From: Nocardioides sp. S5
GTDB lineage: Bacteria; Actinomycetota; Actinomycetes; Propionibacteriales; Nocardioidaceae
Reading direction: 5' to 3'
Assembly: GCF_017310035.1 (NCBI RefSeq)
Contig: NZ_CP022296.1
Location: 1,922,001-1,986,000 of the forward strand
Length of the DNA stretch: 64,000 nucleotides
Below the pieces are notes generated by a model. It was not told the origin of the DNA. It made no database searches and was given only the letters and a program-made list of their open reading frames with translations. Made by a program: the position numbers and the translations under genes. This document shows, piece after piece, positions 1 to 64,000 of this stretch. Position 1 is the stretch's first letter. Each line of letters opens with the position of its first letter.

Positions 1-1847
<1,847 letters not shown>

Positions 1848-1987
1848 GGGTGCTCCCGTGGTCTGGCCGGACGCAGGAATGCGCCCGTCCCTCGACGCTA
1901 GGTGCGGCCTGCCGGACGGGGTCACCTCCGTTGGGGCGTGAGTACGTTGGGACCCGTCCGAGTCGTGCCGTTACGCCAGGAGCAGTC

Positions 1988-2311
1988 TTGATCTTCATCA
2001 CCGCCAAGTTCGCCGTCCGCCCCGAGCACGCCGAGGCGTGGCCCGAGATCTCCCGGGCCTTCACCGAGGCCACCCGCGCCGAGGACGGGTGCCTGTGGTT
2101 CGACTGGTCACGCAGTCTCGACGACCCGAACGAGTACGTCCTCGTCGAGGCCTTCCGCGACGGGGACGCCGGTGCCGCGCACGTCGGCTCCGCACACTTC
2201 AGGGCCGCGCAGGCCGAGCTGCCGCCGTACCTCGCCGCGACCCCGCGGATCGTCAGCCAGAGCGTCGACCAGGACGACTGGTCCGAGCTGGGCGAGATGA
2301 GGGTCGACTGA
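1988..2311 (+). CDS. Antibiotic biosynthesis monooxygenase (ABM/YgiN-like) domain protein
   Basis: Small single-domain protein of 107 residues with the ABM ferredoxin-like fold pattern: an opening strand MIFITAKFAVRP, the conserved CLWFDWSRSLDDPNEYVLVEAFRD segment, and the AAHVGSAHF turn. Family members are cofactor-poor monooxygenases or quinol oxidases, usually dimeric; the substrate cannot be told here. I chose the TTG at 1988 because AGGAG sits 5-6 nt upstream and homology-like sequence begins there; an upstream ATG at 1850 would add a low-complexity leader. The gene diverges from the catalase and ends within a hairpin shared with the convergent SRPBCC gene. Confidence 0.8.
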   Translation: MIFITAKFAVRPEHAEAWPEISRAFTEATRAEDGCLWFDWSRSLDDPNEYVLVEAFRDGDAGAAHVGSAHFRAAQAELPPYLAATPRIVSQSVDQDDWSELGEMRVD

Positions 2312-2333
2312 GCCGAGCCCGACCGGGGCTCAG
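2308..2333. terminator. Hairpin between convergent genes (probable bidirectional terminator)
   Basis: CTGAGCC at 2308-2314 is the exact reverse complement of GGCTCAG at 2327-2333. The stop codons of both convergent genes (ending 2311 and 2330) lie inside or beside it. There is no U-tract, so intrinsic termination is inferred from position and symmetry. Confidence 0.5.
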
Positions 2334-2824
2334 GCCTCGAAGTCGGCCCGCAGCCGGCTCAGCGTGGTGGCGATGTTGCGCCGCTGGAACTGGTGGAAGT
2401 GGTGCCCGCGCGTCGCGATCTTGTCGAAGACGGCCGCCACAGCATCGGGCCACTGGCGGTCGTCGGTCCAGGTCTCGGTGACCCGGGTGCCGTCGGCGAC
2501 GGGCTCGAAGGTGTAGGTCCAGGTGGCGATCCGGCCCCGCACGCGGGGGGTCCGCAGACCGATGCCGCGGACCTTGAACGCGAACTCGCGACCCGGCTCG
2601 GCCGCCGTCACGACGCAGCGGGTCGACCAACGCGCCGGGCCACGCCGGTTGGTCCCGACGAAGGTGTCGCCGACGGTGAGTGGCGTGCCGGGCGCGGGCA
2701 CCTCGCCGGCGATGTTCTCCGGGCTCCATCGCGGCATCTGCGACGGGTCCGCCACCCGGGCGTAGATCTCCGCGGCGCTCGCGGGGACGACCGTGCTGTC
2801 GCTGACTGTCAGGGGGCGCGCCAT
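2330..2824 (-). CDS. SRPBCC family protein (polyketide cyclase/dehydrase-like)
   Basis: START/Bet v1-fold lipid- or hydrophobic-ligand-binding protein of 164 residues. The family pattern is visible: an opening strand with DSTVVPASAAEIYARVADPSQMPRWSPE, a central PGREFAFKVRGIG strand, TWTYTFEPVADGTRVTETW, and a long C-terminal helix. Members of this family are often small stand-alone proteins of unknown ligand, so a specific function cannot be given. Start ATG at 2824. It is convergent with the ABM gene and divergent from the universal stress protein gene at 2912, so the 87-bp gap between 2824 and 2912 probably holds back-to-back promoters. Confidence 0.8.
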   Translation of the reverse strand: MARPLTVSDSTVVPASAAEIYARVADPSQMPRWSPENIAGEVPAPGTPLTVGDTFVGTNRRGPARWSTRCVVTAAEPGREFAFKVRGIGLRTPRVRGRIATWTYTFEPVADGTRVTETWTDDRQWPDAVAAVFDKIATRGHHFHQFQRRNIATTLSRLRADFEA

Positions 2825-2911
2825 GGCGCCACCCTACGGAGGGACCCCGGTCCCGTGGGCCAGGGACCTAGGACCCTGCCGGCGGCGCGACGTCGCGACG
2901 AGGCTGGAGCC

Positions 2912-3766
2912 ATGAGGACGACAATGCCCCTGGTGGTGGCCTACGACGGTTCGCACGACGCCAAGCTCGCGCTGAGGTGGGTGGCGGAGGAGTCGCTGCG
3001 CACCGGCGCCCCGGTCCGCGTGCTCGCGGTCAACGAGCTCCTCGCGCCCACGTGGGGCGGTGTCGGCGGCACCATCGTGGTGACCGAGACCTACGTCCGC
3101 GACTGCTCCGAGCTGCTCGGCGAGGCCGAGAAGGAGCTCGCCGACCTCGGCGTCACCGACGTCACGACCCAGGCGCGCTCGGGCAACGTGGTCGACGAGA
3201 TGCTCCACGCCGCGGACCACGCGTCCGTGCTCGTGGTGGGCAGCCGCGGGCACAGCGCCGCCGGCGAGGCCCTGATGGGCTCGGTGAGCCAGCACCTCGC
3301 CCGCCACGCGAACTGCCCGGTCGTCGTGGTGCGCGAGCCCCGCGACGCCACCTCGCGCCGGATCGTCGTCGGCATCGACGGCTCGGTGACGAGCATGGCG
3401 GCGCTCGACTTCGCCGTACGCCGTGCCGAGGAGACGGGTGAGACCGTCGTGGCCATCCACGGATGGCGGGACCACGTCGCCTCCGCCGACGTCTACAGCT
3501 CCGAGCCGCGGATGATCGAGCTCCAGCAGCACGAGCTGCTCCTCGCCGAGAGCCTGGCCGGCATGCGCACCGAGCACCCCGACGTACGCATCGAGCACGA
3601 GGCGATCTCGGTGCCCCCGGAGAAGTGCCTGGTGGACGCCTCGGCCCACGCCTCGCTCGTCGTGGTCGGCTCGCGCGGCCAGGGCTACTTCCGCGGCCTG
3701 CTGCTCGGGTCGGTCAGCCAGGCCGTCCTGCACCGGGCCCAGTGCCCGGTCGCGGTCGTCCGCTGA
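2912..3766 (+). CDS. Universal stress protein, two tandem USP domains
   Basis: Cytoplasmic ATP-binding universal stress protein of 284 residues. Domain 1 (about 4-140) ends with the nucleotide-binding loop VVGSRGHSAAGEALMGSVSQ followed by CPVVVVRE. Domain 2 (about 145-284) opens with IVVGIDGSVTSMAALDFAV and ends with VVGSRGQGYFRGLLLGSVSQ and CPVAVVR. Both copies keep the G-2x-G-9x-G(S) ATP-binding pattern, so ATP binding is expected in both halves. Tandem USPs of this size are typical of mycobacteria and relatives, often induced by hypoxia or stress; no regulatory site is visible here. Start ATG at 2912 lies just after GGCTGGAG. A longer in-frame reading upstream has no USP-like sequence. Confidence 0.9.
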   Translation: MRTTMPLVVAYDGSHDAKLALRWVAEESLRTGAPVRVLAVNELLAPTWGGVGGTIVVTETYVRDCSELLGEAEKELADLGVTDVTTQARSGNVVDEMLHAADHASVLVVGSRGHSAAGEALMGSVSQHLARHANCPVVVVREPRDATSRRIVVGIDGSVTSMAALDFAVRRAEETGETVVAIHGWRDHVASADVYSSEPRMIELQQHELLLAESLAGMRTEHPDVRIEHEAISVPPEKCLVDASAHASLVVVGSRGQGYFRGLLLGSVSQAVLHRAQCPVAVVR

Positions 3767-3796
3767 TCGTGCGGCGTCCCGCGACCGGGAGCCGGC

Positions 3797-4774
3797 TCAC
3801 GGACGCAGCAGGACCTTGCCGCGGCGACCGGGCTCGCCGTTCGCGCGGGCGGCGTCGGCGATGTCCTCCAGCGCGTAGACCTTCTCCACCGGGAGGGTCA
3901 GCGTCCCGTCGGCGATGCCGCGGACCAGCTCGCCCATGAGGGCGGCCCGCTTGTCCGCCGACATCGCGCCGAAGACCTTGCTGCCCCAGAAGCCCTTGAT
4001 CACGGCCTGCTTGAAGATCACGTCGCCCGAGCCGATCTCGAGCGTCGGGGAGGCCATCGCGCCGAAGACCACGAGCACGCCGTCGTCGGCCAGGAGGGAC
4101 ACGACGTCACCTGCCGCGGCGCCGCCGACGGAGTCGACGCCGGCCACGAGGGGCGCGTCGCCGACGATCTCGCGGACCCGGTCGCGCCAGTCGTCGTCGT
4201 CGGTGGCCACGACGTGGCTGATGCCCTGCTCGCGCAGCTCCTCGACGCCGTCGGCACGGCGTACGAGCCCGAGCACGTGCACGCCGCGGGCCTCCGCGAG
4301 CTGGGCGAGCAGGCGACCGACGGCGCCGTTGGCGGCGTTCTGGACGAACCAGTCGCCCTCGGAGAGCTCGAGGAAGTCGAGCAGCGCGATGGCGCTGAAC
4401 GGCATCGAGACCAGCTGCGACGCGGCCTCGTCCGCGACGCCCTCGGGCACCGGGACCAGTCCGGCGGCCGGCGCCACGATGAGCTCGGCCCAGGCGCCGA
4501 AGCTGCCGCCGGTGGCCACGCGCTGCCCCACCTCGAGGCCCTCGACGCCCTCGCCGAGCGCCTCGACGACGCCGACGGCCTCGGTGCCGGCACGCGCCGG
4601 CATCTCGGGCTTGAAGCCGTAGCTGCCGCGCACGGTCCACAGGTCGTGGTTGTGGATCGGAGAGAGGAGCACGCGCACGAGCACCTGGCCGGGGCCGGGC
4701 TGGGGGTCGGGGACCTCGGTGACCGAGAGGACCTCGGACGGGTCTCCGAAACGGGGCTGGACGAGTGCGCGCAT
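3797..4774 (-). CDS. MDR-family NADPH:quinone oxidoreductase / zinc-independent alcohol dehydrogenase-like protein
   Basis: 325-residue medium-chain dehydrogenase/reductase. The GroES-like N-terminal half includes [23 protein letters not shown] and [13 protein letters not shown]. The Rossmann half has [19 protein letters not shown] as the cofactor-binding stretch and a conserved [10 protein letters not shown]. There is no structural-zinc Cys cluster, placing it with quinone/enoyl reductase-type members (MECR/Etr1-like) rather than alcohol dehydrogenases. NADPH use is a family inference; substrate unknown. Start ATG at 4774. It is convergent with the USP gene (31-bp gap) and divergent from the DUF2256/DUF3253 gene. 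Confidence 0.85.
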
Positions 4775-4915
4775 GCGGGTGCCTTTCGTTGCTTCTCGTG
4801 GTCTGTCTCCTCGCCCAACCGACGACGGCGGCCCACTATGCCGCGGACCGGTGAGGTGAGGGTGAGGTCACACGTCCCGTACGCCCCCTCGGTGCCGGTC
4901 GGCACACTGGAAGGC

Positions 4916-5284
4916 ATGACGCCCGAGCCGAAGACCTGCCAGTCGTGCGGGCGCACCATCGAGTGGCGCAAGAAGTGGGAGCGCGACTGGGACCAGGTGC
5001 GCTACTGCTCGACCGCGTGCCGCAAGCGCGGGGTGAGCGACGTCGACCGGCGACTCGAGGCCGCGATCACCGACCTGCTCGCCCAGCGTGCGCGCACGTC
5101 CACGATCTGCCCCTCCGACGCCGCCCGGCTGGTCGGCGACGAGGACAGCTGGCGCGACCTCATGGAGCCGGCCCGGCGCGCCGCTCGGCGCCTCGTCGAG
5201 CGCGGCGAGGTGGAGATCACCCAGGCCGGGCACGTGGTGGACCCCTCGACCGCGAAGGGCCCGATCCGGATCCGGCGGCGCTGA
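4916..5284 (+). CDS. DUF2256 + DUF3253 domain protein
   Basis: 122 residues. The N-terminal part (5-40) is a small zinc-finger-like module with CQSCGR and [10 protein letters not shown], i.e. two CxxC-type knuckles separated by a tryptophan-rich segment ([16 protein letters not shown]), matching DUF2256. The C-terminal part (45-122) is a winged-helix-like DUF3253 module containing [45 protein letters not shown] and GPIRIRR. The two domains are known to occur fused in Actinobacteria; their role is not established, but zinc- and nucleic-acid-binding are reasonable inferences. Start ATG at 4916 with GGAAGG just upstream. It is followed by a strongly palindromic intergenic region. Confidence 0.85.
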
Positions 5285-5302
5285 GGGGCCGCTGTCGTCG
5301 CG

Positions 5303-5366
5303 TTCCCCGGGTACCCGGGGAAACTGGAGCCTCCACCCCGAAACTTCGGGGGCGAGGCTCCAGTTT
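5303..5366. repeat. Compound palindrome: 20-bp perfect palindrome abutting a nested long hairpin
   Basis: Positions 5303-5322 form a perfect 20-bp palindrome (TTCCCCGGGT/ACCCGGGGAA). It overlaps by two bases a second inverted repeat: arms 5321-5333 (AAACTGGAGCCTC) and 5354-5366 (GAGGCTCCAGTTT), 13 bp perfect, enclosing an inner 7-bp stem CCCCGAA/TTCGGGG. Sited between the DUF3253 gene and the jetA promoter region, it could be a strong terminator, an operator for the jet operon, or both. Confidence 0.75.
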
Positions 5367-5485
5367 GGAGGGTGAACCCCGCCGCGTACGGCGCGAGCGG
5401 CCCCCGCTGCCCGCCGGCGCACCGCGGCTCTGGGATGCTGTCGCGTCGCAGGCAGGTCCGTACGAGCGCAGGTGGAGGTGGGCAG

Positions 5486-7033
5486 GTGAGCGAGATCGCG
5501 GTCGAGCTCGCGCGGGTCAAGGGCGCCTTCGCCCAGCCGACGCTGACCCTGCTGCACCAGCGCCAGGCGCCCGTGGTGATCACGATCTTCCGGGCCGCGT
5601 TCGGTCGCAACAACCGGCCCATCCCCACCGCGCGGCTGCACACCCAGGTCGAGGAGCACCTCGCGGGGATCCGCGAGTCGGGCGAGACCGACCTGCCCAG
5701 CGGCAGCGGCCGTGAGATCTGCCAGCGGTGGATGCGCGGGCAGTGGCTGGTGCGCTCGCTCGACGAGCAGGGCCACGAGGTCTACACCCTCACGTCGCAC
5801 GCGCAGCAGGCGCTCGAGCTGGTCAAGAACCTCAGCCGCGACCGCGCCACCCTCAGCGAGCACCGCATCACCACGATCCTCGGCACCGTGCGTCGCTTCA
5901 ACGCCGAGGCCAACCCCGACCGCACGACGCGGGTGTCCATCCTCAACGAGGAGATCGCCCGGCTGCGCGCCGAGCGCGACCGGCTCGTCGACGGCGCGGA
6001 GATGGTCGGGGCCACCGAGGACTACATGCTCGAGGGCTTCACCGAGCTGCTCTCGCTCATCTCCGCCCTCCCCAGCGACTTCGCCCGCGTCGAGGAGCGG
6101 TTCGGGGCCATCCGCGGCGAGATCCTGGCCGCCTTCCGGGCCGAGGACCGACCGGCCGGCGAGGTCATCGACGCCTATCTCGCCCGCGCCGACGCGTTGA
6201 TGACAGCCACCCACGAGGGCCGCGCCTTCGAGGGTGCGTTCGCGCTGCTGCGCGACGACGCGATGGTGACCCAGCTGCGCGAGGACCTCACCGCGGTGCT
6301 CGAGCACCCGCTCTCCGACCGGCTGCTCAGCGACGCCGACCGGGCCGAGCTGCGCGGCACGGTGAGCCTGGTCCGCGAAGGCCTGGACCGCGTGCTGTCG
6401 CAGCGCTCGCGCGTGACCGCGACGCTGAAGGAGTACATCGTCTCCCACGACGCCGTGCGCGACCGCGAGCTGGAGCAGACGCTGCGCCAGGTCGAGTCGG
6501 AGCTGATGACCTGGATGGCGACCACCGGGCCCCGCGCCGTGCACGCCGTGCCGCTGCTCCCCGCACGTGCGTCCGTGGACCACCTGCGCGAGCGCTTCCA
6601 CGACCCCGCCGACGACGTGCTGCCCGACCCGATCCGGGCCGCCGACCCCGCCGACGCGCCGCCGGTGTCGCTCGACGAGCTGATCGCGCATGGTGGCCCC
6701 CAGCTGGACTCGCTGCGCGACCGGCTGGTCGAGGCGTGGTCGGACCTCTCGCCGGTGCGCTCGCTCGGCGAGCTCTTCGACCGGCTCGAGCCCTCGCTCC
6801 AGCGCCCGGTCGAGATCTTCGGCCTGCTCCACCTCGCTGCCGACCTGGCCCGCGAGCCCGCCGCCGCCCCCGGCAGGCCCAGCAGCCCTGACGGCACCGA
6901 CCCTCCGGCCGAGACCTACGTCGCGGTCCGCCACGACGGCACCCGCCGCACGTTCTCGGTGCCACGGGTGCCGCTGCCCGACCCCGACCTCGACCCCGAC
7001 CTCGACACCCACCAGCAGGAGGCCCGCGCATGA
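5486..7033 (+). CDS. jetA: JetA/MksF-like DUF3375 protein (SMC-complex kleisin-type subunit)
   Basis: 515-residue DUF3375 protein, the first gene of a Wadjet/MksBEF-type condensin operon. The family acts as the kleisin-like subunit that bridges SMC heads with the JetB subunit. Visible: an N-terminal winged-helix-rich region (TLTLLHQRQAPVVITIFRAAFG, then SGREICQRWMRGQWLVRSLD), a central helical region (about 120-330) with coiled-coil-like segments (EEIARLRAERDRLVDGAEM), and a C-terminal domain ending in an Asp-rich tail (PDPDLDPDLDTHQQ). The GTG at 5486 was chosen because GGAGGTG lies 5 nt upstream and family-like sequence begins at MSEIAVELARVKGAF; a further-upstream in-frame ATG at 5372 lies against the palindrome. 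jetB starts inside its stop codon (ATGA). Confidence 0.88.
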   Translation: MSEIAVELARVKGAFAQPTLTLLHQRQAPVVITIFRAAFGRNNRPIPTARLHTQVEEHLAGIRESGETDLPSGSGREICQRWMRGQWLVRSLDEQGHEVYTLTSHAQQALELVKNLSRDRATLSEHRITTILGTVRRFNAEANPDRTTRVSILNEEIARLRAERDRLVDGAEMVGATEDYMLEGFTELLSLISALPSDFARVEERFGAIRGEILAAFRAEDRPAGEVIDAYLARADALMTATHEGRAFEGAFALLRDDAMVTQLREDLTAVLEHPLSDRLLSDADRAELRGTVSLVREGLDRVLSQRSRVTATLKEYIVSHDAVRDRELEQTLRQVESELMTWMATTGPRAVHAVPLLPARASVDHLRERFHDPADDVLPDPIRAADPADAPPVSLDELIAHGGPQLDSLRDRLVEAWSDLSPVRSLGELFDRLEPSLQRPVEIFGLLHLAADLAREPAAAPGRPSSPDGTDPPAETYVAVRHDGTRRTFSVPRVPLPDPDLDPDLDTHQQEARA

Positions 7034-7770
7034 GCGTGGACACCGACCTCGACCTCGACCTCGAACCCGACACCGACCTCCAGCCCGAGGACGCGGACCC
7101 GGGCGACCTCGCCTCGGTCTCCCTGTGGGAGGGCGACGAGGGCGGGCTCGAGCACGGCCAGCGGCACGCACTCGTCACGCTGCTCAAGCAGCGCTTCATC
7201 AGCGCCCGCACCCACCCGCGCGACTGGCGCGTGCTGGTCGAGCACGAGCGGGTCATCCGCGGACGCCTCAACGACCTGTTCCTCGACCTCCTCGTCGACC
7301 GGTCCCGCGAGGTCGCGTGGAAGCGTCAGGCCACCTCCGAGACCGGTGGCCGCTTCCCGACCCTGCTCCACGACGTGGCGTGGTCGCGCGAGGAGACGCT
7401 GGTGCTCGTGCACCTGCGCGACCGGCTCCGTGCCGGCCTCGCCGGCGGCGACGCACGGGTGTACGTCGACCGCGACGACGTCGTCGACTACATCGAGAGC
7501 TTCCGTCCGGCCCACGCCACCGACGAGGCGGGCGACGAGAAGCGTGCCCGCAACGCGGTGACCAGCATCGTGAAGGCCGGCCTGCTCATCGGTGCCCCCG
7601 GCGACGACCGCTTCGAGATCAGCGAGGCCGTCGAGCCGCTGCTGCCGCTGGAGCTGCTCCAGGAGCTGCTCGAGGCGCTGCGTCGCGCCAACGGCGGCGA
7701 GGCGCCGGGTGAGCCGGAGGGCGACCTCTTCGAGCCGGCCGCGGACCAGCAGGGACAGGAGCAGGCATGA
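7030..7770 (+). CDS. jetB: JetB/MksE-like DUF4194 protein
   Basis: 246-residue DUF4194 protein, the KITE-type subunit that binds the kleisin (JetA) in Wadjet/Mks SMC complexes. After an acidic Asp/Leu-rich N-terminal tail (residues 1-30) comes the conserved core: GQRHALVTLLKQRFISARTHPRDWRVLVEHERVIRGRLNDLFLDLLVDR, then EVAWKRQA, and a winged-helix region with ETLVLVHLRDRLRAG and VDYIESF. The C-terminal part (NAVTSIVKAGLLIGAPGDDRFEISEAVEPLLPLE) is typical of the family. The ATG overlaps the jetA stop by 4 nt, and its own stop overlaps jetC by 4 nt, so the three proteins are probably made in a coupled, stoichiometric way. Confidence 0.88.
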   Translation: MSVDTDLDLDLEPDTDLQPEDADPGDLASVSLWEGDEGGLEHGQRHALVTLLKQRFISARTHPRDWRVLVEHERVIRGRLNDLFLDLLVDRSREVAWKRQATSETGGRFPTLLHDVAWSREETLVLVHLRDRLRAGLAGGDARVYVDRDDVVDYIESFRPAHATDEAGDEKRARNAVTSIVKAGLLIGAPGDDRFEISEAVEPLLPLELLQELLEALRRANGGEAPGEPEGDLFEPAADQQGQEQA

Positions 7771-10700
7771 GCATCGACGAGGTGCGCCCCGACGCCCCGG
7801 ACGCCACTCCTGACGAGACCGACCCCAACGGGCTCTTCGCCGAGCACAGCGTCGCCACGCCGGCCGACGACACCATGCAGTGGCGCGCCGCGCTGCTGCA
7901 GCTGGTCAACTGGGGCGGCTTCGGCGGCCTCACCACGGTGCCGCTGCGCGGCGACGCCACGATGATCTCCGGTGCCTCGGGCGTCGGCAAGAGCACGATC
8001 CTCGATGCCTACACCGCGCTGATGATGCCGTCGGACACCAAGTTCAACGGCGCCTCCAACGACGCCGTCGCGGGCCGCGCCCGCAGCATCGGTCAGCGCA
8101 ACCTGCTGTCCTACCTGCGCGGTGCCGTCGACGTCGTCGACGACCCGCGCACCGGTCGCCCGGTGGAGAAGCTGCTGCGCGGGCGCGGCGGCGACACCTG
8201 GGGCGCTGTGGCGATGACGTTCGTCAACGACCGGGGCGGGCAGTTCACCGTGCTGCGCACCTACTACGTCCCCCGCCGCGCGACCCGCTCCGGCGAGGTC
8301 CAGATGCAGCTGGTCACCCACGACGGCCCCCTCCGGCTCGACACCCTCGAGGTCGCGGTCGCCGAGCGCTTCCACGCCAACACGCTCAAGAAGCTCTTCC
8401 CCGGTGTGCGGGTCCACCGGACGTACGCCGAGTTTGCCGCGGTGCTGCACGCCCGCCTCGGCATCGGCGCCAACGGCGACGGCGCGAAGGCGCTGCGGCT
8501 GCTGGCCCGCATCCAGTCGGGCAACCAGGTGCGCAGCGTCGACGAGCTCTACAAGGACATGGTGCTCGAGCGCCCGGCGACCTATGCGGCCGCCGACCGG
8601 GCCATCGAGCACTTCGACGACCTCGACGCCGCGCACGCCGCGATGCGCACCGAGCAGCACAAGCTCGAGCTCCTCGAGCCGATCACCGGCATCCACGAGC
8701 GCACGGTCCAGGCCGCGCGGCGGCTCGCCGAGCTGGACTCCTTCGGCGTCACCCGCTCCGGCGACACCCCGCTGCGCACCTGGCTGCTCCAGGAGCACCT
8801 GCGCCTGATCGGACAGGCGGTGACGACCAACCGCGCCGACCGTGCCGCGACGACCGATGCGCTCGCCGCGACCACCGCCGCCGAGCGGGCGCTCGTGGCG
8901 GACGCCGAGGCCGCGCAGGAGGCCCACCGCGCCGCAGGTGGGTCGACCCTGCAGTCGCTGGCGTGGGCGGTGGAGCAGGAGAAGGTCGTGCGCGACGACC
9001 GGGCGAACCGGCGTACGGTCCTCTCCGACCGGCTGCTGCCGCTCGTCGACGTCGCCGACGCCAGCGCGCCCGACATCGACTCGGCGCTGATGTCGGCCGA
9101 GGCCTTCGCGGTGCTTCAGCTGCACGCGCGGCAGTGGCTCGCCGGCTGGGAGCGTGAGCAGGAGCGGCTCAAGCGCGAGCGCGACGGCGCCCGTGACCGG
9201 CGCTACCCGCTCAGCCACCGCCAGGCCGAGCTGCGTCGCGAGCGCGGGTCGCTGGAGAGCCAGAAGGGGCGGGTCGGCTCCCGCATGCACGAGCTGCGCG
9301 CCGAGGTGGCGCGCGCGTCGGGGCTCTCGGAGGACGAGCTGCCCTATGTCGCCGAGCTGCTCGACCTCGCGCCCGAGGAGGCCCGCTGGCGCACCGCGGT
9401 CGAGACCGTCCTCGGTGCCAGCGCCCGCACCCTGCTGGTGCCGGTGGACCGCCTGTCGCACTTCTCCCGCGCCATCGACGGGCTGCACCTGCGAGGACGC
9501 CTCGTCTTCGAGGGCGTCCCGCTCGACCTGCCCGACCTCGGCCCTGCCGATCCCGAGCGGATCGCCGGCAAGCTGCTCTTCAAGGACTCGCCGTTCTCGG
9601 GCTGGGTGCAGGCGCACGTCGCCGAGCCGGCCCGCAACGCGCTGTGCGTCGAGGACGCCTCCGACCTCGACGGCGGCGGCTTTCGCGTCACGCTCGCGGG
9701 CCAGACCCGCAGCGGTCGCCGCGGCACCCACGGTCGCACCGAGGGGCGCAGCATCATCGGCTTCTCCAACGCCGACGCGATCGAGGAGCTCGACACCGAG
9801 CTGGCCTCGATCGGCGCCGACCTCGACGCCATCGACGCCGAGGTCGCCGAGCTCGACCGACGGGCCGCGGTGCTGGAGCACCAGCGATCGGCGTACGACG
9901 CCGTGGCCGTCGCGCGCTTCGACGACCTCGACGTCGAGGCGAGCGAGCGGCGCCTGGCCGACCTCGAGTCCCGGCGCACCGAGATCCTCGGCGCCGACGA
10001 CGAGCTCCAGGTGCTGGAGCAGCAGATCGAGCGGCTCGCCGAGCAGCTGGAGTCGACCCGCCGGGTCCGCTTCGGGCTCGAGGAGCGCCAGCGCGAGCTC
10101 AACGAGCAGCACGGTCGCCTGGTCGACGACGAGGACCTGGTCAACGACCGCCTCGAGACGGCCGCGCCCCTCGCGCTCGACGAGGAGCAGCGCGACGCGC
10201 TCGCCGCGGACTTCCGCGCCGCCGCGGCCCCGGGCGACCCCGACGACCTCGACCGCTTCGCCGAGACCTCCCAGCGCTTGGCCGAGCGGCTGCGCGAGGC
10301 GGTCGGTGACGCCGAGGCGGAGCTGCGCCGCGCCGACGACGAGCTCGCCTCGATCTTCCGCGCCTACAAGCTCCAGTGGGAGTCGCCCAACCTCGGCGCC
10401 ACGGCAGAGTCCTACGGCGACTACGCCCGCATCCTCGAGGAGATCCGCGGCACCGGGCTGGCCGGACGCCGCTCGGAGTGGCGCCGCCGCCTGACCGAGT
10501 GGAGCGGCCAGGACCTCGTGCCCCTGCTGGGTGCGATGGCAGCGTCGGTCGAGGACATCGAGGACCGGCTCGAGCCGATCAACGCGATCCTGCGCCGCCT
10601 CGAGTTCGGAGGCGCCGGCGACCGGCTCCGGATCCGGCTGCGACGCCTCGCCCCGGCACACGTGCAGGTCTTCCTGCGCGACCTGCGCGCGCTCACCGCG

Positions 10701-11234
10701 CGGTCGGCGCCCGACACCGACGAGGCCGACCTCGAGCAGCGCTTCGCCGAGCTCAGCCGTTTCATGGAGCAGCTGCGCCGCCCGACGCAGGGCGGGGACG
10801 GCACCGCGAGCGAGCGCGACCGCCTGCTCGACGTACGCCGTCACGTGGAGGTGAGTGCCGAGCGCTACGACTCGCTGACCGGCGAGCTGCGGGCGACCTA
10901 CCGCACGCTGGGGGAGAAGAGCGGCGGCGAGAGCCAGGAGCTGGTGGCCTTCATCGTCGGGTCGGCACTCCGCTTCCGCCTCGGCGACGAGATGCGCTCG
11001 CGCCCGCGCTTCGCACCGGTCTTCCTCGACGAGGGCTTCGTTAAGGCCGACTCCGAGTTCGCCGGCCGTGCCGTGCGCGCCTGGAAGGGGCTGGGCTTCC
11101 AGCTGGTCATCGGGGTGCCGCTCGACAAGGTCACCGGCCTCGAGCCGCACATGGACGAGCTGCTCGCCATCACCAAGAACAGCACCACGCACCAGTCGTG
11201 GATCACCTCGATCACCGACGCCCGGAGCTCCTAG
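7767..11234 (+). CDS. jetC: JetC/MksB-like SMC-family ATPase (COG4913 type)
   Basis: 1155-residue SMC/MukB-like ATPase, the motor of the JetABC complex. The Walker A motif GASGVGKST is at 69-77, followed by conserved head sequence (FNGASNDAVAGRARSIGQRNLLSYLRG). A long coiled coil is broken by a hinge-like region at about 520-660 (LAPEEARWRTAVETVLGASARTLLVP). The second coil (about 690-900) leads to the C-terminal head with the ABC signature GEKSGGESQ near 1050 and Walker B FLDEGF at about 1086-1091. All ATPase motifs look intact. In type I Wadjet, JetABC extrudes plasmid DNA and hands it to the nuclease JetD. Here the next gene (11251-11541, opposite strand) is unrelated, so JetD is absent from the operon. 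Confidence 0.9.
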   Translation: MSIDEVRPDAPDATPDETDPNGLFAEHSVATPADDTMQWRAALLQLVNWGGFGGLTTVPLRGDATMISGASGVGKSTILDAYTALMMPSDTKFNGASNDAVAGRARSIGQRNLLSYLRGAVDVVDDPRTGRPVEKLLRGRGGDTWGAVAMTFVNDRGGQFTVLRTYYVPRRATRSGEVQMQLVTHDGPLRLDTLEVAVAERFHANTLKKLFPGVRVHRTYAEFAAVLHARLGIGANGDGAKALRLLARIQSGNQVRSVDELYKDMVLERPATYAAADRAIEHFDDLDAAHAAMRTEQHKLELLEPITGIHERTVQAARRLAELDSFGVTRSGDTPLRTWLLQEHLRLIGQAVTTNRADRAATTDALAATTAAERALVADAEAAQEAHRAAGGSTLQSLAWAVEQEKVVRDDRANRRTVLSDRLLPLVDVADASAPDIDSALMSAEAFAVLQLHARQWLAGWEREQERLKRERDGARDRRYPLSHRQAELRRERGSLESQKGRVGSRMHELRAEVARASGLSEDELPYVAELLDLAPEEARWRTAVETVLGASARTLLVPVDRLSHFSRAIDGLHLRGRLVFEGVPLDLPDLGPADPERIAGKLLFKDSPFSGWVQAHVAEPARNALCVEDASDLDGGGFRVTLAGQTRSGRRGTHGRTEGRSIIGFSNADAIEELDTELASIGADLDAIDAEVAELDRRAAVLEHQRSAYDAVAVARFDDLDVEASERRLADLESRRTEILGADDELQVLEQQIERLAEQLESTRRVRFGLEERQRELNEQHGRLVDDEDLVNDRLETAAPLALDEEQRDALAADFRAAAAPGDPDDLDRFAETSQRLAERLREAVGDAEAELRRADDELASIFRAYKLQWESPNLGATAESYGDYARILEEIRGTGLAGRRSEWRRRLTEWSGQDLVPLLGAMAASVEDIEDRLEPINAILRRLEFGGAGDRLRIRLRRLAPAHVQVFLRDLRALTARSAPDTDEADLEQRFAELSRFMEQLRRPTQGGDGTASERDRLLDVRRHVEVSAERYDSLTGELRATYRTLGEKSGGESQELVAFIVGSALRFRLGDEMRSRPRFAPVFLDEGFVKADSEFAGRAVRAWKGLGFQLVIGVPLDKVTGLEPHMDELLAITKNSTTHQSWITSITDARSS

Positions 11235-11250
11235 CGGGGCGGACCCGGAC

Positions 11251-11541
11251 TCACTCGAAGAGCCGGTCCTCCGCCTCGACCGAGGTGACCTCCATCCTCA
11301 GGGCCAGCACCTTCTCCGGCGACAGCCCGAGGCGGGCGAGGATGACCTGGACCTGCGGCAGCACCCAGGGGTAGGACTCGACCGCGACGCGACCGGCCTC
11401 GGTCGCGACGCGGACCCAGACGACGGGCGAGCCGCCGCGGTCCGGCAGCCAGTGCGCCTCCAGCACGCCGGCAGGGGCCAGGGAGGCGACGATCGGCAGC
11501 ATCGCCGCGTCGACCGCCTGCCGCAGCTGCTCCTCGCCCAT
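11251..11541 (-). CDS. Hypothetical protein, 96 residues
   Basis: Not recognised. A compact acidic protein with a probable alpha/beta fold: an N-terminal helix (MGEEQLRQAVDAAMLPIVASL), a strand pair around VVWVRVATEAGRVAVES, a helix PQVQVILARLGLSPEKVLAL and a final strand MEVTSVEAEDRLF. It faces the jetC gene tail-to-tail with only 16 bp between stops. It is too small, and lacks any resemblance, to be JetD. Start ATG at 11541. Confidence 0.65.
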   Translation of the reverse strand: MGEEQLRQAVDAAMLPIVASLAPAGVLEAHWLPDRGGSPVVWVRVATEAGRVAVESYPWVLPQVQVILARLGLSPEKVLALRMEVTSVEAEDRLFE

Positions 11542-11634
11542 CTCCCCAGCCTAGGTCGAGCCTCCCACCCGAGACGCGGGATGGTTTTGCCTTCAACCGC
11601 CGCGGGCGGGACGCCGCAGCCCTACCGTGGAGCC

Positions 11635-13596
11635 ATGACATCGGTGCGGGTGCTCGGCCTGCCGGCGGCCCTCGGGTTCGCCGTGGCCTACGTCGCGCTC
11701 GCCCTCGTGGGCCGGGCCACGGTGCTGCCTGGCTCGTCCGTCAGCCTGGTGTGGCCCGCGGCAGGGGTGGCGGTGCTCTGGCTCCTGGCCGAGCGGTCGG
11801 ACCGTCAGGTCCGGGTCCTGCTGCTGGTCGCCGTGCTGCTGGGCGTCGTCCTCGCCGTGACCGGGGCGGACGTGCCCCTCGTCCTGCTCGGCGGCGCGGG
11901 CGTGGCGGTGCAGACCTGGCTGGTCGTGGCGCTGGTGCGTCGCTGGTGCCCGACGCTCATCGGCGCCGGCGGCGAGGACAGCGTGCACACCCTCCGGACG
12001 CTCGCCGTCGGCACCGGGGCCGTGCTGGTCGCCTGCGCCGTCGGGGCCGTGCTGCTCACCCTCGCGCTGTGGGCTGCGGGCGACGACCCGGACCTCGGCG
12101 ACGCCGTGCTGGTCTGGGGCCGGCAGGTCGCCGGGACGATCGTGATCGGGAGCGTCGGTCACCTGGCCTGGGAGTGGCGTCGCGGACACGCGGACCCGCG
12201 GGTCGGCGGCGGTGGTCACGCCGAGCTGGCCGTGCTGTGGGGCATGTCGGCCGCCGCCGTCGTCGCGATGTTCCTCCAGCCGCTTCCCCTGGTGTTCCTG
12301 CTCGTCCCGCTGACCGGGTGGTGCGCCTCGCGCTTCACCACCTTCACCGCCGCTCTGCACGCGTGCGCGCTCGGGACGGTCGCCCTGGTGCTGACCGCAG
12401 GCGGGCACGGACCCATCGCCCGCCTCGACGACCCGTACGTCGAGGCGATGGGCACCCAGTCCTTCCTGCTGGCCCTCCTCCTGACGGCCCTCGCAGTGGG
12501 CACGCTCCGCGACCGCGTGGACGACCTCGTCCGGCAGCTCGTCGCGGCGCAGGCAGTGTCGGACGCCCAGGCCGAGCTGCTCTCCGGGATGACCGGGAGC
12601 ATGGGGGAGGGCCTGCTGGTCCTGGACGACGAGCGCCGGGTCACCACGCACAACGCCGCCAGCGCGCGGCTCGCGCGCCGGCACCTGCCGGGGGACGAGC
12701 AGCGCGCCCTGGCGGCGCTGGTGGACCTGCTCGACCACCCGCCCCGACCGGCGGCGTGGCGCCGGCCCGAGCTCGGCCCCGGCGACGTCGTCGTACCCCT
12801 CGCGGACGGGGGCGAGATGGTGCTCGCGGTCACCTCCCGGCCGCTCGCCGCGGGTCGGCTCGGGACCCTGCTGGTCGTTCGGGAGGTCACCGCGCACCGG
12901 TCGGGGTTCCGGCCGCTGGTCGAGTTCGCGTCGACGGCAGCGCACGACCTGCGCGGCCCGCTCACGACCATGCGGTCCTGGCTCTCGCTCGTCGAGCACG
13001 ACCTCGACGGGACCGGGCAGGACGAGGCACGGGACGCCGTGCGTCGCGTCGACCGCTCGGTCGTCCACATGAGCGAGCTCATCGACGACCTGCTCGCGCA
13101 GGCGGCCGCGGAGGGTGGCCAGCTCCGGCCCGAGGTGGTCGTCCTCGGTGGGAGCGGAGGGCTGCTGGCCGAGGTGGCCGACCTGGTCGGGCTCGACGAG
13201 CCGGTCGTCGCTCCGGCCGACCTCCCCGCGGTGCACGCCGACCCCGGGGCGGTGCGCCAGCTCTTCGCCAACCTCGTGGGCAACTGCGTCAAGTACGCCC
13301 GTCCCGGCGTCCCGCCCCGGGTGGAGGTCGACGCCCACGTCCGGGGGGACCGGGTCGTGGTCGAGGTGCGCGACCACGGCATCGGGGTCCCGGAGGCGGA
13401 CCGCGAACGCGTCTTCGACCGGTTCCACCGCAGCCAGGAGGTCCAGGCGTCCTACACCGGCACCGGGCTGGGGCTCTCGCTGTGCCGCTCCATCGTCGAG
13501 CGACATGGCGGCCGCATCGTGTGCGTGGCCCCGGGCGACGGCCCGGGCGCGGTGTTCCGCCTCGACCTCCCGGCCGTGCCCGGTGCGCGACACTGA
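11635..13596 (+). CDS. MASE1-domain sensor histidine kinase
   Basis: 653-residue membrane sensor kinase. Residues about 1-300 hold a MASE1-type integral membrane sensor with about eight hydrophobic segments (for example LLLVAVLLGVVLAVTGADV, VLLTLALWAAG). A short coiled linker and a PAS-like region follow (MTGSMGEGLLVLDDERRVTTHNAAS). The HisKA domain has the phospho-acceptor H437 in STAAHDLRGPLTTMRSW. The HATPase_c domain shows the N box (FANLVGNCVKYARPG), G1 (VRDHGIGVPEADRERVFDRFHRS) and G2 (TGTGLGLSLCRSIVERHGGRI). No response regulator is adjacent, so it is an orphan kinase in this window. ATG at 11635 was chosen because the membrane domain begins there; further upstream the frame overlaps other genes. 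Confidence 0.9.
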   Translation: MTSVRVLGLPAALGFAVAYVALALVGRATVLPGSSVSLVWPAAGVAVLWLLAERSDRQVRVLLLVAVLLGVVLAVTGADVPLVLLGGAGVAVQTWLVVALVRRWCPTLIGAGGEDSVHTLRTLAVGTGAVLVACAVGAVLLTLALWAAGDDPDLGDAVLVWGRQVAGTIVIGSVGHLAWEWRRGHADPRVGGGGHAELAVLWGMSAAAVVAMFLQPLPLVFLLVPLTGWCASRFTTFTAALHACALGTVALVLTAGGHGPIARLDDPYVEAMGTQSFLLALLLTALAVGTLRDRVDDLVRQLVAAQAVSDAQAELLSGMTGSMGEGLLVLDDERRVTTHNAASARLARRHLPGDEQRALAALVDLLDHPPRPAAWRRPELGPGDVVVPLADGGEMVLAVTSRPLAAGRLGTLLVVREVTAHRSGFRPLVEFASTAAHDLRGPLTTMRSWLSLVEHDLDGTGQDEARDAVRRVDRSVVHMSELIDDLLAQAAAEGGQLRPEVVVLGGSGGLLAEVADLVGLDEPVVAPADLPAVHADPGAVRQLFANLVGNCVKYARPGVPPRVEVDAHVRGDRVVVEVRDHGIGVPEADRERVFDRFHRSQEVQASYTGTGLGLSLCRSIVERHGGRIVCVAPGDGPGAVFRLDLPAVPGARH

Positions 13597-13625
13597 GCGC
13601 CATCCCGACCTACCCAGGAGGCGAC

Positions 13626-15236
13626 GTGGTCGTCACGATCTTCCGCAACGCGGCCGTGTTCGACGGCTACGCCCACCTCGGCCGGGTCGGCGACGTCGTG
13701 GTCCGCGACGGACGCGTCGCGGCCGTGGGCGCGGACGCGGTGCCCGCCGGGGCGCGGGTCGTCGACGTCGACGGCGGGCTCCTGCTGCCCGGCTTCACCG
13801 ACGCCCACGTGCACCCGGTGCAGGGCGGGCTGGAGCGCCTCGGTTGCGACCTGAGCGGGCTCGCGGCCGACGCGACGGCGTACGTGCGCCACGTCGGCGA
13901 GCACGCCCGCTCGCGTCCCGGCGACGACTGGGTCCAGGGTGGGGGCTGGGCGATGGCGGCGTTCCCCGGCGGCCTGCCGACCGCGCAGGAGCTCGACGAG
14001 GTGGTCGGCGATCGTCCTGTCGCGCTGGCCACCCGCGACCACCACGGGATGTGGGTCAACACCCGCGCGCTGGAGGTCGCCGGCATCACCGCCCACACGC
14101 CCGACCCTGCGGACGGTCGCATCGAGCGCGATGCCGGCGGACGCCCGACCGGCGTGCTGCACGAGGGGGCCATGGCGCTGCTCGACCACGTCCTGCCGCC
14201 CGTCGACGACGCCCAGCTCCGCGCCGCCCTCCTCGAGGGTCAGCGGTACCTCCACTCCCTCGGGGTCACCGCCTGGCAGGACGCCATCGTCGGCGCCTAC
14301 TCCGGCATGCGCGACGTCGGCCCGACCTACGCGCGCGCGGCCGCGAACGGCGACCTCACCGGCACCGTCGTGGGTGCGCTGTGGTGGGACCGGGCGCGGG
14401 GGCGCGAGCAGGTGACGGACCTGATCGCCAGGCGTGAGGACTACTCGGGCGGCCGGTTCTCGGCCACGTCGGTCAAGGTGATGCAGGACGGGGTCGCGGA
14501 GAACGGCACGGCGGCGCTCGTCGAGCCCTACCTCGACCGCTGCGGGCACGCCACCGACAACGCGGGGATCTCCTTCGTCGACCCGGTGGCCCTGCGCTCC
14601 TACGTCGGCGAGCTCGACCACCACGGCTTCCAGGTGCGCGTCCACGGCCTCGGAGACCGGGGCGTGCGCGAGGCGCTCGACGCCTTCGAGGGCACGCACC
14701 CCGACCGGCGCCACCACGTCGCGCACCTCCAGCTCGTCCACCCCGACGACGTACGCCGCTTCGCCGCCCTGGGCGTCGCCGCCAACATCCAGGCGCTGTG
14801 GGCCTGCCTCGACGACCAGATGACCGAGCTCACCCTCCCGTTCCTGGGTCCCGAGCGCGCCGGGCGGCAGTACCCGTTCGGTGACCTGCACGCCGCCGGG
14901 GCTCGGTTGGTGGCCGGCAGCGACTGGCCTGTGAGCACCCCCGACCCGCTCGCGGCGATCCACACCGCGGTGCACCGCACGGCGTACGGCGAGCCGGCGC
15001 CCGCCGGGACCGAGCCGTTCCTCCCCGAGCAGGCGCTCCCGGTCGAGGTCGCGTTCGCCGCCTACACGAGCGGCTCGGCGTGGGTGAACCACCGCGACGA
15101 TGCCGGCATGGTCCGGCCCGGTGCGGTCGCGGACCTGGTCGTGCTGGACTCCGACCCCTTCCTGGAGCCCCACGAGATCGGTCGGGCGCGGGTGCGCTCC
15201 ACCTGGATCGACGGCGAGTGCGTCCACGAGGCCTGA
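13626..15236 (+). CDS. Amidohydrolase_3 family metal-dependent hydrolase (YtcJ-like)
   Basis: 536-residue amidohydrolase of the YtcJ/NfdA type, which hydrolyse amide or N-formyl bonds of small molecules. The metal-binding HxH is H61/H63 in GFTDAHVHPVQGG. Further family marks are the WVQGGGW loop, the ATRDHHGMWVNTRAL segment, VHGLGDRGVREALDAF, RHHVAHLQLVHPDD, and the catalytic Asp region AGSDWPVSTPDPLAAI. The C-terminus ends with the usual composite domain strand (GAVADLVVLDSDPF). GTG at 13626 follows a perfect AGGAGG with 4-nt spacing. It lies 29 bp behind the kinase, possibly co-transcribed, though no functional link is evident. Confidence 0.9.
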   Translation: MVVTIFRNAAVFDGYAHLGRVGDVVVRDGRVAAVGADAVPAGARVVDVDGGLLLPGFTDAHVHPVQGGLERLGCDLSGLAADATAYVRHVGEHARSRPGDDWVQGGGWAMAAFPGGLPTAQELDEVVGDRPVALATRDHHGMWVNTRALEVAGITAHTPDPADGRIERDAGGRPTGVLHEGAMALLDHVLPPVDDAQLRAALLEGQRYLHSLGVTAWQDAIVGAYSGMRDVGPTYARAAANGDLTGTVVGALWWDRARGREQVTDLIARREDYSGGRFSATSVKVMQDGVAENGTAALVEPYLDRCGHATDNAGISFVDPVALRSYVGELDHHGFQVRVHGLGDRGVREALDAFEGTHPDRRHHVAHLQLVHPDDVRRFAALGVAANIQALWACLDDQMTELTLPFLGPERAGRQYPFGDLHAAGARLVAGSDWPVSTPDPLAAIHTAVHRTAYGEPAPAGTEPFLPEQALPVEVAFAAYTSGSAWVNHRDDAGMVRPGAVADLVVLDSDPFLEPHEIGRARVRSTWIDGECVHEA

Positions 15237-15248
15237 CGCCGCGGGCGC

Positions 15249-15950
15249 TCAGCGTTCGTGGTGCAGCTGCACGAGCACCCGCGCGAGCAGGATCACCGGC
15301 ACCCCGGCGCGGCGCGCCGCGTCGTCGAGCTCGCCACGCGCCTCGGTGACCGGCAGGTCGCGATGGGCGGCGAGGATGCCCGTGGCGGTGTCGATCGTCG
15401 CCGCGTCCCGCAGCTGCGTCGGGGCCTGCTCGGCCAGCGTACGGGTGGTGAAGTCGAGGTCGGCGTTGGCGATCGCGCCCGGCGCCCAGGCGCCGAAGAC
15501 CTCGGCCAGCGCCGCGTGCAGACCGACGAACGTGTCCGCTGCACGGCCGTAGAGGTTCACCGTCGCGACGACCGAGCCCTCGATCAGCACCGGCAGCGTC
15601 AGCGTGCTGTGCACGCCCATCGCGGCGCTGGCCCGGGCGAACTCGCCCCACCGGGACTCGCTCAGCAGGCCCTCGGGCGACGTGGCGAGGCCGTGGCCCA
15701 GGCCGATGGCGTCGACGCAGGGGCCGGTGTCGAGGTACTGCACCGCGTCCAGGGCGGCGATCTCCTGGTCGGTGGCCACCACGGTGAAGGTCAGGTCGTG
15801 GGCGCGCGATGCCATGCTCACGCCGACGAGGCCGGGGGCGACCGCCTGTGCGCGGTCGGAGGTGGCCCTCAGCTGGTCGACCAGCGGGGTGTCGTCCAGG
15901 TAGGGGTCCAGCTCGTCCAGGGCCTCGAGCGTCTCAGGGATGGGCTCCAT
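15249..15950 (-). CDS. GAF and ANTAR domain protein (RNA-binding antiterminator type)
   Basis: 233 residues. The N-terminal 150 residues are a GAF-like sensor (VTFT-type strand DLTFTVVATDQEIAALDAVQYLDTGPCVDAI, then GVHSTLTLPVLIEGSVVATVNLYGRAADTF). The C-terminal 55 residues are an ANTAR three-helix bundle (IDTATGILAAHRDLPVTEARGELDDAARRAGVPVILLARVLVQL), which binds paired hairpins in RNA to prevent transcription termination. This architecture is very common in Actinobacteria; what the GAF domain senses is unknown. Start ATG at 15950. It is convergent with the amidohydrolase gene (12-bp gap) and divergent from a universal stress protein gene. Confidence 0.9.
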   Translation of the reverse strand: MEPIPETLEALDELDPYLDDTPLVDQLRATSDRAQAVAPGLVGVSMASRAHDLTFTVVATDQEIAALDAVQYLDTGPCVDAIGLGHGLATSPEGLLSESRWGEFARASAAMGVHSTLTLPVLIEGSVVATVNLYGRAADTFVGLHAALAEVFGAWAPGAIANADLDFTTRTLAEQAPTQLRDAATIDTATGILAAHRDLPVTEARGELDDAARRAGVPVILLARVLVQLHHER

Positions 15951-16092
15951 GCCGGCGCCGTACCCACGCGCCGCGTCCGCTATTCACGCGGGACGGTCGG
16001 TGTCATGGGTGGGACCTGTGGCCCTGTCGTGCACCGGTGGCGAGGACGACGCTGGACGTAGGGGCAGGAGCGCCCCCCGGAGGAGGACGACC

Positions 16093-17028
16093 ATGGACAC
16101 CACCACGAAGGACGCCGTCGTCGTCGGGGTCAGCGGACCCGGACGGGAGACCGCAGCCCTGCGCTACGCCGTCGACCGCGCGCGCCGCGACGCCTCGGAA
16201 GTGGTGGCCGTCCACGCCTTCCGCACGGCCCTGACCGGACCGCCGCCGCGCGCGCTGCTGACCTCCGCCGAGACCGCCGACATGGCGCACTGGGTGATCA
16301 AGCAGGTCGGTGACGAGCTCGCCGAGCTGACGGACGGCACGGTGCCCTGTCGCACCCTCGCCGTGGCCGGCACGCCCGCCCACGTGCTCGTCGACCTGGG
16401 CCGCGAGGCCCGGACGGTGGTGGTGCAGCACCACCTGCCGCACGGCCTGCGGCGGCTCTTCGCCGGCTCGACGGCGTACGCCGTGGCAGCGCACGCCGCG
16501 TGCCCCGTGGTCTCCGTCCCTGCGGACTGGCAGCCCTCGACGGGCGAGCCCGGCGAGGTGGTCGTCGGGGTCCACGAGGCAGGCGTGCCGCTCGCGGTGC
16601 TGGAGGCGGCCTTCGCCCAGGCCGAGGCCACGGGGGCGCCCCTCAGGGTCGTCCACGCGTGGCGCCTCGACGCGGTCTACGACGACATCATCACCGACCG
16701 CGTCGCCGCCGAGTGGCGCGAGGAGCAGCAGCGCGCCCTCACCACCGTCGTGGACGGCCTGCGCGCGCAGCACCCCGCGGTGGAGGTCACGGTGGAGGTG
16801 CGGCACCAGTGGCCGGCCGACGTGCTCGTCGACGACTCGCAGGTGGCCTCCCTCGTGGTCGTCGGCCGGCACGGGCCGCACAGCTTCGAGCCGGCCCACC
16901 TGGGGTCGCTGGCACGCACGGTCGTGCGCGAGGCGAGGAGCCCCGTGATGGTCGTGCCCGTACGCCCCCACCGCGACGCCCCGAAGGACTGGGAGCTCGT
17001 CGCCGACGAGATCTCGCCGCAGGCCTGA
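16093..17028 (+). CDS. Universal stress protein, two tandem USP domains
   Basis: 311-residue tandem USP. Domain 1 opens [25 protein letters not shown] and ends with [36 protein letters not shown]. Domain 2 opens [26 protein letters not shown] and ends [35 protein letters not shown]. In domain 1 the glycine-rich ATP loop is replaced by [16 protein letters not shown], so ATP binding there may be lost. Domain 2 keeps GRHG but the second glycine region is altered too. Start ATG at 16093 is preceded by AGGAGG with 6-nt spacing. The DUF4389 gene follows 43 bp downstream, and the pair is likely one transcription unit. Confidence 0.88.
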
Positions 17029-17071
17029 CCACGGCCGGCACCACCGCAGCACGACAGAGGAGGAAGGAACG

Positions 17072-18526
17072 ATGAGCGTCCAGGCCCGACCCGCAGAGGA
17101 GCATCCCGCGCACGTCTATCCCGTACGTGTCGACGTGCTCCCCGAGGAGCACCTCAACCGCTGGCTGTGGTTGGTGAAGTGGGCCCTCGTGATCCCGCAC
17201 TACGTCGTGCTGGCCTTCCTGTGGCTGGCCTTCCTCGTGCTGAGCGTGGTCGCGTTCTTCGCGATCCTCCTCACCGGCCGCTACCCGCGTCAGGTCTTCG
17301 ACTTCAACGTCGGGGTGCTGCGGTGGAGCTAGCGGGTGGCCTACTACGCCTACGGAGCGCTCGCCACGGACCGCTACCCGCCCTTCACCCTGGCCGACGT
17401 CCCCGACTACCCGGCGCACCTCGAGGTCTCCTACCCCGAGCACCTCTCGCGCGGCCTGGTGCTGGTCAAGTGGTGGCTGCTCGCCCTCCCGCACTACGTG
17501 GTCGTGGGCATCTTCACCGGCGGAGGGCTCTGGATCGCCAACGAGGCCGCGTCGCGCGACGACGCCGCGTGGACCGCGGGCGGCGGCCTGATCGGGCTGC
17601 TGGTCCTGGTGGCGGCGGTCGTGCTGCTCTTCACCGGCAGGTACCCGTCGGGGGTCTTCGACCTGGTGCTGGGCCTGAACCGCTGGGTCATCCGCGTCGC
17701 TGCGTACGCCGGGCTGATGACCGACGACTACCCGCCCTTCCGCCTGGACACCGGGCCCGACGACCCGGGCTCGCGGGTCGGGATCCGGCCGCCTGCGCCC
17801 CAGCCCTCCGGCGACGGACAGCCGCCACCCGACCACTGGTCCGCACCGCGGGTGGTGATGCTGGTCCTCGGCTGCCTCGGGCTCCTGGCGGGCACAGGCT
17901 TCCTGGGCGTCGCCGCGACCCTGGGCGTGCTCCAGGGCACCCTGCGTGACGACGACGGGTTCGTGATGTCGGGACGCGAGGAGCTCAGCACGGCGTCGTA
18001 CGCGATCGTCTCGGAGAGCCTCGAGACACAGCTCGCCGACGGCGCCGAGGTCGTGCCGGACCGTCTGCTCGGCGACACCAGGCTGACGGTCGAGCCGTCC
18101 GGTGCCGGTGCCGTCTTCGTCGGGATCGGTCCCACCGACGAGGTGGAGGCCTACCTCGCGGAGGTGGCGCACGCGGTGGTCGTGGACTTCGACTCGACCG
18201 GGTCCGGCGTCGAGCCGGTCTACCGGGACGTCGCAGGAGCCGCGCCGCTCGCCGCTCCCGAGGACGCCGTCCTCTGGACCGCCCGTGCATCGGGCACCGG
18301 GACCCAGGACCTGCGGTGGGCGGTCGAGGACGGCGACTGGACGGTCGTGGTGATGAACGCCGACGCGACCGCGGGGGTGACGGCCGACGTGGCGGTCGGT
18401 GCGGAGCTGCCTGCCACCGGGTGGGCCATCGGCCTGATGGCTGCGCTCGGCGGACTCTCCGTGCTGGTCGGAGGCGCCCTCACGTGGGGTGCCCTGCACA
18501 GCCGGCGGTCCGTCAGAACTCGATGA
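17072..18526 (+). pseudogene. DUF4389 membrane protein interrupted by an in-frame TAG at codon 87
   Basis: A continuous 485-codon frame with one internal stop. Residues 1-86 (to VGVLRWS) and the part after the stop (RVAYYAYGALATDRYPPF onward) are uninterrupted family sequence. The TAG at 17330-17332 stands where the repeat pattern calls for Trp, one base from TGG. The protein has two DUF4389 repeats, each with RGLVLVKWWLLALPHYVVVG-like and YPPF motifs and transmembrane helices, then a C-terminal extracytoplasmic region and final membrane helix (about 460-480). GTG at 17336 could allow reinitiation. The options are nonsense mutation, sequencing error, or two separately translated halves. Its last 14 nt overlap the convergent dehydrogenase gene. 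Confidence 0.85.
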
Positions 18527-19616
18527 CCTGCCGCAGCGCCGTCCCGGCTGCCAGCTCGTCCATCGCGAGGTTGATGTCGTCGAGACCGATGCGGGAGGAG
18601 ACGAGGGCGTCGACGGGGAGTCGTCCCTCGCGCCACCACTGGGCGAAGACCGGGATGTCGCGCGACGGCACCGCGGAGCCGAGGTAGCTGCCCATCACGG
18701 TGCGGGCCTCCGCGACGAGCTGGAGGGGCGAGATGCTCGCCAGCGCGTCGGGCGGGGGCAGCCCGACGGTGACCGTGCGCCCGCCGGGAGCGGTCGCGGC
18801 GAGGGCGGCCTCGAAGGCACGCGCGTTGCCGGCCGCCTCGACCACGACGTCGCACCGCGTGCCCGTCGACGCCAGCTCGGCCGGGTCGAGCGCGGAGGTC
18901 GCCCCGAGCTCGAGGGCCCGCTCGCGCTTGGCCGCGACGCCGTCGACGGCGACCACGTCGCCCGCACCGAGGGCCACGGCGGTGAGCAGGGCGGCCATCC
19001 CGACGCCGCCCAGGCCCACGACCATCACGCTCTGGCCGGGCTCGGGGGGAGCGGCGTTGACCAGCGCGCCGCCGCCGGTCAGCACCGCGCAGCCCAGCAC
19101 GGCGGCCACGTCGGCCGGCACGTCGTCGTCCACGGCCACCACCGAGCGGGCGTCGACCACCGCGTGGGTGGCGAAGGCCGAGACGCCGAGGTGGTGGTGG
19201 ACCGGTACGCCGTGGCGGCTGAGCCGACGCCCGCCGCCGAGCAGCTCGCCCGCGGCGTTGCTGGCCGACCCCGGTCCGCACGGCATCCGACCGCCGGTGG
19301 CACACCCGGCGCACTCGCCGCAGCGCGGGAGGAACGTCATCACCACCTGCTGGCCGACGGCGAGGTCGCCGACGCAGGGGCCGAGCATCGTCACCCGCCC
19401 GCTCGCCTCGTGGCCCAGCAGCATCGGGACCGGCCGGGCACGGTTGCCGTCGACGACCGACAGGTCGGAGTGGCACACGCCGGCCGCGGCGATCTCGACG
19501 AGGACCTCACCCGGCCCGGGCGGGTCCAGCTCGAGCGTGCCGACCGTCAGCGGCCGCGTCCGCGACCACGGGCCGGGCCGTCCCAGCTCCTCGAGCACTG
19601 CTCCGGTGATCTGCAC
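18513..19616 (-). CDS. Zinc-dependent alcohol dehydrogenase (MDR family)
   Basis: 367-residue NAD(P)-dependent alcohol/formaldehyde-type dehydrogenase. The catalytic-zinc ligands are in AAGVCHSDLSVVDG (Cys) and LLGHEASGRV (His-Glu). The structural-zinc lobe shows the four-Cys pattern starting at RCGECAGCATGGRMPC. The Rossmann motif is MVVGLGGVGMAALLTAV, with the Asp of VVAVDGVAAKRERALELGA favouring NAD over NADP. It resembles class III-like actinobacterial dehydrogenases; the exact alcohol is unknown. The GTG start at 19616 lies one base after the prfC stop codon, so translation is probably coupled to prfC. The 3' end overlaps the convergent DUF4389 gene by 14 nt. Confidence 0.88.
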   Translation of the reverse strand: MQITGAVLEELGRPGPWSRTRPLTVGTLELDPPGPGEVLVEIAAAGVCHSDLSVVDGNRARPVPMLLGHEASGRVTMLGPCVGDLAVGQQVVMTFLPRCGECAGCATGGRMPCGPGSASNAAGELLGGGRRLSRHGVPVHHHLGVSAFATHAVVDARSVVAVDDDVPADVAAVLGCAVLTGGGALVNAAPPEPGQSVMVVGLGGVGMAALLTAVALGAGDVVAVDGVAAKRERALELGATSALDPAELASTGTRCDVVVEAAGNARAFEAALAATAPGGRTVTVGLPPPDALASISPLQLVAEARTVMGSYLGSAVPSRDIPVFAQWWREGRLPVDALVSSRIGLDDINLAMDELAAGTALRQVIEF

Positions 19617-19617
19617 G

Positions 19618-21183
19618 TCAGCTCCCGCCCGCCGGTAGGGCCTCGAGCATCAGCTCGGGGTTGTCGCGCGCGGTGACCATCGCGCGCCACTGGTCGACGA
19701 AGAGCGCCAGACGGGTGCCGTCGCTGCGCTCGAGCACCTCCACGCCGCGCATGCCCGCGAGCGCCGCGGCGCCGGCGGCATCGGTGCGCCGGGCGACCTG
19801 GTAGTCGAGCCGCGAGAGGCGGACGGGGGAGTTGAACTCGTTGGTCATCCGGTCCTCGACGACCTCGAACTGCATCGGGCCGACCGCGGCCAGGACCGGG
19901 TTCTGGTCGCCGCGCAGGTCCGAGCGCAGGACCTGCACCACGCCCTCCTGGTCCAGCTGCTCGATGCCGCGGCGGAACTGCTTGTAGCGGCCGATGTCGC
20001 CCGCGCTGGCGGTCACGAAGTGCTCCGGGGCGAAGCTCGGCACGGGCGGGTACTCGATCGGGTCGCCGACGTAGACGGTGTCGCCGACGCGCAGCGACTG
20101 GGCGTTGACGAAGCCGATGATGTCGCCGGGCTCGGCCGTCTCGACCGACTGGGTGTCGCGGCCGAAGACCGACTGGGCGAACTTCGTGGCGAAGGGCCGG
20201 CCGGTGGAGGCGTGGGTGACGACCATGCCGCGCTCGAACTCGCCCGACACCACGCGGGCGTAGGCGAGGCGGTCGCGGTGGGCGTTGTTCATGCCCGACT
20301 GCACCTTGAAGACGAAGGCGCTGAAGTCGTCCTCGACCTTGCGCACCGAGCCGTCGACGCCCTCAGTGGGGCTGGGGTCCGGCGCGATGTCGAGCAGCAG
20401 GTCGAGCAGCTGCGCGACGCCGAAGTTCTGCAGGGCGGAGGCGAACATGACGGGCGTGGTCTCGCCGGCGAGGAAGCGGTCCTGGTCGTGGTCGGCCTCG
20501 TCGAGGGTGAGCAGCTCGTGCTCCTCGACGGCGTCGGCCCACAGCGGCGCGTCGTCCACGTCCACCTCGTCGGACGCCATCCGCCGCTCGGGGGCCCGGG
20601 TCGCACCGCCGGCGGTGCGGGTGTACTTCACGAACTCGCCCGTACGCCGGTCCAGCACGCCGCGGAAGTCGCCGGCCTCGCCGACCGGCCAGGTCAGCGG
20701 CGTGGGCCGCAGGCCGATCTTCTGCTGGATGAGGTCCATCAGCTCCAGGGCGGACAGGCCGGGCCGGTCCCACTTGTTGATGACCGTCATGACGGGGATG
20801 CCGCGCAGCGCGCAGACCTTGAAGAGCTTGAGCGTCTGCGGCTCGAGTCCCTTTCCGGCGTCGACCAGCATCACGGCGGAGTCGACGGCGGAGAGCACCC
20901 GGTAGGTGTCCTCGGAGAAGTCGCTGTGGCCCGGGGTGTCGACGAGGTTGATGACGTGGTCGCGGTAGACGAACTGCAGCGCCGCGGACGTGATCGAGAT
21001 GCCGCGTGCCTTCTCCATCGCCATCCAGTCCGACACCGTCGCGCGCCGGTCGCCCTTGCCGTGGACGGCTCCCGCCTCGGTGATCACCCGCGCGTGCAGG
21101 GCGAGCGCCTCGGTGAGGGTCGACTTGCCGGCGTCGGGGTGGCTGATGACGGCGAACGTACGGCGGGGGCGGGTGTCGGGCAC
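19618..21183 (-). CDS. prfC: Peptide chain release factor 3
   Basis: 521-residue translational GTPase RF3, which recycles RF1/RF2 from the ribosome after peptide release. The G1 motif SHPDAGKST is at 14-22, the switch I region holds RGISITSAALQF, G3 is DTPGHSDF, G4 NKWDRP. Domain 2 carries FVFKVQSGMNNAHRDRLAYARVVSGEFERGM and the C-terminal domain carries GPMQFEVVEDRMTNEFN. Length matches the family (about 525-530). Start ATG at 21183. The downstream dehydrogenase begins 1 nt after its stop. Not all Actinobacteria carry RF3, so its presence is a mild lineage marker. Confidence 0.95.
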   Translation of the reverse strand: MPDTRPRRTFAVISHPDAGKSTLTEALALHARVITEAGAVHGKGDRRATVSDWMAMEKARGISITSAALQFVYRDHVINLVDTPGHSDFSEDTYRVLSAVDSAVMLVDAGKGLEPQTLKLFKVCALRGIPVMTVINKWDRPGLSALELMDLIQQKIGLRPTPLTWPVGEAGDFRGVLDRRTGEFVKYTRTAGGATRAPERRMASDEVDVDDAPLWADAVEEHELLTLDEADHDQDRFLAGETTPVMFASALQNFGVAQLLDLLLDIAPDPSPTEGVDGSVRKVEDDFSAFVFKVQSGMNNAHRDRLAYARVVSGEFERGMVVTHASTGRPFATKFAQSVFGRDTQSVETAEPGDIIGFVNAQSLRVGDTVYVGDPIEYPPVPSFAPEHFVTASAGDIGRYKQFRRGIEQLDQEGVVQVLRSDLRGDQNPVLAAVGPMQFEVVEDRMTNEFNSPVRLSRLDYQVARRTDAAGAAALAGMRGVEVLERSDGTRLALFVDQWRAMVTARDNPELMLEALPAGGS

Positions 21184-21233
21184 CGGCAGAATCTACCGCC
21201 GCGAGCGCCGAGCGTCGCTTTCGCCGGCCCCGC

Positions 21234-22697
21234 TCAGGTGCCGCAGAAGGTGCGGTAGGCGCCGAACGACTCGGGCGCCGGCTCGGCGTAGCGCTCGAGG
21301 CCGGGGCGCTCGTCGTACGGTGCGGAGACGACGTCGACCAGCCGTTCGAACGGCGCCAGGTCGCCGCCTGTCGCGGCGACGAGGGCCTCCTCGACCAGGT
21401 GGTTGCGGGGCACGTGGACGGGGTTGGTGCGGTCCATCACGGTGGCGTCCGGACCGAGCGCGCGCCAGAGACCCACCCAGGCGTCGACACCGGCCAGGTC
21501 GAGGAACAGGCTGCGCGCGGGCTCCGCGTCGCCGCGGGCGGCGGCGCCGAGGCGACGGAACAGCAGGGTGTGGTCGACGTGGTCGGTCCGCATGAGCTCC
21601 AGCAGGTCGTTGGCCAGCGTCGCGACGGTGTCGTCGGGGACGGAGGCGGCGAGGCCGAGCTTGTCGCGCATGCCCCGCGTCCAGGCGGCGGAGTAGAGCG
21701 AGCGGAAGCGGCCCAGCGAGGCGGTCGCGATCGCCACCGCCTCGTCCTGCTCGTCGGCCAGGAGCGGCAGGAGGGACTCGGCGAAGCGGGCGAGGTTCCA
21801 CTCCGCGACGACCGGCTGCTGGCCGAAGGCGTAGCGCCCGGCGGTGTCGATCGAGCTGAAGACCGTCGCGGGGTCGAAGGCGTCGACGAAGGCGCAGGGG
21901 CCGTAGTCGATGGTCTCGCCGGAGATGGTCACGTTGTCGGTGTTCATCACGCCGTGGACGAACCCGACCAGCATCCAGCGCGCCACGAGCTCGGCCTGGG
22001 CGGCCATGACGGACTCGAAGAGGGTGAGGTGGGGCTGCTCGGCCTCCGCGGCCTCGGGGTGGTGGCGGGCGATGGCGTGGTCGGCGAGGCGGCGCAGGAG
22101 GTCGACGTCGCCGGACGCGGCGGCGTACTGGAAGCTGCCGACGCGCAGGTGGCTGCTCGCGACCCGGGCCAGCACCGCGCCGGGCAGCAGGACCTCGCGC
22201 TCGACCTGCGCGCCGGTGGCGACGACGCCGAGGGAGCGGGTGGTCGGGATGCCGAGGGCGTGCATCGCCACGCTCATCACGTGCTCGCGCAGCATCGGCC
22301 CGACCGCGGCGAGCCCGTCGCCGCCGCGGGAGAAGGGCGTGCGGCCCGAGCCCTTGAGGTGCAGGTCGCGCAGCCGTCCGGAGGTGTCGGTGAGCTCGCC
22401 CAGCAGCAGTGCGCGGCCGTCGCCGAGGCGGGGCGACCAGCCGCCGAACTGGTGCCCGGCGTAGCCCTGCGCCACAGGCGCGGCGCCGTCCGGGAGCCGG
22501 TTGCCGGTGAGCAGGCCGAGGCCGTCGGGCCCGCGGAGCCAGGCCGGGTCGAGCCCGAGATCTGCGGCCAGGGACTCGTCGAGGGCGAGCAGCTGCGGCT
22601 CGGCCACCTCGCGAGCCTGCCACGCAAGCGCCAGCTCGGGCAGCTCGTCGGCGAAGCGGTGGTCGAGGGCGAGTGTCGCCGACTCTGTCGTGGTCAC
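21234..22697 (-). CDS. selO: SelO family protein adenylyltransferase (YdiU)
   Basis: 487-residue pseudokinase that AMPylates protein Ser/Thr/Tyr residues (SelO/Fmp40 family; redox-stress role known for E. coli and yeast members). Key segments: [26 protein letters not shown], the [19 protein letters not shown] loop with the nucleotide-binding Lys, [37 protein letters not shown] with the catalytic/Mg-binding Asn and Asp, and GRYAFGQQP. The C-terminus ends YRTFCGT, with the Cys that stands in for selenocysteine of animal SelO. GTG at 22697 overlaps the upstream MFS stop codon (GTGA). Longer readings upstream run through the MFS gene out of frame. Confidence 0.93.
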
Positions 22698-23980
22698 TTC
22701 CTCGACGATACGCCCGGGTCCGAGGCGCCCTGCAGCACCGGCTCCTCCGTCGGCGCCGGCGGCCGGTCCGCCTCGGCCGCGACGGTCGCCGTCCGCAGCC
22801 GCCGCTGCTGGCTCGTCATCAGGACCACCGCGAGCACGGTGGCGCCGACGGTCACGCCGAAGGCAGCCGTCGCGCCCGAGGCGTCGGCGAGCCGGCCCGC
22901 AAGGCTCGAGCCCAGGGCGTAGCCCAGGCCGGTGGCGCTGGCCAGCATCGTCATCGCCGCGCCCACCCGGGCCGGCGGGACGACGCGCTCGGCGAGGGAG
23001 AACACCGCGATCATGTAGGGAGCGACGGCGACGCCGAGGAACAGGACGGTCACGGTGGCGGTGGCCAGCGAGCCCACCGCGAGCAGCGGCAGCGCCAGCA
23101 CGAGCAGCGCCCACGCGGCCACCAGGGCGCGGCGTTCGTGGCCGACCCGTTCCGGGAGGTACGCCGTCGCCAGCCCGGCGACCGCGCTGCCGACGCCGAG
23201 CGTGGCGTGCACCAGGCCGGCGACGCCCGGTGTCCCGGCGTCCGTGGCGAGCACCGTCGCGCCGGTCTGCGTCGCCCCGAAGAGCATGCCGATGGAGAGC
23301 TGGGCGCCGACGAGGACGGCGTACGCCGGGGTCACGAGCCGGCCCGTGCCGGCCGGGCGCTCCTGGGCGTGGGTGAGCCGGGCGGACGGGTCGAGCGCGA
23401 ACGCCGAGCCGAAGACCGCGAGCAGCGCCGCGGCGAGGAGGAGCGCACCCGAGGGGGAGACGGCTGCGACGGAGAGGCCGACCAGCGCCGGGCCGATCGC
23501 GAACGACGCCTCGTCCGCGGCTCCCTCGTAGGAGAACGCGGCGTCGACGAGCCGGCGCTGGTGCTTGCCGGCGGCGCGCGTCATCGGCCGCCACCGCACG
23601 CGGGCCAGCGGACCGACCTGGGGGAGCAGCAGGCCGGTCGCCGCGGCGGCCAGGACGACGGTGCCGTCGCCGGCGTCGTTGCCGACGGCCGTCACGAGCA
23701 GGACCAGTCCGGTGGCGCCGAGCAGGGACTGCGCGAGGACGACGGGTCGCTGGCCGAAGCGGTCCGCGAGCGTCCCGGCGACCGGGGCGCCGACCGCGTT
23801 GGCGACCGCGAGCGCACCGGCGCTGAGGCCGCCGAGGCCGTAGCTGCCGGACGCGGTGGAGACCAGGAGCAGGGTGCCGAGCTGGCTCATCGCCAGCGGA
23901 AGGCGGCCGACGAAGGCGACGAGCACGTAGGTCGGGCCGGCGACCTGGAGGAGTCGGCGGTAGGAGGCGAGAGGTGTCAC
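22694..23980 (-). CDS. MFS transporter
   Basis: 428-residue major facilitator with about 12 hydrophobic segments. The MFS signature after TM2 is present ([13 protein letters not shown]), and a long cytoplasmic loop lies mid-protein ([15 protein letters not shown]). Drug/metabolite efflux of the DHA1/YbfB type is likely, substrate unknown. GTG at 23980 was chosen because AAGGA lies 5 nt upstream; an in-frame TTG at 24028 would add 16 residues. The Shine-Dalgarno sequence is inside a hairpin (see 23985-24032). selO is translationally coupled downstream. Confidence 0.85.
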
Positions 23981-23984
23981 AGGG

Positions 23985-24032
23985 GTCCTTGAGGGTGCGT
24001 CGGAACGACGCGCCGAACCCACCTCCAAGGAC
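23985..24032 (-). promoter_or_regulatory. Leader hairpin that would mask the MFS ribosome-binding site
   Basis: Read on the minus strand, GTCCTTG (24032-24026) pairs with CAAGGAC (23991-23985), the latter containing the AAGGA ribosome-binding site. Inside are GGGT/ACCC and GCGTC/GACGC stems, the latter closing a 5-nt loop. A TTG in frame with the transporter opens at 24028, inside the 5' arm. The layout resembles translational attenuators of resistance genes; the regulatory role is inference. Confidence 0.5.
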
Positions 24033-24186
24033 GCGTTGAACCCTCTGCTGGGACGAGTCTAGGGACCGGACGGGCCCCGCACGGAATCCGGCTGCGCCGC
24101 TCCACGGCCGAACGTCATGGCAGGTGGTCGTCCAGACAGCCAGGCGCCATGACGTCGCGCGGTGCCTGTTCCCCTGGCGGTCGGTC

Positions 24187-25830
<1,644 letters not shown>

Positions 25831-26049
25831 GGCGGAGAGCCTAGCGAGCAGCACCCCGATCTGTGTCCGTCGGGCCCGGCGCGCATCCAGCTGCTGCCGG
25901 TGCCGCCAGTGATGTCGCCAGGCCGGACGGACGCGAAGCGCGCACGACCCGACGTCGCCGAGGCATCGGCAGGAGCGTGCGAGGTGATGTTCGGCGACTA
26001 CCTGGCTCCGCCATCGACGACGGCAACACCCGCAGCCACCTGCGGGCCT

Positions 26050-26331
26050 TCAGGCGTCGATGTCGCTCGGGTGCGTGGCCAGCGGTGTGACGGTCATGTC
26101 CATGTAGGGGAACAGGGGCAGGCCGGACAACAAGTCGTGCAATGCGTCGTTGGACTCGACGTCGAAGACCGACACGTTGGCGTACTCACCGACGACCCGC
26201 CACAGGTGCGGCCAGCGCCCCGAGCGCTGCACCTCCTGCGCGTACGCCTTCTCGCGGGCGACCAGGTCGGCCCTGACCTCGGGGTCCAGGTCGTGCGGGA
26301 TCCGGACGTCCATCCGGACGTGGAACAGCAT
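26050..26331 (-). CDS. catC: Muconolactone Delta-isomerase
   Basis: 93-residue isomerase converting (+)-muconolactone to 3-oxoadipate enol-lactone in the catechol branch of the 3-oxoadipate pathway. The sequence is full length and typical: MLFHVRMDVRIPHDLDP, EKAYAQEVQRSGRWPHLWRVVGEYANVSVFDVESNDALHDLLSGLPLFPYMDMTVTPLA. Active-site Glu/Lys positions of the family fall in the EKAYAQELQ-like helix. It is the last gene of the lysR-catB-catA-catC run, 6 bp behind catA. The native enzyme is a decamer. Confidence 0.95.
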   Translation of the reverse strand: MLFHVRMDVRIPHDLDPEVRADLVAREKAYAQEVQRSGRWPHLWRVVGEYANVSVFDVESNDALHDLLSGLPLFPYMDMTVTPLATHPSDIDA

Positions 26332-26337
26332 CCGGCA

Positions 26338-27201
26338 TCAGCCCCTGGACGGGTCGAGCACGAAGCCGTAGTCGACGGACGCGGAGCCGTCGTCGAGCCG
26401 CTGCGGGTCGAGGATCAGCTCGGGCTTGACCGCCGAGGCGATGTCGTCGTCGTTGTGCTCGTCACCGGGGAAGTAGAGCTGGGCGGTGAGCAGCTCGTGG
26501 CCGGGTGCGGACACCTTGACGTGTAGATGTGCCGGACGCCAGGCGTGCCACCCCGCTGCTGCGATCAGCTTTCCGCAGGAGCCGTCGGTCGGGATCTGGT
26601 ACGGCGCGGGCTGCACCGTGTGGATCTCGAAGGCGCCGTCCTCGCCCGTGGTGAACGTGCCGCGCAGGTTCCACTCGGGGATGCCGGGCGCGAACTGGGA
26701 GTAGAAGCCGTCGGAGTCGGCGTGCCAGAGCTCGACCTTGGCGCCACCGAGGACGGAGCCGTCCGTGGAGGTGACCCGGCCCGACCAGGTCAGCGGGGTG
26801 CCGCCCTCGTCGTCGCGCATCGAGATGGTGCCGTGGGCGCCGTGCTCGGGAGCCTCCGGCACGTAGTAGGGGCCCTCGATGGAGCCCTTGTTGCCCTCGC
26901 GGTGCTCGGTGTTGACCTCCTCGACGACGTGCTCGAGCCACACGTCGAGGAACAGCGGCCACTCGCCGTCCTCGCCGACGTCGATCATCCACGCCTTGAG
27001 GGCGTTGAACTCGGCGTAGGTCATCTTGTGCTTGCGGACCGTGGCGTAGACCGCTTCCAGCACCTCGCGGGCCATGGCGTCGACCCGCTCGCACGGGACG
27101 TCCTTGACGGCGTCGTAGGGGGACTTGTCGGCGTGGAAGCGCTCGGTCGCGCTGGCGCCGGATGCCGCGGCGGTGGCGGTCTCGTTGACGGTGGTGCTCA
27201 T
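26338..27201 (-). CDS. catA: Catechol 1,2-dioxygenase
   Basis: 287-residue intradiol Fe(III) dioxygenase opening catechol to cis,cis-muconate. The N-terminal helical dimerisation/lipid-binding domain covers about 30-105. The conserved EGPYYVPEAPEHG follows at about 109-121. Probable iron ligands are Y167 (DGFYSQF), Y201 (PAPYQIPTDG), H225 and H227 (WRPAHLHVK). Length matches family members (about 280-310). Start ATG at 27201, with AAGGAGAA upstream. It lies 63 bp behind catB and just ahead of catC, giving the order catB-catA-catC within the operon. Confidence 0.96.
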   Translation of the reverse strand: MSTTVNETATAAASGASATERFHADKSPYDAVKDVPCERVDAMAREVLEAVYATVRKHKMTYAEFNALKAWMIDVGEDGEWPLFLDVWLEHVVEEVNTEHREGNKGSIEGPYYVPEAPEHGAHGTISMRDDEGGTPLTWSGRVTSTDGSVLGGAKVELWHADSDGFYSQFAPGIPEWNLRGTFTTGEDGAFEIHTVQPAPYQIPTDGSCGKLIAAAGWHAWRPAHLHVKVSAPGHELLTAQLYFPGDEHNDDDIASAVKPELILDPQRLDDGSASVDYGFVLDPSRG

Positions 27202-27264
27202 GAGGTTCTCCTTGGTGGGGCGTGGGGATGGCGGGACGGGGTGGGGCGGTGCGTGAGGTGCTGG

Positions 27265-28365
27265 TCAGTCCTGGCGGTAGCGGGCGAGCTTGTCGGGGTC
27301 GATCTCGACGCCCAGGCCGGCACCGGGACGGATGGTGAGAGCTCCGTCGCGGATGTCGAGCGGCTCGGTGAGGAGGTCGTCGGTCATGTCGAGGAAGTTG
27401 GACAGCTCGCCGGCACGGCGCGAGGTCAGCTCGTACGCCGCTCCGAACGCGACCGTGCACATCGAGCCGAGCTGGCCGTCGATCTGGTTGCCCATGACGA
27501 CCTCCAGCCCGAGTCCCTCGGCGAGGTGGTGCACCCGTGCGCTCTGGGTGAACCCCGTGCGCGACGTCTTGATGCTGACGGCGGTGGCCGAACCACCGAG
27601 GACCTCGCGGGTCACGTCGGCGGCGGTCGGCACCGACTCGTCGGCGATGAACGGCACGTCGAGCTGCTGGACGAGCCAACGGCGGCCCAGCACGTCGTCT
27701 GCGGGACACAGCTCCTCGGCGAACGTGAGGCCGAGGTCGGCCATCTCCTTCATCGCCCGGGCCGACTCCGAGGCCGACCAGCCCCGGTTGCCGTCGACAT
27801 AGAGCTCCACGTCGTCACCGAGCCCCTCGCGCAGGGCGCGCACGACCGCTGTGTCGAGGGTGTGCGGACGCCGACCGACCTTCACCTTGAACGTCGTGAT
27901 GCCGTAGGTGTCGCGGATCCGCTCGGCCTCGGTCACCATCGCGCCGGGGGAGTCGAAGCCGAGCATGTGGGAGACGCGCATCCGGTCGGTGTAGCCGCCC
28001 AGCAGGTCGGTCACCTGGAGGCCCAGGGTCTTGCCCAGTGCGTCCCAGATCGCCATGTCGACGGCGGCTTTCGCGACGGGGTTGGCGATGGTGCGGGACA
28101 GCCGGGCCTGCACCTGCTCCCGCTCCAGCAGCCCGAGCCCGACCACGGCCGGCGCGAACAGCGAGTCGATGACCGCGACCACGCTGGCCTGGGTCTCGCC
28201 GTAGGTGAAGGGTCGGGGCGGAGCGTCGGCGATGCCGACGACACCGTCGTCGGTGTGGACCCGCACGAGCACGTGCTGGGCGACGTGCACCTCGCCGCTC
28301 GCGAACTTCAGCGGCTTGGAGTAGGGGATGGCGTACGGGATCGCCTCGATGGCGGTGATCTTCAT
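27265..28365 (-). CDS. catB: Muconate cycloisomerase
   Basis: 366-residue enolase-superfamily (MLE subgroup) enzyme converting cis,cis-muconate to (+)-muconolactone. The catalytic lysine motif is TFKVKVG, metal ligands are in ELYVDGNRGWS (Asp), FAEELCPADD (Glu) and FIADESVPT (Asp), and the second lysine is in VSIKTSRTG. The N-terminal capping domain begins MKITAIEAIPYAIPY. The ATG at 28365 overlaps the stop codon of the upstream LysR gene (ATGA), so a much longer frame continuing upstream can be discarded. It feeds CatC. Confidence 0.95.
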   Translation of the reverse strand: MKITAIEAIPYAIPYSKPLKFASGEVHVAQHVLVRVHTDDGVVGIADAPPRPFTYGETQASVVAVIDSLFAPAVVGLGLLEREQVQARLSRTIANPVAKAAVDMAIWDALGKTLGLQVTDLLGGYTDRMRVSHMLGFDSPGAMVTEAERIRDTYGITTFKVKVGRRPHTLDTAVVRALREGLGDDVELYVDGNRGWSASESARAMKEMADLGLTFAEELCPADDVLGRRWLVQQLDVPFIADESVPTAADVTREVLGGSATAVSIKTSRTGFTQSARVHHLAEGLGLEVVMGNQIDGQLGSMCTVAFGAAYELTSRRAGELSNFLDMTDDLLTEPLDIRDGALTIRPGAGLGVEIDPDKLARYRQD

Positions 28366-29297
28366 CGGGCGACCTCTTCGGGCTCGGCGGCGGTGGTGGG
28401 GAGGGGGGTGTCGGCGAAGATCCCGTTGGCCTCGAGGCAGTCGAGGACGGCGCGCACGACGGGGGACCCGGCGTCGGCGCGCCAGGCGCAGGCGAGCTCG
28501 ACCGGCGCGCTGCCCGCGACGTCGCGGAAGGCGACGCCGGCCAGGGGCGCCGCCCGCACGGACGAGGGCACGAGGGCGACCCCGAGGCCGGCCGCGACCA
28601 ACGCCAGCAGCGCGGCCGTGCCGGGAGCCGCGTGCTCCCTGCGGGGAGCGAAGCCAGCTTCGGCGCAGCTGCGCACGACGGCCTCGTTCACCGCGGAGTG
28701 GGCGTCGGAGAAGAGGATGAAGTCCTCGTGACGGAGGTCGGCCACCTCCACGACCTCCTGCCCGGCGAGTGCGTGGTCGGCGGGCGCGGCGAGGACGAGC
28801 GACTCGATCTCGACGGTGCGCAGGGTGAGCCCCTCGCCCTCTGACGTCGGCGGCCGCAGGACCCCGATGTCGAGGCTGCCGTCGAGGAGCCGGTCGGTCT
28901 GTGTCGGGGTGAGGAGGTCGGCGTGGATCTCCAGCGCGACTCCGGGCAGGTCCCGCTTCACGACCCGGGCGATGCGGGGGAGCTGGGTGAAGGCAGCGGT
29001 GCCGGTGAAGCCGATGCGCACGAGCCCGCGCTGGCCCTCCGCGATCCGCCGCACACCGCGCACGCTGTCCTCGACGGCAGTCAGGATGCGGGTGGCCTCG
29101 CCGTGCAGGAACTCGCCCGCCGGGGTCAGGCTGACGTGGCGCGTGGTGCGGACGAAGAGTGGCGTCCCGAGCTCCTTCTCCAGCTGGCGGACGGCCTGGG
29201 ACAGGGCGGGCTGGACGAGGTGCAGCTGCTCGGCGGCCCGCCCGAAGTGGCGCGTCTCGGCCACGGCGGCGAAGTAGCGCAGGTGCCGCAGCTCCAT
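28362..29297 (-). CDS. catR: LysR-family regulator heading the catBAC operon
   Basis: 311-residue LysR-type activator. The N-terminal winged helix-turn-helix is MELRHLRYFAAVAETRHFGRAAEQLHLVQPALSQAVRQLEKELG, followed by an effector domain with LVRIGFTGTAAF and DRLLDGSLDIGVLRPP. It is the first gene of the same-strand lysR-catB-catA-catC run and overlaps catB by 4 nt, an arrangement different from the usual divergent catR. Muconate response is inferred from context. The ATG at 29297 has AGGAGG 6-9 nt upstream; an earlier in-frame start would add 20 residues without family similarity. A 12-bp palindrome at 29402-29413 is a candidate binding site. Confidence 0.88.
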   Translation of the reverse strand: MELRHLRYFAAVAETRHFGRAAEQLHLVQPALSQAVRQLEKELGTPLFVRTTRHVSLTPAGEFLHGEATRILTAVEDSVRGVRRIAEGQRGLVRIGFTGTAAFTQLPRIARVVKRDLPGVALEIHADLLTPTQTDRLLDGSLDIGVLRPPTSEGEGLTLRTVEIESLVLAAPADHALAGQEVVEVADLRHEDFILFSDAHSAVNEAVVRSCAEAGFAPRREHAAPGTAALLALVAAGLGVALVPSSVRAAPLAGVAFRDVAGSAPVELACAWRADAGSPVVRAVLDCLEANGIFADTPLPTTAAEPEEVAR

Positions 29298-29401
29298 CGC
29301 AGGCCTCCTGTCCTCGGGTCCGGGGTGTGTGGCGGGCGTCACGCCCGATGCACTCACGGTAGGTCCGGTGATTCATCGAGGACAAGGTCGGATTGACCGC
29401 G

Positions 29402-29413
29402 CATTGATCAATG
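29402..29413. promoter_or_regulatory. Perfect palindrome CATTGATCAATG upstream of catR, candidate LysR operator
   Basis: A 12-bp perfect palindrome lies about 105 bp upstream of the catR start, flanked by further symmetry (ATTCATC near 29371 and GATGAAT near 29419). LysR regulators bind T-N11-A-type dyads in such positions. No other feature explains it. Binding is inference. Confidence 0.45.
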
Positions 29414-29445
29414 TCAGTGATGAATGGGCTGCTGGCGCCAGAGCG

Positions 29446-30093
29446 TCAGGCAGCGGCCGCGCGCCGGTCGACCACCGGTGCGCCCGTCCGCTCGCTGATC
29501 TCGTCCACCGTGACCTCCGGCGCGAGCTCGACGAGCTCGAAGCCGTCGCCCGCGACGTCGAGGACCCCGAGGTCGGTGATCACCCGCGACACCACCCCTC
29601 GACCGGTGAGGGGCAGGTCGCACGCGGCCACCAGCTTGTCGGCGCCGCTGCGCGAGACGTGCTCCATCAGCACGATCACGCGGCGGGCGCCGCTGACGAG
29701 GTCCATCGCGCCGCCCATGCCCTTGACCATCGAGCCGGGCACCATCCAGTTGGCGAGGTCGCCGGCCATCGACACCTGCATGCCACCCAGGACGGCGGTG
29801 TCGATGTGGCCGCCGCGGATCATCGCGAAGCTCAGCGAGGAGTCGAAGAAGGAGGCTCCGGGCAGCACGGTCACGGTCTGCTTGCCGGCGTTGATGAGGT
29901 CGGGGTCGACCTCGTCGTCGTAGGGGAAGGGGCCGACGCCGAGGATGCCGTTCTCCGCGTGCAGCGTCACGGTCGACCCGGCCGGCAGGTGGGCGGGGAT
30001 CATCGTGGGCAGGCCGATGCCGAGGTTGACGTACTCGCCCTCGTGCAGCTCCAGCGCGGCTCGCGCCGCCATCTCGTCTCGTGTCCAGCTCAT
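29446..30093 (-). CDS. catJ: 3-oxoadipate CoA-transferase subunit B
   Basis: 215-residue beta subunit of succinyl-CoA:3-oxoadipate CoA-transferase, which activates 3-oxoadipate to its CoA thioester. It holds the catalytic glutamate in [15 protein letters not shown], and family segments [40 protein letters not shown] and [22 protein letters not shown]. Length is typical (about 210-220). The ATG at 30093 overlaps the stop of the alpha-subunit gene by 4 nt, so equal synthesis is expected. Downstream is a 148-bp gap before catR. Confidence 0.94.
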
Positions 30094-30869
30094 GACGTGG
30101 TCACCTCACGTGGTCGGGTGGTGCGCTTCTCGATGTCCTTCTCGTTCGCCTGGGCGGGCGTCAGCTCGACTACCCGCTGCACGAACACGCCCGGGAGGTG
30201 CACGTCGTCGGGGTCGATGTCGCCGATCTCGACGACGTGCTCGGCCTCCACGACGGTCAGGCGCCCGGCCATCGCGGCAGGGACGTTGAAGTTGCGGGCC
30301 GAGGAGTGGAAGACGCAGTTGCCGGCCCGGTCGACCTTCGCGGCCCGGACCAGCGCGACGTCGGTGACGATCGACTCCTCCAGCACCATCTCGGTGCCGT
30401 GGAAGGTGCGTACCTCCTTGGCCTCCGACGCGAGCGCGACGGTACCGTCGGGGTGGTAGCACCACGGCAGGCCGCCCTCGGCGACCATCGTCCCGACGCC
30501 GGTGGGTGTGTAGAAGGCGCCGATGCCGGCGCCGCCGGCGCGCAGCCGCTCGGCCAGCGTGCCCTGCGGGGTCAGCTCCACGGTGAGCTCGCCGGCGAGG
30601 TACTGGCGGCCGAACTCCTTGTTCTCGCCGACGTACGACGCGATGACGCGGCTGATCCTGCGGTGCTCGAGGAGCAGTCCGAGCCCGGCCCCGTCGACGC
30701 CGCAGTTGTTGGACACGACGGTCAGGTCGTCCGCGCCCTGCTCGAGCAGGGCGCTGATCAGCGTCCACGGGATGCCGACGAGGCCGAAGCCGCCGACGGC
30801 CAGGCTCGAACCGGGGCCGATGTCCGCGACGGCGTCCGCCGCGCTGGGGACCACCTTGTCGATGCTCAT
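30090..30869 (-). CDS. catI: 3-oxoadipate CoA-transferase subunit A
   Basis: 259-residue alpha subunit of the 3-oxoadipate CoA-transferase. It has the glycine-rich [21 protein letters not shown] motif, [57 protein letters not shown] and [17 protein letters not shown]. It forms an alpha2beta2 or similar complex with the product of the next gene. The start (30869) overlaps the pcaD stop by 4 nt and its stop overlaps catJ. Acetoacetate-type (ScoA/ScoB) specificity is possible for the family, but the pathway context argues for 3-oxoadipate. Confidence 0.93.
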
Positions 30870-31642
30870 GCGGTTCCGCCTTCCAGGTGCTCGATGATCG
30901 CGCTGGTGATGGTCTGGGGCTGCTCGGCGTTGGCGAGGTGTGCCGCTCCAGCCACCACGAGCAGCCGCCCGTCCTTCACACCCTCGGCGATTGCCTCGAG
31001 GTGCGCAGGGGGAGTGGCGGGGTCGTCGGCTCCGGCGATGGCGAGCGTGGGTGCTGCGATGTCGCGCAGGTCACTGCGCAGGTCCATGGTCGCGATGACC
31101 TCGCAGCAGGACGCGTAGCCCTCTGCGGGCGTGGCGGCGACGACGGCCTCGTGGGCCGCCCGGGTGTCGGGGTTGGCCTCGAGGTACGGCGCGGTGAACC
31201 ACCGCGCGACGACTGCCTCCGCGACGAAGCCCGTCCCGTTCGCGCGGACGGAAGCGGCCCGGTCGTGCCAGGCGCTCGACGGGTCGAGCCGTGCGCCGGT
31301 GCAGAGAACCACGAGCCGGTCGACGCACTCAGGGTGGCGCGCGGCGAGGCGCATGCCGGTCATGCCGCCCAGGGAGAGGCCGACGAAGTGGGCCCTCTCG
31401 ACGCCGAGGGTGTCGAGCAGCGCGACCACGTCGTCGACCAGGTCGTCGATGTCGTAGGGCCCTGGCGGGACCGGCGAGGCCCCGTGGCCTCGGGTGTCGT
31501 AGCGCACCACGCGGAACTGGTCGGCCAGCTCGTCGGCCTGGGCGTCCCACATGCTCGTGGTCGACCCGAGGGAGTTGGACAGCACGACGACCGGCGCGTC
31601 CTCGGGCCCGGTGACGACGTGGTGGACGGCGACGGCAGTCAT
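30866..31642 (-). CDS. pcaD: 3-oxoadipate enol-lactonase
   Basis: 258-residue alpha/beta hydrolase converting 3-oxoadipate enol-lactone to 3-oxoadipate. The oxyanion-hole region is VVVLSNSLGSTTSMWD, the nucleophile elbow is VGLSLGGMTGM, and the C-terminal His is in VAGAAHLANAEQP. RVVRYDTRGHGASPVPPGPYDIDDLVDDV is characteristic of PcaD. The ATG at 31642 overlaps the thiolase stop codon (ATGA). It has no fused carboxymuconolactone decarboxylase, and no protocatechuate-branch genes are nearby, so it serves the catechol branch here. Confidence 0.94.
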   Translation of the reverse strand: MTAVAVHHVVTGPEDAPVVVLSNSLGSTTSMWDAQADELADQFRVVRYDTRGHGASPVPPGPYDIDDLVDDVVALLDTLGVERAHFVGLSLGGMTGMRLAARHPECVDRLVVLCTGARLDPSSAWHDRAASVRANGTGFVAEAVVARWFTAPYLEANPDTRAAHEAVVAATPAEGYASCCEVIATMDLRSDLRDIAAPTLAIAGADDPATPPAHLEAIAEGVKDGRLLVVAGAAHLANAEQPQTITSAIIEHLEGGTA

Positions 31643-32856
31643 GAGGTGACCCTCTCGAAGATCGCAGCCAGGCCCTGGCCGCCACCGATGCACATGGTCT
31701 CCAACGCGTAGCGCGACTCGCGTCGCTGCATCTCGTACGCCATCGTGGCGAGGATCCGGGCGCCGGTCGCGCCGACCGGGTGGCCCAGCGAGATGCCGGA
31801 GCCGTTGGGGTTGAGCCGCTCGTCGGTCGGGTCCACCTCCCACTCACGCAGGCACGCGAGCACCTGGGCGGCGAAGGCCTCGTTGAGCTCGATGAGGTCG
31901 ATCTCGTCGAGGGTGAGCCCGGCCCGGTCGAGGGCCGCGGCGGTGGCGGGGACGGGCCCGATGCCCATCACCTCGGGACCCACTCCGGCGACGGCCCAGG
32001 ACCTCAGGGCCAGGAGGGGGCGCAGGCCACGGCGGTCAGCCTCCTCGCGGGTGGTGACGACGCACATGGCGGCGCCGTCGTTCTGGCCGCTGGCGTTGCC
32101 GGCCGTGACGGTCGACTCGCCGTCGACCTTCAGGCGCACGGGCCGCAACCCGGCAAGCTGCTCGAGGGTGGTCCCGGGTCGCGGGTGCTCGTCGCGGTCG
32201 ACGACCACGTCCGCCTCGCCCCGACGGCCGGGGACGGTGACGGGCACGAGCTCGTCGGCGAACCTCCCGGCGTCGTGGGCGGCGCCGGCCCGCTGCTGGG
32301 AGCGGAGTGCGAGCTCGTCCTGGTCCTCGCGGGAGATGTCGTACTCCCGGCGCAGGTTCTCGGCCGTCTCCAGCATGCCGCCGGGCACGGGGTGGTCCTT
32401 GCCGCCAGCAGTCTCGCGGGCGCGGACCAGCCGGTCCATCAGCTCGATCCCGCCGCTGCGGACGCCGGTGCGCAGGCCGAGTGCGTAGTGCTCGACGTTC
32501 GACATCGACTCCACGCCGCCGGCCACGATCAGGCTGCCGGCGCCGCTGGCGACCTGGGACGCCGCGTAGAGGGCGGCCTGCAGACCCGATCCGCACCGAC
32601 GGTCGAGCTGGAGACCGGGGACTCCCGTGCCCAGACCGGCGTCCAGGGCGGCGATCCGACCGATGGCGGGATTCTCGCCGCTGGGGTAGCAGTTGCCGAG
32701 GACGACGTCGTCCACGTCGCCCTCGCCCAGCGACGTACGCCGGACGAGCTCGCGCAGCGTGTGGGCGGCGAGGTCGACCGCGGAGAGGGACGCGAGCGCG
32801 CCGCCCTGGCGGCCGACGGGGGTGCGGACGGGTTCGCAGATGACGATGTCGGACAT
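31639..32856 (-). CDS. pcaF: 3-oxoadipyl-CoA thiolase
   Basis: 405-residue thiolase cleaving 3-oxoadipyl-CoA to succinyl-CoA and acetyl-CoA, the last step of the pathway. The acyl-accepting Cys is in QLDRRCGSGLQAALYA (about residue 88). The catalytic His lies in NPNGSGISLGHPVGATGARI and the second Cys in METMCIGGGQGLA-like sequence near the C-terminus. The N-terminus VICEPVRTPVGRQGG is typical. It is the promoter-proximal gene of the pcaF-pcaD-catI-catJ set, divergent from a second LysR gene across a 77-bp intergenic region with a dyad. Confidence 0.93.
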   Translation of the reverse strand: MSDIVICEPVRTPVGRQGGALASLSAVDLAAHTLRELVRRTSLGEGDVDDVVLGNCYPSGENPAIGRIAALDAGLGTGVPGLQLDRRCGSGLQAALYAASQVASGAGSLIVAGGVESMSNVEHYALGLRTGVRSGGIELMDRLVRARETAGGKDHPVPGGMLETAENLRREYDISREDQDELALRSQQRAGAAHDAGRFADELVPVTVPGRRGEADVVVDRDEHPRPGTTLEQLAGLRPVRLKVDGESTVTAGNASGQNDGAAMCVVTTREEADRRGLRPLLALRSWAVAGVGPEVMGIGPVPATAAALDRAGLTLDEIDLIELNEAFAAQVLACLREWEVDPTDERLNPNGSGISLGHPVGATGARILATMAYEMQRRESRYALETMCIGGGQGLAAIFERVTS

Positions 32857-32881
32857 GCCTCGACGTTAGGCGACCCGAGTC

Positions 32882-32895
32882 ATACGGGGAAGTAT
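32882..32895. promoter_or_regulatory. ATAC-N6-GTAT dyad between pcaF and divergent lysR
   Basis: ATAC at 32882-32885 and GTAT at 32892-32895 form an inverted repeat in the 77-bp divergent gap. Catechol-pathway LysR regulators (CatM/BenM type) bind ATAC-N7-GTAT sites; here the spacer is 6. Assignment as the operator of the neighbouring LysR protein is inference. Confidence 0.5.
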
Positions 32896-32933
32896 CCATT
32901 TCGCGTCGATTGATATCGTGAGAGTCTTGGTCG

Positions 32934-33827
32934 ATGGAGCTCCGCCACCTGCGTTACTTCCAGGCCGTCGCCGAGGAGCGTCACTTCGGCCGCGCCGCCC
33001 AGCGGCTGCACATGGCGCAGCCGCCGCTGTCGCAGCAGATCAAGCAGCTCGAGGACGAGCTCGGCGTCGCCCTGCTGCGGCGCACGACGCGTCGCGTCGA
33101 CCTGACGCCTGCGGGCGAGGCCTACCTGGTCCGGGTCCGGGCGATCCTCCAGTCGGTCGAGGTGGCCGGTGACGAGGCGGTCCGCATCGGCAGCGGCCTC
33201 GAGGGCCGCCTCGTCATCGGGTGCGTGGGGTCGGCGACGTACTCCCTGCTGCCTGCGCTGGCGCGGTCCCTGCGCGACCACCTGCCGGGTGTCGACTTCG
33301 CCTTCCGGGGCGAGATGCTGAGCCCCCAGCAGCTCGAGGCGCTGCGGGACGGCTCGATCGACCTCGCCCTCCTGCGCCCCTTCGCGGACCTGGCCCAGAG
33401 CACCGACGTGGCGCTCACCTCGCTGCGTGAGGAGAAGTACGTCGTCGCGCTGCCGGAGGGGCACCGGTTGGCCAGCCGCAGTCGGGTGCGCGTCGCGGAC
33501 CTGCGCGGCGAGGACCTCATCGTGCACTCGGGGCACGGTCGCTCCGCGATGTACGACGCCGTGACCGCCCTGTGCCGCGACGCCGGGTTCGAGCCGACGA
33601 TCCGCCACGAGGTGGCCGAGACGTCGACCCTGGTCACTTTCGTCGCGGCGGCCCTCGGGGTGGCCGTCGTGCCGGAGCCGGTCTCGGCCCTCGTGGTGGC
33701 CGGCGCGGTCTTCCGCCCGCTGGCCTCGCGCGCCCGGATGGAGCTCATGACGGCCACCAGAGCCGACGACGCGTCCGAGCTGCTCGTCCGGGCGCTGCGG
33801 GTCCTCCGGGCCCAGGTCGGCACCTGA
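32934..33827 (+). CDS. LysR-family regulator divergent from the pcaF operon
   Basis: 297-residue LysR-type regulator: helix-turn-helix in MELRHLRYFQAVAEERHFGRAAQRLHMAQPPLSQQIKQLEDELG, effector domain from about 90 (RLVIGCVGSATYSLLPALARSLRDHLPGVDF, LRDGSIDLALLRPF). Its position, back-to-back with pcaF and sharing a 77-bp region with an ATAC-N6-GTAT dyad, suggests control of pcaF-pcaD-catIJ. It resembles the other LysR here only at family level, so the two may sense different effectors. The gene ends just before a strong terminator hairpin. Confidence 0.9.
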   Translation: MELRHLRYFQAVAEERHFGRAAQRLHMAQPPLSQQIKQLEDELGVALLRRTTRRVDLTPAGEAYLVRVRAILQSVEVAGDEAVRIGSGLEGRLVIGCVGSATYSLLPALARSLRDHLPGVDFAFRGEMLSPQQLEALRDGSIDLALLRPFADLAQSTDVALTSLREEKYVVALPEGHRLASRSRVRVADLRGEDLIVHSGHGRSAMYDAVTALCRDAGFEPTIRHEVAETSTLVTFVAAALGVAVVPEPVSALVVAGAVFRPLASRARMELMTATRADDASELLVRALRVLRAQVGT

Positions 33828-33834
33828 GCCGACA

Positions 33835-33867
33835 GAGGCCCCGCGCTCCCTGGGGAGCCGGGGCCTC
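33835..33867. terminator. Strong intergenic hairpin between convergent lysR and yceI-like genes
   Basis: GAGGCCCCG (33835-33843) pairs with CGGGGCCTC (33859-33867), 9 bp perfect, with an inner GCTCCC/GGGAGC stem and then TTTG. It lies between convergent genes ending at 33827 and 33890, so it is a likely bidirectional terminator. Confidence 0.75.
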
Positions 33868-33889
33868 AGTTTGCCGGTGGTGCGGTCGG

Positions 33890-34525
33890 TCAGGCGTCCT
33901 TGATCGCCGAGACGTCGAGCTCGAGCCTGATCTTGTCGGAGACGAGCACGCCCCCGGTCTCGAGCGCCGCGTTCCAGGTGAGGTCCCAGTCCTTGCGGTT
34001 GATGGTCGCGGCGCCCTCGAAGCCGATGCGGACGTTGCCGAACGGGTCCTGGGCGGTGCCGTTCTCCTCGAAGGGGATGGTGAGGGAGCGCGTGGTGCCC
34101 TTGATGGTGAGGTCGCCGGTGACGGCCCAGTCGGTGCCGTCGCGCTCCACCGAGGTGGAGACGAAGGTGATCTCGGGGTAGGTCTCGACGTCGAAGAAGT
34201 CGGCCGAGCGCAGGTGGCCGTCACGGTCGGCGGACCCGGTGGCGATGCTGGCGGTGCGGATGGTGAGCCGGACGCTGGAGCTGCCGGGCGTCTCGGTGTC
34301 GACGTGGGCGGTGCCCTCGAAGTCGCTGAAGGTGCCGCGAACGGTCGTGACCATGGCGTGGCGGGCCGAGAAGCCGAGGCGGGTGTGGCTCGGGTCGATC
34401 GTGTAGTCGCCGGTCAGGACCGACCCGGACGTGGCCTCGGCCACGGCGGTGGGGGAAGCAGCAGGGGCGGCAGCATGAGGGGTGGTCGTGGGAGAGGACT
34501 TGGGCTTGCGGCGGAAGAACGACAT
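33890..34525 (-). CDS. YceI family protein (lipid/isoprenoid-binding beta-barrel)
   Basis: 211 residues. After a short basic, Ala/Pro-rich N-terminus (MSFFRRKPKSSPTT, no convincing signal peptide) comes the YceI domain from about residue 38: GDYTIDPSHTRLGFSARHAMVTTVRGTFSDFEGTAHVD, GHLRSADFFDVETYPEITFVSTSV, GDLTIKGTTRSLTIPFEENG and NRKDWDLTWNAALETGGVLVSDKIRLELDVSAIK. YceI proteins bind long polyprenyl or similar chains; E. coli YceI is periplasmic and base-induced, while actinobacterial members are often cytoplasmic. It has its own copy of the TGGTTG-N6-CAACTA operator 19 bp upstream of the start, linking it to the MarR gene at 36465. Confidence 0.9.
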   Translation of the reverse strand: MSFFRRKPKSSPTTTPHAAAPAASPTAVAEATSGSVLTGDYTIDPSHTRLGFSARHAMVTTVRGTFSDFEGTAHVDTETPGSSSVRLTIRTASIATGSADRDGHLRSADFFDVETYPEITFVSTSVERDGTDWAVTGDLTIKGTTRSLTIPFEENGTAQDPFGNVRIGFEGAATINRKDWDLTWNAALETGGVLVSDKIRLELDVSAIKDA

Positions 34526-34544
34526 GAGCGGCTCCAGTGTGAAT

Positions 34545-34562
34545 TGGTTGTAGGTGCAACTA
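34545..34562. promoter_or_regulatory. MarR operator copy upstream of the yceI-like gene
   Basis: TGGTTG (34545-34550), 6-nt spacer, CAACTA (34557-34562). The same 18-bp design occurs at 36396-36413 and 36429-36446 around the MarR gene. It lies 19 bp upstream of the yceI-like start codon, so a repressor bound here would block transcription or initiation. Confidence 0.7.
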
Positions 34563-34585
34563 TGACAAGGCGGGTGGAACGGGTT

Positions 34586-35251
34586 TCATTCCCGGGGCGA
34601 CGGGCCTGGGACGACCGCTCGGAGGTCCAGTCGGTCGGCGATCCAGCTGCCGAGGGCGTCGACCGTCCGCGCGGTGAGGCTGTGGCCGCCCGGGTCGCGG
34701 TGGGTGAGGGTCTCGGCGCCGGAGTCTCCGGTGAGGTAGGTCCAGGTGCGGTCCAGCAGCTCGCGCGGGATGACGGAGTCCTGGTCGCCCTGGGCGACGA
34801 GGACCGAGGCGCCCGCCAGGCGGCCGGGTGCGACCGGCACCCCGGCGTCGAACGGCAGGGTGCCGTAGAGGACGGCAGTGCCCGCGAACCGCTGGGGGTC
34901 CTGCAGGAGCAGACCGCCCGCGAAGGCGGCGCCTCCGCTGAAGCCGACGAGGATGACCGGGCGCCCCGCCGGTGCCACGGCGTCGAGCCAGGTCCGGAAC
35001 CACGACATGGTCTCTGCCAGCGACTCCGCGACCGGGCGCCCGATGCCGCGGTTGGCGAACCAGGCGTAGCCGCCACCCTCGACGATCGGCGCGCGCACGG
35101 CGGCGTACGACGGACCGGCCGGCAGGTGGGCGGCGAGGCCGAGGATGTCCTCCTCGTTCGAGCCGCGTCCGTGGAGCAGGACGACGAGCGGTGCCGTCGG
35201 GTCGTCGCTGCCGTACGTCGCGACGGCGGGGGCCGCGACGGGGGCGCTCAC
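34586..35251 (-). CDS. Alpha/beta hydrolase, phospholipase/carboxylesterase (MhqD-like)
   Basis: 221-residue esterase of the carboxylesterase/acyl-protein-thioesterase group. LVVLLHGRGSNEEDILGLAAHL is the oxyanion-hole region, VILVGFSGGAAFAGGLLL the nucleophile elbow (GFSGG), VLVAQGDQDSVIP holds the Asp region, and THRDPGGHSLTARTVDAL the His. Close family analogues include Bacillus MhqD, encoded with ring-cleaving dioxygenases in MarR-controlled quinone-stress operons, as here. GTG at 35251 overlaps the stop of the upstream VOC gene (GTGA). Substrate not known. Confidence 0.87.
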   Translation of the reverse strand: MSAPVAAPAVATYGSDDPTAPLVVLLHGRGSNEEDILGLAAHLPAGPSYAAVRAPIVEGGGYAWFANRGIGRPVAESLAETMSWFRTWLDAVAPAGRPVILVGFSGGAAFAGGLLLQDPQRFAGTAVLYGTLPFDAGVPVAPGRLAGASVLVAQGDQDSVIPRELLDRTWTYLTGDSGAETLTHRDPGGHSLTARTVDALGSWIADRLDLRAVVPGPSPRE

Positions 35252-35757
35252 GACGCGTCGACCGGGACGAGCTCGGCGGCGGTGCGGACTCCGCCCCAGG
35301 TGCGTACCTCGGTGGCGAGGTCGAGGCGGTCGACGGGGGCAGCGTTCTCGTAGTCGCCCCACTGCGCCTTGGGCAGCATCCACATGACCTCGAACTCGTT
35401 GCCGTCGGGGTCGTGGGCGTAGATGCTCTTGGTGGCGCCGTGGCTGGATTCGCCGGTGTAGGCGTCGAGCTCGGCGAGCGTGTGGCGGGCCTGCTCGAGC
35501 TCCTCGATCGTGTCGACCTGCCAGGCCAGGTGGTAGAGCCCGAGGCTGCCGCGCGGACGCGGCGGCTGGGCGCCGACGCCGAACAGGCCGAGGTCGTGGT
35601 GGTTGCCCGAGCGGGGGAGCCGCAGGAAGGCGGCGTTGGCGCGGGGCTCACGTGCGACGACGTGCATGTCGAAGGCCTGCTGGTAGAAGGTGAGGCTCCG
35701 CTCGAGGTCGGCCACGAACAGCACGGCGTGGTTGAGGCGGACTGCGTTGACGGTCAT
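35248..35757 (-). CDS. VOC family protein (glyoxalase / ring-cleaving dioxygenase-like)
   Basis: 169-residue vicinal-oxygen-chelate protein: RLNHAVLFVADLERSLTFYQQAFDMHVV begins the first beta-alpha-beta-beta-beta module (metal His in LNHAVL), LGLYHLAWQVDTIEELEQARHTL begins the second (His in YHLAWQV), and the metal Glu is in GNEFEVMWM. Sequence such as NHHDLGLFG matches catechol-2,3-dioxygenase-like members. It sits between an NADP-dependent oxidoreductase gene and the hydrolase gene, consistent with detoxification of catechols or quinones. The operon is controlled by operators around 36.4 kb (inference). Confidence 0.88.
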   Translation of the reverse strand: MTVNAVRLNHAVLFVADLERSLTFYQQAFDMHVVAREPRANAAFLRLPRSGNHHDLGLFGVGAQPPRPRGSLGLYHLAWQVDTIEELEQARHTLAELDAYTGESSHGATKSIYAHDPDGNEFEVMWMLPKAQWGDYENAAPVDRLDLATEVRTWGGVRTAAELVPVDAS

Positions 35758-35793
35758 CGGATGCTTGCTCCTCGTTGGTGTCTGAAGGTGTGG

Positions 35794-36369
35794 TCAGTCG
35801 TTGACGCCGAAGCCGCCGGTCCAGGAGATCTTCTCGCTAACGGCGAGGGTGAGCTGCAGGAAGCCGAGAGCCTCGAGCTCGCGGGCGCGCGTGAGCGAGC
35901 CGGCGTCGATGGCCTCCAGGCCGCCGGAGGTGACGATGCCGATCAGGATCGACTTGGCGTCGGCATCGTCGCCCGCGACGAGGACGGTCGTGCGGGAGTC
36001 GCCTACGGTGCCGGAGGCGAGGGTGGCGGCGAAGTTGGTGTTGAACGCCTTGAGGACGCGCGACTCGGGGAGGGCGGCAGCGATCTCGGCGGCGGCCGAG
36101 CTGTCGGCCGGCACGACGAGGGAGTCGAAGGTCTCGAAGTTGAGGGGGTTGGTGATGTCGACGACGACCTTGCCGGCGAGCTGGTCACCGCGCTGGCCGA
36201 TGATCGTGCTGATCGCGGGGTAGGGGACCGCCAGGACCACGACGTCGCCGCTGACGGCGGTGTCGACGTCGCCCTGGCCGAGGAGCTGGACGGTGTGCCC
36301 GCCCTTGCCTGCGACGGACGCGATGGCCTGGCCCATGTTGCCGGTGCCGAGGATGGAGAGGTGTGCCAT
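35794..36369 (-). CDS. NADP(H)-dependent oxidoreductase, NpdG/F420-reductase-like
   Basis: 191-residue Rossmann protein of the coenzyme F420-dependent NADP reductase-like family. LSILGTGNMGQAIASVAGKGGHTVQLLG is the dinucleotide-binding fold, VVLAVPYPAISTII and KVVVDITNPLNFETFDSLVVPADSS are family segments, VLKAFNTNFAATLASG contains the conserved Asn, and the C-terminus has GLEAIDAGSLTRARELEALGFLQLTLA. It may reduce quinones or related electrophiles. Start ATG at 36369, with CAGGAG about 10 nt upstream. A MarR operator lies 27 bp upstream and the gene diverges from the MarR gene. Confidence 0.88.
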   Translation of the reverse strand: MAHLSILGTGNMGQAIASVAGKGGHTVQLLGQGDVDTAVSGDVVVLAVPYPAISTIIGQRGDQLAGKVVVDITNPLNFETFDSLVVPADSSAAAEIAAALPESRVLKAFNTNFAATLASGTVGDSRTTVLVAGDDADAKSILIGIVTSGGLEAIDAGSLTRARELEALGFLQLTLAVSEKISWTGGFGVND

Positions 36370-36395
36370 GAGGAGCTCCTGGGTGCGTAGGGTAT

Positions 36396-36413
36396 TGGTT
36401 GTCGCTACAACTA
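36396..36413. promoter_or_regulatory. MarR operator copy proximal to the oxidoreductase gene
   Basis: TGGTTG (36396-36401), 6-nt spacer, CAACTA (36408-36413), identical in both half-sites to the copy at 34545-34562. It lies 27 bp upstream of the oxidoreductase start codon, within the divergent promoter region. Confidence 0.7.
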
Positions 36414-36428
36414 ACAGCGTACACCCTT

Positions 36429-36446
36429 TAGTTGTTCCGTCAACTA
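36429..36446. promoter_or_regulatory. MarR operator copy proximal to the marR-like gene
   Basis: TAGTTG (36429-36434), 6-nt spacer, CAACTA (36441-36446): a perfect inverted repeat. It lies 18 bp upstream of the MarR start codon, so negative autoregulation is likely. Its centre is 33 bp from the centre of the neighbouring copy, close to three helical turns. Confidence 0.72.
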
Positions 36447-36464
36447 TTCGAGTAGGCTGTCCCC

Positions 36465-36968
36465 ATGACGACCCGATGGCTGACCCAGGACGAGTCCGCC
36501 ACGTGGGTGCGCTTGGTGGCGGTGCTGGAGCTGCTCCCCAACGTCCTGGACTCGCAGCTGCGCCGCGACGCCGACCTGACCAACTTCGACTACTACGTCC
36601 TCGCGATGCTCTCCGAGGCCGAGGACCGCACGCTGCGCATGACAGCCCTCGCTGCGCAGACCAACGCTGCACTGCCGCGGTTGTCCCACGTCGTACGCCG
36701 GCTAGAGGAGCGCGGCCTCGTCGACCGGCTCCCGTGCCCGGAGGACAAGCGCGCCACCAACGCTCGCCTGACCGACGCTGGCGTCGCCGCGGTGACGGCC
36801 GCAGCGCCGGGGCACGTCGCGAACGTCCGTGACCACGTGATCGACGCGCTGACCCCCCAGCAGGTGGCGCAGCTCGGGGAGATCGCGGACGCCCTCCTCG
36901 CACGGCTCGACCCGGACGGCCGGATGACTCCCATGTATCGCCGGCACGACGCCGCCGCCGAGGACTGA
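36465..36968 (+). CDS. MarR-family transcriptional regulator
   Basis: 167-residue winged-helix regulator. The DNA-binding core is LRMTALAAQTNAALPRLSHVVRRLEERGLVDRLPCPEDKRATNARLTDAGVAAV, with the wing Arg in DKRATN. Flanking helices form the dimer interface. Divergent from the oxidoreductase-VOC-hydrolase operon and preceded by two 18-bp inverted repeats, it most likely represses itself, that operon and the separate yceI-like gene, which has a third copy. The ligand is unknown; quinones or catechols are plausible from the target genes. Start ATG at 36465; no strong ribosome-binding site is seen. Confidence 0.92.
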   Translation: MTTRWLTQDESATWVRLVAVLELLPNVLDSQLRRDADLTNFDYYVLAMLSEAEDRTLRMTALAAQTNAALPRLSHVVRRLEERGLVDRLPCPEDKRATNARLTDAGVAAVTAAAPGHVANVRDHVIDALTPQQVAQLGEIADALLARLDPDGRMTPMYRRHDAAAED

Positions 36969-37060
36969 GTCCACCACGCCGTCTCGCGGGGGATGGACGG
37001 CGCTGACCCGGGGTACGTGCGTGGGCGGGACGGCCGTCCCCGACGACCAGGGAGACCAGC

Positions 37061-38128
37061 ATGCGTATCGCCATCACCGGAGCCAGCGGCAACGTGGGGT
37101 CCGCGCTGCTGCGCAGGCTGGCTGATCGGAACGAGCACGAGGTCGTGGGTGTCGTGCGGCGCACCCCCTCGCAGGCCGCGCCGTTCGCCGGCGTCGAGTG
37201 GCACCCGGTGGACCTGACACGGAGCGAGGACGAGTCCGCCCTGGCCGCCGCCTTCGCGGGATGCGACGCGGTGGTCCACCTCGCCTGGGGCTTCCAACCC
37301 ACCCACCAGGAGGACTACCTCGCCGAGCTCGGGGTCGGCGGCACCCGGCGCGTGATCGACGCCGCCGTCGCGTCGGGCGTGGGCCACCTGGTGCACATGT
37401 CCTCGGTCGGTGCGTACTCACCGAAGCAGGACGACCGTCCGGTGGACGAGTCCTGGCCGACCGACGGCGTGCCGGGCTCGACGTACAGCCGGCACAAGGC
37501 GGCCGCCGAGCGGCTGCTCGACGGCCTGGAGCGTGACCGGCCCAGCACCGTGGTCACCCGCCTCCGTCCCGGCATCGTCGGGCAGACGAGCGCCGGCAGC
37601 GCCCTGCTGCGCTACGGCCTCCCGGGACTGGTGCCCCGGGCGCTGCTCTCCCACGTCCCCGTCCTGCCCCTCGACCGTCGTCTGGCCATCCCGATGGTGC
37701 ACGCCGACGACCTCGCCGAGGCGGTCGTGCTGGCCCTGGAGTCCCGGACGCCCGGAGCGTTCAACCTGGCCGCCGACCCGGCTGTGACGACCGAGGACAT
37801 CGCGCGGGTGCTGGGGGCTCGCTCCGTGCACGTCCCCGCGGCCGCCGTTCGTGCGGCGGTCTCCGCGAGCTGGCACGCCCGCCTGCAGCCGCTGGACGCC
37901 GGCTGGATCGACCTGGCCTTCTCCGTGCCGTTGATGGACACCACGAGGGCACGCTCCGAGCTGGGGTGGTCGGCCACCACCGGTGCGTTGCGGGTCCTGG
38001 CCGAGACGGTGCACGGCATGCAGGACGGCGCGGCCGACTCCTCTCCCGTCCTCCGGGAGCGCACCGTGGCCGGCTCGCTGGGGAAGTTCCTCCGCGACGG
38101 GCCTGTCAGCCGGCGTCGACGGGCCTGA
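37061..38128 (+). CDS. NAD-dependent epimerase/dehydratase family (extended SDR)
   Basis: 355-residue extended short-chain dehydrogenase/reductase. The Rossmann motif is ITGASGNVGSALLRRL at about 5-20. The active-site Ser/Tyr/Lys pattern appears as MSSVGAYSP and GSTYSRHKAAAERLLDGL (YSRHK in place of the canonical YxxxK). IPMVHADDLAEAVVLALE and GAFNLAADPAVTTEDIARVLG are typical of nucleotide-sugar or sterol-type SDRs. The substrate cannot be assigned. Start ATG at 37061 with CCAGGGAGA upstream. The gene ends 10 bp before the convergent dnaE2. Confidence 0.87.
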   Translation: MRIAITGASGNVGSALLRRLADRNEHEVVGVVRRTPSQAAPFAGVEWHPVDLTRSEDESALAAAFAGCDAVVHLAWGFQPTHQEDYLAELGVGGTRRVIDAAVASGVGHLVHMSSVGAYSPKQDDRPVDESWPTDGVPGSTYSRHKAAAERLLDGLERDRPSTVVTRLRPGIVGQTSAGSALLRYGLPGLVPRALLSHVPVLPLDRRLAIPMVHADDLAEAVVLALESRTPGAFNLAADPAVTTEDIARVLGARSVHVPAAAVRAAVSASWHARLQPLDAGWIDLAFSVPLMDTTRARSELGWSATTGALRVLAETVHGMQDGAADSSPVLRERTVAGSLGKFLRDGPVSRRRRA

Positions 38129-38137
38129 GCCACACGC

Positions 38138-41100
38138 TCACCGGAAGTCGCGCGACGACGCCCGCGCCTGCAGCACCGCGCCTGCCCCCGGCACGACGAC
38201 GTCGATCCCCTCGACCTTGTCGGCGACGAGGTTGGTGACGCCCTCGTTGCGCTCGAGCCGCCCCCGGACGACCACGGCGACGCGGTTGCGGGCAGCCTGC
38301 CGGTGCGCCTTCATCACCCCGATCGAGCAGACCACGTTGAGCATGCCGGTCTCGTCCTCGAGGTTCAGGAAGGTGACGCCCATCGCGGTCCCCGGACGTT
38401 GGCGGTGGGTGACGAGCCCGGCGACGTGGACGCGACGCCCGGCCTCGTCGGTGGCGAGGTCGGCGACCGATCGGATTCCGGCCCGACGCAGCTCCTCGCG
38501 CAGGTGCTCGACGGGGTGCCGCTCGGGGGAGACGCCCGTGGCCCACAGGTCGGCGAGGGTGAGCTCGGGCTCGCTCATCCCGGGGAGCGTGGGCGCGGCC
38601 GGTGCCGGGGTGGTGCCGGGGAGGTGGCCGGCCCCCTCGGCGAAGCCGGCGGCCCACAGGGCCTCGCGGCGGTCGAGCCCCCAGGCGTCGAACGCTCCGG
38701 CGGTGGCCAGCGCCTCGAGCTGGGCCGTGGTCAGGTCCGCGCGTCGCGACAGGTCGGTGACGCCGGTGAAGGGGGACTCCTCGCGGGCCGCGACGATCCT
38801 GCGCGCCACCTCCAGCCCGATGCCGCGCACCGAGTCGAGCCCGAGGCGTACGGCCAGCGCGGCGTCGCGTCGGTGCGCGGGCACCGGGTCGGGGGTGCCC
38901 GGCACCCACTCGGTCCGCTCGAAGCGCGGCCGGCGGCACGCGTCGGGGCCGGTGGGCGCGACCGGGCCCACGACGACCCCCTCGAGGTCCGCCTGGGCCG
39001 ACGACCGCGTGACGTCGGGACGGCGTACGTCGACCCCGTGGCGCCGCGCGTCGGCGACCAGCGACTGGGGGGAGTAGAAGCCCATCGGCTGGTTGCGCAG
39101 CAGCCCCGCGAGGAAGGCGGCGGGGTAGTGGAGCTTGAACCACGACGAGGCGTAGACCAGCAGCGCGAAGGACAGCGCGTGCGACTCGGCGAAGCCGAAG
39201 TTGGCGAAGGACAGGATCTTGACGTAGATCGAGTCGGCCAGCTCGCCGGTGATCCCGCGTCGCTGCATGCCGGAGTAGAGCTTCGCCTTGACCGACTCGA
39301 TCCGCTCGACCCCGCGCTTGGACCCCATCGCGCGGCGCAGCAGGTCGGCGTCGTCGCGGCTGCAGTCGCCGAGGGTGACCGCCATCGCCATCAGCTGCTC
39401 CTGGAAGAGCGGCACGCCCTTGGTGCGCTCGAGCACGGGGACGAGCTCGGGGTGGTCGTAGGTGATGGCTTCCTTGCCGGTCGCGCGGCGGACGTAGGGG
39501 TGCACCGCGCCGCCCTGGATCGGGCCGGGGCGGATCAGGGCGATCTCGATGGCGAGGTCGTAGAACTCGCGCGGGCGCAACCGCGGGAGCGTCCCGATCT
39601 GCGCGCGGCTCTCGACCTGGAAGACGCCGATCGAGTCGGCGCGGCAGAGCATGTCGTAGACGGCCGGCTCCTCCTTGGGCATCGTGGCGAGGTCCCACTC
39701 CTCGCCGAGGTGCTCGGCGACGAGCCGCATCATGTGGTCGAGCGCGCCGAGCATCCCGAGCCCGAGCAGGTCGAACTTCACCAGCCCCATCGACTCGCAC
39801 GCGTCCTTGTCCCACTGCAGCACCGTGCGGCGGTCCATCCGCCCCCGCTCGATCGGGCAGACCTCGCCGATGGGCCGCTCGGTGAGGACCATGCCGCCGG
39901 AGTGGATGCCGAGGTGGCGCGGCGCGCCCATCAGCTCCTCGGCCAGGGCGACGACGGGAGCGGGGACGTCGTGGGCGTCCGGGTCGCCCTGGTCGCCCGC
40001 CACCACCGACTTCCAGCCGTCGATCTGCTTGGACCAGGCGTCCTGCTGGCCGGGGGAGAAGCCGAGGGCCTTCGCGGCGTCGCGCACGGCCATCCGCGGG
40101 CGGTAGCTGATGATGTTGGCGACCTGCGCGGCGTTGCGGCGGCCGTAGGTGTCGTAGACCCACTGGATCACCTCCTCGCGGCGGTCGGAGTCGAAGTCGA
40201 CGTCGATGTCGGGCTCCTCGTCGCGGTGCGCGGAGATGAAGCGCTCGAAGGGGAGCTTGTAGAACACCGCGTCGACCGCGGTGATGCCGAGGGCGAAGCA
40301 GACCGCGGAGCTCGCCGCGGACCCTCGCCCCTGGCACAGGATGCGTCGCGAGCGGGCGAAGGCGACGATGTCGTGGACGATCACGAAGTAGCCGGCGAAG
40401 TCCTTCTCGGCGATGACGCGCAGCTCGTGCTCGAGCCGATCACGGGCCTCGGCCTCGTGGGGGACGCCGGCGTACCTCTCGGCGAAGCCGCGCTCGGCCA
40501 GCACCCGCAGCCACGAGTCGGCGGTGTGGCCCTCGGGGATCTGTCGCTTGGGCAGCGCGGGGGAGGCCTTGCGCAGGTCGAAGGCCAGCTCGTCGGCGAG
40601 CGAGACGCTGCGCGCGACGGCTCCGGGGTGGGCTGCCAGCGCGGTCGTCATCTCCTCGCCGCTGCGCAGGTGGGCCGAGCCGGACAGGTCGAGCCAGCCG
40701 TCGAGGTCGGCCAGGCTGCGCCGGGCGCGGACGGCGGCCATGGCCGAGGCGAGCCGCGCCTGCCGCGGGGTCGCGTGGTGGACGTTGCCGGCCGCCACCA
40801 CGTCGAGGCCGTGGACGGACGCCAGCCGGGCGAGCGTGGCGTTGGCCGCGTCCGCTCCCGGTCGCGGTGACAGCTCGACCAGCACGTGCTCGATCCCGAA
40901 GCGCGCCGTCAGCCGGTCGAGCGCCTCGGCCGCGGCGGCCTCGCCCCCGGTGGCAAGCGCCTGGCGCACGCTGCCCTTGCGGCACCCGGTGAGCACCGCC
41001 CAGTGGCCACGCCCCTGCTCGCCGAGCTCGTCGAGGTCGTAGACCGGGCGCCCCTTCTCGTCGCCGCGCAGGTGTGCGTCGGTCATGGCGGCCGCGAGGC

Positions 41101-41533
41101 GGTGGTAGCCCTCGACGCCCCGTGCCAGCACCAGCAGGTGGCTGCCCTCGGGATCGGGTACGCCGTTCTGCGGCCCGCTGAGCCCGAGGGAGAGCTCGGC
41201 GCCGAAGACCGTCGGCAGGTCGTAGGCCGCGGCGGCCTCGGCCAGCATGGGCGCGGCGTAGAAGCCGTCGTGGTCGGTGACGGCCAGCGCGTGGAGGCCC
41301 AGGCGCACCGCCTCCTCGACGAGCTCGGCGGGCGAGCTGGCGCCGTCGAGGAAGCTGAAGTGGGTGTGGCAGTGCAGCTCGGCGTAGGGAGTCGTCGCCA
41401 CCGGGCGCTCGATCACCCGCGCCTCGGTGGACGCGCGCTTGCGCCGCGACACCGGCGCGTCGTCGGCGCCGGGGAGCCCGCTGAGCCGGCGCTCGAGCTC
41501 CTTCCAGTGCATGGCGGGGTTGTTCCAGCCCAT
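38138..41533 (-). CDS. dnaE2: Error-prone DNA polymerase III alpha subunit
   Basis: 1131-residue C-family translesion polymerase, the catalytic subunit of the SOS mutasome with ImuB and ImuA'. The PHP domain is at about 50-250 (ELHCHTHFSFLDGASSPAELV, LAVTDHDGF). The polymerase active-site aspartates are in EEPDIDVDFDSDRREEVIQWVYD. Also visible are GRGSAASSAVCFALGIT, the fingers LFQEQLMAMA, a helix-hairpin-helix (LDSVRGIGLEVARRIVAARE) and a C-terminal OB fold (VHVAGLVTHRQRPGTAMGVTFLNLEDETG). It is 21 bp behind imuB. Length fits DnaE2 (about 1050-1100 plus an N-terminal extension). Induction by DNA damage is expected through the SOS box at 43820. Confidence 0.96.
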   Translation of the reverse strand: MGWNNPAMHWKELERRLSGLPGADDAPVSRRKRASTEARVIERPVATTPYAELHCHTHFSFLDGASSPAELVEEAVRLGLHALAVTDHDGFYAAPMLAEAAAAYDLPTVFGAELSLGLSGPQNGVPDPEGSHLLVLARGVEGYHRLAAAMTDAHLRGDEKGRPVYDLDELGEQGRGHWAVLTGCRKGSVRQALATGGEAAAAEALDRLTARFGIEHVLVELSPRPGADAANATLARLASVHGLDVVAAGNVHHATPRQARLASAMAAVRARRSLADLDGWLDLSGSAHLRSGEEMTTALAAHPGAVARSVSLADELAFDLRKASPALPKRQIPEGHTADSWLRVLAERGFAERYAGVPHEAEARDRLEHELRVIAEKDFAGYFVIVHDIVAFARSRRILCQGRGSAASSAVCFALGITAVDAVFYKLPFERFISAHRDEEPDIDVDFDSDRREEVIQWVYDTYGRRNAAQVANIISYRPRMAVRDAAKALGFSPGQQDAWSKQIDGWKSVVAGDQGDPDAHDVPAPVVALAEELMGAPRHLGIHSGGMVLTERPIGEVCPIERGRMDRRTVLQWDKDACESMGLVKFDLLGLGMLGALDHMMRLVAEHLGEEWDLATMPKEEPAVYDMLCRADSIGVFQVESRAQIGTLPRLRPREFYDLAIEIALIRPGPIQGGAVHPYVRRATGKEAITYDHPELVPVLERTKGVPLFQEQLMAMAVTLGDCSRDDADLLRRAMGSKRGVERIESVKAKLYSGMQRRGITGELADSIYVKILSFANFGFAESHALSFALLVYASSWFKLHYPAAFLAGLLRNQPMGFYSPQSLVADARRHGVDVRRPDVTRSSAQADLEGVVVGPVAPTGPDACRRPRFERTEWVPGTPDPVPAHRRDAALAVRLGLDSVRGIGLEVARRIVAAREESPFTGVTDLSRRADLTTAQLEALATAGAFDAWGLDRREALWAAGFAEGAGHLPGTTPAPAAPTLPGMSEPELTLADLWATGVSPERHPVEHLREELRRAGIRSVADLATDEAGRRVHVAGLVTHRQRPGTAMGVTFLNLEDETGMLNVVCSIGVMKAHRQAARNRVAVVVRGRLERNEGVTNLVADKVEGIDVVVPGAGAVLQARASSRDFR

Positions 41534-41554
41534 CAGCGCACCCCCGCTCGGTGG

Positions 41555-43135
41555 TCAGTCATAGCCGGCCTCCAGCGACCACCCCTCGGGCCCGCGCAGC
41601 AGCAGCCACGCGCGCCCGTCGGCGCCGACGACCTGGAAGCGCGCGCTCGGCCCGGCCCCGCCCGACCACCAGCCCTCGTCGGTGGGCCACGGACCGGCCC
41701 ACGCGGTCACGGGCTGCCACGGCAGGACGCCATCACCGAGCCGGAAGCGCCGGGGCTCGCCGGTGACGACGCCGCGGTCGGTGACCCGCACCTCGCGTCC
41801 TGCGTCGTCGACGACCTCGGCGACCGGGGGAGTGGCGAAGACCCGGACGGGGGCGGGCCCCGGCACCCGGCCGGGCCACGGCCGGTCGACGGGCCGCAGG
41901 TCGACCGCGCGCTCGCCCCACGGCACGAGCGACTGCCGGGCGGACGGGCTGCGACCGCCCTGCAGCACCGGACGGCGTACGGCGTCGAAGCCGACCATGC
42001 CCTGCACGCGGGCCACGCCGCGCTCGACGAGGTCGTCGGAGGCAGAGCCCCACAGGGCCTCACCGTGGGCGGCGGCGGACTCGACCACCTCCGGCACGAA
42101 CCGGACCCGCTCGATCGGCGCCCGCACCTCACCGGACTGCTTGCGGGCGCGCAGCGAGCCTCCCGGTCCGCTCGTCGACCCGGCCGACTGGAGCTGCCAG
42201 TGCACCCGGTCGACCAGGTCGCGAGCAGAGAAGTGGCGCGGGTGCAACCAGGTGCGGGCCGAGCAGACGACCCCGTCGGACTCGGCCTCGACGCGGACGC
42301 CGGTGGCGACGAGCTGGCGTTGCGCCAGTTGGTTGACGAAGCGCTCGGCGGTGGTGCGGACGCTGAAGGTGATCGCCTCGACCGAGTCCAGGGGAGGCTC
42401 GAAGAACACCTCGGCCTCCAGCTCGGGCGGGGGCGTGCGGGCGGCGAAGAGCGTGCGGTCCTCGCCGCGGGCGCGTCGGCGCACGGCCGCACCGTGGCTG
42501 CCGAGACGGTGCTCGACCGCGTCGCCCGGCAGGTCGGCCAGGTCGCCGAGGGTGCGCAGGCCGAGACGCTGCAGCAGCCCGACCAGCTCGCGTCCGCGCG
42601 GGCCGTCGTCCTGGAGCACGTGCACGGGCAGGCCGCGCAGGAACGCCGCGGACTCCTCGGGCGGCACGACGGTCCACGACTGCACCTCGGCGGTGCGCGC
42701 GGCCTGCTCGGCGGTGAAGAGGTCGTCGGCGATGCCGAACCGCACGTCCCAGACCCCGCTCTCGACCAGCGCCTGGCACACGGTCGCCGCGGCGGCGGTC
42801 TCGGTGCCGTACCAGCTGCCGGGCGCGCGCACGGCCAGCAGCCCGGGCCGCAGGGCCGACACCCCGGGACGCAGGTCCTCCACGACCGACAGGACCGGCT
42901 CGAAGGCGCGGGCGTCGCGGTCGGGGTTGGCGGGCAGCAGCACCAGCTCGGGGCACCGGGCCTGTGCGTCGCGCCGGCGCTGCCCGCGGCGTACGCCCTC
43001 GGCGCGGGCGGGACCGTTGCACACCTCGACGACGTTGGCGTGGAGCACGGCGGCGGGGGAGCGCAGCGACCGGTCGGCCTCGTCGAGCGCAGCGACCACC
43101 GACCAGTCGGGGCACCACACGACCATGACCCTCAC
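41555..43135 (-). CDS. imuB: Y-family polymerase-like mutasome protein ImuB
   Basis: 526-residue catalytically inactive Y-family polymerase homologue that links DnaE2 to the beta clamp. It begins MVVWCPDWSVVAALDEADRSLRSPAAVLHANVVEVCNGPARAEGVRRGQRRRDAQ, where the metal-binding Asp residues of true Y-polymerases are lacking (CPDWSV in place of DMD-type motif). The helix-hairpin-helix region is LLQRLGLRTLGDLADLPGDAVEHRLG, and the C-terminal part has clamp-binding potential (RQSLVPWGERA). GTG at 43135 overlaps the stop of the upstream imuA' gene (GTGA); an ATG 9 nt later is an alternative. Confidence 0.92.
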   Translation of the reverse strand: MRVMVVWCPDWSVVAALDEADRSLRSPAAVLHANVVEVCNGPARAEGVRRGQRRRDAQARCPELVLLPANPDRDARAFEPVLSVVEDLRPGVSALRPGLLAVRAPGSWYGTETAAAATVCQALVESGVWDVRFGIADDLFTAEQAARTAEVQSWTVVPPEESAAFLRGLPVHVLQDDGPRGRELVGLLQRLGLRTLGDLADLPGDAVEHRLGSHGAAVRRRARGEDRTLFAARTPPPELEAEVFFEPPLDSVEAITFSVRTTAERFVNQLAQRQLVATGVRVEAESDGVVCSARTWLHPRHFSARDLVDRVHWQLQSAGSTSGPGGSLRARKQSGEVRAPIERVRFVPEVVESAAAHGEALWGSASDDLVERGVARVQGMVGFDAVRRPVLQGGRSPSARQSLVPWGERAVDLRPVDRPWPGRVPGPAPVRVFATPPVAEVVDDAGREVRVTDRGVVTGEPRRFRLGDGVLPWQPVTAWAGPWPTDEGWWSGGAGPSARFQVVGADGRAWLLLRGPEGWSLEAGYD

Positions 43136-43809
43136 CAGGCGCCCATCGGCGACACCCGTCGCAGGTCCTGCGTCGACGTGTCGGCCCGGCGCACCCCCGG
43201 CCAGGCCAGGTCGGCGCGCTGCGGGGGGCGGGCACCACGGCGTACGACGACGCGGGCGCGGCGCTCCGTCAGCTGTCCGGTGCCCGAGGAGGGGCCGGTC
43301 CAGACGGACTCCTCGAGGCTGAGCCGGGCCTCCGCCCGGGGCCAGTCGCCGTGGACGACCAGCACCGAGGAGCGGGTGCGCAGGCGCGAGTCGAGGATCC
43401 CGGCGGTGCGCTCGTCGACGGCCGCGGGGGCCCGCAGGACCACCACGCGCAGGACGTCGACCAGCGCCGCGGTCACCTCCAGCCAGTGCTCGCCCGGGTC
43501 GGGCACGAGCACCGTGCGCGCGAGCTCGATCCCGAGCTCGGCGGCCGCCTCGGCGCCGAAGTCCGTGCAGCCGGCGAAGCCGACCCACTCCCCGGCACGG
43601 GACGCCCCGGCCGCCAGGGCGAGGGCGAGGGAGGCGGAGTCGACGGCGTACGTCGCCCCGGCGTGCATGGGCACCAGGTCGGCCAGCCCGGGCAGGGTCG
43701 GGACCGGCTCGCCGGCCGGCTTGCGCTCCATGGCCGCCACCCGCTCACGCAGCTGCTCGACCACCGAGCGCCCCGGGTCCAGGGCAGCGATCGAGCGGGC
43801 GGAGGACAT
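43132..43809 (-). CDS. imuA': ImuA'-like mutasome protein (RecA-fold-related)
   Basis: 225-residue first gene of the damage-inducible imuA'-imuB-dnaE2 operon, the actinobacterial analogue of Mycobacterium tuberculosis Rv3395c. Sequence is typical in context: GEPVPTLPGLADLVPMHAGATYAVDSASLALALAAGASRAGEWVGFAGCTDFGAEAAAELGIEL, then VLVPDPGEHWLEVTAALVDVLRVVVLRAP. It lacks a clear Walker A motif, so it is RecA-like in fold only. Its exact role with ImuB is not known. ATG at 43809, with a perfect LexA box 11 bp upstream of the start codon, which would block transcription directly. Confidence 0.85.
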   Translation of the reverse strand: MSSARSIAALDPGRSVVEQLRERVAAMERKPAGEPVPTLPGLADLVPMHAGATYAVDSASLALALAAGASRAGEWVGFAGCTDFGAEAAAELGIELARTVLVPDPGEHWLEVTAALVDVLRVVVLRAPAAVDERTAGILDSRLRTRSSVLVVHGDWPRAEARLSLEESVWTGPSSGTGQLTERRARVVVRRGARPPQRADLAWPGVRRADTSTQDLRRVSPMGAW

Positions 43810-43819
43810 GACCCCATCA

Positions 43820-43835
43820 TCGAACACGTGTTCGA
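43820..43835. promoter_or_regulatory. SOS box (LexA-binding site)
   Basis: TCGAACACGTGTTCGA, a perfect 16-bp palindrome, matching the actinobacterial LexA consensus TCGAAC-N4-GTTCGA. It is 11 bp upstream of imuA', and heads the imuA'-imuB-dnaE2 operon. It also lies 84 bp upstream of the divergent phospholipase-D-like gene, so that gene could be affected too. Confidence 0.93.
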
Positions 43836-43918
43836 ACGAGTCAAGCGGCGAGGCGGCGCCCGAAGCGGGCCGAGGATACCTATGCTGGCACGGCACCATC
43901 CGCAGAAGGGGGCCGGTC

Positions 43919-45388
43919 GTGTCGAAGCTGTCGATGCTCGTGGGGAGCATCTGTCTGGCGCTGACGGCGTCGCTGGGAGCAGTCGCTCCCGGGGTCGCTG
44001 CGTCGAGCGCGTCGCAGGGGGTCGGGGCCGTCCAGGCGGACCGGGCCGAGCAGGCGAAGCCGCAGAAGTCGCGTCGCTGGAGGGCCCCGAGCGGGCCCTT
44101 CTTCAACGACCCGCACCTGGCCGAGGGGCACTTCCGCATCGAGCGGAAGGTGATCGACACGATCAACCGCACGCCCAAGGGTTCCACGATCAGGATCGCC
44201 ATCTACTCGCTGGACCGCGTGCCGGTGGCGCAGGCGCTGGCCGCCGCGCACCGACGCGGCGTGCAGGTGCAGATGCTGCTCAACGACCACTGGGAGACGG
44301 CGGCGATGAAGGTGCTGCGCGCCGAGATCGGCAAGGACCGGAGCCGCAACAGCTTCATCTACAAGTGCCGCAAGAGCTGCCGCGGCGCGGCCAGCGACTT
44401 CAACAACCTGCACTCGAAGTTCTACCTGTTCAGCCAGGCCGGCCGGTCGGAGGACGTCATCGCCGTGGGCTCGGCCAACATGACGCGCAACGCCGCGGTC
44501 CACCAGTGGAACGACCTCTACTTCACCGAGGGCGACCACGAGCTGTTCCGCCAGTTCGTCGGGCTCTTCAAGGACATGAGCAAGGACCACGACACCCGCC
44601 AGGAGCCGCTCGCCTTCTGCGGCACGCCGCTCCTCGGCGTCTGCGACGACTCGGTCGACAAGCACACGGTCGTCGCCTTCCCGCGGGCGTCCGGTCCGCG
44701 CAACGACCTCGTGCTGACCCTGCTCGACCGGGTGCAGTGCCGCAACGTCGACCCCGTCACCGGCGCGGTCACGCGCACGCGCCTCGCGCTGTCGATGCAC
44801 ACCATGCGCGGCGAGCGCGGTGACTACCTCGCCGCGGCGATCCGCAGGAAGTACGTCCAGGGCTGCGACGTGCGGGTCAGCTACGGCCTCATCGGCTACC
44901 ACACCAAGGGCGTCCTCGGCGCGCCCACCGCCCGCGGCCGGATCCCGCTGCGCTCGACGGGCCTCGACTTCGACACCGAGGACAACTTCGACCTCAACAA
45001 CGACGGCATCGACGACCTGATCCTCGACTACTACAGCCACCAGAAGTACCTCGTCGTCCAGGGCACCTACAACGGCGTCCCGAACACCTCGATGGTGCTC
45101 ACCGGCTCGGTGAACTGGTCCAGCCTCAGCAGCGCCAACGACGAGGTCTGGTTCACCGTGCGCGGCGCGGTCGTGGCGAAGAAGTACCTCGGCAACTTCG
45201 ACTACCAGTGGAACAACACCCGCAACTCGCGCAACGCCTACACGACGTCGTACGCCAACTTCCGCGTACGCCGCACGGTCGTCGACGCGGACGGCACGAA
45301 GCGCCGGGTCTGGGTCACCGAGCGCCGTCCGGTCACCACGATCGAGCGCGACCCCTACCGCAAGGGTCCCTACTGGGAGGACGACTGA
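43919..45388 (+). CDS. Secreted phospholipase D-like protein
   Basis: 489 residues. The N-terminal Sec signal peptide is MSKLSMLVGSICLALTASLGAVAPGVAAS with a likely AxA-type cut near residue 28, so it is exported. Two PLD half-domains follow: HSKFYLFSQAG...AVGSANMTRN (His at 165) and HQKYLVVQGTYNG...LTGSVNWSS (His at 374). Each keeps His, Lys and the downstream GSxN; the Asp expected seven residues after His is Ser in the first and Gln in the second. Paired Cys (YKCRKSCRG, FCGTPLLGVC) suggest disulfides. The region FDTEDNFDLNNDGIDDL resembles a calcium-binding DxDxDG-like loop. GTG at 43919 follows AGAAGGGGG. Confidence 0.88.
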   Translation: MSKLSMLVGSICLALTASLGAVAPGVAASSASQGVGAVQADRAEQAKPQKSRRWRAPSGPFFNDPHLAEGHFRIERKVIDTINRTPKGSTIRIAIYSLDRVPVAQALAAAHRRGVQVQMLLNDHWETAAMKVLRAEIGKDRSRNSFIYKCRKSCRGAASDFNNLHSKFYLFSQAGRSEDVIAVGSANMTRNAAVHQWNDLYFTEGDHELFRQFVGLFKDMSKDHDTRQEPLAFCGTPLLGVCDDSVDKHTVVAFPRASGPRNDLVLTLLDRVQCRNVDPVTGAVTRTRLALSMHTMRGERGDYLAAAIRRKYVQGCDVRVSYGLIGYHTKGVLGAPTARGRIPLRSTGLDFDTEDNFDLNNDGIDDLILDYYSHQKYLVVQGTYNGVPNTSMVLTGSVNWSSLSSANDEVWFTVRGAVVAKKYLGNFDYQWNNTRNSRNAYTTSYANFRVRRTVVDADGTKRRVWVTERRPVTTIERDPYRKGPYWEDD

Positions 45389-45397
45389 GCCGCGCCG

Positions 45398-46222
45398 TCA
45401 GGCGGCCGGTGCTGGCTCGGTCAGGTCCGCGCGCAGCTGGCGCAGCACGCGCGCCAGGATCCGTGAGATCTGCGCCTGCGTGAGCCCCAGGAGGTCGGCG
45501 ATCTCTGCCTGGGTGCGCTCGTCGACGAAGCGCCAGTGCAGGATCCGGCGCTCACGCTCCGGAAGGCCGGCGATCGCCGTGTCGAGCACCAGCCTCGCCT
45601 CGACGGACGTGAGACCCGGGTCGTGCCACCCGATCAGGCTCGCGATCGTGTCGTCCCCGTCGCCGGCGGTGGTGTCGATCGAGGTCGGCCGGAAGCACCC
45701 GTCCGCCGAGAGCGCCTCGACCACGTCGTCGAGGTCTGCCCCGAGGTGTGCGGCGATCTCCGAGGGCTGCGGCGAGCGGCCCAGGGCTGCCAGCAGGTCC
45801 TGCTCCGCGGTGGCGATGCGCGCCTGCAGCTCCTGGAGCCGTCGGGGCACCCGGATCATCCAGCCCGCGTCGCGGAAGTGGCGGCGCAGCTCGCCCCGGA
45901 TCGTCGGGGCGGCGTAGGCCATGAAGTCGTGCCCGGCCGTAGGGTCGAAGCGCTGGGCGGCCTTGGTGAGCCCGACGAGCGCGACCTGCTCGAGGTCGTC
46001 GAGGTCGATGCCGCGGTTGCGGTAGCGCGCTGCCATCGAGCGGGCCACGGCGACGTTGGCCTCGATCAGCTCGTGGACCAGGCGCCGACGTTCGATGGCG
46101 GTGGTGGCCGATCGCATGAGGTCGACGGCAGCTGCTGTACGACGGGCCGGGGAGGCGTCCGTGCCGGGGTCGGCAGGGGAGTGGTGCTCGACGTGCTGGG
46201 GGACGATCGCAAAGGTGGTCAC
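45398..46222 (-). CDS. RNA polymerase sigma factor, SigB/SigF/SigG family
   Basis: 274-residue group 3 sigma factor. Region 2: ANVAVARSMAARYRNRGIDLDDLEQVALVGLTKAAQRFDPTAGHDFMAYAAPTIRGELRRHFRDAGWMIRVPRRLQELQ. Region 3 follows with LGRSPQPSEIAAHLGADLDDVVEAL. Region 4 is AIAGLPERERRILHWRFVDERTQAEIADLLGLTQAQISRILARVLRQLRADL, including the helix-turn-helix. Such sigma factors control stress or development and are usually held by an anti-sigma factor, but none is encoded alongside here. Start ATG at 46222, with AAGGAGATC upstream. It is convergent with the PLD-like gene (9-bp gap). Confidence 0.93.
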   Translation of the reverse strand: MTTFAIVPQHVEHHSPADPGTDASPARRTAAAVDLMRSATTAIERRRLVHELIEANVAVARSMAARYRNRGIDLDDLEQVALVGLTKAAQRFDPTAGHDFMAYAAPTIRGELRRHFRDAGWMIRVPRRLQELQARIATAEQDLLAALGRSPQPSEIAAHLGADLDDVVEALSADGCFRPTSIDTTAGDGDDTIASLIGWHDPGLTSVEARLVLDTAIAGLPERERRILHWRFVDERTQAEIADLLGLTQAQISRILARVLRQLRADLTEPAPAA

Positions 46223-46439
46223 GAGATCTCCTTGACGGTCATGCTGTCGCTGGTCGTTGCCCTCGTGGGGCGTGCTCCGAGTGTGGCGAGGGCGCTGCGT
46301 GGCCGACAGCCGAAAAACGAAACGTTGGACAGGGGCTGGACAGCCGGTCCGCCAGCAGCCCGTCCCCAGCGGTCAGTCCGCGAGCGGAGGTCCGGCCACC
46401 GACCGCGCTGCGGCGATCACCGCCAGCGCCTCCCACACG
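46223..46439. other. Intergenic region upstream of the sigma factor gene; no gene supported
   Basis: No convincing gene. It must hold the promoter of the sigma gene (minus strand), but no clear recognition motif was found. A short minus-strand peptide ending at about 46373 (LDRDVWEALAVIAAARSVAG) looks protein-like and may be a relic, but it is too short to name. Confidence 0.4.
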
Positions 46440-46625
46440 TCGCGGTCCAGCGTTCCCACGCGCGCAGGTGGCGGCGTACGCCGGAGACCCCGCCCGCGCG
46501 CCGCCTTGGTACGCCAACATCGACTCGGTGCGCGGGCGGACGCCGCCGCCGGTGGCGAGGTGGTCGAGCTCGTGCCCGGCGAGCGGCTCGTGATGCGCAC
46601 GACCGACGGGCCGTTCGGTCGCCGG
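46440..46625 (+). pseudogene. Decayed SRPBCC (polyketide-cyclase-like) gene fragment
   Basis: Two recognisable pieces of an SRPBCC-family protein occur in different frames: AQVAAYAGDPARAPPWYANIDSVRGRTPPPVA, from about 46460, then after a short deletion EVVELVPGERLVMRTTDGPFG. In intact relatives these are separated by about 15-20 residues (a beta-hairpin), and the chain continues for about 60 more. No start codon, common frame or C-terminus remains. Runs directly into the 3' end of the hesB-like gene on the other strand. The family link is from memory of typical sequences, so moderate confidence only. Confidence 0.5.
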
Positions 46626-46907
46626 TCAGTGACGATCCCTCACGACGAAGTGCACCCGGCCGTTCCTGGTGACCGCGTCGAGCAGGCGGCCGCGGACCCG
46701 CGGCACCGCGGGCCCGTCGAGGAAGACCCGTGCCCCGTCCCGCTCGACCACCTCGTCACCGCGTGCCGGCCCGGCCGCCGCCGCGACGCCCAGCGCGTGC
46801 TCTCCGGGGCCCTGCGAGGCGATCCGGAGTCCTGACGTCGCGCCGATGCGGGGGTGGGCGGTGACGCGCCGGACGACCTCACGTGCGTTCGCGGTCATGG
46901 TGAACAC
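46626..46907 (-). CDS. HesB/IscA-fold protein lacking cysteines
   Basis: 93 residues resembling actinobacterial Fe-S cluster assembly HesB-like proteins: MTANAREVVRRVTAHPRIGATSGLRIASQGPGEHALGVAAAAGPARGDEVVERDGARVFLDGPAVPRVRGRLLDAVT. The ARVFLDGPAV segment and the terminal LLDA-NGRVHF match the A-type fold. It has no Cys at all, so it cannot ligate a cluster as IscA does. Such Cys-less forms are common in high-GC Gram-positives and their role is unknown. Start at 46907, or 46898 if the second Met is used. Confidence 0.7.
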   Translation of the reverse strand: MFTMTANAREVVRRVTAHPRIGATSGLRIASQGPGEHALGVAAAAGPARGDEVVERDGARVFLDGPAVPRVRGRLLDAVTRNGRVHFVVRDRH

Positions 46908-47062
46908 GGGGTTGCTCCTCTCGTGGTGCGTTGCCGGGACGGCGCCCGGCCTGCTCCTCCATCAAGACACCACCGGGCGTGCCGGGCAAGGAGACCGAAC
47001 GAGGTGGAGCGGGATCGACGGGCGCCGGTCATCGAGCCGTCACACGACTGTCACACCGTGCC

Positions 47063-47590
<528 letters not shown>

Positions 47591-47592
47591 CC

Positions 47593-47883
47593 CAGTTCCG
47601 CAGCCGCAAATTCGTCCACGCGCTCAACCGTCACGGCATGGTCGGATCGATGGGTCGCGTCGGTGCCGCGGGCGACAACGCCGCCATGGAGAGCTTCTTC
47701 AGCTTGCTCCAGAGGAATGTCCTCGACCGTCGCTCCTGGGCCACTCGCGAGGAGCTCCGGATTGAGGTCGTGACCTGGATCGAGAGGACCTACCACCGCC
47801 GCCGTCGACAGGCCGCCCTCGGCCGATTGACCCCCATCGAGTTCGAGACCATCATGACCGCGTCAGCCACTCAGGCTGCGTGA
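47593..47883 (+). pseudogene. IS3-family transposase, C-terminal fragment
   Basis: About 96 residues of an IS3 OrfB integrase core: QFRSRKFVHALNRHGMVGSMGRVGAAGDNAAMESFFSLLQRNVLDRRSWATREELRIEVVTWIERTYHRRRRQAALGRLTPIEFE. The catalytic Glu is present (MESFF), but the two preceding Asp residues and the N-terminal helix-turn-helix are missing, as is OrfA. The left border coincides with truncation of the GerMN gene and the right border with truncation of an integrase, so it marks a junction formed by insertion plus deletion. Confidence 0.85.
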
Positions 47884-47902
47884 CCCAACCTGTCACCTGA
47901 TC

Positions 47903-48253
47903 GTGCAGCAGCCCCGGAAGTGGTCGGCCGAAGGCTTCGTGCTCGTCAATGAGTGGGGTGATCAGTTGGCGCCGTGGACCTTGCAACGAGCGATGCGCAG
48001 GGCGAGAGCGAAAGTGTCTGGGCTGCCGCCGGATTTCAGGTTCCATGACCTGAGGCACTACCTGGCGAGCATGCTCATCGCCAGCGGTGCCGACGTGAAG
48101 GTCGTCCAGGCGCGCTTGCGGCACGCCTCAGCCAAGACCACGCTCGACACGTACGCCCATCTGTGGCCGGACTCGGATGAGTCGACCCGCTCGGCGATCG
48201 ACGCGGTGATGCAGACAAGAGCCGAGGAGCTTCAGTCAGCCGAATCGCTCTGA
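47903..48253 (+). pseudogene. Tyrosine integrase, C-terminal fragment
   Basis: About 116 residues of a phage-type tyrosine recombinase catalytic domain: FRFHDLRHYLASMLIASGADVKVVQARLRHASAKTTLDTYAHLWPDSDESTR, with HxxR (HDLRH), the third-box His (LRHASA) and the nucleophile Tyr (DTYAHL). The first catalytic Arg region and the N-terminal core-binding domain are missing, so it cannot act alone. It begins 20 bp after the IS3 fragment. The 3' end overlaps hepT by 22 nt. Confidence 0.8.
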
Positions 48254-48603
48254 GTCGAATCCTCGCCCGAACCTGACACCGAGCGTGCGCGCATGCGGTC
48301 GACGGCGTCGCGCAGTGGGCCTAGATCTTCCTCGATGGTGCTCTGCAGGATCTCAAGCTCGGTCATGAAGTACCGGTGCGCGAGGTGGTCGCGCATGCGC
48401 GCGATCTGGCGCCACGGGATGTCGGGTTCGGTTGATGTCAGGTTCTCGGGGAGCGCCTTGACTGCTTCACCGATCTCCAGGAGTCGGATGCGTACCGCGT
48501 CGCTCACCAAGCTGTCCGACAGCGGTCCCCGCTCGACATGCGATCGGATGGCCTCAGTCGCGGCGGTGATGTCGTCGAGGCGATCGGCGTCGTGACGACT
48601 CAC
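48232..48603 (-). CDS. hepT: HepT-type toxin (DUF86 HEPN ribonuclease)
   Basis: 123-residue HEPN-domain toxin of the MntA-HepT system. The catalytic/AMPylated RX4HXY motif is R71-D-H-L-A-H76-R-Y78 (RMRDHLAHRYFM). The preceding helices (DAVRIRLLEIGEAVKALPENLTSTEPDIPWRQIA) are typical of DUF86. HepT cleaves RNA, and is silenced when MntA adds AMP to the motif Tyr. The C-terminal tail (SGSGEDSTQSDSAD) is Ser/Asp-rich. Its start overlaps the mntA stop by 4 nt. Full length, so the pair may be functional despite lying among gene remnants. Confidence 0.9.
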   Translation of the reverse strand: MSRHDADRLDDITAATEAIRSHVERGPLSDSLVSDAVRIRLLEIGEAVKALPENLTSTEPDIPWRQIARMRDHLAHRYFMTELEILQSTIEEDLGPLRDAVDRMRARSVSGSGEDSTQSDSAD

Positions 48604-48926
48604 AGTGCGATGAGGTCCTGCTGGACACGGACCCGCACGCGATCCTTGAGCCCAGAGTGAGGTACGAGGTCTACAGGGACGCCCAGGATGGCCTCGAGCT
48701 CGTCCTGAATCCGCAGGATGGTGAACAAGCTTGTGCGGGGCGCGAAGTCGACCAGGATGTCCAGATCACTGCCGTCGTGGTCGTCGCCGCGGGCAACGCT
48801 GCCAAAGAGGCGGGCGTTCCCGACGCCGTGACGCTCGAGCACCTCGCGCAACTGGTCCCGGTGGGCAGCCACGAGCCGACCAGTCGGGCCGGTGAGCGGA
48901 CCGACTTCGGGCGTCGGCTTGGTCAT
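48600..48926 (-). CDS. mntA: MntA-type antitoxin (minimal nucleotidyltransferase)
   Basis: 108-residue nucleotidyltransferase. The GSX10DXD signature is complete: FGSVARGDDHDGSDLDILVDF at 41-61, with both Asp residues for Mg-ATP. It would AMPylate HepT and neutralise it. RIQDELEAILGVPVDLVPHSGLKDRVRVRV follows the family. ATG at 48926 was chosen; an in-frame start at 48989 would add 21 residues of non-family sequence. The gene is first in a two-gene operon with hepT (ATGA overlap). Such pairs are frequently mobile-element cargo. Confidence 0.9.
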   Translation of the reverse strand: MTKPTPEVGPLTGPTGRLVAAHRDQLREVLERHGVGNARLFGSVARGDDHDGSDLDILVDFAPRTSLFTILRIQDELEAILGVPVDLVPHSGLKDRVRVRVQQDLIAL

Positions 48927-49049
48927 GTTCCGATCGTACCGGGAAGTGATCTCCCGGTCCGGACGCCGCTGGCTCCCGTTGGCCGACACCGTCCGTCATT
49001 GGTCCGCGATGAAACGTTTTGCGGACTCGTTGCGGACTGAGACGAAACA

Positions 49050-49092
49050 AACCGGCTCCCGAATCTGCGTTTTCGCAGGTCAGGAGCCGGTT
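49050..49092. terminator. Nested hairpin, terminator or structured-RNA-like
   Basis: Outer arms AACCGGCTCC (49050-49059) and GGAGCCGGTT (49083-49092) are perfect 10-bp complements. Inside, CTGCG (49065-49069) and CGCAG (49074-49078) close a TTTT tetraloop. A 9-bp direct repeat TTGCGGACT occurs twice just upstream (49019-49038). No gene ends directly here, so the hairpin may be a relic of an integrase 3' region or part of an attachment locus. Confidence 0.6.
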
Positions 49093-49376
49093 CGCTAGGT
49101 CTTGGAGTCTAGATGTCGTAGATCTGATCGCGCGGCTCGCTGACCTGCGGAGACAAGAAGATTGCGGAGGTTCGGTCCACACTGGGGCCACGCGCTCGCG
49201 ACCCCTCGAACAGCAGAGTCCGTCGTTGGCAGAGGAGTTTGATTATCCGCGGTCCTTGGATCACAGCGCCTGTAGGACCAGCGCTTGCGGCCCTCACGCT
49301 TGAGGATCGCCGTCATCTCGGCCTCGACGTTGAGCGGCGCGATTGGGAGCGCACCACGTTTCGCAGCGAGGGGGTT
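49093..49376. other. Non-coding or decayed stretch before the tRNA-like site
   Basis: About 280 bp with no supported gene on either strand. A minus-strand segment around 49270-49320 (EMTAILKREGRKRWSYRR) looks protein-like but soon meets a stop, so it may be relic coding sequence. Confidence 0.3.
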
Positions 49377-49401
49377 GCGGGTTCGACTCCCGCAGGGTCC
49401 A
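49377..49401 (+). other. tRNA 3'-end-like sequence (T arm plus acceptor strand), possible attachment site
   Basis: GCGGG-TTCGACT-CCCGC forms a perfect T arm with a 7-nt TTCGACT loop. AGGGTCC plus discriminator A follow as an acceptor 3' strand. No matching 5' acceptor strand (GGACCCT) or normal D/anticodon arms can be found upstream, so it is not a complete tRNA. Integrative elements commonly recombine into tRNA 3' ends and leave such copies. An excisionase-like gene starts 44 bp downstream. Confidence 0.45.
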
Positions 49402-49444
49402 CTGACTGCCTGACAGGCGTCGGTAAGAGCAGGGGAGGGCGGTC

Positions 49445-49675
49445 ATGGCGAGCCGATACGTCAGCCTGCAGGAGGCTGCAGAGATGCTCGCAGTGTCCGC
49501 GAAGACCGTTAGGCGCTTCATCGCCAAGGGTGATCTCCCTGCTTACACGCTCGGCAAGCGCGGGGCAGGTAGCGGCCGGCCGATCCGGATCCGCGTGGAC
49601 GACCTCGCAACTCTTCTCCATCGCATCCCTACCTCTGGAGACGATCGCGCTCATGGGGAAGGTGCCGAGGACTGA
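49445..49675 (+). CDS. Excisionase-family / MerR-like helix-turn-helix DNA-binding protein
   Basis: 76 residues with the HTH_17 excisionase fold: RYVSLQEAAEMLAVSAKTVRRFIAKGDLPAYTLGKRGAGSGRPIRIRVDDLATLL. It is adjacent to the tRNA-like site, as expected for a recombination directionality factor or small element regulator. No intact integrase is next to it; the nearest is at 60184. Start ATG at 49445, with AGGGGAGGG upstream. Confidence 0.85.
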   Translation: MASRYVSLQEAAEMLAVSAKTVRRFIAKGDLPAYTLGKRGAGSGRPIRIRVDDLATLLHRIPTSGDDRAHGEGAED

Positions 49676-50011
49676 CCGGTGTGTTCGACCCGCAGGCGTC
49701 GGCCACCGCCCGAACGGCGGGCGGTGCCCTTTCGGTCCGGCGTGCGGGATCTCAGCGCGTGTGGCCAGGGAGGCATTGCGCACTGATGAATGCTGAGCAT
49801 CGCCTTCAGAACTCTTGCTCGGTCAGAGCCCGCTCGCTATACCCTGGTTCCGGCAACCGCCAGTTCTGCACGTAGTCCCGCGGCAGTGACGGACGTCGAG
49901 GCCGCGGTGTCAGGCCCACGCGTTTCAACGGCGGATCGACTGACTTGCGCGACGCGAACGTCGCTGCCCTTCGCCGCCTGTCGGCTGCCCCGCCGGGCAG
50001 GCCTTGGGTGA
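49676..50011. other. Gene-free stretch
   Basis: 336 bp in which no frame on either strand has a recognisable or well-initiated protein. Contains a GGCCACCGCCCGAACGGCGGGCGGTGCC hairpin (about 49700-49727) just after the excisionase-like gene that could be its terminator. Confidence 0.4.
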
Positions 50012-50473
50012 TCAGCCTTGGTAGCGATACCCGGCTACCACGCGTCCCCCGACTTTGCGGGCCGCATAGGCCGCGGCTTCATATGTATACGAGTCCCCCT
50101 TGGACTGGTCGATGATCAGAACCCCGGCCTTGCGAGCCATGTATCCCGGTTCGCACGGCTCGGTGTCGTAGTCGTAGGTCGTGCACGAGAGCCAGTCCCG
50201 CCACTCGTCCAGCGCACGTGAGGTGTTTCGATACGTCATCAGGTAGTACTCACGCCGCCCACTGGATCCGGGACGGACAACACAGTTCCAACCATGAGCA
50301 ACTCGAGCATCCGAGGCAAGCGCGTCGGCCTCCCCGTACTTGCATCGCATCTGCTTCGCCAAAGACTTGAGATAGGGCATCGCCGTGGTCGCGCTTGCGG
50401 GTGCGTCTACGAGCGCTACCAGGCTCGTTGCGACAAGAGCGGACCCGATGAAACCAGAGATCAGGCGTTTCAT
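50012..50473 (-). CDS. Hypothetical secreted protein
   Basis: 153 residues, not recognised. It starts with a clear Sec signal peptide, MKRLISGFIGSALVATSLVALVDAPASAT, with cleavage likely after ASA. The mature part has four Cys (MRCKYG, NCVVRP, LSCTTYDYDTEPCEP) and is rich in Tyr. The C-terminal SYTYEAAAYAARKVGGRVVAGYRYQG suggests a compact beta-rich domain. An earlier in-frame start (50545) would bury the signal peptide behind 24 residues, so the ATG at 50473 is preferred. Confidence 0.65.
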   Translation of the reverse strand: MKRLISGFIGSALVATSLVALVDAPASATTAMPYLKSLAKQMRCKYGEADALASDARVAHGWNCVVRPGSSGRREYYLMTYRNTSRALDEWRDWLSCTTYDYDTEPCEPGYMARKAGVLIIDQSKGDSYTYEAAAYAARKVGGRVVAGYRYQG

Positions 50474-50663
50474 TCCCTCAGGGTAGGCCCCGATCGAGCG
50501 GCGGGCGTTGAGCTTGGAAGTTTTCTCTACGGGGACGCGCGGCATGGTGGCCGAGCCCGGTGACGCTACACCCGCCCGTCGCAGACCGTGCGCGTGCGGG
50601 AAGCGTTAGTGCGCACCCCTTAGCCCATTCCGCCGCGAGTCGCACACGCCGCCCCCGACAGTC

Positions 50664-51176
50664 CTAGTGCATGCTGCCGATCAGTCGCGCGAAGGCCGCC
50701 TCTGTGATGACGGGAATGCCATAACTGCGGGCCTTCGCAGCCTTGCCGCTTTGCGAGTCGGGGTCGGCGGCGACCACGACCTTGGTCTTCTTCGTGATGC
50801 CGCCGCACTTCAGCCCGGCCTGCTGCACCAGGTCCTCCAGTTGACCCCGAGGCACAGAGAGCTCGCCGGTGAAGACCACCTGGTCGCCCATCTCCAGCCT
50901 GAAGTCACCGTCGGTGGCTGAGCGTCCGGCGAGCTTCTCGGCACGTTCGAGGGCGATCCGCACGAGCCCGCCCGGAAGGCCAAGCATGCTCGCCACGCTG
51001 CTCAGGTCGGCGAACTCCGACTCGGTCACGACGCCGTCCTCCCAGGCAGCGATGGCCATGGCATCGAGGAAGGTGGCGTGCACGGCGGCGATTTGGTCGC
51101 GGTGGAGTCCAAGTTCGATCGCAACTCCGATCAGGGCCTCTTCCTCGTGGGCCGCGCGGTCGCAGAGGTGACCCAT
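50664..51176 (-). CDS. TerB-like plus BRCT domain protein (possibly truncated exonuclease homologue)
   Basis: 170 residues. The first half is a TerB-like helical region (EEALIGVAIELGLHRDQIAAVHATFLDAMAIAAWEDGVVTESEFADLSSVASMLGL). The second half is a BRCT domain (LEMGDQVVFTGELSVPRGQLEDLVQQAGLKCGGITKKTKVVVAADPDSQSGKAAKARSYGIPVITEAAFARLI) similar to that of DNA ligase. In Actinobacteria these two often form the C-terminus of larger proteins with an N-terminal DEDDh exonuclease domain. Here the start comes just before the TerB part, so it is likely an N-terminally truncated copy, in line with its island location. Confidence 0.75.
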   Translation of the reverse strand: MGHLCDRAAHEEEALIGVAIELGLHRDQIAAVHATFLDAMAIAAWEDGVVTESEFADLSSVASMLGLPGGLVRIALERAEKLAGRSATDGDFRLEMGDQVVFTGELSVPRGQLEDLVQQAGLKCGGITKKTKVVVAADPDSQSGKAAKARSYGIPVITEAAFARLIGSMH

Positions 51177-51266
51177 TCCGCCGCTTGCCAGCGCTCCCGG
51201 CTCCGGCCACTGATCGGCGTTCCGCCTTCGGCGCTGGTTAGTGGCCGGCGCCGGTGCGGCTTGCGT

Positions 51267-51938
51267 TCAGCTACACCGACAGTGACCCAGAGGGTCTGGC
51301 AGTGTGTTGCAGGAGGGACATAGGTCGGCCTCCTGCGCTGCCGGCACCCGCGGGACGTGTGGGGCCGATGCAGCCGGAGTTGCCTCGACACGCAGCGAGT
51401 CTCTCCACTCCTGCAAATTGGCCTCTCGCTCCTCCGGGGTCAACGTGGAGAGGCGTCTGCTCTGAGACTCACGTTGCGCGACTTCCCGCGCCTCCCGTCG
51501 CGCCCTGCTCTTCGCCCAAGCATCCTCACGCTTCGCGATCCGTGCTTGCTCCATAGTTGCAGCCACGGCGGCGCGCTCCTCGCGAACCTCGTCCAGGTCG
51601 ACCGAGCCCGCGGCCTCATACTCGGCCTCGATCGCCCGTTGCTCGGCCTCGATCGCCTGTCGCTCCGCCTCGACCAATTTGCGGTCAGCCTCAGCGCGCC
51701 GCCGCTCCGCTTCCGCCAGGTGCCGAGCTGCCGCAAGCCACTCGACCAGCAGGAGTCTTCCTTGGCAAGCGTCCATCACGGTCTGAGCGGAGCGGAGTGC
51801 GACGACGAACGACGCGGACGCCAGTTCGTGAACTTCAGCTCGCTCCGCGAAGGTGCGACGACGCTCAGCCGAGAGCAAATGGTCTTGCTTGCGCTCCCAC
51901 AAGCGGACGATCCGGTCCACTTCGTCGCTGTTTGGCAT
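51267..51938 (-). CDS. Hypothetical coiled-coil protein with C-terminal zinc-ribbon-like motif
   Basis: 223 residues, not recognised. Residues about 70-190 are almost entirely charged heptad-like helix, with a run of near-repeats (AEADRKLVEAERQAIEAEQRAIEAE). The C-terminus carries CPSCNTLPDPLGHCRC, a plausible zinc knuckle. The N-terminal 60 residues (DEVDRIVRLWERKQDHLLSAERRRTFAERAEVHELASASFV) are also helical. No membrane segment. Start ATG at 51938. Possibly a structural or nucleic-acid-associated protein; function unknown. Confidence 0.65.
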   Translation of the reverse strand: MPNSDEVDRIVRLWERKQDHLLSAERRRTFAERAEVHELASASFVVALRSAQTVMDACQGRLLLVEWLAAARHLAEAERRRAEADRKLVEAERQAIEAEQRAIEAEYEAAGSVDLDEVREERAAVAATMEQARIAKREDAWAKSRARREAREVAQRESQSRRLSTLTPEEREANLQEWRDSLRVEATPAASAPHVPRVPAAQEADLCPSCNTLPDPLGHCRCS

Positions 51939-52145
51939 GGCGTCTCCCTACATCGTCACCCGAGGGAGTCTAGGTCTCCAGCCTTCCGAGCATGGTCGAT
52001 GTTGTTACCAACCGCAGGTCCCGCGTCACAGCGGCGCTGGGGTCGGACTGAGTAGCGCCGGTGCGGCATTCCGCCGCTTGCATGCCTCGCTGGACAATCC
52101 CCGATTCGCACTTCGGCGGCAGCCGGTTCCTATTACCGTCGACGC
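51939..52145. other. Intergenic region, divergent promoters expected
   Basis: 207 bp between divergent genes; contains no supported gene. No clear operator symmetry was found. Confidence 0.35.
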
Positions 52146-52394
52146 ATGACGAATGTGCCCACTACCGATCGCGTATGGGTGGAGGAACGGGGTCGTTGGT
52201 ATCCAGGCGTCCTAGAGACGTGGAACACCCGCGACCGCGTATTGCGGGCATGGGTGTCGTATGCCGTACCCATCAACGGATGGCCCGGCGGCTGGTACAA
52301 GGTCCAGGAGGTGCTCAGCGTTCCAGAGGACGAGGATCCGAACGACGAGGGCAAGAGCTGGATCACGAGGGTCGAAGGCGCTCGCAACACGTGA
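52146..52394 (+). CDS. Hypothetical small protein, 82 residues
   Basis: Not recognised. TDRVWVEERGRWYPGVLETWNTRDRVLRAWVSYAVPINGWPGGWYKVQEVLSV has the spacing of a small SH3/Tudor-like beta-barrel (strand-turn-strand with many Trp/Tyr), and an acidic tail follows (EDEDPNDEGKS). ATG at 52146. The opposite strand also has an open frame, but with poorer composition. Moderate confidence that it is real. Confidence 0.5.
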   Translation: MTNVPTTDRVWVEERGRWYPGVLETWNTRDRVLRAWVSYAVPINGWPGGWYKVQEVLSVPEDEDPNDEGKSWITRVEGARNT

Positions 52395-52518
52395 GGTCGA
52401 GGCGGCCTCGGGACGGGTGCGTCCTTCCGCCGCCTGCGAGGAAGGGTCGATTGGCCTTACCGAGGTCGAGGTGGTGCCAGCATGTCGGCGAGCCGGCGGA
52501 ACGTTTTTAAGAGTCCGG

Positions 52519-53016
52519 TCAGTGTGATGCGGGCAGGAAGAGTGGCCAGGAGCAGCCGTAGTCGGACTCCGCCTCGATGATCACAGGCGTCCTGCGCCCG
52601 TCGGACTTCGGCAGATCACCTAGCGGTCGCCAACTCCACTCATGCAGGACGAGCGGAGGTGTCAAGGGAGCGCTCATGCCCTCGCGCAGGACCAGAGCAT
52701 CCGCCCACTGATGATGAACCCGGTTTCTGGCACAGCGAACGGCGTTCACGGCACAGCGAACGGCGTTCACGAGGTCACCTCCTGCAACCCGAGTTCTCCA
52801 CGACCAGTCCAACGGAATTCCCTCAGGAGCCCAGTGTGCGCGCACTTGGTCATCAAGGGCGACCGCCCAGTTCAGCGCCTCGAACAGCGGCAAGAATACG
52901 TCGCTGGCGTTGCGACCCTTCGACGCGTCTGTGAAGCGCCTCAGGGCTTGTTCGTAGCCGTCAAGCAGCGTCCGGTAGGTGACGATATTCGTGTCGTACG
53001 GATTCATCGCGCCCAC
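52519..53016 (-). CDS. Hypothetical protein with internal 7-residue duplication
   Basis: 165 residues (or 162 from the Met at 53007). Helical: NIVTYRTLLDGYEQALRRFTDASKGRNASDVFLPLFEALNWAVALDDQVRAHW, then VNAVRCAVNAVRCARNRVHHQWADALV, and a C-terminal WRPLGDLP segment. The RNRVHHQWADAL motif recurs in uncharacterised actinobacterial proteins (memory-based). A 21-bp exact tandem duplication produces the doubled VNAVRCA just before this motif, which may disturb the helix. Function unknown. Confidence 0.65.
   Translation of the reverse strand: MGAMNPYDTNIVTYRTLLDGYEQALRRFTDASKGRNASDVFLPLFEALNWAVALDDQVRAHWAPEGIPLDWSWRTRVAGGDLVNAVRCAVNAVRCARNRVHHQWADALVLREGMSAPLTPPLVLHEWSWRPLGDLPKSDGRRTPVIIEAESDYGCSWPLFLPASH
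52729..52770. repeat. 21-bp exact tandem duplication inside a gene
   Basis: GGCACAGCGAACGGCGTTCAC occurs at 52729-52749 and again at 52750-52770 with no mismatch and no gap. Being a multiple of three it keeps the frame and adds seven residues (VNAVRCA) to the minus-strand protein. Confidence 0.95.
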
Positions 53017-53250
53017 CGTCGCACACCCTCAGCCAGGCGCACGGGACTGCTGCACAATTCGGCGACACCTCGACTAGCCCATGCTGCCGAAGCTGCGCGC
53101 GGCCATTCAGGCGGACATTGACAGTGAAGTCGACGATCCCGAGAGCCTGACGAACCGCTTTCGTGCTCTCTTGGACGACTAGCTGGTCGCGCCCACAAGA
53201 GACTGTCAGATGGTCGATCAAACCTCGAGTCCGAGCATAGGAGGCACGGC

Positions 53251-53898
53251 ATGTCAGATCGACTGCAGAAAGCGTTGAAGCACCAATACATCTACATGCC
53301 GAGGGCCACTGGGAAGGACACCCTCGCGCTCGGCATGCACGTCGGACTCGCAGTGGCTCGAGAACACCGCGCACGTCTGACCGTCCTTTCTGTTCCGAAG
53401 GGCGGCGCGGCTCACCACGCAGAGCTCGCGAAGCTGCCAATCGTGACGGAGCGCAGCGGGTCTGTGCCAGACCGTGGCGTTGTTCTCGCGTGGTGCCCAC
53501 GGCACAAGACCACGGAGAAGCTGCAGCATCTTGAGTCGAGCGTCGTCGTGCTCGTGGAGTGGATCCCGGACGAGATGGCGGCCTGGGCAAAGTTGCATAA
53601 GGCATACAACTTCGTCACTGGCGAAATCATGGACGCAGGGCTCGACGAGGAAACCACAGGATTGCCGCAACGCATCGTGGCCGAGGGGTACAACGGCTGG
53701 ACGAAGAGCACCGACGTCACGATGACGAAGAGCTACATCAGGGACTTGTCGAAGACCGGCTCCTACGACCGCAACATGATCCTTGCCTACGCGCGGCAGA
53801 CGAAGCATGAAACGAGCGTGCAGCGACTGGTGAAGATTCTGGACGAGGTCGACAAGACTCGGCCGAGCGACGACCCTCCGCAACGTTGGGTGCTGTAA
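53251..53898 (+). CDS. Hypothetical protein, 215 residues
   Basis: Not recognised. It opens MSDRLQKALKHQYIYMPRATGKDTLALGMHVGLAVAREHRARLTVLSVPKGGAAHHAELAKLP, an alpha/beta pattern with a strand RLTVLSVPK, then VVLAWCPRHKTTEKLQHLESSVVVLVEWIPDEMAAWAKLHKAYNFVTGE with two further strands. The ATGKDT stretch resembles a nucleotide-binding loop only superficially (no GxxxxGKT). The rest is helical (YIRDLSKTGSYDRNMILAYARQTKHETSVQRLVKILDEVDKT). Excellent AGGAGG ribosome-binding site 6 nt before the ATG supports translation. Confidence 0.7.
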   Translation: MSDRLQKALKHQYIYMPRATGKDTLALGMHVGLAVAREHRARLTVLSVPKGGAAHHAELAKLPIVTERSGSVPDRGVVLAWCPRHKTTEKLQHLESSVVVLVEWIPDEMAAWAKLHKAYNFVTGEIMDAGLDEETTGLPQRIVAEGYNGWTKSTDVTMTKSYIRDLSKTGSYDRNMILAYARQTKHETSVQRLVKILDEVDKTRPSDDPPQRWVL

Positions 53899-54249
53899 CG
53901 ATCGGCATTTGCGTCACCGATCGGCGGCGGCCCAACCACCCTGTCACGGTCACACCTCGCGCCGTAATCCGTCCTGCAGGTCGTGAGGTGCGGCATTTCG
54001 CCGCCTGACGGCGCTTGGCCGGCATCGCGCGATCCGATCGTCGCGTGGGCGCGAGGAACCGCTGCGACGTCACGTCGCTCGCCTACGTCGCCAACCGACG
54101 CATGAACGGGGGGAGCTCTCGCCAAGCACTGGTCGCTACGACCGCGCATCGCCTAATAGACGCGTGGTCCGACACTGGCGGCGATCCCTTAACTACGAAG
54201 TGAGTACTTCGATCACTGCTATACCCGACCGTCGAGCACAATCAGTTCC
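53899..54249. other. Gene-free stretch
   Basis: 351 bp with no supported gene. It presumably contains the promoter of the 657-residue protein gene. I see no hairpin or repeat of note. Confidence 0.4.
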
Positions 54250-56223
54250 ATGACGCCGCAGCAGGCTAGCTTCGCCGACTACTTCGACAAGTGGGGACTC
54301 ACCTTGCCGGACGAGGCCGTGGCGCGTCGCAGCAACGGGCACGTCAACGGAGCCGGGTGGTCGGTGCGATTCGTGTGGCAAGACGATGGCACGCTCCTGT
54401 TCCGGGCTAACCATCGGATGACCAACGAACGAGTGCACGCGATCGCGTTGGACGGTGAACTCACTTGGGCCGAGCCAGCGGCTCCCGCGGAGTTCGTGGT
54501 AATCCCAGAAGGAGCCACCCCCGAGGACAATGCCCGCATCCAGAGCGAGTATCAGCACGCGTGGACGGCGTACTCGGAGGCCATCGCTCTCGTCGGCCTC
54601 GACTTCGACCCCAACTCCCCACCAGTCGGGCTGCATGACGCTCCTAGTCAGACGTGGCGGCTCGACGACGGCGACTGGCAGTCGGGTCCGCTGCATCCTG
54701 CGGGAAGAGCGAGTAGCACTCACGGAGACGGGTCTGCCCGATCCCGCCAAAAAGAGATCGCCCGCGGTGGCTCCCTCACAGGGACATTGAATCGCCCTCC
54801 GGCAGCAGAGCAGGTGCGCACGGAGTCTCAGCCGCGAAACAAAGAGCCCGCGTGTCCGGCTTCGGGTCCAGACGACGTCGAAGGCGGCTGCAATCCGCCG
54901 ACCGCCTATTTTGCCTCCCTGGTCGAACCATTCGCGGCCGGCCTCTTGCACAAGTGCCACGCTCTGCTCGACCTCGACCTCAACTCGCACCAACGATCCA
55001 GGCTGCGGGAAGCGATCAGCATCGACCTACGCAAGATGTGCGACATCCTCGTGCCGGCTGCTCGGCCACCTCGCATCAGTGAGGCCGCCAACGCGATCGC
55101 CGCAACGATGGGGGTGGACCTTCGCACCGCGACCTGGCACTCGCAGAAGAAGATCGACGGCTACAAGACGTTCACCTACGAACACATGACCCCGGTCAAC
55201 TGGTTCGTGTCGAAGATCGGCGAGGCAACCTCGCCCGAGGAAGTCCTCGGCATCATCGACCAACACATGTGGATCACCTGGGTTACCAAGGAAGAAGATG
55301 CCGAGTTGAGGCGACTCGGCTACTCATCCACACGTCCGAACCCGGCCAGTGCCTACGAGGACGCAGGGGTCGCCCTACTGCCGGTTGAGCCCGACCCGGA
55401 CCTGCCCTCCGCCAAGAGCGACACGCCCGCAGGCGGAGGCATGTCGACACCCGTGCGTCTGGTGGACGCACGCCCACCGCTCTACGCCGGGGACCGATGG
55501 TTACCCCAAGCCTGGGCGATGGGCGCTAAGGGAATCCCGCCCGCCCCAACCGAGGAGGACGTCTCCGGGAGCCGGCAACGGGAACACGCCGCTGAAGAGA
55601 TGCTCGCCTTCTGGGCGCCGCTCCTTCACCTGCTTACATGGGGGCTTGGCTGGATCCGCCCAGACATCGGTCTGGTCGAATGGCGCCGGTGCGGAAGCGC
55701 TAGCGATCCAGTGCTGGACCTGGTCGCCCGGTGGTGGACACCAGCGCAACTGGAAGATTTCCTTGCCTGGGCCGAGACCAGTGGCGCGCTGAGCGACTTC
55801 GCGCAAGACTTCCTCAACGCATGCCCAGACCTGCGAATCACAGAACGCGACGTCCAACAAGATCTCGACCTGGACCCGAAAGTTCTCGGTCGGCAGAAGT
55901 TCGACGATTGGACGTCGCGCTGGGACGCCTACGACCCTTACCGCATAGTCGAGCACCTGACGCAGGGATGGCGGGGCTCAAGCGACAGCGCCCCTCTCAA
56001 CCCGGTGCCGGTCCAACTCACGAATGGCACACTGCTGGTCGCGGCACATAAGTACGCGCGGTGGGCTTCACTCCCACGTCACTACCAGTATGGAGGCGAC
56101 GCCCTTATTGACGTGTACGTGGCCAACGTCGGCGCCCTCGGAACATTCACTCAATCGCAAACAACTGGCCTATGGCACCGCACGCTCGAAGAGATCCATC
56201 TCTTGGGGTACCCCCTACTCTGA
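54250..56223 (+). CDS. Large uncharacterised multidomain protein, 657 residues
   Basis: Not recognised as a named family. Four zones can be seen. (1) 1-125: beta-rich module (GWSVRFVWQDDGTLLFRANHRMTNERVHAIALDGE), a type seen in small actinobacterial hypotheticals. (2) about 125-215: low-complexity linker. (3) about 216-380: helical module with SRLREAISIDLRKMCDILVP, ISEAANAIAATMGVDLRTATWHSQKKIDGYKTFTYEHMTPVNWF and WITWVTKEEDAELRRLGYSSTRPNPASAYEDAGV; the YEHMTPVNW stretch is faintly HNH-like (speculation). (4) 400-657: Trp-rich acidic domain. Soluble, no signal peptide. It lies in an island; a defence or element-maintenance role is possible but unproven. ATG at 54250. Confidence 0.75.
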   Translation: MTPQQASFADYFDKWGLTLPDEAVARRSNGHVNGAGWSVRFVWQDDGTLLFRANHRMTNERVHAIALDGELTWAEPAAPAEFVVIPEGATPEDNARIQSEYQHAWTAYSEAIALVGLDFDPNSPPVGLHDAPSQTWRLDDGDWQSGPLHPAGRASSTHGDGSARSRQKEIARGGSLTGTLNRPPAAEQVRTESQPRNKEPACPASGPDDVEGGCNPPTAYFASLVEPFAAGLLHKCHALLDLDLNSHQRSRLREAISIDLRKMCDILVPAARPPRISEAANAIAATMGVDLRTATWHSQKKIDGYKTFTYEHMTPVNWFVSKIGEATSPEEVLGIIDQHMWITWVTKEEDAELRRLGYSSTRPNPASAYEDAGVALLPVEPDPDLPSAKSDTPAGGGMSTPVRLVDARPPLYAGDRWLPQAWAMGAKGIPPAPTEEDVSGSRQREHAAEEMLAFWAPLLHLLTWGLGWIRPDIGLVEWRRCGSASDPVLDLVARWWTPAQLEDFLAWAETSGALSDFAQDFLNACPDLRITERDVQQDLDLDPKVLGRQKFDDWTSRWDAYDPYRIVEHLTQGWRGSSDSAPLNPVPVQLTNGTLLVAAHKYARWASLPRHYQYGGDALIDVYVANVGALGTFTQSQTTGLWHRTLEEIHLLGYPLL

Positions 56224-56403
56224 AGCTATCAGCGACTTCGCCGGCACTGTCATGCGGCGGAGCGCGGATGTTCCTACGTTCGGAGTACCTTGCGCCTGAG
56301 GCAAGACAGAACCTGACGCGGTTCCCCGGGACGGCGCGCTGTGTTCATCTGCCGCGACCGATTGCGCCTAGACCGGATTCGCTCGGCGATGTGTGATGTC
56401 TAT

Positions 56404-56583
56404 ATGAGCAACGACAAGCAACATGCAGTCGCGGAACTCCAGACGATGCGTGAGCGGGTGCGTGCGATTCGTACGGACTTCTGCGAGCCCAAGTCCAACG
56501 CGAACCCGCGCTACCTTGCGCTGTCCAACGTCGTCAGCAATCTGACGAAGGCGATAGAAGACCTGGAGGCCGGGGCGAGATGA
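56404..56583 (+). CDS. Hypothetical small helical protein, 59 residues
   Basis: Not recognised. MSNDKQHAVAELQTMRERVRAIRTDFC then NPRYLALSNVVSNLTKAIEDLEAGAR suggests a two-helix hairpin. Its TGA overlaps the ATG of the next gene by 4 nt, which supports both being real and co-translated. A longer in-frame start at 56341 is possible. Confidence 0.6.
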   Translation: MSNDKQHAVAELQTMRERVRAIRTDFCEPKSNANPRYLALSNVVSNLTKAIEDLEAGAR

Positions 56584-56837
56584 CCAGTCAACGAGGGTCA
56601 GAACAATCCGGATGCTTCGACTTCGACTACACCGCGGCGGTCTACGACTACCTGCGTTCGTTGGGAGCCCCGGGTGACGAGGTCATGACGTCTATACGCC
56701 CCTGGCTCGAGAGGACCTATGACCTGGGCTACTCAGACGCCGCACGAGTTCGACGGAGCGCGATGACGGAGCTCACCGCTCAAGGCAAGATCGAGCGGCT
56801 TAACACCAGAGGTCGCTACGTTCGCATCCTCGGGTAA
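56580..56837 (+). CDS. Hypothetical winged-helix-like protein, 85 residues
   Basis: Not a named family. The segment DYTAAVYDYLRSLGAPGDEVMTSIRPWLERTYDLGYSDAARVRRSAMTELTAQGKIERLNTRGRYVRIL reads like a winged helix-turn-helix, ending in a beta wing (GKIERLNTRGRYVRI). Coupled to the 59-residue gene before it (ATGA). The pair could be a small regulatory or toxin-antitoxin-like unit, but nothing visible proves it. Confidence 0.6.
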   Translation: MTSQRGSEQSGCFDFDYTAAVYDYLRSLGAPGDEVMTSIRPWLERTYDLGYSDAARVRRSAMTELTAQGKIERLNTRGRYVRILG

Positions 56838-57285
56838 CGGGGATCCCTATCCTTCGCGGCATACACCCAGCAGGCGCCCGAGGGTGGCTACCTGATGGCG
56901 TTCGTCTCGTCGCATCTTGTTGTCGACGACATCGGCGCTCCTAGGCCGGACGGCTTCAAGTTCTGGCCAAACGGGTGGGGACGCTGATCGAGGTCGCCTA
57001 CTGACGCCTTCGGTCCATTGAACTGCACCCATCTGGCGTGGGCACTGCTTCCGGCTTGCTGCTTCGTCACCGGGGGTGCGACTCGCTGTTCTGGGTCTGC
57101 CTACTTTCGACGATCGCTATTTCCTGTTGCCTGAGGTTGACCGCAAAGACCTGCTCCCGGAGCAGTGATGGTGCTTTCTCGACCGAGCGGCCAGTGGCCA
57201 GCGCGTGCCCCGCGTAGATCTCAATTGCGACCTGGTCCGGGGCGTTCCTCTCGGTCAGTGGGTCATCGTGTGGGTGCGCCGGGGA
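56838..57285. other. Gene-free stretch between the small operon and the recombinase pair
   Basis: 448 bp without a supported gene. Since it lies at the 3' side of the minus-strand recombinase genes, it is a candidate location for an element end or recombination site, but I see no convincing inverted repeat. Confidence 0.4.
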
Positions 57286-58521
57286 TCAGAGTCCAAGCTT
57301 CCCGGCCACGTTGCGGTCGCTCAGAAGGGTCTCTCGCCGCTCGTGGCGCTGGACGGATCCGAGTGATACGAGGTCGGCATGCGAAGCGATGACATGCGAG
57401 CGCACGCCATCTCGCACGGCGGTCCTGATCATTCCAGTTCGGAGAGAAGTCCAGGCGAATCGACCGGTGAGTCCTGCTTCTTCGGCTCGCTGATGGACCA
57501 GACGGTTCAGGCCAACCTCCGCTAGGCCCTTCTCGAAGATGACGGAGAAGTTCGTCGCGTGGAATGCGAGCCCATCGGGATGGCGGAGACCGCCTGTTTC
57601 CAATTGCTGTAGCCAGGTGCTCCAAGCTGTGGCCGGGTCATAAGCGGGTGCCGCCGCGGAGGGTAGGTAGGTCAGCCGACGTCGCCCGGGTACGGACACG
57701 ACGAGGCCTCTGTCCTGTGTGTCGACGTCCCGCTGTCGGAGGTGTAAGGCCTCGCCTGTCCGCAGGCCGGCGGCGTAGCCGATCAGAAGCAGAGCTGGGT
57801 CGCGCCGCTGTGCTGGAGCCGACGCATCTTGGCCGCCGGATTTGAGCAGCCGCCCGAGGCGGTTGACGTCAATGGATCGTCCGTTCGCCCCGAACACGAA
57901 CTCGCCGCCGCCGAGAGACCGGAGAGATCGTATGGCGGCGACCGGGCAACGCGTATCACCGAACGATGCGTCAAGCGAATGCGTTTGGGCGACCGCTGCG
58001 CCGCGTCCAACCTTCGTGGCGAGTCTGATCTGGACCTGGTGCGTCCCGATCTGGACGTCTCTCCAGCGAAGTCGCGCCATGGCAGCTGCGCTCAGTCCAA
58101 GCCGTCCTTGGACGATCGAGGCGGCGAGCGCTCGGCGTTGGTCAGGAGTCGATACCCGGCACGCGTCGACCATCGCGTGCACGAGCTCGAGGTAGAGCGG
58201 GTCGTAGTGGCTGTGCCTGTCTCCGACGGGACGGTCAGAGAACAGGCCACGTAGGAAGGTCTGGACGTCGGGTTGTCGATGCCACGGGGCGAGCCCTCGA
58301 AGGCGACGGTCGAGGTCCAGCAGGTGGAGTCGCTCCCATATCGCTCGCGTGGGCAATCCCTCATCGAGAAGCGTCGTGAGATAGAGCGTCAGCGCCTCGG
58401 CAATGTCGCCCAGGTCGAAGCGTGAACGGAACGCCGCGTACGCTGATGCTTCAGCCGCCGCTCGTTCTGCGCGCCCTGAGGCCACCGCGACCTTTAGGAC
58501 TTCGTCGCGGTCCACCCTCAT
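57286..58521 (-). CDS. Tyrosine recombinase-like protein, degenerate (no nucleophile Tyr)
   Basis: 411 residues. Two catalytic-type core repeats can be traced. The first (about 125-215, ALAASIVQGRLGLSAAAMARLRWRDVQI) lacks the box-I Arg. The second (about 240-405) has R254 (IGYAAGLRTGEALHLRQRDV), TSLR at 358-361 in place of HxxR, and H381 (ASHADL). Where the nucleophile Tyr should be there is QRHERRE at 391-397, so the protein is probably catalytically inactive. It overlaps the upstream recombinase gene by 4 nt (ATGA), suggesting a stoichiometric partner. Start ATG at 58521. Confidence 0.8.
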   Translation of the reverse strand: MRVDRDEVLKVAVASGRAERAAAEASAYAAFRSRFDLGDIAEALTLYLTTLLDEGLPTRAIWERLHLLDLDRRLRGLAPWHRQPDVQTFLRGLFSDRPVGDRHSHYDPLYLELVHAMVDACRVSTPDQRRALAASIVQGRLGLSAAAMARLRWRDVQIGTHQVQIRLATKVGRGAAVAQTHSLDASFGDTRCPVAAIRSLRSLGGGEFVFGANGRSIDVNRLGRLLKSGGQDASAPAQRRDPALLLIGYAAGLRTGEALHLRQRDVDTQDRGLVVSVPGRRRLTYLPSAAAPAYDPATAWSTWLQQLETGGLRHPDGLAFHATNFSVIFEKGLAEVGLNRLVHQRAEEAGLTGRFAWTSLRTGMIRTAVRDGVRSHVIASHADLVSLGSVQRHERRETLLSDRNVAGKLGL

Positions 58522-60089
58522 AGCCCCATCTTTGCAGTCGGATTGTTGCGGAAGGGGTCGTCGTTGGCGATGTAGCGGATCAAACTGTCCAAGGTGGCGT
58601 GGCGGGAGCCCTTCGCGATGTCTTCCAGTCGGAGTCCAAGGTTGGCTGCGGTGGTGATAAATCCCCGGCGCAGCGAACGGCCCGACCAGTGACCTTCGAC
58701 GCCCGCCTGCGCCATCCGTGTGCGGACCATGACGGAGATGGCGCTGGTCGTGAGTGGGTCAGTGCCGATGCGCCCCGACCGGCCAATCGTCGTGAAGCAG
58801 GGCCCGTGGTCTAGGTACGCCGGGCCGAGTTGTCGCCCTACCCTCCCGCGCCACTCAAGCATTGCTGCCACTGGGTCGGTGATGCGAGAGGCGCCATTTG
58901 GGATGCCAACGTCTATGCCCTCGCCGATGCGGTCGGTCTTGCTCTTGCGTAGACGCAGGACCATTCCGCTGTCAGCGAGGGTCAGGTCGGCCCATCGGAA
59001 GCCGACGAGATCTGGACGTCGGAAGGCGCCGGCGAATCCGAGGAGGATGATCGCCTTGTCTCGTAAGACATCCGCACGAGCTGAGCCGAGCAGTCGCATC
59101 GCCTGGTCAGGGGTCGCCCTCAGCCCGGGGTGTCCGAGCGAGGACAGGCGCGCCTTGCGGATCCGGAACACATCTCGAGAAGTCCACTCGCGGTCCTCGC
59201 AGCCGCCGATGCCACTTGTTTGGGTGATGACCCAGGGGACCGAGGCGCCGGATAGATCACGCCAAGCCCGAATGGCCCGCACGCCGCAGAGGTCCGGGTC
59301 CCTGTGTGCCTTGATGTGCAGGATTCGGTCGGATCGGTCGGTGCGGATACTGCGGAGTAGGAGCGTCGCGCGCTGGCCGGTGAGCCGTACATCGTTCCAG
59401 CGCAGACGCGCGATCTCGCCGTCCCCGGCACCGGCCCGGTGCAAGGCGAACAACGTCCTGTCCCGGAGTTCGACAGGGTCCGGTCCGATCGAGTCGAGGT
59501 ACCGACAGACCTCACGTAGAGGACCGATCGTGAGTGCCGATACCTGAGCTTCCGGGTCTCTAGGGACGACCACCTTCCGGAGTGATCGCAGGTACATCGT
59601 CATGGCCGGGTCGTCGCCCGGCGGCATTAGACCGGCCTCCACATGGATGCGGTTGATGGCCGCCATGTACGACCGAAGTGTTCCAAGCGCCGCTCCCTGT
59701 TCCCCGACATGGTCAGCGAGGAACATCATCACGACCTCGGGCGGGCAGTTCAGCGGCTCCAGGTTCTTCACTCGGCACCAGCCCTCGAACTTGCGCCAGC
59801 GACGGGCATAGTCCTTACGCGTCTCCGGGGTGATCGACTCACGGAACAGCCGAGCCGTCCGCGAGATCAGCGCGTCCAGTTCGGTCTGCGGCTCGCCTTG
59901 GTCGCCGTCGAGGAACGCGGCCACCCGCGCCTCCCGAAGGCGCACAGCGAGCGAGTCAGTACTCGACGTCCCACTCGTCGGCCGCGGCAGTCGGCGGCGA
60001 GGACGGCTGTTGTTAGGCGGCCACTGGGCACGCGCGTTCATTAGGCGATTGTCCTTGGCTAGGTCTTCGATGTCAGCGATAAAGGGCAC
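58518..60089 (-). CDS. Tyrosine recombinase with duplicated catalytic-type domain
   Basis: 523 residues. The N-terminal SAM-like core-binding domain is at about 77-175 (ARLFRESITPETRKDYARRWRKFEGWCRVKNLEPLNCPPEVVMMFLADHV). A first catalytic-like repeat (about 185-300, LFALHRAGAGDGEIARLRWNDVRL) lacks the box-I Arg. The second (about 325-523) has R357/R358 (GFAGAFRRPDLVGFRWADL), RSLRRGF at 471-477 (the usual His of HxxR replaced by Arg), H497 and the nucleophile Y506 (LIRYIAND), so activity is plausible. It is the first of two overlapping genes and starts 94 bp downstream of the canonical integrase gene on the same strand. Confidence 0.85.
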   Translation of the reverse strand: MPFIADIEDLAKDNRLMNARAQWPPNNSRPRRRLPRPTSGTSSTDSLAVRLREARVAAFLDGDQGEPQTELDALISRTARLFRESITPETRKDYARRWRKFEGWCRVKNLEPLNCPPEVVMMFLADHVGEQGAALGTLRSYMAAINRIHVEAGLMPPGDDPAMTMYLRSLRKVVVPRDPEAQVSALTIGPLREVCRYLDSIGPDPVELRDRTLFALHRAGAGDGEIARLRWNDVRLTGQRATLLLRSIRTDRSDRILHIKAHRDPDLCGVRAIRAWRDLSGASVPWVITQTSGIGGCEDREWTSRDVFRIRKARLSSLGHPGLRATPDQAMRLLGSARADVLRDKAIILLGFAGAFRRPDLVGFRWADLTLADSGMVLRLRKSKTDRIGEGIDVGIPNGASRITDPVAAMLEWRGRVGRQLGPAYLDHGPCFTTIGRSGRIGTDPLTTSAISVMVRTRMAQAGVEGHWSGRSLRRGFITTAANLGLRLEDIAKGSRHATLDSLIRYIANDDPFRNNPTAKMGL

Positions 60090-60183
60090 CGAATCTTGCG
60101 CCGGAACGGAGGGCGCGTTGCCCCCGGGCGATGCGGGTCGGAAAGACTCTCAGCGACGGCACTTCGGAAGGTCAGGCACGGGT

Positions 60184-61419
60184 TCAGTGGGCATCGTCAT
60201 CACCATCTCCATCGCTCAGAACGTCGACTCCGTCGGCGTCGGACACGTCCGGTGCGGTTGGCTCGTGGTGCGGCGTTTTATGATCGAACACTGCGTCTAC
60301 AGCCCGCTTGGTTCGGTCCGAGCCATCGTCGACGAGGTGGGTGTATGTGCGGAGGGTGAATCCAGGGTCGGCGTGGCCGAGGTACTCACTCAGCGCTTTG
60401 ATCGATTCCCCTTCATGCAGAGCCGTGCTCGCGAAGAAGTGTCGAAGGGCGTGGCAACCGTTCGCGCGTGTGGGCTCGGCGCCCGCCGCAACCAGGGCTG
60501 GCTTCCACAAGAAGGCGTTGAAGTAGTTGCGGCCGAGCGCCTTCTTCTCGCGGGAGTAGATCAACAGTGGGACGCTCAATGGCCGCCCGGTGCTCGAGTC
60601 CCAGGGCAATGTCACCTCGACGGGCGGCCACCGCGTCATATGCAGGTTGATTGCTTCCAGCACGGCGTCGGGGAGTGGGACCTCACGTGTCTTTCGGCCT
60701 TTCGGCAGACCGTAGATCTGCTTGTTCGCCGGCAGGAGTTTGACCTGTCGCCGGACGTGTACCTCGCCCCGCTCTAGGTCGATGTCGTCGGGCGACAGTC
60801 CGAAAATCTCTCCTTGGCGTAGACCCAGGCCGGCGCCGAGCCACACGACTAGGCGGTACCGCTCCGGGAGTTCATCGCGGACCGCGAGCACACGTTCTTT
60901 GGACCAAGGCGTCACCTTGCGTCGATCCAGCTTCGGACGACGGACCGACCTTGCCCGGCACGGATTGGCTGCGATCAGTGAGTCGTCAACTGCCGCCGTG
61001 AACACCGACGAGACGTTCGCGAAGATGATCTGCCGGTATGTGGGGGCGAGCTGTTTCAGGGTGCTGAGCCAGGCTTGGACCGTCGACGGCTGAATGTCGT
61101 TCACGAAGCGCTGGCCGAGTGCGGGGTAGGCATGGTTCCTGAGACGCGACTCGACAGCGACGAATGTGCCCTCCTCGAAGGTCTGTGCCTTGAGCCATCG
61201 CTCGGCGTACTCCTCGAACCGGACCCTTCCGGCATCCGGGTCGATATACGCACCTCGGACGATGTCGGCCGAGATGGTCGCTGCGAAGCGGTCGGCTTCG
61301 ACCTTCCGCTTGAAGCTCTTGCTGCGTTGCTTGCCGTCCGGCCCCCACCAGCGAACGCGGTACGTCCGGATGACCTGGCCGTTCTTGCCCCTGCGTTCCC
61401 TGCGCTCAACCGACGCCAT
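60184..61419 (-). CDS. int: Tyrosine integrase of an integrative element
   Basis: 411-residue phage/ICE-type integrase. AP2/arm-binding-like N-terminus (KNGQVIRTYRVRWWGPDGKQRSKSFKRKVEADRFAATI), SAM-like core-binding domain about 65-160, catalytic domain with R201 (GAGLGLRQGEIFGL), H323-x-x-R326 (CHALRHFFA), H349 (YLGHADPG) and Y359 (RTYTHL). All catalytic residues are in place, so it should be active. The C-terminal 35 residues are acidic. The ATG at 61419 overlaps the excisionase gene by 14 nt, the usual xis-int order. Confidence 0.95.
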   Translation of the reverse strand: MASVERRERRGKNGQVIRTYRVRWWGPDGKQRSKSFKRKVEADRFAATISADIVRGAYIDPDAGRVRFEEYAERWLKAQTFEEGTFVAVESRLRNHAYPALGQRFVNDIQPSTVQAWLSTLKQLAPTYRQIIFANVSSVFTAAVDDSLIAANPCRARSVRRPKLDRRKVTPWSKERVLAVRDELPERYRLVVWLGAGLGLRQGEIFGLSPDDIDLERGEVHVRRQVKLLPANKQIYGLPKGRKTREVPLPDAVLEAINLHMTRWPPVEVTLPWDSSTGRPLSVPLLIYSREKKALGRNYFNAFLWKPALVAAGAEPTRANGCHALRHFFASTALHEGESIKALSEYLGHADPGFTLRTYTHLVDDGSDRTKRAVDAVFDHKTPHHEPTAPDVSDADGVDVLSDGDGDDDAH

Positions 61420-61645
61420 GGTCGACCGCCAGGCGTTCCTCGAGCCACGCGCGAACCGTCGCCGGGTTGTACCGGAGGTACTTGCCGACGCGATAGGCGT
61501 CGGGACCACAGCCCTTGTGGCGCCACTGATACAGGGTCGCAACCGGGATGCCGAGGAAGTCGGCTACCTCGTCGGCGGAGAGCAACCGCTCCATCGTCTG
61601 CCGGGATCGCGGAACTGACGTTTTCGCGCTAGAGACCTGGGACAT
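61406..61645 (-). CDS. xis: Excisionase / recombination directionality factor (HTH_17)
   Basis: 79-residue helix-turn-helix protein: MERLLSADEVADFLGIPVATLYQWRHKGCGPDAYRVGKYLRYNPATVRAWLEERL, a typical MerR-like excisionase fold. It overlaps both the integrase start (14 nt) and the 3' end of the upstream 436-residue gene (17 nt), so all three are likely on one transcript. The ATG at 61594 (62 residues) is an alternative start that retains the whole fold. Confidence 0.92.
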   Translation of the reverse strand: MSQVSSAKTSVPRSRQTMERLLSADEVADFLGIPVATLYQWRHKGCGPDAYRVGKYLRYNPATVRAWLEERLAVDHGVG

Positions 61646-62939
61646 TGGACTGGGCTCCCTTCGAGGGTGGACGGTGAATCAGGGCGGCGTGGAGGTCCGC
61701 CCGGCTCGTGCCCGCCGACGAGACGGTGCTCTCGTGCGGAGGTCGTAGATGCTCGCGTGCTGTTCGGACGACCTGGAGGTCGGCCGCGCGGGCGACGGGC
61801 ACAAAGCGCTCACGGACGGGGTGGACCAGGCGTCCGTCACCGCTCACCAGGCGCGGGACGGTGACGCGTTGCACGAAGACTCCACGCTCAACACCGGATT
61901 CGACAATCTCCGTGATCCGCGAGTCGATGCGCCGGAACAGCGTCTGGAAGCCGCCGAGCCTCCTCGGTTCGATCACGGTCGCCGGACGCAGCGCCTTCAA
62001 TCGGCTGACGGCATTCGCAGCCTCGCCTGCGGCAGCCTTGCCGTTGCCGAGCCGCCCTCCGATGTTTCGGAGTTCGCTCTGGATGCGCGAGTAGATGTCT
62101 GCACGGGCACTCCATTGGCGAGCAAGGTGTGGGTCGATCCGCTCTGCGTACGGCGTGAGTCCAGCGCTGAGCAGTCGCTGCGAGTCGACGACCAGGCGCA
62201 GGGTCATCGCGTCGGGGAAAGAGTCCAGCCTCACGAGGAGGTTGTGTTCGGCCTGCAGGACGCCGAGCACGCCTGGCTTTGCTGGGCCACCAATGGGCTT
62301 GGTCCGCGGACGCCAGCCGGTCTGGTCGACGCTGTAGTCGGGCTGCCCGAGGCTGACATCCAAGGCCGTGGCCAACGCCGCCCAGCCGAGTCGATCGCAC
62401 GCGGCGATGGACTCCCACCCGGGGGTGTTGCGATACCGGCGGTCGAGCACGACGAGTGCCTGGCTGATCGCCGCGACGTCTCCTGCGATCGTCCGTGCCT
62501 GTGCTGCGGTCAGGTGGATCGCCTGATCGGGCGCGGTGTCGTGCTCGGCGAGCGCGGCAGCGCGGGCAGCGAGGCGCCAATGCTCCACGACGCGGTTCGG
62601 GCTCGAAGTCGTGAACTCTGGGCTTGAGGCCGGCTGTGTCGTCGTCTGATCTCGAGCGGCCTCCAAGGCTCGAGCTAGTTCAGTTGCTGCGGCGCCGTGG
62701 TCGCTAGCCGCGCGGAACGGGTCGGCCGGCTTCTGCGGAACGTTGGGAAAGGTGAGGGGCCGCGCCACTCCTATGGCTTGCGTGCACCAGACGAGAATGG
62801 TCTGCCGGAACCGCAGAATCTGCTGGCCAGCCGCGGCACGCTCCGCGGATGAGTCTGCGCCGAGTCGGCGCATGATCCGGTGCTGGCGCAGCAGCGCAGC
62901 CAGTTCCGTGCGCATCTGGGCGCCGTTCTCGCCGTACAT
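61629..62939 (-). CDS. Hypothetical integrative-element protein, 436 residues
   Basis: Not a named family. Largely helical: MYGENGAQMRTELAALLRQHRIMRRLGADSSAERAAAGQQILRFRQTILVWCTQAIG, then NRVVEHWRLAARAAALAEHDTAPDQAIHLTAAQARTIAGDVAAISQALVVLDRRYRNTPGWESI, and ARQWSARADIYSRIQSELRNIGGRLGNGKAAAGEAANAVSRLKALRP. No membrane segments or catalytic motifs are seen. Position directly upstream of xis-int is typical for conserved hypotheticals of actinobacterial ICEs. The ATG at 62939 overlaps the previous stop by one base (TGATG), making the earlier in-frame upstream reading unlikely. Confidence 0.75.
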   Translation of the reverse strand: MYGENGAQMRTELAALLRQHRIMRRLGADSSAERAAAGQQILRFRQTILVWCTQAIGVARPLTFPNVPQKPADPFRAASDHGAAATELARALEAARDQTTTQPASSPEFTTSSPNRVVEHWRLAARAAALAEHDTAPDQAIHLTAAQARTIAGDVAAISQALVVLDRRYRNTPGWESIAACDRLGWAALATALDVSLGQPDYSVDQTGWRPRTKPIGGPAKPGVLGVLQAEHNLLVRLDSFPDAMTLRLVVDSQRLLSAGLTPYAERIDPHLARQWSARADIYSRIQSELRNIGGRLGNGKAAAGEAANAVSRLKALRPATVIEPRRLGGFQTLFRRIDSRITEIVESGVERGVFVQRVTVPRLVSGDGRLVHPVRERFVPVARAADLQVVRTAREHLRPPHESTVSSAGTSRADLHAALIHRPPSKGAQSNVPGL

Positions 62940-63238
62940 CAGCCGATGTCCAGGTCGTGTGCGTCGACGAGCATGGCGAGGATCAGTTCGACCGACAGGG
63001 CGTCGATGCCGTAGCTCTCGAGCTCTTCGATGGCGTTGCTTGCGACGGCGAGCAGGATGTCGCGGTCGTCGGTGAGGTCCTCGGTGTCGAGTGCGGGGCA
63101 TTCGTCGTCGTGCACCCGGTCGAGTTCGAGCAGTGCGCGATCGTACGCGGAGGAGGCATCGAGCGTGAGCGCTCGGTCGGCGAGAGCCGCTACGTAGGAC
63201 CTCGCTTGAGCGAGCGTCTGTGCGTGGGGGAGAAGCAT
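62939..63238 (-). CDS. Hypothetical small protein, 99 residues
   Basis: Not recognised. Acidic and helical (MLLPHAQTLAQARSYVAALADRALTLDASSAYDRALLELDRVHDDECP, then DDRDILLAVASNAIEELESYGIDALSVELILAMLVDAHDLDIG). ATG at 63238 has GGGAGGGACG just upstream, a strong ribosome-binding site. Coupled to the 436-residue gene by a TGATG overlap. Probably an accessory gene of the integrative element. Confidence 0.7.
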   Translation of the reverse strand: MLLPHAQTLAQARSYVAALADRALTLDASSAYDRALLELDRVHDDECPALDTEDLTDDRDILLAVASNAIEELESYGIDALSVELILAMLVDAHDLDIG

Positions 63239-63300
63239 CGTCCCTCCCTTCAGTGGGTCGGATACCGACTCTGAGCGGGTCGTCGTGGCTGTTGTGCGCT

Positions 63301-63330
63301 TGCTCGGACTTCTGTGGATGAGTCCGAGCA
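63301..63330. terminator. 10-bp hairpin between DUF4913 gene and the downstream operon
   Basis: TGCTCGGACT (63301-63310) and AGTCCGAGCA (63321-63330) are exact reverse complements with a 10-nt loop. It lies after the DUF4913 stop (63358) on the minus strand and ahead of the 99-residue gene; probable terminator or attenuator. Confidence 0.6.
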
Positions 63331-63357
63331 CGGACTGGCCATGGCGTGCTCCTGGAC

Positions 63358-63894
63358 TCAGCCGATGAGCTGCTGGCTGGCGACCCCCGCGATCCGGCGC
63401 CTTCGCAGGACGTCCTCGCGGACGAACTCCGCGAAGTCCTCGTCCCGATTCCGGATCTCGATCTCGGTGCCTGCTTGGGGCGCTGACTCGCCGGGCCACG
63501 TCGTCTGCCTTGTGGGACGGTCGCGATCGAGCCGCGTGCCACAGATCGACACCCAGTCCCGCAGGCGGTAGCGAGTATCGGTGAAGTCGCGCATCCATGC
63601 GATGGGTGCCGATGGTGACGCAGACTCGTGGTAGCAGCTCAGCCAGTGGCAGTGGAGCGCGGAGAGTTCCCATACGAGCTCGTCGTGGCGGTGCCAGTAC
63701 GGCGGCACGATGTTGGGCGCGAGACCGAACGTGCTCTTCAGCCATTTCACCCAGTGGTCGAGGTCATGCCACTCGATCTCGGCCTGCTCGGCGTCGAGGA
63801 GGTTCCAGTTGATCGGGGCCGGCGGGCGTTCGAGCAGGTCGGTCACGCTGCGGTACGCGTCACCGTCGTCGGGCTCGTCCGGAAACGGACTCAT
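63358..63894 (-). CDS. DUF4913 domain protein
   Basis: 178 residues. The DUF4913 pattern is WHDLDHWVKWLKSTFGLAPNIVPPYWHRHDELVWELSALHCHWLSCYHESASPSAPIAWMRDFTDTRYRLRDW, with conserved Trp, the W-H-E/L helix pair and the RYRLRDW end. In Actinobacteria this domain is encoded on conjugative plasmids and ICEs near transfer genes; its function is unknown. The C-terminus is basic (EDVLRRRRIAGVASQQLIG). Start ATG at 63894. It supports the view that the right end of the window lies inside a conjugative-type element. Confidence 0.82.
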   Translation of the reverse strand: MSPFPDEPDDGDAYRSVTDLLERPPAPINWNLLDAEQAEIEWHDLDHWVKWLKSTFGLAPNIVPPYWHRHDELVWELSALHCHWLSCYHESASPSAPIAWMRDFTDTRYRLRDWVSICGTRLDRDRPTRQTTWPGESAPQAGTEIEIRNRDEDFAEFVREDVLRRRRIAGVASQQLIG

Positions 63895-63906
63895 CGCCGG
63901 GTCCAG

Positions 63907-64000
63907 TCAGAGGCCGACGGCGGGCGGCTGCGGCACAGCGGTCAGGGACCGGTCGGCCGCGTGACGACCGCGCTGGACGACGTAGTCGGTCTTGTTGGCG
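63907..64000 (-). CDS. C-terminus of a gene cut by the window edge
   Basis: The last 30 codons are visible: ANKTDYVVQRGRHAADRSLTAVPQPPAVGL, then a stop at 63907-63909. Immediately upstream of the DUF4913 gene on the same strand, so probably one operon. In ICEs of this kind a transfer ATPase or coupling protein is often found here, but 30 residues are not enough to say. Confidence 0.55.
   Translation of the reverse strand, partial: ANKTDYVVQRGRHAADRSLTAVPQPPAVGL

Follow-up and report, generated by a model that had tools for sequence, protein, structure and literature searches.

Wadjet-group complexes that lack the JetD nuclease are already in print, as described in the relevant parts of PMC10586767 and PMC7617805. 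The MksBEF complex of Pseudomonas aeruginosa is, in published accounts, a probable derivative without JetD and also an organizer of the chromosome (relevant passages of PMC10586767 and PMC7485682). Operons of the group without MksG have been reported as well, the absence having been checked by structure prediction of the neighbors (PMC7617805, in the part on these operons). Section 7 of PMC10586767 proposes that MukBEF and MksBEF originated from a Wadjet-like defense system, and describes the proteins of these cases as highly diverged.

The operon considered here lies in a 64,000-nucleotide window, the whole stretch of DNA that was analyzed, from the genome of Nocardioides sp. S5 (Table 1). 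Like the type I Wadjet JetABCD (MksBEFG), it has kleisin, KITE and SMC genes in the same order, fitting the same family models, with JetA and JetC homologous to solved chains; unlike it, no JetD/MksG is found in the operon or the genome. It resembles P. aeruginosa MksBEF, as far as descriptions allow the two to be likened, in being a Wadjet-group complex without a nuclease alongside Smc, but the Nocardioides operons fit the models of type I, and jetD is present in some of their near relatives. The lack of JetD is shared with Escherichia coli MukBEF, listed in PMC7617805 as a group member of that kind; however, MukBEF replaced Smc-ScpAB in its hosts, according to the account in PMC10586767, whereas the Nocardioides genome also encodes a housekeeping Smc (940 bits). 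The MksG-less operons covered in PMC7617805 are of the same kind, MksBEF without MksG.

Table 1. Features of the JetABC operon and its downstream flank (positions in the window)
Feature	Position	Strand	Remarks
jetA / mksF, kleisin (DUF3375)	5486..7033	+	GTG start; Pfam PF11855 364 bits, PADLOC JetA1 622 bits
jetB / mksE, KITE subunit (DUF4194)	7030..7770	+	Pfam PF13835 130 bits, PADLOC JetB1 414 bits
jetC / mksB, SMC ATPase, 1155 aa	7767..11234	+	PADLOC JetC1 1432 bits
Short gap downstream of jetC	11235..11250	.	jetD position in some same-family relatives; no jetD remnant seen
Unrelated 96-aa gene, convergent with jetC	11251..11541	-	no Pfam / PADLOC match

The initial annotation had described three genes coupled by 4-nt overlaps and encoding DUF3375, DUF4194 and a 1155-residue SMC protein, followed by an unrelated 96-residue gene on the other strand. 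Both descriptions were confirmed, the first by Pfam, PADLOC and motifs; the overlaps are at 7030-7033 (jetA/jetB) and 7767-7770 (jetB/jetC). The jetA frame has its first GTG at 5372, and the start that agrees with relatives is the GTG at 5486. JetA, JetB and JetC are all intact and match type I Wadjet models, with scores that exclude chance matches. The translation of JetC contains the Walker A (GASGVGKS), signature (SGGES) and Walker B (FLDEGF) motifs, and its SMC ATPase motifs are intact. JetA matches PDB chains named JetA (8dk1, 8q72) and JetC matches chains named JetC (8as8, 8dk2), presumably of P. aeruginosa PA14 and E. coli GF4-3 origin; the JetB family profile matches PDB JetB, the single JetB sequence alone reaching only E 0.19. 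With kleisin, KITE and SMC in a single operon, the locus has the composition of a type I Wadjet JetABC, and the JetD nuclease (DUF3322 plus DUF2220/JetD_C) that also defines type I is missing from it. Seen the other way, it is a complete MksF-MksE-MksB operon with MksG missing from the operon and its flanks, as in an MksBEF-type (JetD-less) condensin.

The absence of JetD that had been noted in the window extends to the whole genome, a single contig of 4.75 Mb (99.15% complete), where a profile search of the kind initially proposed found no match to PF09983 or PF11795 and, with a third profile made from three same-family JetD proteins, nothing at E<=1. In positive controls, PF09983 and PF11795 detected the C. 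glutamicum JetD, and all three profiles detected JetD-bearing relatives, for example G024 and G027. When 14 JetD proteins were used as tblastn queries to look for a jetD remnant, the 8 kb downstream of the window's jetC yielded nothing at E<=1. Downstream of jetC in other JetD-less loci there were only weak hits (E 0.06-0.91), and in locus L222 a weak JetD-like match (29% over 85 aa) lies upstream of jetC at a distance of 6.5 kb; all were taken as chance.

A nuclease-less JetABC that is widespread in the genus, and not a data gap, is supported by the relatives. The initial annotation had reasoned that a real reduced form would appear as JetABC conserved in relatives that all lack JetD. Conservation was found, with jetD missing behind jetC in 60 of the 64 close JetC loci of named genomes (two of the 60 end within 1.3 kb); universal absence was not, as the remaining four have jetD in that place, one of them interrupted. 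In L225, the interruption consists of about 50 codons with two stops. Within the JetABC family of the window, the JetD carriers are L068, L081, L082, L224 and L225.

A sample of 74 Nocardioides genomes holds at least 83 JetA copies (up to four candidates were scored per genome, and copy totals are lower bounds). Among the 83 scored copies, 13 have JetD behind JetA, 61 are in genomes without JetD and 9 have JetD or a fragment elsewhere. Five JetA rows that were weak or fragmentary (three of G351, one each of G057 and G216) and the 12 weakest JetD rows are not part of this count; the count scores G182 as JetD-elsewhere from an 84-position fragment and keeps G274, G342 and G289, where JetD is on another contig and which look like split assemblies. 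The option of borrowing JetD in trans is therefore excluded for the genome of the window and for the 61 copies in genomes without JetD. Eight genomes contain both forms (G013, G083, G171, G208, G255, G296, G329 and G350), that is, an armed JetA followed by JetD at a distance of 4.6-5.3 kb, together with a second JetA copy without JetD; both copies were retrieved for five of the eight, the second copy of G208 not being among them.

How the two forms differ can be seen in L224, which has jetD, and L230, which does not. The two loci are collinear and alignable both before and behind jetD, with JetC 93% identical, and from the jetC stop to the stop of the next gene there are 1153 nt in L224 versus 12 nt in L230. 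Here jetD amounts to an indel that falls precisely between jetC and the following gene. The JetC trees place the JetD carriers at scattered points within the JetD-less family. If JetD is taken as ancestral, at least five losses are required in the family of the window. The JetD proteins of the five carriers form one group (94/91, not starred), in which L225 is represented by only the 223 residues preceding its first stop. We infer that the direction of change was loss of jetD, and the comparison of relatives points to the operon being a derived, disarmed Wadjet rather than one originally free of JetD. Relatives with jetD directly after jetC and a recent deletion here had been named as contrary evidence. 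Such relatives exist, but since the smallest supported sets that hold the window's JetC (3, 4 and 6 rows) are JetD-less throughout, the loss in its own sub-clade is, to judge from the trees, not recent.

An unlikely alternative is that jetD is a module gained or exchanged several times by a JetD-free operon, and not mainly lost. Undirected changes of JetD state number 8 on a JetC tree without L004 and L113, which have no JetC, and L073-L075, likewise omitted; they number 5 on a JetC tree without L254, L259 and L260, and 3 on the rpoB tree, so that fewer losses with regain could account for the pattern. Clustering of the JetD labels was beyond chance on the 8-change tree (0/500 shuffles as low) and no more than chance on the 5-change tree (78/500). 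Repeated gain would be consistent with the low rpoB count, with most genus copies being JetD-less and with the variable stretch behind jetC in the L224/L230 group. It would also fit the partial conflict, outside the window's family, between the JetD and JetC trees of the 14 armed operons, which suggests that jetD has been exchanged at times: by JetD, L085 goes with L083 and L086, whereas its JetC places it with L118-L120; the window's family is tied to L072 by JetC, yet its JetD falls outside a group holding L072. Against this, the five carriers share a single JetD group, the armed operons examined, other JetABCD sub-families included, have jetD immediately after jetC, and the L225 copy is interrupted.

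In the absence of jetD, JetABC is under purifying selection, as expected for a retained MksBEF-type complex. Rough pairwise Nei-Gojobori estimates of dN/dS were 0.02-0.31 in 32 gene comparisons from 11 JetD-less pairs, some sharing members. The single armed pair in the comparison gave similar values (jetA 0.10, jetB 0.28), so selection does not distinguish armed from disarmed operons. The estimates do not include jetC of L062/L089 and of L081/L082. That the nuclease-less version is a real form, as had been supposed, is supported by its wide occurrence in the genus and by the selection acting on it. A very unlikely reading is a decaying remnant, in which the loss of jetD came first and that of JetABC is under way. 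Broken jet genes do occur in three JetD-less loci (L254, L259 and L260), but a single open frame above the set threshold is present for JetA in 61, JetB in 63 and JetC in 61 of the 64 named loci, and dN/dS is low. Pattern matching on the top-scoring tblastn piece from each of these loci found Walker A in 61, the signature in 63 and Walker B in 63.

We favor, at about an even chance, the explanation that the operon is a type I Wadjet (MksBEFG) minus its nuclease gene, kept for a non-cutting function of the motor. With the cutter, to judge from relatives, lost and the motor intact, the motor probably has a job independent of cutting. By analogy with studied complexes, two JetC dimers joined by JetA, together with JetB, would load onto DNA and extrude loops driven by ATP, and without JetD the extrusion would end in compaction, not cleavage. 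Most likely, the complex would extrude loops on the cell's own DNA in an accessory, non-essential role next to the housekeeping Smc, much as MksBEF does in P. aeruginosa; that complex and MukBEF are both loop extruders that do not cut. The chromosome as target is the weakest step of this explanation. JetC and rpoB agree only in part (Mantel r 0.43; same nearest neighbor in 18/41), flanking genes of JetABC are not common across the genus, and JetA is missing from 7 of 37 genus genomes, a pattern more like that of a defense or accessory system than of a housekeeping condensin.

The same patchy, shuffled distribution would suit a non-cutting anti-plasmid system, in which JetABC would still find small circular DNA, extrude it completely and hold plasmids in check through compaction, silencing or impaired segregation, with no cleavage. 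We hold this to be possible but rather doubtful: the kinship with cutting systems is close and the eight two-form genomes suggest that coexistence is possible, but B. subtilis requires all four subunits, according to the account in PMC10586767, and no conserved nearby partner able to mediate silencing was found at 64 loci. Sequence alone does not separate a condensin from a non-cutting silencer. In clustering of flanking frames for a replacement partner gene, none was common beyond small sub-clades among 35 loci with a JetC match, and the largest family comprised 7 loci within 3.5 kb among 64 of 65 loci (the 65th, without JetA, was left out); the 96-aa minus-strand gene is kept in near relatives only (L199, L239 and L250). 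These small flanking families, and the empty searches with three JetD profiles, make it very unlikely that JetABC makes use of an unrelated nuclease whose gene lies at another locus. The N-terminal [FW]EGDEG motif of JetB persists also where members of the window's family lack JetD, as might be expected if a docking site had been retained, but it could not be equated with the reported JetD-contacting IFDR site, since residues 40-43 of 8dk1, opposite the motif, read NIQV, and the equation was dropped.

More tentatively, and at clearly less than an even chance, the favored explanation may extend to Nocardioides and its relatives at large, with jetD as a detachable warhead that was repeatedly and cleanly lost while the bare motor was kept as a non-cutting DNA-looping system. 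If such repeated disarming is true, the defense-to-condensin step proposed for MukBEF would be caught in progress many times within one genus. The collinear armed and disarmed operons, with nearly the same JetC and with jetD as an indel, make it testable whether bare JetABC still acts on DNA, which DNA that would be, and how the outcome changes when JetD is added or removed.

The three jet genes are co-directional, each adjoining pair overlapping by 4 nt, and have the same GC content as their surroundings. Their coordinates and family matches agree with the initial annotation, which had described a coupled operon encoding an intact SMC ATPase and followed by an unrelated gene on the other strand; Walker A, signature and Walker B are all retained in JetC, and the gene downstream is on the opposite strand and unrelated to the jet genes. 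The window JetA and JetC match PDB chains named JetA and JetC, the sources of which are P. aeruginosa PA14 and E. coli GF4-3, while PDB JetB is matched by the window JetB only through a family profile (E 4e-14; single sequence, E 0.19). JetD had not been seen in the window, and its absence extends to the whole genome, a single 4.75-Mb contig (99.15% complete) of which the window is bases 1922001-1986000: neither PF09983 nor PF11795, the Pfam profiles for JetD, nor a profile of three JetD proteins of this JetABC family (E up to 1) found a match there. Both Pfam profiles match the control species, C. glutamicum, and all three match JetD-bearing relatives. The genome also encodes a full-length Smc (940 bits).

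Features of the jet operon and of the putative island in the window
Feature	Position	Strand	Remarks
jetA	5486-7033	+	DUF3375; PADLOC JetA1, 622 bits
jetB	7030-7770	+	DUF4194; PADLOC JetB1, 414 bits
jetC	7767-11234	+	SbcC/Rad50-like ATPase motifs; PADLOC JetC1, 1432 bits
rve integrase-core protein	46669-47883		just before the lower-GC stretch
three consecutive tyrosine-recombinase-like genes	57286-61542	-	first just under the Pfam cut-off

Comparison of gene neighbourhoods in relatives, proposed initially as a check on a genuinely reduced operon, supports one in part: no jetD lies behind jetC in 60 of 64 close JetC loci from named genomes (in two of these, L215 and L218, the sequence runs out within 1.3 kb), but it does in the loci L224, L225, L231 and L238. 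The 64 loci, 61 from Nocardioides and the rest from Pimelobacter simplex, Nocardioidaceae and Propionibacteriales, are a sample of near kin, because they were chosen by short peptides shared with the window JetC; its nearest relatives are from N. furvisabuli (97%) and N. lacusdianchii (96%). JetA occurs in 30 of the 37 genus genomes, the window's own included, in a first set of relatives. When JetA and JetD positions were paired across an order-level sample (n = 342 genomes), the genus had 83 JetA copies in 74 genomes: 61 in genomes without any JetD, 13 with JetD 4.6-5.3 kb after JetA, and 9 with JetD elsewhere (one a fragment). Outside the genus, JetD was behind 34 of 54 copies, elsewhere for 11 (three of which look like split contigs) and absent for 9.

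The clearest view of jetD as an indel comes from Nocardioides sp. LHD-245 (L224), which carries it, and N. carbamazepini (L230), which does not. Their JetC proteins are 93% identical and the loci are collinear across most of 17 kb, with 90% identity over the 5.8 kb of jetABC, 83% in the next gene (convergent; 173 aa in the related L218) and 91% over a further 4.7 kb. From the jetC stop to the next-gene stop there are 1153 nt in L224, jetD included, versus 12 nt in L230; L223 also has 12 nt there, whereas in L218 the distance is 0 nt. jetD is not the sole indel in this pair, as four others of ~0.3 to 1.8 kb lie upstream and further downstream. In N. albidus (L246), alignment to L224 picks up again only ~5 kb behind the L224 jetC, which marks the region following jetC as a variable spot; among L224, L230, L223 and L246, the genes between jetC and the common downstream anchor vary beyond jetD. 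In N. flavescens, jetD (L225:10476-11828) is interrupted by ~50 codons of unrelated sequence that include two in-frame stops. On this evidence and that of the trees below, loss looks like the main direction, although regain is possible.

The JetC trees place JetD-bearing operons at several points within the JetD-less family. Assuming JetD at the root, trusting only branches with SH-aLRT of at least 95 and resolving polytomies toward fewer losses, we counted at least five losses within the crown (36 members) and 11 across the full 71-member tree; an undirected count gave eight changes, six forced by well-supported branches. The JetD proteins of the five family carriers fall into a single group (94/91, not starred; a 223-residue part represents one of them), and within the family JetD identity drops with that of JetC (77 and 92% for L081-L082, 60 and 69% for L068-L081, 45 and 53% for L068-L072). 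Outside the family the trees conflict in part, L085 grouping with L083 and L086 by JetD and with L118-L120 by JetC, and family JetD being separate from L072 whereas family JetC is not; jetD has therefore been exchanged at times.

A second JetD-less family (L045, L048, L051, L101-L110, with L117), present in the genus and also in a different family of the order, repeats the pattern, its one JetD-bearing member, L117, being nested within it. A distant JetD-less group outside the genus (L114-L116), whose JetB lacks the N-terminal motif described below, is possibly an older conversion. One relative without a JetA match (G032) retains a 101-aa frame (L080:8687-8992) similar to the C-terminal end of JetD proteins from a different sub-family, adjoining an apparent Phd/VapC-type toxin-antitoxin pair read from the sequence letters.

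Mere decay of the operon is unlikely. Pairwise dN/dS for jetA, jetB and jetC was 0.02 to 0.31 (11 JetD-less pairs, 32 gene comparisons, without jetC of L062/L089), values that are rough because some members recur among the pairs and a simple method was applied to GC-rich, codon-biased genes; the sole JetD-bearing pair, L081/L082, gave 0.10 for jetA, 0.28 for jetB and 0.22 for jetD. Of the 64 loci, 61 have at least 90% of JetA in a single open frame, 63 have at least 65% of JetB and 61 at least 93% of JetC, the exceptions being L258 (contig end), L231 (JetD-bearing, JetA) and the JetD-less L254, L259 and L260. By these measures JetABC is evidently retained without jetD. In N. caeni (L082/L231), which bears JetD, jetA has an in-frame stop, and the motor itself may therefore be broken there. 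Use of a borrowed nuclease is also unlikely, as no flanking gene family extends beyond small locus sets (35 loci; at most 7 of 64 in a second clustering). A motif near the JetB N terminus, which reads [FW]EGDEG within the window's family and has F-x-GD variants outside it, is shared by members with and without JetD; it was not seen in JetD-less L114-L116 or in the far JetD-bearing L074 and L090. Section 7 of a review (PMC10586767) has JetD contacted by an N-terminal IFDR motif of JetB; equating EGDEG with that site was rejected, since the solved-chain residues facing EGDEG differ.

JetC and rpoB distances agree only moderately (Mantel r 0.43, none of 999 permutations as high; nearest neighbours concordant in 18 of 41), and jetABC neighbourhoods vary between species, which together speak against a pure housekeeping role. 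From such comparisons, jetABC is evidently an accessory operon that has been relocated or exchanged. In the literature on homologues, JetABC is a dimer-of-dimers and proposed loop extruder, with JetD activation proposed once a small circle has been fully extruded. A complex lacking JetD could still load on, extrude and compact DNA, and would have no known means of cutting it. An accessory, MksBEF-like DNA-organising role is most likely, and a non-cutting restrainer of plasmids comes second. The model for the DNA-organising role is P. aeruginosa MksBEF, described in PMC10586767 as a likely JetD-less derivative and shown in PMC7485682 to function in organising and segregating the chromosome.

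JetD-less complexes of the Wadjet group are already known, and what is new here is that jetD loss is resolved more finely than in the literature compared. PMC7617805 reports several members without MksG/JetD and a systematic search allowing for such operons, and PMC10123090 identifies MksG as the cutting part in C. glutamicum. By title or opening of the abstract, none of the matches listed concerned a JetD-less Wadjet operon in Nocardioides.

Elsewhere in the window, PADLOC matched none of eight frames scanned in a lower-GC stretch at 48001-64000 (0.63-0.67, versus mostly 0.70-0.77 before it). Together with the rve and tyrosine-recombinase-like genes tabulated, this stretch makes 46669-63542 a likely mobile island.
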